Shown: piece after piece, positions 1 through 36,642 of the stretch
Position numbering within the stretch: the stretch's first letter is position 1
How the letters are laid out: every line of letters starts with the position of its first letter
Assembly (NCBI GenBank): GCA_011390065.1
Contig: JAABTD010000020.1
Location: 1-36,642, forward strand
From: Desulfobacteraceae bacterium
GTDB lineage: Bacteria; Desulfobacterota; Desulfobacteria; Desulfobacterales; JAABSP01
Direction of reading: 5' to 3'
DNA length: 36,642 nucleotides
The notes under the pieces: model-generated
What the model was told of the DNA's origin: nothing
Database searches by the model: none
Seen by the model: only the letters and a program-made list of their open reading frames with translations
Position numbers and translations under genes: made by a program

Positions 1-992
1 CAGGTCCCGGATCCGCCGGCCTCCGAGCCATAATCCAGGGCGGAATCCCGGCGGAAAGCCCTCGGGGATTGTCCGAAACGGCCCTTGAAGCGGGTGGAAA
101 GGTGGCTCCCTGAGCTGAACCCGCAGGCATAGGCGATCTCCACCACGGAGAGATCCGACTGGGCCAGAAGCTGGGCCGCCCGCTCCAGCCGGATGACTAG
201 GTAGAACCGGGACGGCGATTCGCCCAGTTTTTCATGAAATAGCCGGTGCATCTGCCGCTCGGAAATCCCCGCGAACCGGGCGATTTCCGATACAGGCAAC
301 GGAATTTCGATGTTCCGTTCCATCAGCACCAGAATCCTGAGCAGTTTGGGATGATGGACGCCGTATCGAAGCACCGGCTCCATTCGCTGCCCCTCCCCGA
401 CGCCCCGGATCCGCTGGTGGATGAACTGTTCCGAGATCCGGACGGCCAGCATATCCCCGTGCTGGTCGGCGATCATGTGGAGCATCAGATCAATGGCTGA
501 CGTGCCGCCCGAGCAGGTGTGCCGGTTCCGGTCGATTTCAAACAGATATCCCTTCACCTTCACATCCGGAAACGTTTCGCGAAACGCGGCCAGGCTTTCC
601 CAGTGGACCGTGGCCCGATGCCCGTCCAGCAGCCCGGCCCGCGCGAGGACCACGCTGCCGGTGTCGATCCCGCCCACGATCCCTCCCGCCGCCGCGACCC
701 GGCGAAGCCGGACCCGCAGCCGGTCGTCCAGGGTCGCCTCCGGATCGTATCCCGCGCAGACGAACAATGGGCCGTCCACTCTCACCTGATAGAGGCAGCC
801 CTCCGGGACGAACCGCATGTTGTTGCTGGCGGCGGCCGGCCCGCCGCCGGGCGTCAGAAACCGCCATTCATATAGATCCCCTCCAAATCGATTGGCCACC
901 CGCAAGGGCTCCACCGCTGAAATTAGTCCCAGCATGGAAAATCCGGGCATCAGGAGGAAGGATATGGTCTGGGGGGCGTCCAGGATGGGCAT
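1..992 (-). CDS. GlxA-family AraC-type transcriptional regulator (3' end outside window)
   Basis: The open frame gives at least 330 residues and is still open at the left edge. Residues about 8-190 form a DJ-1/PfpI-like (class I glutamine amidotransferase-like) domain with the family signature GGIDTG..LARAGLLDG; the usual nucleophile cysteine position is Asp, as in many GlxA regulators, so enzyme activity is unlikely. Residues about 225-325 are an AraC double helix-turn-helix (VSEIARFAGISERQMHRLF, then VVEIAYACGFSSGSHLSTRF). Such proteins sense a small ligand and act as cytoplasmic DNA-binding activators. The ATG at 990-992 was chosen because the frame MPILDAPQTISFLLMPGFSMLG matches a normal family start; a GAAGG motif lies about 12 bases upstream, overlapping the vapC stop. 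It follows vapC by only 15 bases on the same strand, so it may be co-transcribed. The ligand and target genes cannot be read from this window. Confidence 0.88.
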   Translation of the reverse strand, partial: MPILDAPQTISFLLMPGFSMLGLISAVEPLRVANRFGGDLYEWRFLTPGGGPAAASNNMRFVPEGCLYQVRVDGPLFVCAGYDPEATLDDRLRVRLRRVAAAGGIVGGIDTGSVVLARAGLLDGHRATVHWESLAAFRETFPDVKVKGYLFEIDRNRHTCSGGTSAIDLMLHMIADQHGDMLAVRISEQFIHQRIRGVGEGQRMEPVLRYGVHHPKLLRILVLMERNIEIPLPVSEIARFAGISERQMHRLFHEKLGESPSRFYLVIRLERAAQLLAQSDLSVVEIAYACGFSSGSHLSTRFKGRFGQSPRAFRRDSALDYGSEAGGSGT

Positions 993-1007
993 CCGGATGT
1001 GCGACCT

Positions 1008-1424
1008 TCAGGGCGATTGAAACTCAAAGTTTACTGCCGTCTGGATCATTTCAAAATCACTGATATTTTTGGTAATCACCATGGCGCCGATTTGACGGGC
1101 GAGAATTGTGATTGCGATATCGTTATAATGCTTTGGGTGTGCTGGATCGAGTTTGCCTGACTTGCGAAGTTTACGGCAGATCGGCCCCATGGCGACCAGT
1201 GTGGCGGTCGAGGGCGAAATCAAACGTTTCAGACGGAGGAACCGGTCCTGAAATGCCGAGAGGTGTTTGATCTCCGCTGGGTTTTTCGCCCCGATCCATA
1301 ATTCGTGCAACACGGGATAGGCCAGAAAAACCAGGTACTCGCTTGGGTTCTTCAGCGATTCATGCCGGCCCTTATTGAAAATATCGATGTAGACGTTGGT
1401 GTCGATGACGATTTTTCTTTTCAA
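1008..1424 (-). CDS. vapC: VapC-type PIN-domain toxin
   Basis: This 138-residue protein fits the PIN-domain ribonuclease family, which cleaves RNA (often tRNA or rRNA) in the cytoplasm using Mg2+ held by conserved acidic residues. Visible candidates are D8 in the N-terminal IVIDTNVYID, E41 in LHELW, D102 in the YNDIAI segment and D123 near VITKNISDF, the usual order for the family. The length is typical. It follows the VapB-like gene by two bases, the usual antitoxin-first arrangement in which the antitoxin blocks the toxin and both repress their own promoter. The stop codon is shared with the ribosome-binding region of the downstream GlxA-type gene. Toxin activity is inferred from family and context. 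Confidence 0.9.
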   Translation of the reverse strand: MKRKIVIDTNVYIDIFNKGRHESLKNPSEYLVFLAYPVLHELWIGAKNPAEIKHLSAFQDRFLRLKRLISPSTATLVAMGPICRKLRKSGKLDPAHPKHYNDIAITILARQIGAMVITKNISDFEMIQTAVNFEFQSP

Positions 1425-1426
1425 AA

Positions 1427-1618
1427 TCAGTCTTCGAAAATCGTTTCAAAGTCAAATGAACCGGCGTCCTTAAACGTGATGTCCGCCAGCAGAATGTCGG
1501 TGTCGAATTCCCTTAAAACCCTGTTGATGGCCTCTTTTTCAGTTTTGACGTTCAGGGCGGTTTTGATGCGATCAATAGCGTCTTGATCCAGTTCCACGGT
1601 TTTTTTGAGCATTGTCAT
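1427..1618 (-). CDS. vapB: VapB-type antitoxin
   Basis: A 63-residue protein (MTMLKKTVELDQDAIDRIKTA...) with the short N-terminal strand and helix pair of a ribbon-helix-helix or VapB-type DNA-binding antitoxin, ending in an acidic, aromatic tail (FKDAGSFDFETIFED) suited to wrapping the toxin. A longer frame opens at 1681, but the start at 1616-1618 was chosen because GAGGAG stands about 11 bases upstream and because the longer frame would translate the operator palindrome. It lies two bases before vapC. The upstream promoter and 34-base palindrome point to autoregulation, as is usual for this family. Confidence 0.85.
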   Translation of the reverse strand: MTMLKKTVELDQDAIDRIKTALNVKTEKEAINRVLREFDTDILLADITFKDAGSFDFETIFED

Positions 1619-1642
1619 AACGGTGTCGTCTCCTCTCGATAG

Positions 1643-1676
1643 AAACCCATAAAAAATCTGATTTTTATATGGGTTT
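1643..1676 (-). promoter_or_regulatory. Palindromic operator of vapBC
   Basis: An imperfect inverted repeat with arms AAACCCATAAAAAAT and ATTTTTATATGGGTTT around a CTG centre. It sits directly downstream of the candidate -10 element and upstream of the vapB start, where bound antitoxin would block RNA polymerase. It is strikingly AT-rich compared with the surrounding DNA. Operator function is inferred from position and symmetry. Confidence 0.7.
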
Positions 1677-1706
1677 ACCATATGCTGACTATCGCCTGTG
1701 TGTCAA
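1677..1706 (-). promoter_or_regulatory. Sigma-70-type promoter of vapBC
   Basis: Read on the minus strand, TTGACA (1701-1706) is followed after 18 bases by TATGGT (1677-1682), a good -35 and a fair -10. The operator palindrome abuts the -10, so the transcription start would fall inside the palindrome. Confidence 0.55.
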
Positions 1707-1896
1707 GCGACATTCCACCATGGGAGAACGTTCGATCCGTTTTCCTTGCTTCCCGACTGAAAGGACCTGATTAATCTGAAGAAAGGGTAGGGCGATTTCA
1801 TCGGCGGGCACGGTCGCCGATTCTATCTTTGGCGCGAGCGGAACCTCAAGAGATCTGTTTGGGCTTGAGCATCCAAGGCCGGGGCCATTGGGTATT

Positions 1897-3009
1897 TCAT
1901 GGGCGCGGTTTCTCCGGGACGCGGTCGGCGCCGGTCCGGATGATGTCGTGCAACGCTTCCAGCACCACACGATTTGTGCCGCCGGTTTTCAATGAAATTC
2001 GGATGTGCCGGTCCGAAAGCCCCTTGAAGTTTGAGCAGTCGCGGATGAGGATCCGCCGCCGGGCCAGCCTGCCGCACACCCCTTCGGCGGTCAGTCCGCC
2101 GTTCAGTCGAAGGAGGATGAACGAGGTCTGGGTGGGAAACGATTGGATCGACGGCATTGCGGACAGGGCCGACTCGAATTCCCGCCGTTCCGCCGCCAGC
2201 GTCTCCCGGGTCCCCCGGATAAATTCGGCTTGCGCATCGGGGTTATCCATGAGAAACGCCACCGCCGCCTGGGCCAGGGCGTTGACGCTCCAGGGCAGGG
2301 CGTAGCGGCCGATACGGTCGATGATCGGAGGCGGCCCGGTCAGGAATCCGATCCGGAGGCCCGGCACGCGAAAGATCTTCGACATGGAGTTGAGGACGAT
2401 GGCGTTGGGAAGATCCCGGTTCGCCAGGGTATGGGATTCACCGTCGTCGACAAAGGGGAGATAGGACTCGTCTATGATGAAAAGCGCGTTCGGGCGGGAC
2501 CGGCAAAGCCCCGCGAGATCGTCGGCGGGAATGAAGGCGCCGGTGGGATTATTCGGGTTGCAGATAAAGACCGTGTCGGCGTTGTCCGCCATCCGGACCG
2601 CCGCCTCGACGTCCGGTGCGAAATTCCGGTTTTCGTCGGCGATGAGAAACGCGGCGGGGACGTCGTGCATGGCGCAGGCGTCGCCATAGTCCGCATAGGT
2701 GGGGCCGAGGATCAGGGCGCGGCGGCTTTGCAGGGCCAGGGGGAGGGCATAGATGAACTCGGTGGTGCCGTTGCCCGCCAGGATGCGGTCTTCCGGAAGG
2801 CCGTGATGCGCGGCGAAGGATCGGATGATCCCGGCGGCGTCCACCTGGGGAAGGGAAGTGATCGCGTCCAGATGCTCCCGCAGATGATCGACGAGCCCTT
2901 CCGGCGGGCCCAGGGGGTTGACGTTGGAACTCATGTCGATGATGTCGCCGGGATCGCAACCCAGTTCCCGGGCCAGTTCGTGGATGTTGCCGCCATGTCC
3001 CCGGATCAT
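1897..3009 (-). CDS. cobD: L-threonine-O-3-phosphate decarboxylase
   Basis: This 370-residue protein is a fold-type I PLP aminotransferase-like enzyme that makes (R)-1-amino-2-propanol O-2-phosphate, the linker of the cobalamin nucleotide loop. Seen in order: HGGNIHELARELG and SSNVNPLGPP near the N-terminus, GNGTTEFIY at about 80-87, NPNNPTG at 151-157, the cofactor-ring aspartate in IIDESY (D180), and the Schiff-base lysine K211 in SMSKIFRVPGLRIGF. A longer frame opens upstream to 3405, but it would overlap most of cobS; the ATG at 3007-3009 gives a standard N-terminus and an ATGA overlap with the cobS stop. It is the last gene of the cobalamin cluster. The symbol follows Salmonella usage (the Pseudomonas equivalent is cobC). 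Confidence 0.93.
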   Translation of the reverse strand: MIRGHGGNIHELARELGCDPGDIIDMSSNVNPLGPPEGLVDHLREHLDAITSLPQVDAAGIIRSFAAHHGLPEDRILAGNGTTEFIYALPLALQSRRALILGPTYADYGDACAMHDVPAAFLIADENRNFAPDVEAAVRMADNADTVFICNPNNPTGAFIPADDLAGLCRSRPNALFIIDESYLPFVDDGESHTLANRDLPNAIVLNSMSKIFRVPGLRIGFLTGPPPIIDRIGRYALPWSVNALAQAAVAFLMDNPDAQAEFIRGTRETLAAERREFESALSAMPSIQSFPTQTSFILLRLNGGLTAEGVCGRLARRRILIRDCSNFKGLSDRHIRISLKTGGTNRVVLEALHDIIRTGADRVPEKPRP

Positions 3010-3740
3010 TGCGCGCCTCCCCACAACGTCGCGGACGCGGCCAAAAAGAGCGCCGATTCCGTAATCTCGCACATGGCCCCCAGCATGTCGCCGGTGATGC
3101 AGCCCATCCGGCGTCGGTAAAAAACCAGCAACGCCCAGGTGAGGGCCAGAAAAACGATGTTGATCACCGCCCCGCGCCATCCCGCGAAAAGGGAGAGAAA
3201 GACCGGCGCGAGCAGCCACCGGAAGTCGATCCACCGGAGGGGCGCGTCGAAAAAGACGCGGCCGGTCCCATCCGGGCGGCCGTAGGGCAGGAACCGGAAT
3301 CCGAAGAGCATCGCCCCCCGGGCATAGGCGGGAATGATCAGGAGCAACAGAAGGCGGTGATCCGACAACCCCGCGATTCCAGCCCATTTGACGCTGAGCC
3401 CGCACCAGACCGCCACCAGGCCCATGGCCCCGACCCGGCTGTCTTTCATAATTGCAAGAGCCGCCTCCCTCGAGCGGCAGCCGTACAGGCCGTCGGCGGT
3501 GTCTCCCAGGCCGTCGATGTGGAAGGCGCCGGTCAAGAAAAGGAGCAGGATCACGTCCAACAGGGAAACCGCGGATCTGGGCAGGATCATGCCGGCGGCC
3601 ATGTCGAACAGGATCAGGCCCCCTCCGAGGATCAGTCCCACGACGGGAAAAAAAGGGATCATCCGGTTGGGCGCGAACGGGACGTTCTTTTTGATTGGAA
3701 GGGCGGTGATGAATTGCACAGCGGCGATCAGGTGGTTCAT
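3006..3740 (-). CDS. cobS: Adenosylcobinamide-GDP ribazoletransferase (cobalamin synthase)
   Basis: This 244-residue polytopic inner-membrane protein joins adenosylcobinamide-GDP to alpha-ribazole (phosphate) in the last assembly steps of cobalamin. The family signature GAFHIDGLGDTADGLYG, which carries the acidic metal-binding residues, is followed by RSREAALAIMKDSRVGAMG, and several hydrophobic segments span the rest (for example LLDVILLLFLTGAF and LLLLLIIPAYARGAMLFG). The N-terminus, MNHLIAAVQFITALPI, is typical. Its ATG overlaps the cobU stop and its stop overlaps the cobD start, both as ATGA, so translation is probably coupled through cobU-cobS-cobD. Confidence 0.93.
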   Translation of the reverse strand: MNHLIAAVQFITALPIKKNVPFAPNRMIPFFPVVGLILGGGLILFDMAAGMILPRSAVSLLDVILLLFLTGAFHIDGLGDTADGLYGCRSREAALAIMKDSRVGAMGLVAVWCGLSVKWAGIAGLSDHRLLLLLIIPAYARGAMLFGFRFLPYGRPDGTGRVFFDAPLRWIDFRWLLAPVFLSLFAGWRGAVINIVFLALTWALLVFYRRRMGCITGDMLGAMCEITESALFLAASATLWGGAQ

Positions 3741-4267
3741 CGGGCCCCTTTAATGGTCACCGGTATCCCCGCCACCATCCAGATCACCCGGTCGGCGCTT
3801 GCGGCCACGGTCTGGTTGACGCGCCCCACTAAATCCCGGTAAAGACGGGCCAGCCGGTTTTCCGGCACGATGCCGGTTCCCACTTCATTGGAGACGAGAA
3901 TGACGGGGCCTGGGGCGGTTTTCAACGCCGAGATCAATCCGTCCAGAGGTTCGGTCAGGCAATCCGGGTCATCGGAAGCGAGCAGGAGGTTGCTCGCCCA
4001 CAAGGTCAGACAGTCGATCAGGAGAAGGCTTTCGGGTCGGCTCTGATCGGCGACCGTTTCTGCCAGGGCTCGGGGGATTTCTATCGTCTCCCATCCCCGG
4101 CCCCGCTCTTTCTGGTGGTTGGCGACCCGAGTCCGCATCTCGTCGTCATGGGGGGTGCAGGTGGCCACGAAGATTTTACGGCTCGCGGCGGACGATTCGG
4201 CGAGCAGGAGGGCGTGGCGGCTCTTGCCGCTGCGGCAGCCGCCGAGGACGAAGGCGATGTCGGTCAT
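3737..4267 (-). CDS. cobU: Adenosylcobinamide kinase / adenosylcobinamide-phosphate guanylyltransferase
   Basis: This 176-residue bifunctional cytoplasmic enzyme phosphorylates adenosylcobinamide and then transfers GMP to it, giving the CobS substrate. A Walker A loop GGCRSGKS lies at residues 9-16, followed by RHALLLAES. The C-terminal half has the typical VSNEVGTGIVPENRLARLYRDLVGRVNQ region (read as two adjoining motifs) and ends with a hydrophobic VIWMVAGIPVTIKG. The length is normal for the family. It overlaps cobQ upstream and cobS downstream by ATGA junctions. Confidence 0.94.
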   Translation of the reverse strand: MTDIAFVLGGCRSGKSRHALLLAESSAASRKIFVATCTPHDDEMRTRVANHQKERGRGWETIEIPRALAETVADQSRPESLLLIDCLTLWASNLLLASDDPDCLTEPLDGLISALKTAPGPVILVSNEVGTGIVPENRLARLYRDLVGRVNQTVAASADRVIWMVAGIPVTIKGAR

Positions 4268-5799
4268 GACGGATCCTTATATGTCGAAAGTCCCTGAATA
4301 TGCGATGACAATCGCTCAACATCCACATGGGCTTCAAAATGGGCGGCCAGTTGATCGTAGGCTTTGTCCCGGGCGGCCAGTCCTTCGGTTCTGGAAACCT
4401 TGACATCCGGCAGGCCGATGCTTTTCAGCCATCGGCGGGTGATGCCGGGTGCATCGAAAAGCCCGTGGATGTAGGTGCCTATGATCCGGGAATCGTCGGC
4501 CACGCACCCGTCGTCGTCCCGGCAGGCCGCGCTGTTCCGCTCGGAGATCCGGAACAGGGGGTCGCCGGCCAGCCGCCGGGTCTGCCCCATATGAATTTCG
4601 TATCCGGCCCCCCGGCATTTATGCCAGGTGAACCGGGTCAGGGTGGTGGTCTTGGGGGCTTTGAGCACTGTTTCCACCGGCAAGAGGCCGAGCCCTTCGG
4701 AAGCGCCGGGAATGCCTTCGAGCCCCTCGGGATCATGGATGGTCCGGCCCATCAGCTGGTACCCGCCGCAGATGCCCAGCACATGGCCTCCTGCCTTGAC
4801 AAAGGATTTCAGACGATCGGCCCACCCGGTCTCCTTGAGCCAGTCCAGATCCCACCGGGTGTTTTTAGAGCCCGGCAGGATGACGGCCCGAAAAGCGCCC
4901 AGATCTCTCGGTTTTTCCAGAAAGCAGACCGCCAGATCCTTGAGAGCCGCCAGGGGATCGATATCTGTGAAATTGGAAATATGGGGGATCCGGATGACGG
5001 CGATGGCGGGGCGGCCGTCGTCGGAAGGCCGGTCCCGGTCCGGGGTTTCGATGACCACCGAATCTTCGGCCTCGATCTGAAAATCGGAATACCAGGGAAG
5101 GACGCCGAAGACCGGTTTGCCGGTCTTGTTTTCGATCCATTCCACCCCGTCTTTGAACAGGGCGATGTCCCCCCGGAACCGATTGATGATAAAGCCGGCG
5201 ATGTGGTCTTGCTGTTCGGGCGGGAGACAGGCCAGCGTCCCCACCAGTTGGGCGAAGACGCCGCCGCGATGGATGTCCGCCACCAGAATCACCGGCGCTT
5301 CGGCGTAATCGGCCATGCGGAGGTTGACGATGTCGCCGGGCATGAGGTTGACCTCGGCGCAGGAGCCGGCCCCTTCCATGAAAATGAGATCGTATCGGTC
5401 CCGCAAGCGGTCCAGAGCAGAACAGGCTGTAAAAAACAGGTGTTCTTTCCGGGTATGGTAATCCGCGGCGGTGCTGTTTTCCAGAACCTTTCCCAGCAGG
5501 ACCACCTGGGCGCCGATGTCGCTGGTGGGTTTGAGCAGAATCGGATTCATGTTCACATGGGGCGGGACCCGGGACGCTTCGGCCTGGACGATCTGGGCCC
5601 GGCCCATTTCCAGCCCTTCGGGGGTGACGCCGGAGTTGTTGGACATATTCTGGGCCTTGAACGGCGCCGTGCGCATCCCCCGATTGGCAAACAACCGGCA
5701 AAGAGCGGTGGTCACGATGCTCTTGCCCACATCCGAGCCGGTCCCCAGGACGGCCACGCAAGAGGCTCTATTTTTCGATTCCGGTTCTGGCACGCGCAC
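4264..5799 (-). CDS. cobQ: Cobyric acid synthase
   Basis: This 511-residue ATP-dependent amidase adds amide groups to adenosylcobyrinate a,c-diamide using glutamine. The N-terminal dethiobiotin-synthetase-like domain has a P-loop (GTGSDVGKS) and FKAQNMSNNSGVTPEG; MEGAGSCAEVNL and VADIHRGGVFAQLVGT follow. The C-terminal half is a triad-type glutaminase domain with the nucleophile in HVLGICGGYQLMG and a histidine in GTYIHGLFD. The start is a GTG (5797-5799); the first residues MRVPEPESKNR are slightly longer than usual, and a second GTG two codons later is possible. Its beginning overlaps the CobO-like gene by 32 bases and its stop overlaps cobU by ATGA. Confidence 0.94.
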   Translation of the reverse strand: MRVPEPESKNRASCVAVLGTGSDVGKSIVTTALCRLFANRGMRTAPFKAQNMSNNSGVTPEGLEMGRAQIVQAEASRVPPHVNMNPILLKPTSDIGAQVVLLGKVLENSTAADYHTRKEHLFFTACSALDRLRDRYDLIFMEGAGSCAEVNLMPGDIVNLRMADYAEAPVILVADIHRGGVFAQLVGTLACLPPEQQDHIAGFIINRFRGDIALFKDGVEWIENKTGKPVFGVLPWYSDFQIEAEDSVVIETPDRDRPSDDGRPAIAVIRIPHISNFTDIDPLAALKDLAVCFLEKPRDLGAFRAVILPGSKNTRWDLDWLKETGWADRLKSFVKAGGHVLGICGGYQLMGRTIHDPEGLEGIPGASEGLGLLPVETVLKAPKTTTLTRFTWHKCRGAGYEIHMGQTRRLAGDPLFRISERNSAACRDDDGCVADDSRIIGTYIHGLFDAPGITRRWLKSIGLPDVKVSRTEGLAARDKAYDQLAAHFEAHVDVERLSSHIQGLSTYKDPS

Positions 5800-6280
5800 C
5801 TCGCTTGGGCTGGTGTTTCAGTTCGGTTATCTCGGTGACCAGGTCGGCCGCTTCGATGATGCGCGGGTCGGCCCCCTGACCGGTGATCACCAATTCCACC
5901 GACGCGGGTCGGTCCCGGATGATTTCCAGAAAAGCTTCTGCGGATAAAAGACCGCAATGGACAACCGCATTACCCTCCTGGATGATCACCATGTCGTAGC
6001 GGCGACTGCATACGGCCAGGCGGATACGGTTCATCCCCTGCCGGGCCGCTGCGAGGTCCTCTTCTGAGGGAGAGCCTTTCACAAAATAATCCGTGCAATA
6101 ATCTTCTACTGAGATCTGACCGGAAAACCGTTCCAGCGCCTTGATCATGCTGTCTTCACCTTTTTTGAAAAACCGGGCAATCAGCACTTTGAGGCCGGCG
6201 CCGGCCGCCCGGAGACACAAACCTATCTCCGGATTGGCTTCCTTGCTGTCTCCTGTATAGACTTGAACATAGCCTTTCAT
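5768..6280 (-). CDS. Divergent CobO/BtuR-like corrinoid adenosyltransferase homologue
   Basis: This 170-residue protein has the length and overall plan of CobO/BtuR, which attaches the adenosyl group to cobalt using ATP: MKGYVQVYTG at the start, GLCLRAAGAGLKVLIARF, EDLAAARQGMNRIRLAV, YDMVIIQEGNAV, then VELVITGQGADPRIIEAADLVTEI and a basic tail with ITELKHQPKRGARARTGIE. The key loop is altered: where active relatives have a Walker A sequence such as G-N/D-GKGKTT, this protein reads GDSKEANPEIG, without the invariant GK[ST]. The Walker B-like D-E in LVVLDE is replaced by QEGN. It sits between cobJ and cobQ, exactly where an adenosyltransferase is expected, so it either works differently, serves as a corrinoid-binding protein, or has lost activity. 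Confidence 0.72.
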   Translation of the reverse strand: MKGYVQVYTGDSKEANPEIGLCLRAAGAGLKVLIARFFKKGEDSMIKALERFSGQISVEDYCTDYFVKGSPSEEDLAAARQGMNRIRLAVCSRRYDMVIIQEGNAVVHCGLLSAEAFLEIIRDRPASVELVITGQGADPRIIEAADLVTEITELKHQPKRGARARTGIEK

Positions 6281-6325
6281 GGATGCTTATCTTTCATTCA
6301 ATACGCCTGTGGGACGAGTTTGATG

Positions 6326-7126
6326 TCATTCAGACAACCGGTATTTTTTCCCGTACCCCCGGGGGGTAATCATGAACTCTTCGTAGGCGCGGGTAGCGGA
6401 ATTCCCTATGAAAACAGTGGTCTGCATTCCCACCGGCGCCCGGTCCAGCTCCTCGAGTGAAATTAATCCGACGGCCTGGTCCTCCCGCATGGCCCCGGTG
6501 ACGATGCCTGTGGGCGTGTCGGGAGGTCGATGGCGAAGAATGATTTCCTGGGCCCTTTTGAGCTGCCAGTCCCGCTTTTTGCTCTTGGGGTTGTAGAGAA
6601 CGATGACGAAATCTGCTTTTGCCGCCGCCTCGAGCCGTGCTTCGATGGTCTCCCACGGGGTGAGGAGGTCGCTTAAGCTGATGGTCGCGAAATCATGGGT
6701 CAGCGGCGCTCCCAGAAGGGCCGCCCCGGCGCACAGGGCGGGGATTCCGGGAACGACCTCGATCATCAGGCCGGCTTCGGGCCTTTTCGCGTCGGTCCCA
6801 TCGGCCTTAGGCCTTTGTGCGGAAATGAGCGAAATCCCCCGGCTGCGGCAGAGTTCCAGAGCGAGTCCCGCCATGGCGTAAATGCCGGCGTCGCCGCTGG
6901 AGACGATGGCGCAGGCGGTTCCTTCCAGGGCGATCTCGATGGCCCGTTCCACCCGTTGAATTTCCCGGGTCATGCCCGTGCTGACGATTTCTTTTTCCGA
7001 TACCAGGGGTCGGATCAGTTCGATGTAGGTCGTATAGCCGACCACCGTCTCCACGGATGTCAGGACCTGTCGCGCCCGTATGGACAGGTGGTCGAGGCTT
7101 CCGGGGCCGATGCCGACAATGAACAA
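6326..7126 (-). CDS. cobJ: Precorrin-3B / cobalt-factor III C17-methyltransferase
   Basis: This tetrapyrrole methylase of about 266 residues transfers a methyl group from S-adenosylmethionine to C-17 with ring contraction. The N-terminal motif LFIVGIGPGSLDHLSIRA, the central IVSSGDAGIYAMAGLALEL and EVVPGIPALCAGAALLGAPL, DFATISLSDLLTPWETIEARL and VIVLYNPKSKKRDWQL are all family signatures. No ATG stands near the required start: the in-frame choice is a TTG at 7124-7126 preceded by AGAAG, inside the 3' end of cbiG, giving about 67 bases of overlap in a different frame. Longer frames run back into cbiG without resembling a methyltransferase. With cbiG next to it, the anaerobic role (CbiH) is the likelier one. 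An insert at about residues 120-140 (AQRPKADGTDAKRPEAG) is longer than in most relatives. Confidence 0.88.
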   Translation of the reverse strand: MFIVGIGPGSLDHLSIRARQVLTSVETVVGYTTYIELIRPLVSEKEIVSTGMTREIQRVERAIEIALEGTACAIVSSGDAGIYAMAGLALELCRSRGISLISAQRPKADGTDAKRPEAGLMIEVVPGIPALCAGAALLGAPLTHDFATISLSDLLTPWETIEARLEAAAKADFVIVLYNPKSKKRDWQLKRAQEIILRHRPPDTPTGIVTGAMREDQAVGLISLEELDRAPVGMQTTVFIGNSATRAYEEFMITPRGYGKKYRLSE

Positions 7127-8178
7127 TCTCTTCTGGCGATGGCCACCGTCACGTTCCGGGTCCGCTGTTTCGGCACGATCAGGGTTCCGTTGCCCGATGC
7201 CAGTATCGCTGCTGCTTCGCATACGCTTGGTGTCCCCATATGTTTTGCCACCATCGCAGACGGCGTCCGTACGCCTTCTGCCTGTTCGAGCCGGTTCCGG
7301 TCGAAGAAATCGATGGGCAGTCCCAATTGTTCGCCCAGGGCAAGAAGCCCGCTTTCGTCCCGTTTGGCGTCGATGGAGGCGATCCGTTCCAGGCTGGCGG
7401 GGGAGAGACGGTGCGCTGCCAGGGTTTCCAGGAGCAGCGATCGCATCTCGCGGGCAGGCGTATTCCGGTTGCATCCCATGCCCGCCGTCAGCCAACGGGG
7501 ACGCAATATCAGGATTCGGGGCGAAAGGTCAACCAGTAGATCATCTACATAGACGCCGGGGCGGTCCTGGCAAGGAGAAAAGCGGGCCTCGGGCCGGGGC
7601 AACGCTTTCCGGATAAGCCCGTGTGGATCGTGGATCGGAAGGGGTTCGCGCGTCAGCAGCGCCATGTTGACCCCTTTGATGGCGTCCGGATTTTCGATGA
7701 AAAGGCCGGCTTCCACGGCGATGGCGTCGACGGCCGGCGCCCCTGTAGCGTCGGTCGCGGTGGTGATGACGGGAACGGCTCCGATCATGGCGGCGATCCT
7801 GCGGGCCAGGGCATTGGCGCCGCCGATGTGTCCCGAAAGCAGACTGACCGCGTGCCGGCCCGCTTCGTCCATCACCACCACAGCCGGATCCGTCGTCTTG
7901 TGCCGGATGAGCGGCGCAATTACCCGGACCACGATGCCCGTGGACATGATGAAGACATGGCCGCCGTAATCGTGGAAGCACTGCGGCATCCTCTCGGACA
8001 ACCGGTTGAATTGCCGGGCGTTTTTCTCAGGCGAAGACAGGGATGCCGACAGATGGAGATCGGCGTCGGGGCAGCGCTTGGCGATCTCGGCGGCGATCCG
8101 CCCCCCTCCGGGGGTGACCGCCCAGAGAGCGATTCTCTTTTTTTTCGAGCGGATGGAGATCATTTTCCGGGAAGGCAT
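7060..8178 (-). CDS. cbiG: Cobalt-precorrin-5A hydrolase
   Basis: This protein of about 372 residues opens the delta-lactone ring of cobalt-precorrin 5A, a step special to the anaerobic cobalamin route. The N-terminal and middle domains show FIMSTGIVVRVIAPL, VVVMDEAGRHAVSLLSGHIGGANALARRIA and ITTATDATGAPAVDAIA; the C-terminal domain shows WLTAGMGCNRNTPAREM, GLLALGEQLGLPIDFF and SVCEAAAILASG...LIVPKQRTRNVTVAIARR. The start is uncertain: ATG at 8176-8178 (used here) or 8161-8163, both with weak ribosome-binding sites, while the frame is open to 8304. It is the first gene of the cobalamin cluster and overlaps cobJ at its end. I find no cobalamin riboswitch signature upstream. Confidence 0.87.
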   Translation of the reverse strand: MPSRKMISIRSKKKRIALWAVTPGGGRIAAEIAKRCPDADLHLSASLSSPEKNARQFNRLSERMPQCFHDYGGHVFIMSTGIVVRVIAPLIRHKTTDPAVVVMDEAGRHAVSLLSGHIGGANALARRIAAMIGAVPVITTATDATGAPAVDAIAVEAGLFIENPDAIKGVNMALLTREPLPIHDPHGLIRKALPRPEARFSPCQDRPGVYVDDLLVDLSPRILILRPRWLTAGMGCNRNTPAREMRSLLLETLAAHRLSPASLERIASIDAKRDESGLLALGEQLGLPIDFFDRNRLEQAEGVRTPSAMVAKHMGTPSVCEAAAILASGNGTLIVPKQRTRNVTVAIARRDCSLSASAPEASTTCPYGRDRS

Positions 8179-8479
8179 GGGTGCGGAACTTTTTCTTGTG
8201 GTATCATAAATTTTCTGCCATATCATACTGCACAAGGGTTTGGAAGCAGATATTCGCTCAGGCGCAGGTCCGGATCGGCGCGCCTGTGAGCGTTTTGCGA
8301 GCATTTAACGTAAAAACGATCTAAAAACGTCTCTGCGAATTGCAAAAAAGGCGGAATCGGTATAAAGTGCGAGATGGCGGGAGTGAGTATCGTTTCCGTT
8401 GTTGACTGATAGAAACAGTTGGCCGATAGAAACAAACGATCGGGCCTGCGCCGCCCGGAAAGGATGTCTGCCCGAAGTT
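8179..8479. other. Divergent intergenic region between cbiG and the histidine kinase gene
   Basis: About 300 bases separate the two divergent starts. I see no convincing gene, no B12-box (GCCACTG-type) element and no strong terminator. A 10-base direct repeat, GATAGAAACA, occurs at 8408-8417 and 8425-8434, one and a half helical turns apart, and could be a regulator site for the kinase gene. If the kinase begins at an upstream start near 8399, part of this stretch would be coding. Confidence 0.4.
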
Positions 8480-10261
8480 ATGGATCGTCTCTCTGTCATG
8501 GCGAGTCTGCTCGCCCTTGTCACCTCGCTGCTCTGGTGGGGCATATTCGAACACTATGATCGGCGCAAGCAGGTTGCCATCAATTCCTGGCAGGAACTCC
8601 AGATGCAGCTCGTCCGGGAGGCGGCTCACTCTGTGGAAGCCTGGATGGCGGTGCGGAGCGGCCAGGGGGACATCCCCCGATCTGAGGCCATGGATGAGGC
8701 GGTTCAGCGGTTTATCGCCCCCCTGACACTGCTTGATCACGGGATTCCATGGGTTTACGACGGGCGCCAGGTCGTGTACAATGGGCGAAAAGACTTTCCG
8801 GACGCCTATCGGACGCGACCTATCTCGGAAATATTCGCGCTTCAGGCGGAAAAGGGCGCGCGCCACTACGAGGGGATTGTTCGGGGGGTGACGGCAGCGG
8901 TCTCGGGGGCGGACTGGTACGTCTGGCAACCGGAACGAGGGTCGGAATACGCCGCATGGACTTCGGCCGAAGTGGGAGGCGACACCTGGGTCATCGGCGT
9001 CTCCATGCCCGAGTCGGCCATTGTGGGGCGCTCCGGGCTGCCTCTGGATTTCAGGCGCGATCTCATCGGCGTGACGGTCATTACGGCCCTTACATTTTCG
9101 GTTCTGCTGCTGCTGACCCGCAACGTCACGGCGCTGGAAAGAACCGTCCGGCAGCGGACCGAGGGGCTGACCGAAGCCAATCAAGCCCTCAATCTGGAAC
9201 TCCAGGAGCGGCAGCGGGCTGAGGCGGCGGCCAGAAAAGCGGAGAAGGCGGCTGAAATGGCCAATGCGGCCAAGAGCGCATTCATTGCCAACGTGAGCCA
9301 TGAACTCCGGACCCCGTTGAATGGCATTCTGGGGTATACCCAGATTCTCAAACGCGACAAAACCCTCACTGGAAAACAAAGCAAAGCCGTCGACATCATC
9401 CACAGAAGCGGCGAACACCTGCTGATGGTGATCAACGACATTCTGGACCTGTCCAAGATCGAATTGCGGAAAATGGATCTGCACCTGCGGGATTTTTCGC
9501 TGCCCAGACTTCTGGAAAACATTTCAGACATGATTCAGGTCCAGGCGGAGAGCAAGGGGCTCTCCATCGAAGTCGAATTCGATGCGAGTCTGCCCGAAAT
9601 CGTGAGAGGAGACGAGGTCCGGCTTCGTCAGATTCTGTTGAATCTTCTCGGCAATGCGGTCAAGTATACGGAAACGGGGCGCATCACGTTCGGAGCTGCG
9701 GTGGATGCGGAAACCCGTGACAACTTGATCCCGATGGCGGATATTCGCTTCGTGGTAGCGGATACGGGCATCGGCATCCCGGCGGATAAACTGAAGATGC
9801 TGTTCAAACCCTTTCAACAGGCGGATAACCGGAAGGAGACCGTGGAAGGCACCGGCCTCGGGCTGGCCATCTCCAGCCGACTGGTTCATATGATGGACAG
9901 CCGCCTCCATGTCGAGAGCGTGTTAGGCGAAGGCGCCCGCTTCTGGTTTAACCTGAGGATGCCGGTTGTGGGATTGGACGGGAGGGCGACGACCAAAGGA
10001 GAGACCGCTCAGGAAGAGAATAAAGCCTATGACGACACCCTCGAAGAAGATGTCTGGATGCCCCCTCCGCCCCCGGAGCTGAATCTGCTTTTTGAATTGG
10101 CCATGAAAGGGGATGTAAAAGGGATTCAGGAGTGGGCCGAAAAGTTGGCGGCCTCGGAAAAACACGCGCTTTTCGGCCAGAAGGTGCATCACTATGCAAA
10201 GGCCCTGATGGTCGATGAGCTTCAGGAATTTATTGGAAAATTTATGGAGGACCAAAGATGA
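8480..10261 (+). CDS. Membrane-bound sensor histidine kinase
   Basis: This 593-residue kinase has one membrane segment at about 5-24 (VMASLLALVTSLLWWGIF), a periplasmic sensor region of about 170 residues rich in aromatic residues (ADWYVWQPE, GDTWVIGVSMPESAIVG), a second membrane segment at about 194-213, a coiled-coil linker and a canonical HisKA box NVSHELRTPLNGILGY with phospho-acceptor H274. The ATPase domain has LLNLLGNAVKYTETG (N box), VADTGIGIP (G1) and GTGLGLAIS (G2). A proline run and a helical tail (PPELNLLFELAMKGDVKGIQ) follow, a segment often seen at the end of hybrid kinases. It lacks a receiver; that is encoded in the next gene, whose ATG overlaps this stop. The start at 8480 was chosen because it begins directly before the first membrane segment; the frame is open from 8399. 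Confidence 0.85.
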   Translation: MDRLSVMASLLALVTSLLWWGIFEHYDRRKQVAINSWQELQMQLVREAAHSVEAWMAVRSGQGDIPRSEAMDEAVQRFIAPLTLLDHGIPWVYDGRQVVYNGRKDFPDAYRTRPISEIFALQAEKGARHYEGIVRGVTAAVSGADWYVWQPERGSEYAAWTSAEVGGDTWVIGVSMPESAIVGRSGLPLDFRRDLIGVTVITALTFSVLLLLTRNVTALERTVRQRTEGLTEANQALNLELQERQRAEAAARKAEKAAEMANAAKSAFIANVSHELRTPLNGILGYTQILKRDKTLTGKQSKAVDIIHRSGEHLLMVINDILDLSKIELRKMDLHLRDFSLPRLLENISDMIQVQAESKGLSIEVEFDASLPEIVRGDEVRLRQILLNLLGNAVKYTETGRITFGAAVDAETRDNLIPMADIRFVVADTGIGIPADKLKMLFKPFQQADNRKETVEGTGLGLAISSRLVHMMDSRLHVESVLGEGARFWFNLRMPVVGLDGRATTKGETAQEENKAYDDTLEEDVWMPPPPPELNLLFELAMKGDVKGIQEWAEKLAASEKHALFGQKVHHYAKALMVDELQEFIGKFMEDQR

Positions 10262-11364
10262 GCCAAGGAAAACCGGAGACCGCAACGATTCTGGTGGTGG
10301 ATGACAACCCCACGAACCTGCAGCTCCTGCTTGACTATCTCGATGAGCTGGATTTCAAGACCTTGATCGCGAAAAGCGGGGAAGGGGCGCTGCGACAGGC
10401 GGCTCTTGCCAAACCGGATATCATCCTGCTGGACATTATGATGCCGGGCATGGATGGCTTCGACACCTGCCGTCGTCTCAAGGAAGATCCCGAAACGCGG
10501 GACGTGCCGGTGATCTTCATGACCGCCCTTTCCGATACCGAGGACAAGGTGAAAGGTTTCGATCTCGGCGCCGTCGATTACATCACCAAACCCTTCAGCC
10601 AGAAAGAGGTGCTCGCCCGTCTCACCACCCAGCTGACCATCCAGCGCCAGAAGCGGGAACTGGCTGAACTCAACGCCATGAAGGACCGGTTCCTTTCCAT
10701 CATCGCCCTGGATCTGAAGCATGTCTTCGACACCATGATCGGCCCATCCAGGCGGTTGGCCGAGTCCTTCGACATTTTCAGCAAAAAAGAGATCGAGTTC
10801 ATCGCCAAACGCCTCCATCGCAGCGCCCAGGATACCATCCATATGCTGGACCAGGTCATAACCTGGGCCGACATCCAGCGGGGCAAGTACGCGTTCCGGC
10901 CGGACGCTGTCGATCTTTTTGAAATCGTCTCCGAGGTGGTGGTGGCGTTCAGGGAAGATGCGTTGCGGAAAAAGATCGAGCTGACCAACACCGTCGAGCC
11001 GGGCGCGATGGTTTACGCCGATCCGGACATGATCCGGGTGATTTTCGAAAACCTGCTGTCCAATGCGGTTCGTTTCACCCGGAGCGGCGGCGCCGTGACG
11101 ATTTCCAACACGACGGAGAACGACATCGAGAGGGTCACCATCTCGGACACCGGCGTGGGGATGAGCGAAAAAAACCTGTCGGGGCTGTTCCGTATTGACC
11201 GGGCGTATAAAAAGCCCGGCATCACCGGCAAGGAGGGCGCCCATCTGGGGCTGGTAATCTGCAAGGAGTTCGTCGAAAAAAACGGCGGACGCATTGAAGC
11301 TGAAAGCGAACTGGACAAGGGGAGCACTTTCCAGTTCACCCTTCCCAAGACCCAGCCCGCATGA
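10258..11364 (+). CDS. Receiver-ATPase hybrid (response regulator fused to a kinase-like module lacking the phospho-acceptor His)
   Basis: This 368-residue cytoplasmic protein starts with a receiver domain (residues about 10-125): acidic pair in VVDDNPTN, phospho-acceptor D59 in IILLDIMMPGMDG, T89 and K111. A dimerisation-type helix follows with KDRFLSIIALDLKHVFDTMIG (read as adjoining parts), where the usual SIIAHDLK has Leu at position 151 in place of the phosphorylated histidine. The ATPase core is intact: FENLLSNAVRFTRSGG (N box), ISDTGVGMS (G1), HLGLVICKEFVEKNGG (G2). It therefore cannot autophosphorylate in the standard way and is more likely an allosteric partner or output of the kinase encoded just upstream (ATGA overlap). 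There is no DNA-binding output domain. Confidence 0.85.
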   Translation: MSQGKPETATILVVDDNPTNLQLLLDYLDELDFKTLIAKSGEGALRQAALAKPDIILLDIMMPGMDGFDTCRRLKEDPETRDVPVIFMTALSDTEDKVKGFDLGAVDYITKPFSQKEVLARLTTQLTIQRQKRELAELNAMKDRFLSIIALDLKHVFDTMIGPSRRLAESFDIFSKKEIEFIAKRLHRSAQDTIHMLDQVITWADIQRGKYAFRPDAVDLFEIVSEVVVAFREDALRKKIELTNTVEPGAMVYADPDMIRVIFENLLSNAVRFTRSGGAVTISNTTENDIERVTISDTGVGMSEKNLSGLFRIDRAYKKPGITGKEGAHLGLVICKEFVEKNGGRIEAESELDKGSTFQFTLPKTQPA

Positions 11365-11386
11365 AATAGACCGCACGGCGCTGAAC

Positions 11387-11415
11387 CACCCCGGAACCAA
11401 CCGGCTTCCGGGGTG
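11387..11415 (+). terminator. Candidate hairpin downstream of the kinase pair
   Basis: CACCCCGGAA (11387-11396) can pair perfectly with TTCCGGGGTG (11406-11415) around a 9-base loop. No strong T run follows at once, so it may be a weak or Rho-assisted terminator or simply an mRNA 3'-end stabiliser. Confidence 0.4.
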
Positions 11416-11468
11416 ATGCCTCCGGTTTCTTCATAAAACGCCCGCCAAAAACACCCCGCCAAAAAAGT

Positions 11469-11496
11469 TGTAACCTCTGTCCCCCGGTTGCGTTAT
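11469..11496 (+). promoter_or_regulatory. ECF-type promoter before the sigma factor gene
   Basis: TGTAACCT begins at 11469 and CGTTAT lies at 11491-11496, with 16 bases between TGTAAC and CGTT. The AAC core in the -35 and a CGT-containing -10 are normal for ECF promoters. The same pair with the same spacing lies at 12893-12920 in front of the GGPG-repeat gene. The match suggests that the sigma factor activates its own gene. Confidence 0.6.
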
Positions 11497-11538
11497 TCAG
11501 TGAGAGAAGGAAACGACGGCGAATCGAAAAAGAGGAAT

Positions 11539-12018
11539 GTGGACGATCGATTCTACAGAGAACACGAGGCCAAGCTGTTCGCCTATCTGATGCGACTGAC
11601 CGGTGAGTATTATACGGCACGGGACCTGCTTCAGGAGAGTTTTACGCGGTATCTGGAGCGTTACGATGATCGGCCCCGGAGCGTGCCGCTGCTGTATGCC
11701 ATCGCCCGGAACGCCTTTGTAGACGCCTGCCGACGACGCAGAAAAGAAGCGCCGCCGGTGGATGATGCCGAAAGCGACGACCGGGACAACCCCGAGCATC
11801 GACTCCTGGTCCGGGAGAAATGCCGGCAGGTGACGGCCGCCATGGACGCCCTTGGCGAAAAGGAGCGGGAGACGCTCTCTCTGGCCGTTACCGGCGATCT
11901 GAGCTACCGCGAGATCGCCGGGATACTGGGCATAACCGAAGCCAATGTGAAAGTCCGGGTCCACCGCGCCCGCATGAAACTGCTGAAACATCTGGGGAAA
12001 GGAGAAACGGATGAATGA
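11539..12018 (+). CDS. ECF-family RNA polymerase sigma factor
   Basis: The protein is about 159 residues. Region 2 reads FYREHEAKLFAYLMRLTG, ARDLLQESFTRYLERY and LLYAIARNAFVDACRRRRKE; region 4 reads LGEKERETLSLAVTG, LSYREIAGILGITEANVKVRVHRARMKLL. This is a complete group 4 sigma factor with no extra domains. The frame is open from 11488 with TTG and GTG codons, but the promoter-like element places the transcript start near 11503, so the GTG at 11539 with AGAGG just before it is preferred; the spacing is short, so the start is uncertain. It overlaps the next gene by 8 bases (ATGAATGA), the usual sigma/anti-sigma layout. Confidence 0.9.
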   Translation: MDDRFYREHEAKLFAYLMRLTGEYYTARDLLQESFTRYLERYDDRPRSVPLLYAIARNAFVDACRRRRKEAPPVDDAESDDRDNPEHRLLVREKCRQVTAAMDALGEKERETLSLAVTGDLSYREIAGILGITEANVKVRVHRARMKLLKHLGKGETDE

Positions 12019-12568
12019 GATCATCAGCCTGTTCATCGATGACGAGATGACCATTGACCAGAAAATGGGTTTTGTGGAACAGGTCCACGCGGATGACGCA
12101 TTCAAACGATTGACGGTGGCATTGCTCCGCCAGGAAAACCTTCTGCGGGCCGATCCGGGCGCGCCTGCGCCGGCGGCGAAGGTTTCCATTTCCCCCCGAC
12201 GCCGGCGATTTTTCAGGTTTCCATGGGCCGCGCCCCTTGCCGCGGGGCTGGCGGCGGCCCTTCTGCTGATTTTTTTAGGGTTGCCCCGGAATGAAACAAC
12301 CCATTTGACGCACCGGTTCGTTATCTACCAACCGGAAGCCCGGAACGTGGCCGTTACCGGCACCTTCACAGACTGGCGGGCCGCGCCCATGAAACAAGCC
12401 GGCCGGAGCGGATACTGGGAACTCGTCCTCGATATTCCGCCGGGCGAACATCGGTTCAGCTACCTCCTGGACGGCCGGGAACAGATGCCGGATCCGACCA
12501 TACCGATCCGGGAACCCGATGATTTCGGCGGCTTCAATTCGATTCTTCATGTCGAGGTGACGGTATGA
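12011..12568 (+). CDS. Membrane anti-sigma-like protein with an outer CBM48/AMPK-type glycogen-binding domain
   Basis: This 185-residue protein has a short cytoplasmic part (1-68, FIDDEMTIDQKMGFVEQV...), a basic stop region PRRRRFFRF, one membrane segment at about 73-92 (AAPLAAGLAAALLLIFLGL) and a periplasmic domain at about 98-185. That domain follows the early-set / CBM48 / AMPK1 pattern: FVIYQPEARNVAVTGTFTDW, YWELVLDIPPGEHRFSYLLDG, then PDPTIPIREPDDFGGFNSIL. Members of this fold bind alpha-glucans or act as interaction modules. Position after an ECF sigma gene, overlap and topology imply that it restrains the sigma factor and senses something in the periplasm. No classical zinc anti-sigma motif is visible, so the anti-sigma role is inference. 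Confidence 0.8.
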   Translation: MNEIISLFIDDEMTIDQKMGFVEQVHADDAFKRLTVALLRQENLLRADPGAPAPAAKVSISPRRRRFFRFPWAAPLAAGLAAALLLIFLGLPRNETTHLTHRFVIYQPEARNVAVTGTFTDWRAAPMKQAGRSGYWELVLDIPPGEHRFSYLLDGREQMPDPTIPIREPDDFGGFNSILHVEVTV

Positions 12569-12897
12569 CGCTGTTGCGCGCTTTCCTGGTGGTCGCATTG
12601 CTCGCCCTCTGGGGGTGTGCGACCCATTATCATTATTATGACCAGCGGGGAGGCAGCGTCATCGTTTACCTGAAACACGAGGATGCCCGGGAGGTTTATT
12701 TTCTGTCGTCGCTGGATCGATTCCAACCTCGCCCGGCCCGGCGCATAAAGGACGACGTCTGGGTGAACCGGGTAGCGGCCGGCGTCGAATTTCGATATTT
12801 TTACCTTATCGATAACGAGGTGTTTCTTCCGGAATGCAAGTACAAGGAAAACGATGACTTCGGGGCGGCAAACTGTATTTTTGCACCTGATATGTAA
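12565..12897 (+). CDS. Small lipoprotein with an early-set-like domain
   Basis: This 110-residue protein has a lipoprotein signal ending in LLALWGCATHYHYY (lipidated Cys at about 18). The mature part follows the same plan as the outer domain of the preceding gene: VIVYLKHEDAREVYFLSSLDRF, VWVNRVAAGVEFRYFYLIDN and a final KENDDFGAANCIF, comparable with EPDDFGGFNSIL upstream. A CBM48-like early-set fold is therefore likely, although the classic tryptophans are partly absent. Its ATG overlaps the stop of the anti-sigma-like gene, so the sigma factor, membrane sensor and lipoprotein form one operon. It may present a ligand to the sensor or compete with it. Confidence 0.72.
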   Translation: MTLLRAFLVVALLALWGCATHYHYYDQRGGSVIVYLKHEDAREVYFLSSLDRFQPRPARRIKDDVWVNRVAAGVEFRYFYLIDNEVFLPECKYKENDDFGAANCIFAPDM

Positions 12898-12920
12898 CCT
12901 TTTGACCGACTCAGCGTTTT
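12893..12920 (+). promoter_or_regulatory. ECF-type promoter before the GGPG-repeat gene
   Basis: TGTAACCT begins at 12893 and CGTTTT lies at 12915-12920, with exactly 16 bases between TGTAAC and CGTT, as upstream of the sigma gene. The -35 overlaps the last codons of the lipoprotein gene. Shared bases include TGTAACCT.T at the -35 side and CGTT at the -10. Confidence 0.6.
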
Positions 12921-12951
12921 ACGATCAGACGGCGCTTTGAGGAGAGCATCG

Positions 12952-13908
12952 ATGAACCGATCGACAAACATGATAAAGATCCTGTTGACGACCCTGCTGC
13001 TGGGGGGCGCGCTCGCCGTTGCCGGCCCGGTGATCGTCCGGGCCGCAGAAGCGGAGGCCATGACCCGGCAGTTGATCGATGCGGGCATTGCACCGGAGCA
13101 GGTCCGGAACGTCACACGCGCCATGCAGTCCGGCGGATTTCCGGCGACAGCGATCCAGAACGCCCATGCGGTCCTACTGTCGGCGCAACAGAGCGGATTG
13201 CCGGTCGAACCTGTTCTCAACAAAGCCTTCGAAGGCATGGCCAAGCGGGTGACGCCCGACAGGGTTGTCCACGCCATGGCAACCGTTCGCGCCCGATATG
13301 CTGCTGCCGAAAAAACAGCGGCCCGGTTCGCCGGGACCGGGCAGATCCGTTCGGCGCTTCGGGATGCCATTGCAGACGCCATGGCCGCAGGGCTCCGAAC
13401 CGCTGATGTCGCTCGCATCGCTCAGGGGCTTGCAAAGCGGGGAACGGCGCCCGGCGATATGGCTGCCCTGGCCCGGGAGAGCTACGCTGCAGTAAGGGAT
13501 ATGTCGCGAATGGGCGTTCAGTCCGAAGCGGCTGCCGATGTGGTGGGTCGTGCGTTGTCTCGGGGGTTTGCAGCCAATGACATGGCGGCCATGGCGAAGG
13601 CGTTCAGTGAGGATGCCCGCAATGCGGTTCCCGGTCAAATGGCGGATCGCTACGCGGGCAACATCGACAAGGGACGGGCCCCGGCAAGCCTGGGCCAGGG
13701 AAGTCCAGCCGGGCGGGGCATCAGTGGTCCTGGACGCAGCGGATTGGGCCGTGGGCCGGGCGGTGGGCCTGGAGGAGGGCCAGGCGGCGGTCCGGGCGGA
13801 GGTCCGGGCGGAGGTCCGGGCGGAGGTCCGGGCGGAGGTCCGGGAGGTGGTCCAGGCGGTGGTCCAGGCGGTGGTCCAGGCGGTGGTCCGGGAGGTGGCA
13901 GAGGATAA
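12952..13908 (+). CDS. Secreted Ala-rich helical protein with a GGPG-repeat tail
   Basis: The protein has 318 residues, with a signal peptide ([19 protein letters not shown]...VRAAEA). Residues about 28-225 are alanine-rich and predicted helical, with loosely repeated units containing phrases such as [28 protein letters not shown] and [12 protein letters not shown], which look like degenerate repeats. The last 50 or so residues are an uninterrupted run of about a dozen GGPG units. The start at 12952 has GAGGAG seven bases upstream; the frame is open a few codons further to a TTG that overlaps that site. It lies behind its own ECF-type promoter and just after the sigma operon, so it is the best candidate target gene. 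I do not recognise a function; a cell-envelope or matrix role is a guess. Confidence 0.75.
13752..13896 (+). repeat. 12-base tandem repeat encoding GGPG
   Basis: About twelve copies of a 12-base unit of the form GGxGGxCCxGGx lie in frame, each giving Gly-Gly-Pro-Gly. Several neighbouring copies are identical (GGCGGAGGTCCG and GGCGGTGGTCCA blocks), which suggests recent expansion by slippage or unequal exchange. The copy number is likely to vary between strains. Confidence 0.85.
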
Positions 13909-13968
13909 CGGCGTTCTTACAGCCGATTGAATATAAGAACTTGACCCACAAGACAATCAGGAGAAATC

Positions 13969-15150
13969 ATGAAAAGACATCGCGAACAAAACAAATTGAT
14001 GTATGGCGTGGCGCTTTTGAGCATAATGGCATTGCTGATCGCCGGGTGCGGCGGTGGAGGCGGGAGCGACTCGTCCGACTTGTCAGGAGACCCGGCGGGT
14101 TCGGATACGCTGACGGGGGTGTTTGCCGACAGTCCCGTGGAAGGGCTCGAATATGAAACCCCAACGGAGTCGGGCTATACCGATGCGGAAGGCCGCTTCC
14201 AGTATCGGGAAACGGAGACGGTGCGGTTTTTTCTCGGTAGTGCGCAGTTCGGCGAAGCACCTGCAAAACCCTATATGACCCCCATGGATATCGTTGATGG
14301 CGCCGTCGACGTGGATGACTGGGCCGTCACCAACATGGCCCGGTTTTTACAGGGACTCGACGCAGACGGCGACCCTGAGAACGGCATTCAGATTCCGCAG
14401 GAGGCCGAAGATGCCCTCAACGGCAGACCCGTCCATTTCAGGATCGATGTGGGCGCCTTCGAGGTCGATGCCCACGTTCAGGGGGTCTTTGACGAACTGA
14501 ACCAGCGCGGCGTTTTCGGCAACGGCCAGGGCCGGGGACTGCGAGGCGTTGAAGCGGCGCGGCAGCACATGCGCGAGCACATGCCCGAAGACTGGGAGGG
14601 TCCGCCGGCGCCATGGCGGCCTGGCGACGATGTGAATGACGACGGCACTGCGGATGTGCTCCCCAAGTTTCTTGACGAAAATGAAAACGGCATCAACGAT
14701 TACGCAGAAGAAGCCGCCCACTATCCGGCCGACGATCCTCACGGTCATGAGTTTGTGGACGAAAACGGAGACGGCATCTGCGACCTCGCCCAGGACGGCT
14801 CCAAAACCTGGCACGGCCCCGGTTTTGTCGATAAAGACGGCGACGGCGTCTGTGATTACTGGGACAAGGGCCAGCGCCAGTTCAACCGCCACGCAGGCAT
14901 GCCGTTCATCGATGAAAACGAGGACCGCGTCAACGACATCTTCCAGTTCGGGACTCACCAGGGGCCCGACCATGAGTTTGTGGATGAAAACGGGGACGGC
15001 ATCTGCGACCGGGCCCAGGACGGTTCCAACGCCTGGCACGGCCCCCTTTTCGATGACGAGGACGACGACGGCGTCTCCGATCACTGGCAGGAAGGCGGAC
15101 GGGGGCACGGCAACCGCCCGGACCATGCTCCGGGTCCTCCGGCGGTTTGA
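13969..15150 (+). CDS. Lipoprotein with six acidic calcium-binding-type repeats
   Basis: This 393-residue protein has a lipobox LIAGC (Cys27) followed by a glycine/serine linker. Residues about 42-160 contain the phrases GVFADSPVEGLEYET, SGYTDAEGRFQYRE, TPMDIVDGA and ARFLQGLDADGDPENGIQI, a beta-rich module I associate with surface proteins of marine proteobacteria. Residues about 220-385 hold six acidic loops of the pattern F-x-D-E-N-x-D-x-I/V-x-D (for example FVDENGDGICD, FVDKDGDGVCD, FIDENEDRVND), like EF-hand or thrombospondin type 3 calcium loops. AGGAG stands six bases before the ATG. It probably sits on the outer face of an envelope membrane. Its link to the ECF operon upstream is uncertain, since no ECF-type element is seen in the 60-base gap. 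Confidence 0.78.
   Translation: MKRHREQNKLMYGVALLSIMALLIAGCGGGGGSDSSDLSGDPAGSDTLTGVFADSPVEGLEYETPTESGYTDAEGRFQYRETETVRFFLGSAQFGEAPAKPYMTPMDIVDGAVDVDDWAVTNMARFLQGLDADGDPENGIQIPQEAEDALNGRPVHFRIDVGAFEVDAHVQGVFDELNQRGVFGNGQGRGLRGVEAARQHMREHMPEDWEGPPAPWRPGDDVNDDGTADVLPKFLDENENGINDYAEEAAHYPADDPHGHEFVDENGDGICDLAQDGSKTWHGPGFVDKDGDGVCDYWDKGQRQFNRHAGMPFIDENEDRVNDIFQFGTHQGPDHEFVDENGDGICDRAQDGSNAWHGPLFDDEDDDGVSDHWQEGGRGHGNRPDHAPGPPAV
14746..15045 (+). repeat. Two near-identical 75-base copies in the calcium-repeat lipoprotein gene
   Basis: The segment at 14746-14820 is repeated at 14971-15045 with only a few changes; both encode HEFVDENGDGIC and the following QDGS...WHGP. They are spaced by 225 bases (75 codons), which indicates duplication of a module of about three loops. 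Confidence 0.8.
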
Positions 15151-15203
15151 CGACCCATGAAAGGGATAACCTGTTTCGACAGGCAAGTATCCTGAAACCA
15201 TAG

Positions 15204-15247
15204 AAAAAAAGGCCGGAACCTGGGTTTCCAGGCGCCGGCCTTTTTTC
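15204..15247. terminator. Bidirectional intrinsic terminator
   Basis: AAAAAAGGCCGG (15205-15216) pairs with CCGGCCTTTTTT (15235-15246), and the enclosed loop holds a further hairpin CCTGG-GTTT-CCAGG. With T runs on both strands, it can end the lipoprotein gene on the plus strand and the convergent carboxypeptidase operon on the minus strand. Confidence 0.88.
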
Positions 15248-15271
15248 ATTCTGTCGAGCTGGTAAACTTTT

Positions 15272-16801
15272 TTACTGGATGGCGTTCAGCACAAAGAGCG
15301 CCTCGGCCAATCCGATCCGCCCGTCGCCGTCCACGTCCGCCCCTCGCCGCAGCGTCTCGACGGAAATCCCGGCGGCGACCTGAAGCGACCGGACCGCGTC
15401 GGCCAGACCCACCTTCCTGTCCCCGTCCACATCCCCTTTTTTCAGAGGCTCCAGGGAAACATCCACCCGGGCAGCCTGCCCCTCCCCCACAACGATGTCG
15501 GAAACCATCTCTTCGTAACAGCCTTCGGCCCGGACGACGAGGCCGTAGACGCCGGGCAGGAGCATCCGGTGGTAATCCCCTACATCCGGATCAGTGAAAA
15601 CATCGTGGTCGATGCCCGCAACCCGGATCGTCGCGGCCACCGGCTCGCCCGTCTGACGGTTCGTGATCAGGCCGCGAACGCCCCTGCGGGACCATGTCAG
15701 ATACGCCAGCATGGCATCCCGGTTGTCTTCCCATAATTCGTCCAGTGCGGTGGAAGGCGGGGTTTTTATATCCGACGCCTCCACCGTTAACTGGTTGCAC
15801 CCCTGCCAGACATAAAACCAGTCCTGCATCCCGCCGTAAATGGCGTACCAGGCCAATCCGTTGGTGATGCCGCCGGGGAACCAGGGGCTTTGGGACATGG
15901 GCGGATTGCGGGATGCATAGGTTCGCGACTGCTCGATGAACAGCGCGTCGTCCGGTGATTCGGCATAGGCGGCGTAGGGATCGGGAACGGCATCAAAGGG
16001 ATAATTGACAACCAGGGCGCCGGTATGAAAAGAAATCGACAGTACGGGGGAATGGTCGAAGGCCCAATTCATGAGATGGCGGGTCTCGATCGGGCGCCCC
16101 GTGGGGGTGTTGACGGCATCCCGGATTCGATCGGGAAAGCTTCGGTTCAGGTCCTCGCCTCTGGCGGTGTACCGGCTGCCGGCGGCGTATCCGTCCGGAT
16201 TCATCAACGGCAAAACCCATATCTCCGTCTCGTCCACCCATTCCGTGAGGGCGGCGTCCGCGCCGTAGTTCTCCAACAGCATCGAAATGAAGCGGAGGCA
16301 CAGGATCGTCCCGGGCGGTTCATCGCCGTGGATGCCGCCCACAAAAAGGACTTCCGGCTCATCTTCTTCGATCTCGGGGGAGTCGGTGATCCGGACCATC
16401 CACAAGTCACGGCCCTGGGGGGATTGACCGATGGAGTGAAGCCTGCAGATGCCGGGGTGGCGGGCGGCCAGTTCCGACAGGGTTTTCCCGATGTCCGCCG
16501 GCGTGGGGTAGCCGGCGGCGGTCCGGGCTTTCCTGCCGTCTGAAATGGGCGACGCCGCGAACCCCAGTTCCCGGAGGGCGGCCAAGGTCTCATCGGTTCC
16601 ATAGATTCGGACGACGTCGCCCCAAATGCCGTCGATGTCGGCGCCCAGGGCCGACAGAATCCGGAGATGGTCCCGGTCCACCGGGCTGACCCATGCCGGC
16701 TTTTTGAAGGGTTCATCCTCCAGGGCCGACGCGCCGGCCGGAAGAACCCAGCCAATGCAGATCAGGGCGCAGAGGATGGCCCGCAAAGTTCGGAGCATCA
16801 T
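15272..16801 (-). CDS. Secreted M14-family zinc carboxypeptidase with a dockerin-like tail
   Basis: This 509-residue protein begins with a signal peptide (about 1-26, ending GASALE). The peptidase domain (about 95-375) has zinc ligands H158 and E161 in GGIHGDEPPG and H259 in SISFHTGA, substrate-binding N219-R220 in GEDLNRSFPD, and catalytic E341 in QLTVEASD, so it looks active. A transthyretin/CarboxypepD_reg-like beta domain follows (about 378-450, RGLITNRQTGEPVAATIRV), as in M14B enzymes. The last 57 residues hold two calcium loops, DVDGDRKVGLAD and DVDGDGRIGLAE, of dockerin type I style. The start is the first of two adjacent ATG codons (16799-16801), five bases after the LysE gene stop; a much longer frame upstream is the shadow of that gene. 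The natural substrate is unknown. Confidence 0.9.
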   Translation of the reverse strand: MMLRTLRAILCALICIGWVLPAGASALEDEPFKKPAWVSPVDRDHLRILSALGADIDGIWGDVVRIYGTDETLAALRELGFAASPISDGRKARTAAGYPTPADIGKTLSELAARHPGICRLHSIGQSPQGRDLWMVRITDSPEIEEDEPEVLFVGGIHGDEPPGTILCLRFISMLLENYGADAALTEWVDETEIWVLPLMNPDGYAAGSRYTARGEDLNRSFPDRIRDAVNTPTGRPIETRHLMNWAFDHSPVLSISFHTGALVVNYPFDAVPDPYAAYAESPDDALFIEQSRTYASRNPPMSQSPWFPGGITNGLAWYAIYGGMQDWFYVWQGCNQLTVEASDIKTPPSTALDELWEDNRDAMLAYLTWSRRGVRGLITNRQTGEPVAATIRVAGIDHDVFTDPDVGDYHRMLLPGVYGLVVRAEGCYEEMVSDIVVGEGQAARVDVSLEPLKKGDVDGDRKVGLADAVRSLQVAAGISVETLRRGADVDGDGRIGLAEALFVLNAIQ

Positions 16802-16806
16802 CCCTG

Positions 16807-17442
16807 CTATCGCCACAACGCCAATTTGACGCCGAAGCCCATCATGATCGATCCGGTGGTGCAATCCATCAGGCGTCGGACCCCTTTCCGGGCGACCCAT
16901 GTTTGGGCGTGATCCACCATGGCGGCCAGAAAGCACTGCCAGGGCATGGCAATGGCGAAATGGAGTCCGGCCAGGAAAAGGGACTGGCCGAAGGCGGACC
17001 GGGACGGATCGATGAATTGGGGCAGGAAGGCCATGTAGAAGACCACGGCTTTGGGGTTCAGAATGTTGGATAAAAATCCCTCCCGGAGAGACCTCAGGGC
17101 GCCGGCCCCAGCGGACGTCCTCTCTGCCGGAACCGCCATTGCTCCGCCGCCCTTTGCGGCGCTTTTTAAACTGACCAGGCCCAGCCAGACCAGGTAAGCG
17201 GCCCCGGCCAGTTTCAAGCCCCGGAACGCCCATGCCGACTGGAGCAGGATCACGGAAACCCCCACTGCCGAGATGGCCGCGTGGACCAGGAGCCCGGAGC
17301 AGATGCCGAGGCTGCTCAAGGCCCCGTCCCTGAAACCGCCCCGGGCCGTGTTCCGGATGACCAGCACCGTGTCCATCCCCGGGGTGAGAGTGAGCAGGGT
17401 GATGGCGATGAGATAGGTCGCCATGCCGTTTTCCGCCGTCAC
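16807..17442 (-). CDS. LysE/RhtB-family exporter
   Basis: This 211-residue inner-membrane protein has the six-helix pattern of amino-acid and metabolite exporters. Signatures include ITLLTLTPGMDTVLVIRNT, ARGGFRDGALSSLGICSG, GAAYLVWLGLVSLKS, REGFLSNILNPKAVVFYMAFLPQFI, and a final MMGFGVKLAL. The GTG at 17440-17442 was chosen because it forms a GTGA overlap with the stop of the upstream yihY remnant and gives a normal length; an internal ATG at 17422-17424 is possible. It lies five bases before the carboxypeptidase gene, so amino acids or peptides released by that enzyme are conceivable, but the direction of LysE transport is outward and the link is speculative. Confidence 0.85.
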   Translation of the reverse strand: MTAENGMATYLIAITLLTLTPGMDTVLVIRNTARGGFRDGALSSLGICSGLLVHAAISAVGVSVILLQSAWAFRGLKLAGAAYLVWLGLVSLKSAAKGGGAMAVPAERTSAGAGALRSLREGFLSNILNPKAVVFYMAFLPQFIDPSRSAFGQSLFLAGLHFAIAMPWQCFLAAMVDHAQTWVARKGVRRLMDCTTGSIMMGFGVKLALWR

Positions 17443-17924
17443 GATGCCGCCTTTCCCTCGTCGGACGGACGGATGCGGGACCCGTAGCGGCGGGCGTAGA
17501 CCTGGGTGAATTCCGCTCCGAGCAGAAGGATCTGGGCCGAATAATAGACCCAGAGCAGGATGACCAGAAAGGAGCCGGCGGCCCCATAGGTGGAGGAAAA
17601 GGCGCCCCGGGCCAGGTAGAGGCCCAGAAGAAACTGGCCGATGGTGAACAGCAGCGCCGTAAAAAGGGCGCCGATGATCACGTCTTTCCATGCCGCTTTG
17701 GCGTCGGGCACACCCCCACGAACCCGCCGATCTGGTCGACCAGATGGCCCTCCACCGTCTCCTGTCCGAAAACGACCCCGGCGACGACGATGGCGGTGAC
17801 CAGCACCGGGGGCAAGGGAAAAGGCGGCGTAATAGGCCAGGGCCGCGGCGATCTGGGCAACCTTGTCCTGACCCCGCTCGTCAAAGATCTCTTTGAAAAA
17901 AGACCAGATTTCCCTGGCGTTCAT
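17439..17924 (-). pseudogene. Broken yihY (UPF0761 membrane protein) with frameshift and internal deletion
   Basis: The N-terminal part (IFDERGQDKVAQIAAALAYYAAFSLAP) and C-terminal part (KAAWKDVIIGALFTALLFTIG, STYGAAGSFLVILLWVYYSAQILLLGAEF) are clear YihY/ribonuclease-BN-like family sequence, normally about 280-300 residues. Only 161 codons are open here. After SLAP the frame turns into Arg-rich nonsense, while the neighbouring frame continues as family sequence (VLVTAIVVAGVVFGQETVEG HLVDQIGGFVG, shown in two parts). The slip coincides with five G's at 17808-17812 (plus strand), one too many. The frames rejoin near 17715 at PDAKAAW, with roughly 130 residues of the family missing between. Slippage or a sequencing error could explain the first fault but not the deletion. 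Confidence 0.82.
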
Positions 17925-18385
17925 TTCCGGCTCCGTGTTTCGATCTCCTCATCCTTTTTGTGGACGGAATCCCACAACTCGCCGAAAGAATACTGGAGGA
18001 TGTCCTTGATGGCCTCCCGCTCTTCGGTGGCAAAGGCGATGATCCGGGCGCCGGTCCGGATCATCGCCAGGGCGATGCTGACCAGGAGAAACCCGCCGAT
18101 GCCCAGCACGATCAGGGAAAAGCTCTTGCCGAAGGAAAGGGTTTTGCCCTGGAGATCGAAGGCCAGCGCATGCCATTCCATGGTCTGGGACCAGGCCATG
18201 AGCAGCTCCCGGATGTGCTCGGGATACAGCAGGGCGTCGAAGATCCGATAGAACAGTTTGATGGAAAAATAGAGGCCGATGAGGACCATGAGGACGCCCA
18301 CGAGGGTGATAAAGAGATTGACGGCCACCCGAAGATTGGCTTTGGTGAACACGCCGTCGTCTTGTTTGACCTGAAACACTTTCAT
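17921..18385 (-). CDS. Two-helix membrane protein of unknown function
   Basis: This 154-residue protein starts MKVFQVKQDDGVFTKANLRV. It has two strong membrane segments, about 22-45 (VNLFITLVGVLMVLIGLYFSI) and about 92-113 (FSLIVLGIGGFLLVSIALAMI), separated by an amphipathic stretch with Trp residues, and a charged C-terminal tail (KKDEEIETRSRK). The frame is open upstream to 18586, but ATG 18383-18385 has GGAAAGG about 11 bases before it and the upstream residues look like translated intergenic DNA. Its stop overlaps the yihY start by ATGA, so the two were probably one functional unit before yihY broke. I do not recognise the family. Confidence 0.72.
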   Translation of the reverse strand: MKVFQVKQDDGVFTKANLRVAVNLFITLVGVLMVLIGLYFSIKLFYRIFDALLYPEHIRELLMAWSQTMEWHALAFDLQGKTLSFGKSFSLIVLGIGGFLLVSIALAMIRTGARIIAFATEEREAIKDILQYSFGELWDSVHKKDEEIETRSRK

Positions 18386-18514
18386 AGGATGTGCAGCCTT
18401 TCCGGAACGTCGCTTTTGTCCTTTGTCCAGGGTGTTCGGAGTGTTTGGATCGTCCGGCCGTTGACCGGAGGGTTTAACTGCGGTGGTTTTATCGACGGCG
18501 GGGCGGGAAATCAA

Positions 18515-18544
18515 GAAAAAAACCCCTCGCGCACTCTCAGGGTT
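18515..18544 (-). terminator. Candidate intrinsic terminator of the uspA-kinase-regulator operon
   Basis: On the minus strand AACCCT, which includes the start of the regulator stop codon, can pair with AGGGGTT (one bulged G), followed by about seven T's. The stem is short but the position, right at the end of the operon, is right. Confidence 0.5.
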
Positions 18545-19175
18545 CGATGAGGTGGTTCTGGATGGCGAACCGGGAGAGTTCCGCATTGTTGCGCAGATTG
18601 AGCTTTTTCAACAGCCGGAACCGGTAGGTGTCCACGGTTTTGATGCTGATGTTGTAGGCGCCGGCGATTTCGCGGTTGGTGTGGCCCTTGGCCAGCCGAC
18701 GGAGCACCTGGAGTTCCCGGGTGGAAAGCGAATCGAGAAGCGATTTGCCGACGACGCCCCTGGCGACGCGCAGGGCCAGCATCTCCGACACCTCTTCCGT
18801 CAGGTAGCGGGCGCCCGAATGAACCTTCCGAATGGCCTCCACCAGTTGCTCCGGCGCCGATTGTTTGGTGACGTACCCCATGGCGCCCGCCTCGATGGCC
18901 CGGACCACGTACTGCTCCTCCTCATGCATGGTCAGAATCAGGACCGGCAGGCCGGGAAATTCCGCGCGGATGCGGGCCACCACCTCAAGGCCGTCCATCC
19001 CCGGCATGGAAATATCGATGATCGCCACGTCAGGATGGCTCTTTCGAACTTTTTGGAGCGCTTCCATCCCGTCGGCGGCCTCTGCGACCACTTCGATCCC
19101 GTCGGCTTCCGACACCATGCGACTCAATCCGGCCCTGACGATGTGGTGATCGTCGGCCAGCAGCACGTTGATCAT
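18537..19175 (-). CDS. NarL/FixJ-family response regulator
   Basis: This 212-residue transcription regulator has a receiver domain (acidic pair D8-D9 in LLADDHHIVRAG, phospho-acceptor D54 in AIIDISMPGMDG, Thr in ILTMHEE, Lys in GYVTKQS) and a LuxR-type helix-turn-helix (LSTRELQVLRRLAKGHTNREIAGAYNISIKTVDTYRFRLLKKLNL, spread over residues about 145-190). Its ATG follows the stop of the histidine kinase gene without a gap (TAGATG), with AGGGAG upstream, so it is the cognate partner of that kinase. It probably controls genes by binding DNA as a phosphorylated dimer; the targets are unknown. Confidence 0.93.
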   Translation of the reverse strand: MINVLLADDHHIVRAGLSRMVSEADGIEVVAEAADGMEALQKVRKSHPDVAIIDISMPGMDGLEVVARIRAEFPGLPVLILTMHEEEQYVVRAIEAGAMGYVTKQSAPEQLVEAIRKVHSGARYLTEEVSEMLALRVARGVVGKSLLDSLSTRELQVLRRLAKGHTNREIAGAYNISIKTVDTYRFRLLKKLNLRNNAELSRFAIQNHLIEP

Positions 19176-21632
19176 CTACAGCTCCCTTGACAGCGTCAAC
19201 TCGAACAACACTTGAACCCCTTCCCCGGGCATGGATCGAACCGCTGCGCGTCCGCCCACCAGGGCGGCCCGTTCCCGCATGCCGGCCAGCCCCAGGCCGT
19301 CCCCTTCGGATATGGCGTCGAAGTCGAACCCGCAACCGTCGTCCGTCACGGTCAGATCCAGCCGTCCGTCATCTGCTTTTAAAACAACGTCTACATTTCT
19401 CGCATCGGCATGACGCGCCACGTTGGTCAATGCTTCCTGGACGATGCGATAGGCCGTGGTGGCCACGGCGGCGTCCACGGACGCCACGTTTCGATGTTCG
19501 AAGATGCAGGTGATGCCGGTCCGCTTCTCGAAATCGTCCGTGTACCATTCCAGTGCGTCCACAAGACCTAGATCGTCCAGGATGCCCGGCCGCAAACGAA
19601 TGGCGATGGAGCGTACATCGCCGATGGTCTTATCGATCAACCCGCACAGATCCGATGCCCGGGTTGCCACTCCGGGGTCCGAATCTTTCAGCCGGTTCCG
19701 GATCCAGACCGCTTCCATCCGCAGGGCGGTGAGCATTTGACCCAGTTCGTCGTGGAGTTCTCTGGCTATGGCGCGGCGTTCCTGCTCCTGATCGGCCATG
19801 ATGCTGCCCGACAATCGCCGGAGTTGCTCCTGAGCCTTCTTTACGGCCGTGATGTCGGTGGAGATGCCCCCCACCCCGGTGATCCGTCCGCCATCATCCC
19901 AGATGGGAAATTTGACGGACAAATAGGTATGGAGTCCGTCGGGATGGGGAATCTGGTTCTCCACCCGGACTTCCCGTTTTTCCGAAAGCACCCGAGCGTC
20001 GCTTTCCTGGAACTGTCGGGCAAGAACCGGCTTCATAAACTGGTCGGCGGTTTTTCCCCGGATATCCTCCACGCCGCCGCCGAAAAGCTCCTCGAACCGC
20101 CGGTTGACGGTCAGATACCGTCCCTGCGCATCTTTGATGTATACCACGTCGGGGGTGTATTTGAGAATGCTGGCGATCTCTTTTGTTCGAACGCGCACTT
20201 GCCGCTCCAGTTCCCGGGAATAGCGGCTGAGGGCTTCTTTGGCCTCTTTCAAATCTTCTTCGGCCCGCCGCCGATCCGTTACGTCCACTGAGACCGCCAG
20301 GGACCGGATAATCCGCCCGGCTGCGTCCCGTTCGGCCACGGCGGAGAGCAGGGTGTCGACGACGTCCTGGTTTTTCCGGACATACCGGTAGGGCACATCG
20401 TGGCAGGAGCCGGTTTTGAGAAATTGGGGCATCACCGTCTCCTCCATGTGACGAGCCGATTTTCGGCTCAAAAAATCGGAGAGTTTTAGGCCGATGACCG
20501 CTTCTCTTTCATAACCGAGCATGTGGAGCCAGTGGTCGCTCACGCGGACCAGGCGGCCTTCGGTGTTGACCGAATGGAGCATGGCCGGCGCGTTGTGATA
20601 GATGGACCGGTAGCGCTCCTCGCTTGCCCGCAGGGCCGATTCGGCTTCTTCCCGCCGGCGAATTTCGATGTTGGCTTTCCCATACAGGAATGCCACGCCC
20701 ACCCCCACTAAAAAGCAGAGCGCAAAAATGATCTCTTTGGTGATGTGGATCAAGGGTTGGCTCATCTGCTTTGAAATGGCGTCAAGGTCCTGAAGATAGA
20801 CAACATGCCACCCCGGGAAGTTCTCCAGTTCTCTGCGGTGGTAAAGGTATCGGTTCCCATTGCCGTCGACGGCGCGGTTATCGGCGTTGAACGCCAGACC
20901 GATGGGCTGCCAGGGCCCGGAAGCGAACTGCTTGGATGCCGTGATGTAATCGGCGTCGGCTTCCGACAGCCGGCTGAGGGCGCCGTAGCGCCATTCCTCC
21001 CGGCTGGAGATGAAAACGATCCCGCGGGGGGAAGCGACCAGCATCCTTTCGCTTCTTTCCAGGTGGAACTGGTTTTCAATCCGTTCGATGGATGCCTTGA
21101 TGACCACGATGCCCCCCGGGTCGGTTTGGTCTTTGACCGGCACCGGATGGCTGGAGTAGACGCCCCTCCGGCCCGAGGTGGCGCCCACGGCCAGGTAGGT
21201 GGCGGCCCGGCCCGCCAGGGCGAGCCTGACGTAAGGCCGGAAATGAAAGTTTTCGCCCACGAAGCTGTCAGGGTCATCTCGGTTGCTGGAGGCGATGGTG
21301 TTCCCCGATCGGTCAATGAGGTAGCAGACTTCCACGCCAAGGGCGGTCCGGAAGTGATCGAGCATCGCGTTTGCGGCCTGCATCCGTCGTTCGGTCTGAC
21401 GGTCGAGAGCCATCTTGAAGGCTTCGATGCCGGCCATGGCCCGGGCCGGGCGGATATTTTCCGACAAGAAAAAAGAGAGGTTTCTCTGGATCGTTTCCAC
21501 GCGGTCGATGGACCGCTGCTCCGCTTCTTTGACGGCGGTCTGCTTAAGGGACCGGTAGTAGAGCGCCCCGCCGATGGACGCGGACATGACGGCGATAAGG
21601 GAGATGACGAGCAGAATCAGGCGAAGGCGCAC
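19176..21632 (-). CDS. Cache-PAS-PAS sensor histidine kinase (NarX-like, HisKA_3)
   Basis: This 818-residue inner-membrane kinase starts at GTG 21630-21632, which shares its first G with the uspA stop (TAGTG); the longer frame to 21749 runs back into uspA. It has membrane segment 1 at about 3-25, a periplasmic double-Cache-like region (about 30-295; VCYLIDRSGNTIASSN, RPYVRLALAGRAATYLAVGATSG, VVYLQDLDAISKQM), membrane segment 2 at about 298-318, PAS domain 1 (about 336-456), a coiled-coil link, PAS domain 2 (about 481-601), a HisKA_3 box ERRAIARELHDELGQMLTAL with phospho-acceptor H627, and an ATPase domain with EALTNVARHADA and VTDDGCGFDF. Cache domains bind small metabolites outside the membrane. 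The NarL-type regulator follows directly. Confidence 0.92.
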   Translation of the reverse strand: MRLRLILLVISLIAVMSASIGGALYYRSLKQTAVKEAEQRSIDRVETIQRNLSFFLSENIRPARAMAGIEAFKMALDRQTERRMQAANAMLDHFRTALGVEVCYLIDRSGNTIASSNRDDPDSFVGENFHFRPYVRLALAGRAATYLAVGATSGRRGVYSSHPVPVKDQTDPGGIVVIKASIERIENQFHLERSERMLVASPRGIVFISSREEWRYGALSRLSEADADYITASKQFASGPWQPIGLAFNADNRAVDGNGNRYLYHRRELENFPGWHVVYLQDLDAISKQMSQPLIHITKEIIFALCFLVGVGVAFLYGKANIEIRRREEAESALRASEERYRSIYHNAPAMLHSVNTEGRLVRVSDHWLHMLGYEREAVIGLKLSDFLSRKSARHMEETVMPQFLKTGSCHDVPYRYVRKNQDVVDTLLSAVAERDAAGRIIRSLAVSVDVTDRRRAEEDLKEAKEALSRYSRELERQVRVRTKEIASILKYTPDVVYIKDAQGRYLTVNRRFEELFGGGVEDIRGKTADQFMKPVLARQFQESDARVLSEKREVRVENQIPHPDGLHTYLSVKFPIWDDGGRITGVGGISTDITAVKKAQEQLRRLSGSIMADQEQERRAIARELHDELGQMLTALRMEAVWIRNRLKDSDPGVATRASDLCGLIDKTIGDVRSIAIRLRPGILDDLGLVDALEWYTDDFEKRTGITCIFEHRNVASVDAAVATTAYRIVQEALTNVARHADARNVDVVLKADDGRLDLTVTDDGCGFDFDAISEGDGLGLAGMRERAALVGGRAAVRSMPGEGVQVLFELTLSREL

Positions 21633-22054
21633 TACCGCACGACCAAAACAGGACAGGGTGTTGACCGCAGCACCCGGTGGGTCACGCTCCCGAGGAACAG
21701 CCCCTGCAGATCGGTGCGGCCCCTCGATCCCATGACGATCATGTCGCATTTTTCAATGTCGGCGATTTCAGGCAGCACGCTGCCGGGCGGTCCTTCCACC
21801 AGTCTTTCGACCACGCCAATGCCCTTTTCCCGGCGCAAATGCCGATACGGCGTCATCAGTTCATCTGAGTTCTCCCGGATCCGGGTAATCGCCTCCTGCG
21901 GATACGGTTCGCCGATGACGGATGGAAAGGATTTGTGGCAATGGACCAGAAGAATCTCGCCGCCTGTCAGGAAAACCAGATCAGCAGCGGTTTCTGCGGC
22001 CTTCATGGAATGATCCGATCCATCCACCGGGACCATGATCTTTTTGAATTTCAT
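21632..22054 (-). CDS. Universal stress protein, UspA family
   Basis: This 140-residue single-domain protein starts MKFKKIMVPVDGSDHSMKAAE. The C-terminal ATP-binding signature G-x2-G-x9-G-S/T is present (VMGSRGRTDLQGLFLGSVTHRVL), so it is of the nucleotide-binding Usp type. AAGGAGG stands six bases before the ATG; an upstream in-frame ATG at 22096 has no such site. It is the first gene of an operon with the sensor kinase and regulator; its stop shares a base with the kinase start. Usp proteins modulate stress survival; a direct role in this signalling pathway is possible but unproven. Confidence 0.92.
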   Translation of the reverse strand: MKFKKIMVPVDGSDHSMKAAETAADLVFLTGGEILLVHCHKSFPSVIGEPYPQEAITRIRENSDELMTPYRHLRREKGIGVVERLVEGPPGSVLPEIADIEKCDMIVMGSRGRTDLQGLFLGSVTHRVLRSTPCPVLVVR

Positions 22055-22207
22055 GACATCCTCCTTCTTCCAGCGGTTCAAAGAAAGACAAGACAAGAAT
22101 TTTTTTCAGAATACGGCGATGCGTCTCCGTCTGTCAAAGAAAAACGCTTCCGCAATCGGTCCGGTATGAAAGATCCCGGTCAGTTGTGCCCGGTTGCGAC
22201 ATACCCG

Positions 22208-22236
22208 TTGACAATCTCCGATAAGTGGTTTTTAAC
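22208..22236 (+). promoter_or_regulatory. Sigma-70-type promoter of the acid phosphatase gene
   Basis: TTGACA at 22208-22213 and TTTAAC at 22231-22236 are separated by 17 bases. The -35 is perfect and the -10 fair; the expected transcript would begin about 18 bases before the phosphatase start codon. Confidence 0.55.
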
Positions 22237-22260
22237 AAACCCCATAAGGTGGAGGAGACC

Positions 22261-23082
22261 ATGAAGAACGAAATGGCGAGAACGCGATGGGCGATCCTTT
22301 TCGGGGCGGCGATCCTGCTGTCGGCCTGTGCGACCCAAAATCCCAATCTCTACAGCGCCCTCTGGGTGCAAACGGCGGCCGAATACCGGGCCGAAGCCCT
22401 GGAGACCTACACGGCGGCCATGTCCCAATTAGACGAGGCCCTGTTGGACCGCTCCTGGACGGCTGCCGTCGAGCAGACAGGCGATTATATGGGCCTGCCC
22501 CCCGCGGTGATTCTCGATATCGACGAGACGGTCCTGGACAATGCGCCCTTTCAGGGACAACTGATCCTGGACAAAATGCCCTTCGATCCGGCCCGGTGGG
22601 ACGAATGGGTGGCCATGGAAGCGGCGACAGCGATCCCCGGTGCGCTGGATTTCGTCCGGGAGGCGGCCCGGCGCGGGGTTGCGGTGTTTTACATCACCAA
22701 CCGCTCGTGCGCCGGCGCCGACAAGGACCCGGGATGCGCCCAGGAAACCCACACCATCCGGAACCTGGCCCGTCTCGGTTTCCCGGAAACACCCCCCGAC
22801 CGGATCCTGTTGAAGGGGGAACAGCCCGGGTGGACGTCGGAAAAAAAGAGCCGCCGGTCGGCCGTGGCGCAGCGCCACCGCATCCTCATGCTCGTGGGCG
22901 ACGATCTGGGTGATTTCCTTCCCGACGTCGCCAGCGGGATCGATCCCGATCAGCGGAAAGACCTTGTGGACCGATACAAGGATCGATGGGGCCGCAAGTG
23001 GTTTATCCTTCCCAATCCCGTCTATGGCTCGTGGGAACGGGTGTTGGTCGCCCCCAAGGCCGCCCATGTCAGAGGGTTTTAA
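22261..23082 (+). CDS. Lipoprotein acid phosphatase, HAD family (class C / e(P4)-like)
   Basis: This 273-residue lipoprotein has a lipobox LSAC (Cys23). The HAD nucleophile motif is DIDETVLDN (D86, D88), as in class C acid phosphatases and lipoprotein e(P4), which remove phosphate from nucleotides such as NMN and 5'-AMP at the cell surface. Motif II lies in FYITNRS and the last motif in MLVGDDLGDF; WDEWVAME and GWTSEKKSRR are also typical of the family. GGAGGAG lies five bases before the ATG; an upstream in-frame start at 22225 would include the promoter region. It is convergent with the NTT-type carrier gene. Confidence 0.9.
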   Translation: MKNEMARTRWAILFGAAILLSACATQNPNLYSALWVQTAAEYRAEALETYTAAMSQLDEALLDRSWTAAVEQTGDYMGLPPAVILDIDETVLDNAPFQGQLILDKMPFDPARWDEWVAMEAATAIPGALDFVREAARRGVAVFYITNRSCAGADKDPGCAQETHTIRNLARLGFPETPPDRILLKGEQPGWTSEKKSRRSAVAQRHRILMLVGDDLGDFLPDVASGIDPDQRKDLVDRYKDRWGRKWFILPNPVYGSWERVLVAPKAAHVRGF

Positions 23083-23106
23083 GACGGTTTTTTTTCCTGT
23101 GCCGTT

Positions 23107-24402
23107 TCAGGGCGCGGATTCCGCCAGGACGCGATAATAGCGCTGAAGCCCCAGCACCAGCGCAATCCAGAAGGTGCAGATGAGAAAAGTGAACCCGCTG
23201 AACTGAGGGACGCTCAAGGTGATGGGCAGCCAACGGGTAAAAGACAGGATCAACAGGGAGCCGGTCACTTTGAAAACCCGGAAGCCGAACATGTCGATCC
23301 ACGCCTTGGCCTGGTAAATCAGCACCGGGGCGATGGGCACGTAGAGCTGTTCCCGGGAGGCCCGGTTAATGGAATTGGCCAGGCCCCGGTCGCTGATCTT
23401 TGCGGCTGAGGCGAATATCAGGGTCGGGGAGTTGTAGAAAAGAAGCGAAAACAGGCTCATGACGATGGGCTGGATCAGCAGCCCCGGAATAATCCCGGCG
23501 TAGCGGTGAACCAGCGGCGTGACGCCCAGGTTGACGACGATGGAAAAAAAACCGAGCAGGCTGAAAAACATGGAGAGGAAGGCGGTGCGCATCTCCTGTT
23601 CCGGATAGGAAAGGGCCACGGTCTTGAGAAACTGGAATTCCACCAGGGGAGAGGCCAGTTGGGCAAGGAACAGGATGCCGGCCAACAGCAGCAGATAAGG
23701 GCTATGGAGCAAAGCCCGCCATCGCCCTCCGAATGGTTTGCGGGGCCGGGGGACGCCCGGACCATCCACTTCGCAGTAGATCCCGCATATGCCCATGACC
23801 CACGTCAGCAGAAAGAGCAGAAAAATTAACCCTCCCGCCACCAGGGTGAGGTCCGCAGTAATCAAACCGGTGTGCTTGACCAGGAATCCCGCCATGGCCC
23901 CGCCGACCATGCCCCCGGCCAGCCCGCCGGTCCCCACGATCCCATACCACCGTTTCCCCTCGTGAACATTATAGATCGAGTTGCACAGGCTCCAGAACTG
24001 CTCCACGAGGATGATGCTCAGCAAGTCGACGTAAAGATAGAACAGCACCGTCACGGTCGGGCTGGGTAAGAGCAGGAACAGCGCCCGGAAAACCGCCAGA
24101 AGGACGCAGATGATCAGACAGGCGCCCATTGCCATGTGAAGACGGCTGAACCAGGCCACCAGACGATTGTAGAAGGGGATGAAGATCACCATGATCAGGG
24201 CGCTGCCGATCCAGACATAGGGCAGTTCATCGGCGCCGACGGCGCCGATGAAAAGCGACCGGCTGGCGGGCTTCAATTGATAGACGGCCATGAGGATCAA
24301 CCAGAAATTGGTGAACATGAACAAGGCCCGAATACCCATGGATCTCAGCGCGATATGTTTTCCGAAGCATTCGATGGAGCGGTTTTGGGTGTGAATTATC
24401 AT
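23107..24402 (-). CDS. NTT/TLC-family (Npt1/Npt2-like) nucleotide carrier homologue
   Basis: This 431-residue protein has about 12 membrane segments. It matches the ATP/ADP translocase-like (TLC) superfamily: NFWLILMAVYQLKPASRSLFIGAVGADELPYVWIGSAL (read in parts) and VEQFWSLCNSIYNVHEGKRWYGIVGTGGLAGGMVGG are characteristic. Members in obligate intracellular bacteria and plastids exchange ATP for ADP, while many free-living relatives have unknown substrates and some are fused to other domains; this one is not fused. The start at 24402 lacks a good ribosome-binding site, and an in-frame ATG at 24339 is an alternative. It diverges from the serine hydrolase gene at 24522. The substrate is not known from sequence. 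Confidence 0.78.
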   Translation of the reverse strand: MIIHTQNRSIECFGKHIALRSMGIRALFMFTNFWLILMAVYQLKPASRSLFIGAVGADELPYVWIGSALIMVIFIPFYNRLVAWFSRLHMAMGACLIICVLLAVFRALFLLLPSPTVTVLFYLYVDLLSIILVEQFWSLCNSIYNVHEGKRWYGIVGTGGLAGGMVGGAMAGFLVKHTGLITADLTLVAGGLIFLLFLLTWVMGICGIYCEVDGPGVPRPRKPFGGRWRALLHSPYLLLLAGILFLAQLASPLVEFQFLKTVALSYPEQEMRTAFLSMFFSLLGFFSIVVNLGVTPLVHRYAGIIPGLLIQPIVMSLFSLLFYNSPTLIFASAAKISDRGLANSINRASREQLYVPIAPVLIYQAKAWIDMFGFRVFKVTGSLLILSFTRWLPITLSVPQFSGFTFLICTFWIALVLGLQRYYRVLAESAP

Positions 24403-24430
24403 TTACAACCGTAAAAAATCTGTTTATAGT
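24402..24430 (+). promoter_or_regulatory. Sigma-70-type promoter of the plus-strand serine hydrolase
   Basis: TTTACA (24402-24407) and TATAGT (24425-24430) are separated by 17 bases, both close to consensus. The -35 touches the start codon of the divergent NTT-type gene. The transcript would begin near 24437, just before a terminator-like hairpin. Confidence 0.6.
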
Positions 24431-24447
24431 GTCGGGAATTTTTACAC

Positions 24448-24476
24448 ACAGCGAGACAGGTGCTCGCTGTTTTTAT
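24448..24476 (+). terminator. Leader terminator or attenuator hairpin before the serine hydrolase
   Basis: ACAGCGAG (24448-24455) pairs perfectly with CTCGCTGT (24463-24470) around a 7-base loop, followed by TTTTATT. On the plus strand this is a standard intrinsic terminator, yet both flanking genes point away from it, so it lies in the leader of the downstream gene rather than after any gene. Confidence 0.65.
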
Positions 24477-24521
24477 TAACCCTTCAATTTACCATATTCA
24501 GAAACAAAGGTGAAATTTATA

Positions 24522-25454
24522 ATGAAGATGAAATTGATCCGGTGCGGGCATCTGGTATTTTTTGCAATCCTTTTTATGGCAACGGGCATCCCCGGCGCTC
24601 AGGAATCCTGTCCGCCGCTGAAAGTCTCCGTGGACCCGGCGCTGCAAAGGGGGCTCGAACAGTTCGTTTCCGACATGGGCCTGGATGCGGCGGTCCGCTC
24701 GGAGGATCTTTGCGTGGCCCTGGTGGACATTACCCGGCCCTATGCCCCGCGGATGGCCTCCCTCAACGGGGACACCATGATGTACGCCGCCAGCCTTCCC
24801 AAAATCGCGATCCTTCTGGGAGCATTCGACCGCATCGGAAACGGAGAGCTTGCTTTTGACAGCGAGACGGAAGAGACCCTGACGCGGATGATCCGGAACT
24901 CCAGCAACAGCTGCGCCACAACCATGCTCAACCGGGTGGGAAAGCACTACCTGGCCGATCTTCTCCAGTCGCCCCGCTATCGGCTTTACGATCCGAAATT
25001 CAACGGCGGTCTGTGGGTGGGCAAGGAATACGGCAGAAGCCCGGCGTTCCGGCGGGACCCCATGTACAACCTGTCCCACGGGGCCACGGCGATTCAGACG
25101 GCTCGGTTCTACTACATGCTGGAGACCGGCCGCCTGGTTTCCCCGGAGCTGAGCCGAAAGATGAAGGAAATCCTGGGAAACCCCGCCATCTCTCATAAAT
25201 TCGTCAAGGGGCTGTCGGCGGCCCGTCCCGGTTCCAGAATCTTCCGGAAATCGGGCACATGGAAAAGCTATCACGCCGACAGCGCCATTGTCGAGCGGGC
25301 CGGCCGCAAATATATCGCCGTAGCCCTGGCCCACCGCGCCGGCGCCGGGGCAAAATGGTTTCCCAGACTCATCGTGGGGCTGGACGATCTGATTTTCAAG
25401 CCCGAACTTTATGCTAGTCGGCCGTCTTCGCAGGCCGATGAAAGGATTCGATAA
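24522..25454 (+). CDS. Secreted class A beta-lactamase-like serine hydrolase
   Basis: This 310-residue protein has a signal peptide (about 1-27, ending GIPGAQE). The penicillin-recognising fold is indicated by S91-LP-K94 (SxxK), the SSN stretch at 127-129 (SxN) and K243-SGT (KTG type). No clear omega-loop glutamate with a beta-lactamase setting is visible, so a peptidoglycan peptidase or other acyl hydrolase is as likely as a beta-lactamase. The ATG at 24522 has AAAGG nine bases upstream; a GTG at 24510 is in frame but overlaps that site. The gene converges on a second hydrolase of the same superfamily, and their 3' ends overlap by 41 bases. Confidence 0.8.
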   Translation: MKMKLIRCGHLVFFAILFMATGIPGAQESCPPLKVSVDPALQRGLEQFVSDMGLDAAVRSEDLCVALVDITRPYAPRMASLNGDTMMYAASLPKIAILLGAFDRIGNGELAFDSETEETLTRMIRNSSNSCATTMLNRVGKHYLADLLQSPRYRLYDPKFNGGLWVGKEYGRSPAFRRDPMYNLSHGATAIQTARFYYMLETGRLVSPELSRKMKEILGNPAISHKFVKGLSAARPGSRIFRKSGTWKSYHADSAIVERAGRKYIAVALAHRAGAGAKWFPRLIVGLDDLIFKPELYASRPSSQADERIR

Positions 25455-26703
25455 GTCGATGGATGCGGGTCCCCAGGGTCTGGTGTTCCACGGCTGAATT
25501 TTTCCGCAGCACATTGGACATGATCACCGCCATGTAATAGAGCGGCGGGTCGTGATACGGCGATTCGACGATGGCCATAGAGTTCATCATGTTGTAGACG
25601 TTGCCTTTATATTTTCCGCAGGAAAATCCCGCCTCTTCCCGGCACTTGTAGAGAGATCCCGACTTGAAGTAAACGGCGGATTCCCGCAGGGCCGGCGAGG
25701 AGGCGTATCGGATGCGGCGCTGGGTCATGTAGAGGAAACGCTTCAGTTCCCGGCTGGAGAACTCGTCCACCAGGGTCCCTTTTTCCATCTTCACCAGATA
25801 ATCCATGAGCGAGCGGGCGTTTGCATAGCTGTTTTTGCCCGGGACTTTCTGTTTTCCCCGCCAGGTGAAAAATCCTCCCTGACGCAGATCCTCCGAGTCG
25901 AGGCCGTTTCGGTCCGCGGGGCGATGAAGGGCCTCGGAGAGCAACGCCGAGAGTTCGCCCTTGGGCGTCTCCTGGAAAAACGCATCGATGGCCGCCGCCT
26001 CCAGTGGATAGGCTTGCCCGAATCGTTTGATCAGGAGCAGTTCCCGCTGGTTCATGGCCGCAGCAGCGTTGGAGCTGGCTGAAAACATCCAGTCCAGATA
26101 AGTGTAGAGGTTGGCCGAATCCCCTTTTTGGAGGGAGCGATAGCGGATCCGGTTGTCTCCCGGTTCCCACAGCGGAATCTTGTGGTGATCGCTCAAGATG
26201 AATTCATCGGCGACGACCTGGGTCGTCTTGAGGATCTTGTGACGGGCCGCGGGGTCATCGGGGTAAGCGTCGGCCAGAGCCTGGAAAAGGCCCAGCCCGA
26301 CCATGATTTTGCTGACGCTTCCCGGGTTGTACATGGCCTTGTCCCGATGGCCGGCGTACCGGGGGTTCTCCGGATCGGTGAGGTCGAGCACCGCCACGCC
26401 GTACCGGTTCTCTTCCCGCCCCAGCAGGTTCCGGATCTGGGAAAGAAATTTCGGATTGTCCGGCGGAATCTCAAAATTCTTGCGGTCCGTCAGGCGGATG
26501 TCCACCTCCTGGCGGGTGAGCATCGCTCCCACGGGCACTTTTTGCCCTCTCACTTTGCCTTCCTGGGCCAGGCGAAATCCCTCCAGGCGGCTGATGCCGG
26601 TGTATTCATAACCGTCCAGGGGATAGGCGTCGACGGTGGCCGCGCCCGGCAGAAGGGCGCCGGCGGCGAGAACGAGGGCGGCGGTAATTGATAAAAATCT
26701 CAT
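25414..26703 (-). CDS. Secreted beta-lactamase/penicillin-binding-like serine hydrolase (larger paralogue)
   Basis: This 429-residue protein has a signal peptide (about 1-27, MRFLSITAALVLAAGALLPG). Catalytic motifs are S129-VS-K132 (SxxK), S210-S-N212 (SxN) and K347-SGS (KSG), in the right order and spacing for the superfamily, with an N-terminal extension of about 85 residues and extra Cys residues near the end (CREEAGFSC). Asp/Asn-rich stretches lie around residues 70-120. The ATG at 26701-26703 has AAAGGAGAG upstream, which lies in the 19-base gap after the secreted dikinase gene, so the two form an operon. It overlaps the convergent hydrolase gene by 41 bases at the 3' end. The substrate is unknown. 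Confidence 0.8.
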   Translation of the reverse strand: MRFLSITAALVLAAGALLPGAATVDAYPLDGYEYTGISRLEGFRLAQEGKVRGQKVPVGAMLTRQEVDIRLTDRKNFEIPPDNPKFLSQIRNLLGREENRYGVAVLDLTDPENPRYAGHRDKAMYNPGSVSKIMVGLGLFQALADAYPDDPAARHKILKTTQVVADEFILSDHHKIPLWEPGDNRIRYRSLQKGDSANLYTYLDWMFSASSNAAAAMNQRELLLIKRFGQAYPLEAAAIDAFFQETPKGELSALLSEALHRPADRNGLDSEDLRQGGFFTWRGKQKVPGKNSYANARSLMDYLVKMEKGTLVDEFSSRELKRFLYMTQRRIRYASSPALRESAVYFKSGSLYKCREEAGFSCGKYKGNVYNMMNSMAIVESPYHDPPLYYMAVIMSNVLRKNSAVEHQTLGTRIHRLIESFHRPAKTAD

Positions 26704-26722
26704 GGGACTCTCCTTTGAGCGA

Positions 26723-29641
26723 TTACGGCGGTGCATCCAAATTCACCTGCCGGTTCACAGCGCGGTCCAATTTGGCGTCGAGGCTGATCAGAAAGGCATT
26801 GCGGCGCGCCCGGTCGCTTTCCAGAAAGGGCCGGATCTGGAAAAGAGCCAGTTCGCCATTCAGAAAACCGAATTCGATGTCGGCCGGGATTGGGGCGCCT
26901 TGGGCATTTTGCAATCGGGGAAAACGCCGGGGCGCGGTTCGGGCCAGGTCCATGAGCCGCCGGATCTCCGGCGGCGTCAGCAGCCGGTCCCGGCCGCTGG
27001 CCGGAACCTTGACAATCCCCCCTTCAGGCAGCAGGGCGACCCGGCGGGGCTCCGTGGCCTGGGCCAGCAGCCGCACCTTCCCGCTCCCCAGATGAATCCG
27101 CAGTTCTTCAGCCCCCTGTCCCTCCACGGCGCCCCCGGGTCCTTCGTTGACCGCCGCCGAGAGCCAGTCCGGGCTGCCGGTGTCGATGTCCACGGTGACC
27201 AGCACCCCGGATGTGTCCACCGGCACGCTTTTCATCAGCAGCACCGAGACGTAAACATGCATCGGGTCGGCCATATGAGCCTGCCGCCATCCGAAAGCCC
27301 GCCGGGTGAAGGGGGATGCCCATACCCGGGGGATGGCGTCGATGATTTTGTCGACACCCACCACATGGGGCACGGTGAGGTTGAGTCCCGCCCCTGAAAA
27401 GCCGGGCAGGTCCTCCACATTGGTGTCGCTCCGGATGAAGACCCCGTAACTGCCGTCCGGTCCGAAAGTCTCGGCCATGGCGGCCCGCAACCGTTCCCGA
27501 AAGGCGCTTTCCGGCCGGATGGCGGCGATCCGGCCGTGGAGTTGGTCGAGAAATTCCTGGGTAAAAGCGGCAAGCAGCCTGGGATCGCCCTCGAGGCGGT
27601 CCATCTGCTGGTATCGTGCCTCCATCCACTGCCAGATGCTGGGCCCCTCCGGCCCGCCTTTCGGATCGATGGGGTTTTCCAGAAGGGCTCGGAAGATCCC
27701 GAAGGGAAGAATCAGCCCTTGGGCCACCGCTTCCGGAAAATGGTGCTTCAGTTCGCCGAGGTTGGCGGCCTTGGGACCGGCGATGCGGCCCGAATCCGTG
27801 GCCCGGATCTCCGAGAGGGTGATAAAAGATCGGGTCGTCAGGTCGATTTTTTCTAAATCGGGTCGAATGAGTCGGTCCGGGGGCGTTTCCTTGTCCTGGA
27901 AGATCTCCTCCCATTCCGGAGCGTCCTCGGCCAGCCAGACCACGCCGCCGGGACTGGCCGCCAGGACCACTTGCGACCCGGCCCGGTCTTCCAGAAGCGG
28001 GAAGAGCCGGTCGTCGACGGAAACATTGGGAATGCCGAGGTTTCTGGCCAGCAGTTGTACATGGGACAGGGCGTTGCCCTTGCCGGCGGTCAGGATGCCC
28101 GCCACCCGGGGCAGGTCGCTGGTGGTGACCGGCAACAGATAGATCCCCCGGGGGTCGATCGCTTCGGGCGCAGCACCCGATGCCGCCATCCGGAAGGTTC
28201 CCCGGGCCAGGCCGGGGTTGAGCGCCCGGAGGCCGGCCCCCACCGGATTGCCAAACATTTCGTGGCGGATGCCGGCCAGTCGGTCCGCGTCCCGGATCAG
28301 CAAGTCAAGGGTGTCCGCCAGAAAGAGGATGGGATTGCCATGGAGACGGTCGTGAATGAAATGGACGGCCAGCGGCTCGATTTCCGCCATTTTTCCGGCG
28401 TGCCGGGAGAAGTAAAAGGAGAGCTGTCCATCGGCCCAGTCGGAGATGCGGGCGAGATAATGGAGTTCATGGCGATAGACATCCAGAAAGAGAGGAGCGG
28501 CCAGAACTCTGGCCAGGCTGTCCCCTAAGGCCGCCTTCTGCCGGGAGGAGATCAGCCCCATGCCGTAGATTCCGATGGTTGCTTCCCATGCGCGGACCAC
28601 GATTTCCCGACGAATCCGGTCCGGCGCGCCTGCTGTCAGGGCGGCGCCGTTGCCGTAGATGAAGCTTTCCAATGCCAGGCTCAGGTCCATCAGCGCCAAC
28701 CCGACGTCCGCTTTCCGTATCCGGGGCAGGGTGTCCCGGATGGCGGCCATCATCCGGTTGGCGGCGGCCATCCGGAGGGGGAGAGGAGATTCCGAAGAAA
28801 GCGTTTTTAAAGTGTTTCCAAAGGATTCGGCAATCTCCGGCGCATCGATGAGCGAGATGACGGCGGCGGCCTCGGCATGGATGTCGGAAACGGTGAAGAC
28901 CGCTTTCACCAGATGGGCCAGGCGGGCGTAATCCTCTGCGAGCGCTTCTTTGCCCTTTGTTTTGGCGTACTGCATGACCGATGGGGCGTCCGAGGCCTCC
29001 GGCAGAACGTGGAGCTTGATTCGAAGGTTCTCGAAGGCCGGGTCTTTCTCCGCAATCGTCCGGGACAATTGGCGCATTTCGGTCAGGGGCGCCCCTTTCC
29101 GGCCGTGGGGGATTGACCGCACCGCTTCCCGGAGCAACAAAAACCGATCGGTTCGCCAGCGGGGATCTTCGAGAAGGGTCAGGAGCAGTTCCCGTCCCTT
29201 TTCGGTTTCGTCCTCGGCCTGGAGAGCCCCCCGGTAATAGCGGGATTGTCGGAAGATCCATCCATTGTCGGCCCGGATAAGGTATTGTTCCAGGATCATC
29301 TGCCGCAGCATCGCTGGAAATTCCGGACGGGAAACAAAGGTTTTCGGGTCGATGTCGGCCAGGATGGTGGCGACATAATATCCGGCTTTCCGCAGGGCCT
29401 TTGTCCGGTCGCTCCATTCTCCGTGCTGGACCCCGCCGCCGTGTTCGGAGCAGTCCTCTTTAGGGTCGAGGACCGTCCCGTCCTTGCAGAACCATCGGAT
29501 GCGTTTGAAGGGGCCCCGGTGACGTTCCTTCATTTCGGTTATCCAGGTCCGGGCGATGTCCGGGTCGGGCGGTTGGGCCGCCGCCCCGGGTGACGGCAGA
29601 AAAAGAGAAATCAACACAAGGGCAAGCAATCCATCTCTCAT
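26723..29641 (-). CDS. Secreted PEP-synthase/glucan-water-dikinase-like protein
   Basis: This 972-residue protein begins with a signal peptide (MRDGLLALVLISLFLPSPGAAAQ). Residues about 25-440 are a helical region I do not recognise, with RWFCKDG...EDC near its start. Residues about 480-575 form a PEP-utilising mobile (swivel) domain with the phospho-histidine candidate H527 in GKGNALSHVQLLARNLGIPNV (read in two parts; the family norm is TSH). Residues about 605-940 form a PPDK_N/ATP-grasp nucleotide-binding domain: GPKAANLGELKHHFP, VFIRSDTNVEDLPGFSGAG (737 onwards), VNEGPGGAVEGQG and DIEFGFLNGELALFQIRPF. This swivel-then-ATP-grasp order is that of glucan water dikinases, opposite to PEP synthase. 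AGGAG precedes the ATG. Export is odd for an ATP-using enzyme. The hydrolase gene follows in the same operon. Confidence 0.82.
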   Translation of the reverse strand: MRDGLLALVLISLFLPSPGAAAQPPDPDIARTWITEMKERHRGPFKRIRWFCKDGTVLDPKEDCSEHGGGVQHGEWSDRTKALRKAGYYVATILADIDPKTFVSRPEFPAMLRQMILEQYLIRADNGWIFRQSRYYRGALQAEDETEKGRELLLTLLEDPRWRTDRFLLLREAVRSIPHGRKGAPLTEMRQLSRTIAEKDPAFENLRIKLHVLPEASDAPSVMQYAKTKGKEALAEDYARLAHLVKAVFTVSDIHAEAAAVISLIDAPEIAESFGNTLKTLSSESPLPLRMAAANRMMAAIRDTLPRIRKADVGLALMDLSLALESFIYGNGAALTAGAPDRIRREIVVRAWEATIGIYGMGLISSRQKAALGDSLARVLAAPLFLDVYRHELHYLARISDWADGQLSFYFSRHAGKMAEIEPLAVHFIHDRLHGNPILFLADTLDLLIRDADRLAGIRHEMFGNPVGAGLRALNPGLARGTFRMAASGAAPEAIDPRGIYLLPVTTSDLPRVAGILTAGKGNALSHVQLLARNLGIPNVSVDDRLFPLLEDRAGSQVVLAASPGGVVWLAEDAPEWEEIFQDKETPPDRLIRPDLEKIDLTTRSFITLSEIRATDSGRIAGPKAANLGELKHHFPEAVAQGLILPFGIFRALLENPIDPKGGPEGPSIWQWMEARYQQMDRLEGDPRLLAAFTQEFLDQLHGRIAAIRPESAFRERLRAAMAETFGPDGSYGVFIRSDTNVEDLPGFSGAGLNLTVPHVVGVDKIIDAIPRVWASPFTRRAFGWRQAHMADPMHVYVSVLLMKSVPVDTSGVLVTVDIDTGSPDWLSAAVNEGPGGAVEGQGAEELRIHLGSGKVRLLAQATEPRRVALLPEGGIVKVPASGRDRLLTPPEIRRLMDLARTAPRRFPRLQNAQGAPIPADIEFGFLNGELALFQIRPFLESDRARRNAFLISLDAKLDRAVNRQVNLDAPP

Positions 29642-29688
29642 GGCGTGGGCTCCTGTTTGGAAACAAATTCCATATATCCTTATTATCT

Positions 29689-29717
29689 ATGATATACCGA
29701 ATGTAAACATCCGTCAA
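29689..29717 (-). promoter_or_regulatory. Sigma-70-type promoter of the secreted dikinase operon
   Basis: On the minus strand, TTGACG (29712-29717) is followed after 17 bases by TATCAT (29689-29694). The region is AT-rich against the GC-rich background, and the predicted transcript starts about 40 bases before the dikinase start codon. Confidence 0.6.
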
Positions 29718-29731
29718 AACCAATTGCCGCT

Positions 29732-29757
29732 TAAAAAATATCAAGCCCGTCGGCTTG
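29732..29757 (-). terminator. Candidate terminator of the four-gene unknown operon
   Basis: On the minus strand CAAGCC-GACG-GGCTTG is followed by ATATTTTTT. It lies about 390 bases after the stop of the last gene of the 30146-36642 operon and directly upstream of the dikinase promoter, a logical boundary. The stem is only six base pairs. Confidence 0.45.
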
Positions 29758-29826
29758 CGGCATTTTCAAGGACATGATAGAAGTTTTTTCAGGGTGATCC
29801 AAAATGATACGGAAAAGAGAGAATGA

Positions 29827-30105
29827 GATGAAATCCTTCGCGAGAAATACCTGGGCGGACAGGCGGAACCCGGCGGCGCCATCCGGGTGGTTCGAAAGGA
29901 TGGACGGATCACCTTTCTGTTCGCCGGGGAGAGCTGCTGGGAGCCATTCTGCGAGTTTCAGCGGCCTTCCAATGAAAAACTCCGGGCCCGGTTTAAACTC
30001 CAGACCAGTGATGAAACCGGAGAAGCGGGGGGCGGGGCCTGTCCGGCCCGGGTGACGTTTGACAATTTCAAGGTCAACGCCTGCGACAGGATTCAGGCGG
30101 AGTGA
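29827..30105 (+). pseudogene. Remnant of a secreted protein C-terminus (jelly-roll-like)
   Basis: The plus-strand frame following the stop at 29824-29826 has no start codon near its beginning and reads DEILREKYLGGQAEPGG, AIRVVRKDGRITFLFAGESC, WEPFCEFQRPSNEKLRARF, then ARVTFDNFKVNACDRIQAE and a stop. The final FDNFKVNA and the W/F pattern look like the last strands of a laminin-G or concanavalin-type jelly-roll. The sequence upstream is AT-rich and non-coding, so only about 92 codons of what was probably a larger gene remain. An internal GTG at 29887 could give a 72-residue product, but it lacks a clear ribosome-binding site. The identification is tentative. Confidence 0.45.
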
Positions 30106-30145
30106 GCATCAACGCACAACAGTCTGAAATGCCTGAACAGCGATA

Positions 30146-31996
30146 TCAGGGAAGGGAATAGGCAATCTCCGGCGGATAGATCGTCACTATGCCGGACAGG
30201 GTCGCGGCAAAGTAAAGCGGGATGACGCCGGGGGCAAGCGGATAAGGGCTTGGGCCGCCGGTCAGTTGTCCATTCAGATGGTTTTTCAGGTCGCCGTTGG
30301 AGAAGATGAAGGTCCCTTCTCCGGATGAGGCGGGCGAAAGGGGGGTGTCCCCGGCCAATAAATGGAAAGGCATGTCCTGCAGAGCGGTTACCGGGGGTTC
30401 GGCCCCGTCGGGGTTCGGGAGCAAAGGCGCGAGGAAGCGGCAGGAAAGGTCGATGCCCTTCAGGATGGAAACGCCATCGTCCCGGCCGGGCGGGGGCAAC
30501 CTTAGAATGCTGCCGTTATCCCCGGGCGACCCCAGCCACACCCCGGCCCCTTTGGCCACTGAGACCACGATCCAATAGGGTTGGGCGAACAGAACCAGGC
30601 GGGTTCCCAACGCGGCCTGATGATGGGCGGGGCGCCCTGCGGACCCGATGCGGACGTTGGCCGAAGCCAGGTTTTTTCCCGAAGGAACGTCGTTCCAGTC
30701 CTCCTGAAGGGATGCGTCGAGTTCCGTATCGGATTGATGGGCCATCAGGCCGAGGGAAATCGCCGTGACGGTCATGGGAGCGTCCGGCTCGATGCGAAAG
30801 GCGATTCGGCGATCGGTGGTCAGGGAGGCTCCTATGGACATATCGGGGGCGAGGGGTTCTCCGGCGGTGTTTTTCAAGGGCAGGGGAGGAGAGGGGCCGA
30901 AGTCGGCGGCCGCCCTCAGCCATACGGTTTCCACCAATGCACCGTCCGGGAGTTGCAGATGGATGGGCCGCATCTCCGGCGCGCCGCCCGGAAATCGGAG
31001 CCGTTGCTTCTCCCGCTTGAAGGGCCCGGATTTGCCGATGGAAAGGGTTTCCCGGATCAGGGCGTAATCGATGCTGAAATCGAGATCCAGCCGACAGGGC
31101 GCATCCGATTCGACCACCAGGCCGACGCGAAGGATATGGGGGACATCAGGTTCGGTTTCGGCGTTGCCGGCGTCATTCCTGAGCTTTTCAAGATAGGCGT
31201 CGAATTGGACCTGAAGGGCCTCGGCCAGTCTTTGGCCGGCGCCGGCGTTCACCTTTGCGGCAGCCGAAGACGCCCGGATTTCACCGGGCAATTGCCAGAA
31301 AAAGGTTTCGGGCTCATCGGTTCCCTCGCCGCCCGGAATGTAGGGGCGGGTCAGACCCATGCGCGGCCCTGTGGGGAAACACTGTATCCGGATGCTCGCC
31401 AGATCATCGACAGCCAGCGCCTTCACGTCGCCGCCCGAAGAGCGCCATTGAACAGCGAAGTCGGCGCTGACGAATTCGTCGGGCAGCGATGCGCCATTGT
31501 CAGCGGCGGCGGTGGGGCCGGGGGCCTCGGCATCCCCGTCCATGCGGAAAAAGGCGATGACCCCGTGATCAATGGCCGCCGGTCGGTCTTTCGAGTAGAC
31601 GACGGCCTGAGCGCCCTCAGGTTCGTCCACGACTTCCCGTTTTTTGACGGAAGTCTGCTTGTCTGCAAATCGGGACCGCATCGCTTCGCCGGCTTCAACC
31701 CCATGGATTTTCCATGGCCGGTCCAACCGCACCCGCACCCCGTTTTCCAGCCCGATGTCCGTGTCCAGAACGGCGGAAATCGGACTTTCTTCGGACAAAA
31801 CGTCATAAATCCCGGGGGTGAAGACCGCATTGAAATCGGTGGCGTCTTTGTTCACCCTGATCCGTTCCGGCTGACCGCCGGTCTTGAAGTCCAGCAAGAT
31901 GGTCCGGCGATAGGCAAATCCTCGGGGGCCATCGACCCGGTCTCTGATCTCCCGGGGGGTCGCGCCTCCGTCGACGGCGGTGATGGAGAGTTTCAT
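30146..31996 (-). CDS. Protein of unknown function, last gene of the four-gene cluster
   Basis: This 616-residue protein has no signal peptide or membrane segment. It starts MKLSITAVDGGATPREIRDR and reads as mostly beta-structured, with many short strands (VRVRLDRPWKIHGV, ADFAVQWRSSGGDVKALAV, PCRLDLDFSIDYALI) and one helical stretch at about 235-280 (SSAAAKVNAGAGQRLAEALQVQFDAYLEKLRND). Residues about 470-500 (RLVLFAQPYWIVVSVAKGAGVWLG) suggest a ligand- or partner-binding beta-sandwich. AGGGG lies six bases before the ATG, and the start follows the coiled-coil gene stop by three bases. I do not recognise the family; co-transcription with its neighbours is the main clue to function. Confidence 0.7.
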   Translation of the reverse strand: MKLSITAVDGGATPREIRDRVDGPRGFAYRRTILLDFKTGGQPERIRVNKDATDFNAVFTPGIYDVLSEESPISAVLDTDIGLENGVRVRLDRPWKIHGVEAGEAMRSRFADKQTSVKKREVVDEPEGAQAVVYSKDRPAAIDHGVIAFFRMDGDAEAPGPTAAADNGASLPDEFVSADFAVQWRSSGGDVKALAVDDLASIRIQCFPTGPRMGLTRPYIPGGEGTDEPETFFWQLPGEIRASSAAAKVNAGAGQRLAEALQVQFDAYLEKLRNDAGNAETEPDVPHILRVGLVVESDAPCRLDLDFSIDYALIRETLSIGKSGPFKREKQRLRFPGGAPEMRPIHLQLPDGALVETVWLRAAADFGPSPPLPLKNTAGEPLAPDMSIGASLTTDRRIAFRIEPDAPMTVTAISLGLMAHQSDTELDASLQEDWNDVPSGKNLASANVRIGSAGRPAHHQAALGTRLVLFAQPYWIVVSVAKGAGVWLGSPGDNGSILRLPPPGRDDGVSILKGIDLSCRFLAPLLPNPDGAEPPVTALQDMPFHLLAGDTPLSPASSGEGTFIFSNGDLKNHLNGQLTGGPSPYPLAPGVIPLYFAATLSGIVTIYPPEIAYSLP

Positions 31997-31999
31997 GGA

Positions 32000-33736
32000 T
32001 CAGCCCCTGATATCGATGCGGAACCGGTTGTAGTCGGTCTTGAAGGTGGAAAAATCGGTGTTGAACTTCTGGAAATCCGACTCGAAGCGTTGGATGTCGG
32101 TGGCGACGTTGCTGTAGTCCCGGCGGAACTGGTCGTATTGGTCTGCAAAAGACCGGTAATCGCTGGCGAACTGGTCATATTGGGTCCGGAAGCTTTCCAG
32201 TTCCTGGCGAGCGGCGCCGCTTGCGGCTTCCAGCGCGGTCGCCTCCTGGGTGAAGCGGCCGTAACTCTGACTGAAATTGGTATATTCCCGTGCGAATGCG
32301 TTATATTCGGCGGTGAATCGGGTGTAATCCTCCCGGAACCGGTCGTAGTTGATTTCCGCGGCGTTCAATCGGTTTTCGATGCCGGACAGCCGGTCGGCCA
32401 GGTCGCCGCTGACGGTCAACTGGCCGAAGCGGTCGTCCACCGCCTTTTTCAGGTTTGTGTTGACCCGTGCGACCGTGGCCAGGGTCCCCATGCTCCCGGC
32501 GCCGATGGCCCGGTGCGCAATGTCCAGGGCGGGCAGGAGGGTGAGTTGCGCGTCCAGGGGCAGGGTCTGGAGATCGGTGGCCATGTACCGGCGGATGGCC
32601 CGTTCCGCCACCTTCTGCCCGATGGCTTCGCCGGCCCGGCCCCGATGGTCGGCCACGTAGCCGTGGGTGCTGGCAAGCATCCGGTTCAGCAGCACATCCT
32701 TTTCGGTTTCGCCGTTGCCGGCCTTGCGGAGTTCGGCCCCCAGGCGGTCTTCATCCCGAAGGAGGGCCGCATAAGGCTGAAGCCAGGGACCGACCCAGTC
32801 CTTTAACCGCACCCGTCGGGCCGCCGCCGCCGTTACGGCGGAAGGATCTCCCGGCGGGTGGATCATGGCCGTGATCAGGGCGTCATGGAAATGCCAGTGG
32901 TTGAGCTGGGCCCGGGGGATGACGACATCCGCGGTTCGCGACCGCCAGATCTGGTAATGGATGTCCACGGCGCCGCGAAGATCGGAATTCCGTTTCCGAC
33001 CATATTCCATCGCCATGGATTGGAGAGACGCCAGCATGGCGATGGGGGCGGACGCCGACGGATCGAGGCGGCTCAGGGCGGTTTCAAGGGCCGCCTGCTG
33101 GGCCCGGGTGAGTTGTTCGGCAAAAGGGGACCGGAGGGTCGCCCGGGCTTTGCCGGCCGCGTCGGTGCGGAGGACGATGACAGGACCGGCGTCCATGCCG
33201 AAGCCGACAAAGGCCTGGAGAGTCCCCCAGGTGGCGGCGACGGTCAAATCGACATTGGCCCTGGGGCGGCCCGCGGCGGCGTCGAAAACCTCGATCAGCA
33301 GGTTCAGCGGCTGGCCCAGATACCCGCTTTCCTGCACCGGCCGCAGGGCAACCCGCAGTCCGGTTTCCCTGGCGGAGTGGAGGGCCGATACCGCTTCCCG
33401 GACTTCCCGGATCTCAGCCCGCAGCGCATCCATTTCCGACGACTTCGGCGCAGGGGTTCGGGGCAACCGTCCGGTGAGCGCCTGGACGATCTCCGTGAAC
33501 CGCTCCGGCCCCACCCACGGGACGTCATAAACCTGTTCCAGCGTTTCGAAGGCGCCGCCCAAGGCGGTGCGCCGGTCGAGAATCCGCTGCCCGACACCTA
33601 TGCCCACGTCCAGTTCGCCGGGGATCTCGACGGCATCGGCGATCTCCCGGGCGCTGGCCGCCCGGTTGAGGAAATCCAGGATCTTGCGAGCGTCGTCTCG
33701 GTCGATTTCCCGAGGTGTGAAATAGCGTTCGGCCAT
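32000..33736 (-). CDS. HhH, Ig-like and long aromatic coiled-coil protein
   Basis: This 578-residue protein has no signal peptide. Residues about 15-90 resemble a ComEA-like helix-hairpin-helix module (ARKILDFLNRAASAREIADA, then LEQVYDVPWVGPERFTEIVQAL). Residues about 128-203 look like a bacterial Ig-like domain (LTVAATWGTLQAFVGFG, VIVLRTDAAGKARATLRSPF). A helical core follows (about 205-440; DWVGPW at 313-318). Residues 450-576 form a coiled coil with unbroken 3-4 spacing of core positions, mostly Tyr and Phe (YDRF, YTRF, YNAF, YTNF, YGRF; later YDQF, YRSF, FQKF, FSTF, YNRF). The Ig-like and core parts are paralogous to the next upstream gene. The function is unknown; a fibre or stalk of a multi-protein assembly is plausible. 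Confidence 0.72.
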   Translation of the reverse strand: MAERYFTPREIDRDDARKILDFLNRAASAREIADAVEIPGELDVGIGVGQRILDRRTALGGAFETLEQVYDVPWVGPERFTEIVQALTGRLPRTPAPKSSEMDALRAEIREVREAVSALHSARETGLRVALRPVQESGYLGQPLNLLIEVFDAAAGRPRANVDLTVAATWGTLQAFVGFGMDAGPVIVLRTDAAGKARATLRSPFAEQLTRAQQAALETALSRLDPSASAPIAMLASLQSMAMEYGRKRNSDLRGAVDIHYQIWRSRTADVVIPRAQLNHWHFHDALITAMIHPPGDPSAVTAAAARRVRLKDWVGPWLQPYAALLRDEDRLGAELRKAGNGETEKDVLLNRMLASTHGYVADHRGRAGEAIGQKVAERAIRRYMATDLQTLPLDAQLTLLPALDIAHRAIGAGSMGTLATVARVNTNLKKAVDDRFGQLTVSGDLADRLSGIENRLNAAEINYDRFREDYTRFTAEYNAFAREYTNFSQSYGRFTQEATALEAASGAARQELESFRTQYDQFASDYRSFADQYDQFRRDYSNVATDIQRFESDFQKFNTDFSTFKTDYNRFRIDIRG

Positions 33737-33763
33737 GGCGTTAAGATGATGCCCGCGCGCCCA

Positions 33764-35296
33764 TTAGAAATTCCCCACGTTGGATTTGATCTCGCCGATA
33801 TGCGCGTTGATCTGGGCGAGGGTCCCCTGGAGCGTATCCTGATTGAGGGGGTCGATGGCCACCACCTTGTTCTCGATGTCGCTGAGGGAAACCTGGATCG
33901 CCTGGCCCACCTGGCGGGTGTTTTCCATCTCCAGACCCAACGTGGTCACCGATGCCTTGACCCCCGACACCTCCGCGGTCACGGCATTCACGCCGGATTC
34001 GGCCGCATCGACCTTGCCGGACATGGCGCCCACCTGGGCCGACTGACCCATCAGGGCATAGAAGGCGGACCCGCCGCGCACAGCTTCCCTGCCGCCGGTG
34101 AACTCCAGCACATCCATCTTCCGCTGGGTGGCGACCGCCCCTTTCACCGCGTCGGTCATCTTCGTTATGAAAGGGGGTGGGTCGGGAACATGGATCTGGT
34201 CCAGGGCGCGTTCCGCTGCGTGCAAGGTTTTCTGACGACCGATGATCCCCTTGTCCGAAACCCGTTCGGCCATGATGTCCCGGATGCCGCCGATGGAGAT
34301 TTCATAATCGGTAGTGATCTGTGATCCAAAGGCGTCTGCGATGCCGGCGGCCTCAACGACGATGTCGTCGAGGTACCCCCCGATCCAGCTGCCGACCCAA
34401 TCCCGGAAATCGATCTGGATGGAGGCGGTCCCCCGGCTGAAATCAGGGGTGCGGGGATCAATGTCGTTTTTGACCGAAGCGATGACCGTTGTCCGGTAGT
34501 TTCGCCAGCTGCCGCCGGCAAAGCCGTATTGCCCCTTGGCGATCCCGTCGTGGCGGTAGTAAGCGTCGGCCCATTTCCGGAAGGGATGGCTGCCGGACCG
34601 CTCGTAGGACGCGGCTACCGCGCCGAAGGCTTTCCGCGCCCTGGCGTCCTCGGGGGTGGCGGTCTCCATGATGATCCGGGCCAGGGTCATCTCCTCGCCT
34701 TCCACCGTGGCTTCCAGCATGTCGGCCACCTGGAGATGGTCCGATTCGGACAGATCCGCGGCATGATCCGCCCGGACCCGGACCCGTGCGATCCCCTGGT
34801 CGTTGACCTGAACCGACATGGCCCGATCCCCGACGCCCACGCGGGTGTTGAAGCCGCCCACGGCCTGGAGGCGGCCCCAGGAACAGAACAGATCGACCCA
34901 GGGCAGGGGATCGGGGACCGCGCCTTCCAGGGTCCGGACCCTGGCGGTGATTTCGGCAGGCTGACCAAGGGCGAAATGGACCTTGCCGGTCTCCAGGGTG
35001 ACCCGGTAATGGTCGCCCAGAGGGGCGAGACGGGTCAACGTCGTCTCCTGGGCCTGGTCGCTATCTTCCAGGGCCGCCACCCGGTCCTGCAGATCCGAAA
35101 TGTCGGCCGCGTGCTGCGCTGTCGTCGCGTCGAGCGCCGTCACTGCGTTCTTGATCGCCGTTACCTGCTTCTCAAGCGCGTCGCCCATGGCGATGATGCT
35201 TCCCACCAGGGTTTTCCAGTCTCCGGCCTGGATCAGCTGGCCGTCTTCCTTTTCCCTGATCGATTCCAGGGCTTTGATTGCCTCTTCAACGCTCAT
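33764..35296 (-). CDS. Ig-like and coiled-coil protein, paralogue of the downstream gene
   Basis: This 510-residue protein has no signal peptide. Residues about 1-85 are helical and coiled-coil (IKNAVTALDATTAQHAADIS, DLQDRVAALEDSDQAQE). Residues about 97-178 are Ig-like, with DLFCSWGRLQAVGGF and VQVNDQGIARVRVRA, matching AATWGTLQAFVGFG and LRTDAAGKARATLRS in the neighbour. A helical core (about 180-400) includes IDFRDWVGSWIGGYLDD, matching LKDWVGPWLQPY, and GIIGRQKTLHAAERALDQI. The C-terminal 90 residues are a coiled coil of ordinary small-residue type (SGKVDAAESGVNAVTAEVSG ... GTLAQINAHIGEIKSNVGNF). GGAGATGCATC precedes the ATG, and the start overlaps the stop of the propeller gene (ATGA). 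The frame open to 35866 is a shadow of that gene. Confidence 0.72.
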   Translation of the reverse strand: MSVEEAIKALESIREKEDGQLIQAGDWKTLVGSIIAMGDALEKQVTAIKNAVTALDATTAQHAADISDLQDRVAALEDSDQAQETTLTRLAPLGDHYRVTLETGKVHFALGQPAEITARVRTLEGAVPDPLPWVDLFCSWGRLQAVGGFNTRVGVGDRAMSVQVNDQGIARVRVRADHAADLSESDHLQVADMLEATVEGEEMTLARIIMETATPEDARARKAFGAVAASYERSGSHPFRKWADAYYRHDGIAKGQYGFAGGSWRNYRTTVIASVKNDIDPRTPDFSRGTASIQIDFRDWVGSWIGGYLDDIVVEAAGIADAFGSQITTDYEISIGGIRDIMAERVSDKGIIGRQKTLHAAERALDQIHVPDPPPFITKMTDAVKGAVATQRKMDVLEFTGGREAVRGGSAFYALMGQSAQVGAMSGKVDAAESGVNAVTAEVSGVKASVTTLGLEMENTRQVGQAIQVSLSDIENKVVAIDPLNQDTLQGTLAQINAHIGEIKSNVGNF

Positions 35297-36642
35297 GATG
35301 CATCTCCTCGAACGATGTCGCTTTCCACCGCCAGCAGAACCCGGACCCCCGCCGGCCGAACCCGGTTCATGGCTCCCCAGACCCGGTCCAGGATGGCCGG
35401 ATGGATCGATTCTCCCGCATGTCGCCGCTGGAGCCGGACGATGACGGAATATGGCCGGCGCGCGCGCCATTGGAACCAGACCGACGCCGCCGGCGGATAG
35501 GCGAAGACGACCCGGTCGAACCTGCTTTCCGGCCGTTTTTTCGGGGCCGGGTCCCGGAACCGGCCGGGATAGGGGGCGGTCACATCCGATGGCGGCGTCA
35601 TCAGCCGCCCTTCGGAGGACCACGCGGGGCCGTCTTTGGGGGGTATCGGACCAGGGGGCTCCACGGGGGGCTCCATGGAAAGATACCGCCAGTCCGACGG
35701 TCCCACCGGCATGCGCGGAGGCCCTGGAATGCCGCCCGGCAAGATCCGATCCTCGGTCGGCTTCACCCGCAGGACCAGCTCCGACGGATCCACGGTTTCC
35801 GACGGGGTGAACGCGCCGTCGGCCGGGTCCCAGGTTCCGAGATCGGCGATCACGCCGTCGGTCCACGTCATGGCCCGGACCGCAGTCTCTTCGCTGCTGC
35901 GCGGGGCGCCTTCATAAAGACCCCAGTCGGTCATGCCCGGACCGACCCGTTGCCAGCGCCCGCCGCTCAGGGTCCGGTTGAACCGCCAGGACCCCCGATC
36001 CTCAGGCGGCCGGCCTGCAGGATAGAAAAGGCCCGCCTTTCCCTGGGGAGTCCAGCGATGTTCGACTTCAATATACTGGGCTGTATCCCGGCCGTCAAAG
36101 CGGAACAGTCCCCGGTCGGCGCCGAAAAGGATGCGACCCAGCGGATCCTGCCCCATGGCGTGAACCGGCCCGTTCACGAGATCGGGAAAGGCCTCCAGAA
36201 AGGTTGTGTAGGTCAACCCGTCGGCTGAATGCGCCATGTATCGGGCCGCCCCTCGGTCCGTGCCGATCCATAGCGCGCTGTTCTGTCCCACGGCAAGACT
36301 CCGGACCGGGGGCAGAAAGACGTCGGCGGCGCCGGGGAGGTCGCCGGTTTCCAGCTTGATCCAGTCGGAGGCCTCGTCGGCGGCTCCCTGGCCGCTGTAG
36401 TGATAAAGATGATCCAGCCCCGGCTGATACTGGAACACGCCGAGATCGCCGCCGAAATAGAGGACGCCGTCGACATCCCGGGCAATGGCGCGTATGGGGG
36501 TCCCCTGAACGCCCAAAGGGATCAGGTCGTTTTCGGCGGAAAGGCGAAAGACCCCGGTATCGGCGCCCAGCAGCAGGTCGTTTCCGTCGGGGAGAAAGGC
36601 GTAGACGGCGGTTCCGGACAGGGCCGCCAGCGGATTCGCGGT
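35293..36642 (-). CDS. Beta-propeller protein with a short alpha/beta tail domain (5' end outside window)
   Basis: At least 449 residues are encoded, open through the right edge, so the true start lies outside. The N-terminal 220 residues show repeated propeller blades such as DVDGVLYFGGDLGVFQYQPG, SALWIGTDRGAARYM, GRILFGADRGLFRFDG and LLLGADTGVFRLSA, like the regulator-type propeller repeats of Reg_prop proteins. A Pro-rich linker follows (PPVEPPGPIPPKDGPAW). The last 85 residues (FDRVVFAYPPAASVWFQWRA ... PYSVIVRLQRRHAGESIHPA, ILDRVWGAMNRVRPAGVRVL) form an alpha/beta unit that recalls the end domains of some phage-tail baseplate proteins, a weak resemblance. Its stop overlaps the next gene start (ATGA). 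The role is unknown. Confidence 0.72.
   Translation of the reverse strand, partial: TANPLAALSGTAVYAFLPDGNDLLLGADTGVFRLSAENDLIPLGVQGTPIRAIARDVDGVLYFGGDLGVFQYQPGLDHLYHYSGQGAADEASDWIKLETGDLPGAADVFLPPVRSLAVGQNSALWIGTDRGAARYMAHSADGLTYTTFLEAFPDLVNGPVHAMGQDPLGRILFGADRGLFRFDGRDTAQYIEVEHRWTPQGKAGLFYPAGRPPEDRGSWRFNRTLSGGRWQRVGPGMTDWGLYEGAPRSSEETAVRAMTWTDGVIADLGTWDPADGAFTPSETVDPSELVLRVKPTEDRILPGGIPGPPRMPVGPSDWRYLSMEPPVEPPGPIPPKDGPAWSSEGRLMTPPSDVTAPYPGRFRDPAPKKRPESRFDRVVFAYPPAASVWFQWRARRPYSVIVRLQRRHAGESIHPAILDRVWGAMNRVRPAGVRVLLAVESDIVRGDAS

Follow-up and report, generated by a model that had tools for sequence, protein, structure and literature searches.

How could an ATP-consuming enzyme work outside the cytoplasm, and what would its acceptor be? 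This question is raised by a protein, here denoted D, that is encoded in a contig of 36,642 nucleotides (hereafter, the window) from a Desulfobacteraceae bacterium of the class Desulfobacteria (assembly GCA_011390065.1, contig JAABTD010000020.1). D was originally predicted to be an exported dikinase-like protein with the domain order of the glucan and phosphoglucan water dikinases (GWD and PWD). We know of no described dikinase of this superfamily that is anything other than a cytosolic or plastid enzyme. Furthermore, the general view, to our knowledge, is that the periplasm contains no ATP, which counts against the explanation that we favor below. The features of the locus are collected in Table 1.

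Table 1. Features of the D locus, with positions in the window.
Feature	Positions	Strand	Details
D, exported dikinase-like protein	26723..29641	-	972 aa, from ATG
Predicted D signal peptide	29576..29641	-	residues about 1-22 (AAA|QPP), cleavage site estimated by eye
D N-terminal helical region, candidate acceptor-binding part	28274..29563	-	residues 27-456; invariant C52 and C64
D phosphohistidine swivel domain	27917..28267	-	residues about 459-575
H527 codon, candidate phospho-histidine	28061..28063	-	invariant in 97 sequences
D PPDK_N-type ATP-grasp domain	26807..27832	-	residues about 604-945; invariant K624, R737, T756, D921, E923, Q935, R937
B, exported beta-lactamase-family serine hydrolase	25414..26736	-	SxxK at S140, SSN 221-223, KSG 358-360
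X, second exported beta-lactamase/PBP-A-like serine hydrolase	24510..25454	+	strand opposite to D and B
T, NTT/TLC-family ATP/ADP carrier homolog	23107..24402	-	431 aa

Domain architecture and active site of D

Pfam detects two domains in D, a swivel (PF00391 at residues 504-541, 22.4 bits, slightly under the cut-off of 23.1) and PPDK_N (PF01326 at residues 621-945, 74.4 bits), so that the swivel lies N-terminal to the ATP-grasp domain, which is C-terminal and followed by a tail of about 30 residues. This is the order found in GWD and PWD, as originally claimed, and it is unlike that of PEP synthase (PEPS) and pyruvate phosphate dikinase (PPDK), where the ATP-grasp domain comes first, followed by the swivel and the PEP/pyruvate barrel. 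The order of rifampin phosphotransferase (RPH), with an N-terminal ATP-grasp, a rifampin-binding domain and a C-terminal swivel, is likewise reversed in D, which scored 59.8 bits against the NCBIfam model RIF_Ptrans_rph (cut-off 999).

In the AF2 model of D, obtained with 79 homologs as input (pLDDT 88.7, pTM 0.85), a signal helix leads into a mostly helical part that extends to about residue 456 and is followed by the swivel and then the ATP-grasp domain. Model and Pfam together confirm the predicted succession of a helical region, a swivel with H527 and a PPDK_N-type ATP-grasp domain. The modeled ATP-grasp domain (residues about 602-946) matched RPH with bound AMPPNP (5hv1; Z 33.8, rmsd 2.1, 310 residues), and the modeled swivel (residues 459-574) matched the RPH swivel (5fbu; Z 9.7, rmsd 2.8, 101 residues). 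For the N-terminal region, Foldseek identified no solved fold at E<=0.001 (the best value was 0.64), and VIA matches were helical bundles with Z up to 10.5 across about 100 residues; on the model, this fold is left unplaced and is not claimed as new. The Pfam scan produced no match outside the swivel and ATP-grasp domains, starch-binding modules included, with the proviso that the CBM45 model is possibly absent from the Pfam copy scanned.

The candidate phospho-histidine, H527, is located in GNALSHVQLLARNLGIPN. Together with K624, R737, E743, D921, E923, Q935 and R937, it is identical in 18 of 18 and 79 of 79 aligned D sequences (97 of 97), which cover two deep subgroups, and T756 occupies a column that does not vary in either alignment. 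A profile alignment places K624 opposite Lys22 of RPH-Lm, R737 opposite Arg117 and T756 opposite Thr136, three residues whose substitution abolishes rifampin phosphorylation; E923 matches Glu297, which is dispensable in that enzyme (PMC4844700). D accordingly displays the conserved ATP-site residues and phospho-histidine of the dikinase superfamily and, as judged by these residues, has an intact active site. The original prediction that H527 is a retained phospho-histidine candidate holds up, and no consistent loss of ATP-binding residues was found across the family, in keeping with the suggestion that activity is not wholly lost.

Export signal

The N-terminus of D, MRDGLLALVLISLFLPSPGAAAQ, resembles a Sec signal peptide. 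We defined an export h-region as an 11-residue window with a mean Kyte-Doolittle hydropathy of at least 2.0 and found one in 77 of the 78 D homologs with a readable N-terminus (the value in the remaining one is 1.97), compared to 0 of 19 PEPS-order or ATP-grasp-only relatives. By hydropathy, then, the predicted signal is a property of the homologs as well, and D differs in this respect from GWD and PWD, which are plastid or cytosolic enzymes. AxA-type sites follow the hydrophobic N-terminus in 48 of the 78 homologs, and it is the hydrophobic character of the segment that is kept across the homologs, not its sequence, as in signal peptides. Shortly after this segment, C52 and C64 are identical in all aligned sequences (18 of 18 and 79 of 79) and would suit a disulfide. 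Text searches of the open-access literature found no description of a dikinase that is exported or periplasmic. The Pseudomonas ATP-grasp protein RloC, encoded in an operon with a secreted protease, was considered as a precedent and rejected because it is predicted to be cytosolic.

Relatives and phylogeny of D

Full-length homologs of D, with 33-79% identity, are present in more than 20 genomes of the class, and D, in full or in clear part, was detected in 25 of 291. Within the class, D consists of two subgroups, with about 47-79% and 32-37% identity to D of the window, respectively. Across species genomes, tblastn confirmed at least 584 relatives; given these and the full-length homologs, D is not a chance ORF. 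The best 80 of the at least 584 relatives, which were kept for further comparison, are mostly labeled Gammaproteobacteria or Deltaproteobacteria/Desulfobacterota, with some labeled Betaproteobacteria, Myxococcales or Nitrospirae, and include the cultured strains Aestuariicella albida, Agaribacterium haliotis, Parahaliea aestuarii and Guyparkeria hydrothermalis. No relatives were found in the viral contigs searched.

The ATP-grasp tree is unrooted, has long branches, and includes D, PEPS-order proteins and two bacterial GWD-like proteins (L061 and L062). In this tree, D forms one deep, well-supported clade, apart from the PEPS-order proteins and from L061 and L062. Because three monophyletic groups have a single unrooted topology, a sister relationship between D and GWD is not readable from the tree. 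We conclude that D is a previously undescribed variant of the dikinase superfamily. A functional link to glucan, which the domain order had brought to mind, received no support: neither the Pfam scan, nor the Foldseek search with the N-terminal region, nor the separate position of D in the tree hints at one.

The proteins L061 (L061:1465-4233, minus strand) and L062 (L062:1-1455, plus strand), from the same class, contain RSSANCEDL...GAGLYES and LSHLAVRAR in their swivel and ATP-grasp domains, which we take to be strikingly like those of plant GWD. Each adjoins an ORF resembling a sugar-isomerase-type TIM barrel, and both are possible bacterial relatives of GWD.

A conserved four-gene module

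Comparison of D neighborhoods, in 20 loci at first and then in 80 (the best 80 of at least 584), revealed the same three partners, B, X and T, in both sets. Among the 31 loci with at least 7 kb on each side of D, 29 contain B, 26 contain X and 26 contain T, and the three occur together in 24. Where all four genes are present, they occur in at least 15 signed gene orders, so that the linkage amounts to more than inherited synteny. The cultured strains Guyparkeria hydrothermalis (L157), Aestuariicella albida (L103) and Agaribacterium haliotis (L135) have all four genes linked. In the window, the reading frame of B and the end of D overlap; in 36 of 66 loci, the overlap is exactly 4 nt, a sign of coupled translation. 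Clustering of the flanking ORFs from the 80 loci (again, the best 80 of at least 584) identified no fifth conserved neighbor that recurs beside D. Judging from gene linkage, D, B, X and T are a conserved four-gene module.

Elsewhere in the window, there is a cobalamin biosynthesis cluster (1897-8304, minus strand; aminotransferase, CobS, CobQ/CbiA-type, CbiG), an M14 zinc carboxypeptidase (15272-17587, minus strand) that includes a regulatory-like domain and ends with a weak match to dockerin type I, and a succession of three large ORFs of 616, 578 and 700 aa without a convincing family match (30146-35866, minus strand).

The association of T with D extends beyond adjacency. With a close T homolog defined as one scoring at least 100 bits, a threshold picked after the data were seen, such a homolog is present in 22 of the 25 genomes of the class with D and in 0 of the 266 without it (Fisher p 4e-30, ignoring relatedness; the 22 genomes come from 15 genera). 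Genomes without D do contain NTT proteins of a more distant kind, at about 60-85 bits. At some D loci, no T lies within 10 kb, which counts against the favored explanation. An NTT homolog is present in 12 of 12 further D-bearing genomes, in some of them with no T beside D, and in two genomes without a linked T (G300 and G301), a close T is found elsewhere in the genome, in one case with a stop codon inside the match. The question of where an exported dikinase would obtain its ATP, raised along with the original prediction, was a good one, and an answer is suggested by the NTT/TLC-type carrier gene in the same conserved cluster, which lies beyond the positions covered by that prediction.

The carrier homolog T

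T matches PF03219 at 54.4 bits, above the cut-off of 21, and the solved ATP/ADP carriers 9j3n (E 6e-15) and 9j3j, and remains below the cut-off of the NCBIfam NTP/NDP exchanger model TIGR00769 (50.2 bits, cut-off 387.2). On these scores, T is a distant NTT, which counts against the favored explanation. Characterized NTTs mainly exchange ATP and ADP. In the divergent D subgroup, T is about 950-966 aa long, with the carrier as its N-terminal part, and we read the rest as a HEAT-type extension like that of NTT-HEAT fusions; Pfam weakly detected HEAT in the T-like proteins encoded at two further loci (L099 and L117).

In five loci (L105, L154, L159, L161 and L163), another T-like ORF, about 1040-1120 aa long, lies upstream of D on the opposite strand. 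The one in L105 has a C-terminal cyclic-nucleotide-binding domain, like the described NTT-HEAT-cNBD fusions. Close homologs of T of the window were also found in two genomes in which D belongs to the divergent subgroup and lies elsewhere (G145:C115:12174-13448 and G197:C1:4264329-4265597), so that parts of the two subgroups can mix within one genome.

On the opposite strand, T adjoins a HAD IIIB acid phosphatase (PF03767; 22225-23082, plus strand). Proteins of this family can function as nucleotidases, and this neighbor could process spent nucleotide. Among the loci compared, a homolog beside T was found only in the same-genus locus. In the available portion of the NTT survey text (PMC5381601), the NTTs and HEAT fusions of free-living bacteria are described as largely uncharacterized, and there is no mention of a link between NTTs and an exported enzyme.

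The serine hydrolases B and X

Both B and X are beta-lactamase-family proteins (PF13354) with export-type N-termini in most members. The SxxK serine and lysine are invariant, and SxN and KSG elements are present, giving both the motif set of class A beta-lactamases and PBP-A. Among solved chains, X comes closest to PBP-A of Thermosynechococcus (Tll2115), a weak match (E 0.002) to a DD-carboxypeptidase/endopeptidase (PMC11189452); sequence comparison of B with solved structures gave no meaningful match. An ORF at 24498-25514 on the minus strand was dropped as a candidate module gene because the conserved homologs are on the opposite strand and correspond to X.

A proposed mechanism and its alternatives

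The explanation toward which we lean, if only slightly, is that D is active outside the cytoplasm, using ATP from T to phosphorylate an envelope acceptor via H527, and that B and X work on the same substrate. D would be exported by Sec, and its ATP-grasp domain would move the beta-phosphate of ATP onto H527 of the swivel, a transfer to histidine that has been described for GWD (PMC7569903) and RPH (PMC4844700), with the gamma-phosphate passing to water and AMP being released. From the swivel, the phosphate would pass to an acceptor that is bound by the N-terminal helical region. T, as an NTT-type carrier in the inner membrane, would supply ATP by moving cytosolic ATP out and spent nucleotide in, and B and X, as exported SxxK serine hydrolases, would act on the envelope substrate of D, perhaps peptidoglycan or another polymer with peptide or acyl groups, as suggested by these PBP-like partners. 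The sequences themselves display the export signals, the ATP-grasp and phospho-histidine residues, the linkage and co-occurrence of D and T, and the hydrolase motifs; what we infer is that D is catalytic, which substrate T moves and in which direction, and what the acceptor is.

The dikinase reaction yields AMP, and the mismatch with NTTs that exchange ATP and ADP counts against this explanation; the AMP would have to be accepted by T or converted by another enzyme. More generally, free-living bacteria might possess a dedicated periplasmic ATP supply, in which an NTT-type carrier exports ATP and a swivelling dikinase phosphorylates the envelope, a proposal that we put forward tentatively, as plausible but somewhat less likely than not. 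The eukaryotic secretory pathway, where ATP is imported for use by lumenal kinases, would offer a parallel to such a supply.

The alternative that survives best, which we nevertheless consider unlikely, is that D is exported and catalytic, but is not fed by T. T would then move another nucleotide, such as NAD, D would run on leaked or extracellular ATP or on a different phosphoryl donor, for instance pyrophosphate, and the module would scavenge nucleotides or phosphate from outside. Some NTT proteins indeed transport NAD or other nucleotides, or take up nucleotides (PMC5381601), and the superfamily includes enzymes able to run towards ATP, such as PPDK (PMC5371819). The acid phosphatase gene next to T fits this alternative too, but is a neighbor in the same genus only, and no other nucleotide-salvage gene recurs near D in the 80 loci (best 80 of at least 584); the conservation of the ATP-site residues of D, without exception in 97 sequences, also argues against it.

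Rather improbable, and somewhat more so than a role of T unrelated to feeding D, is that the exported D activates a small molecule or forms a bond, like the PigC and RedH ligases, which have the same domains. The ATP-grasp domain of D is matched by the NCBIfam models for PigC and RedH, but these models are not specific, as PEPS and RPH match them equally well or better. The superfamily phosphorylates small molecules as unlike as rifampin and phenols, and the acceptor domain of D has no solved-fold match, so that its substrate is not readable from the fold; the two PBP-like partners, however, suggest an envelope target.

We regard it as very improbable that D is cytoplasmic, its N-terminus being either no true export signal or a mere membrane anchor with the domains inside. 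The export signal was judged by hydropathy, and a cytosolic or plastid location is the one described for the superfamily. However, the near-universal hydrophobic N-terminus, variable in sequence and followed by AxA-type sites in many homologs, the cysteines just after it that would suit a disulfide, and the export-type N-termini of B and X all favor export. Finally, that D has lost catalysis and serves for binding or as a scaffold, as its placement where no ATP pool is known might suggest, is hardly credible, with each tested ATP-site and phospho-histidine residue invariant in 97 sequences from two deep subgroups.

Implications and comparison with known systems

If T feeds D, the four genes would represent a new kind of system. 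The exported dikinase is widespread and apparently intact, and its linkage and co-occurrence with an ATP/ADP-carrier homolog make periplasmic ATP use directly testable in cultured marine bacteria; many bacteria with this gene set may drive reactions in a compartment that is usually considered ATP-free. For the NTT proteins of free-living bacteria, some NTT-HEAT fusions among them, the module also offers a candidate role, and it points to an undescribed modification of the envelope.

Among the known systems, GWD and PWD resemble D in the placement of the swivel before a C-terminal ATP-grasp domain, in the LSH context of the phospho-histidine and in the RS..NVEDL motif, and the transfer of the beta-phosphate via histidine with formation of AMP and Pi is to be expected for D as well. 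They differ in that they are plastid enzymes, whereas D is predicted to be exported and has an unrelated-looking helical N-terminal region, and the bacterial GWD-like L061 and L062 belong to a separate clade. RPH and the small-molecule dikinases of the HpeHI type share with D the folds of the ATP-grasp and swivel domains (Z 33.8 and 9.7, respectively, for the RPH structures), the ATP-site residues and the lack of a PEP barrel, but these enzymes have the opposite domain order and another acceptor domain, are not exported and have no carrier partner. PEPS and PPDK also combine an ATP-grasp domain, with clear sequence homology to that of D, and a phospho-histidine swivel; unlike D, they are cytosolic, have the opposite domain order and possess the PEP/pyruvate barrel. 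The NTT/TLC carriers and NTT-HEAT fusions are connected to T through PF03219, the homology to 9j3n and 9j3j, and the long, NTT-HEAT-type form in the divergent subgroup, whereas T itself is distant from the characterized carriers and is linked to a putative exported dikinase. Similarly, B and X share PF13354 and the SxxK, SxN and KSG motifs with PBP-A and the class A beta-lactamases, but are very divergent putative hydrolases and are partners of D.
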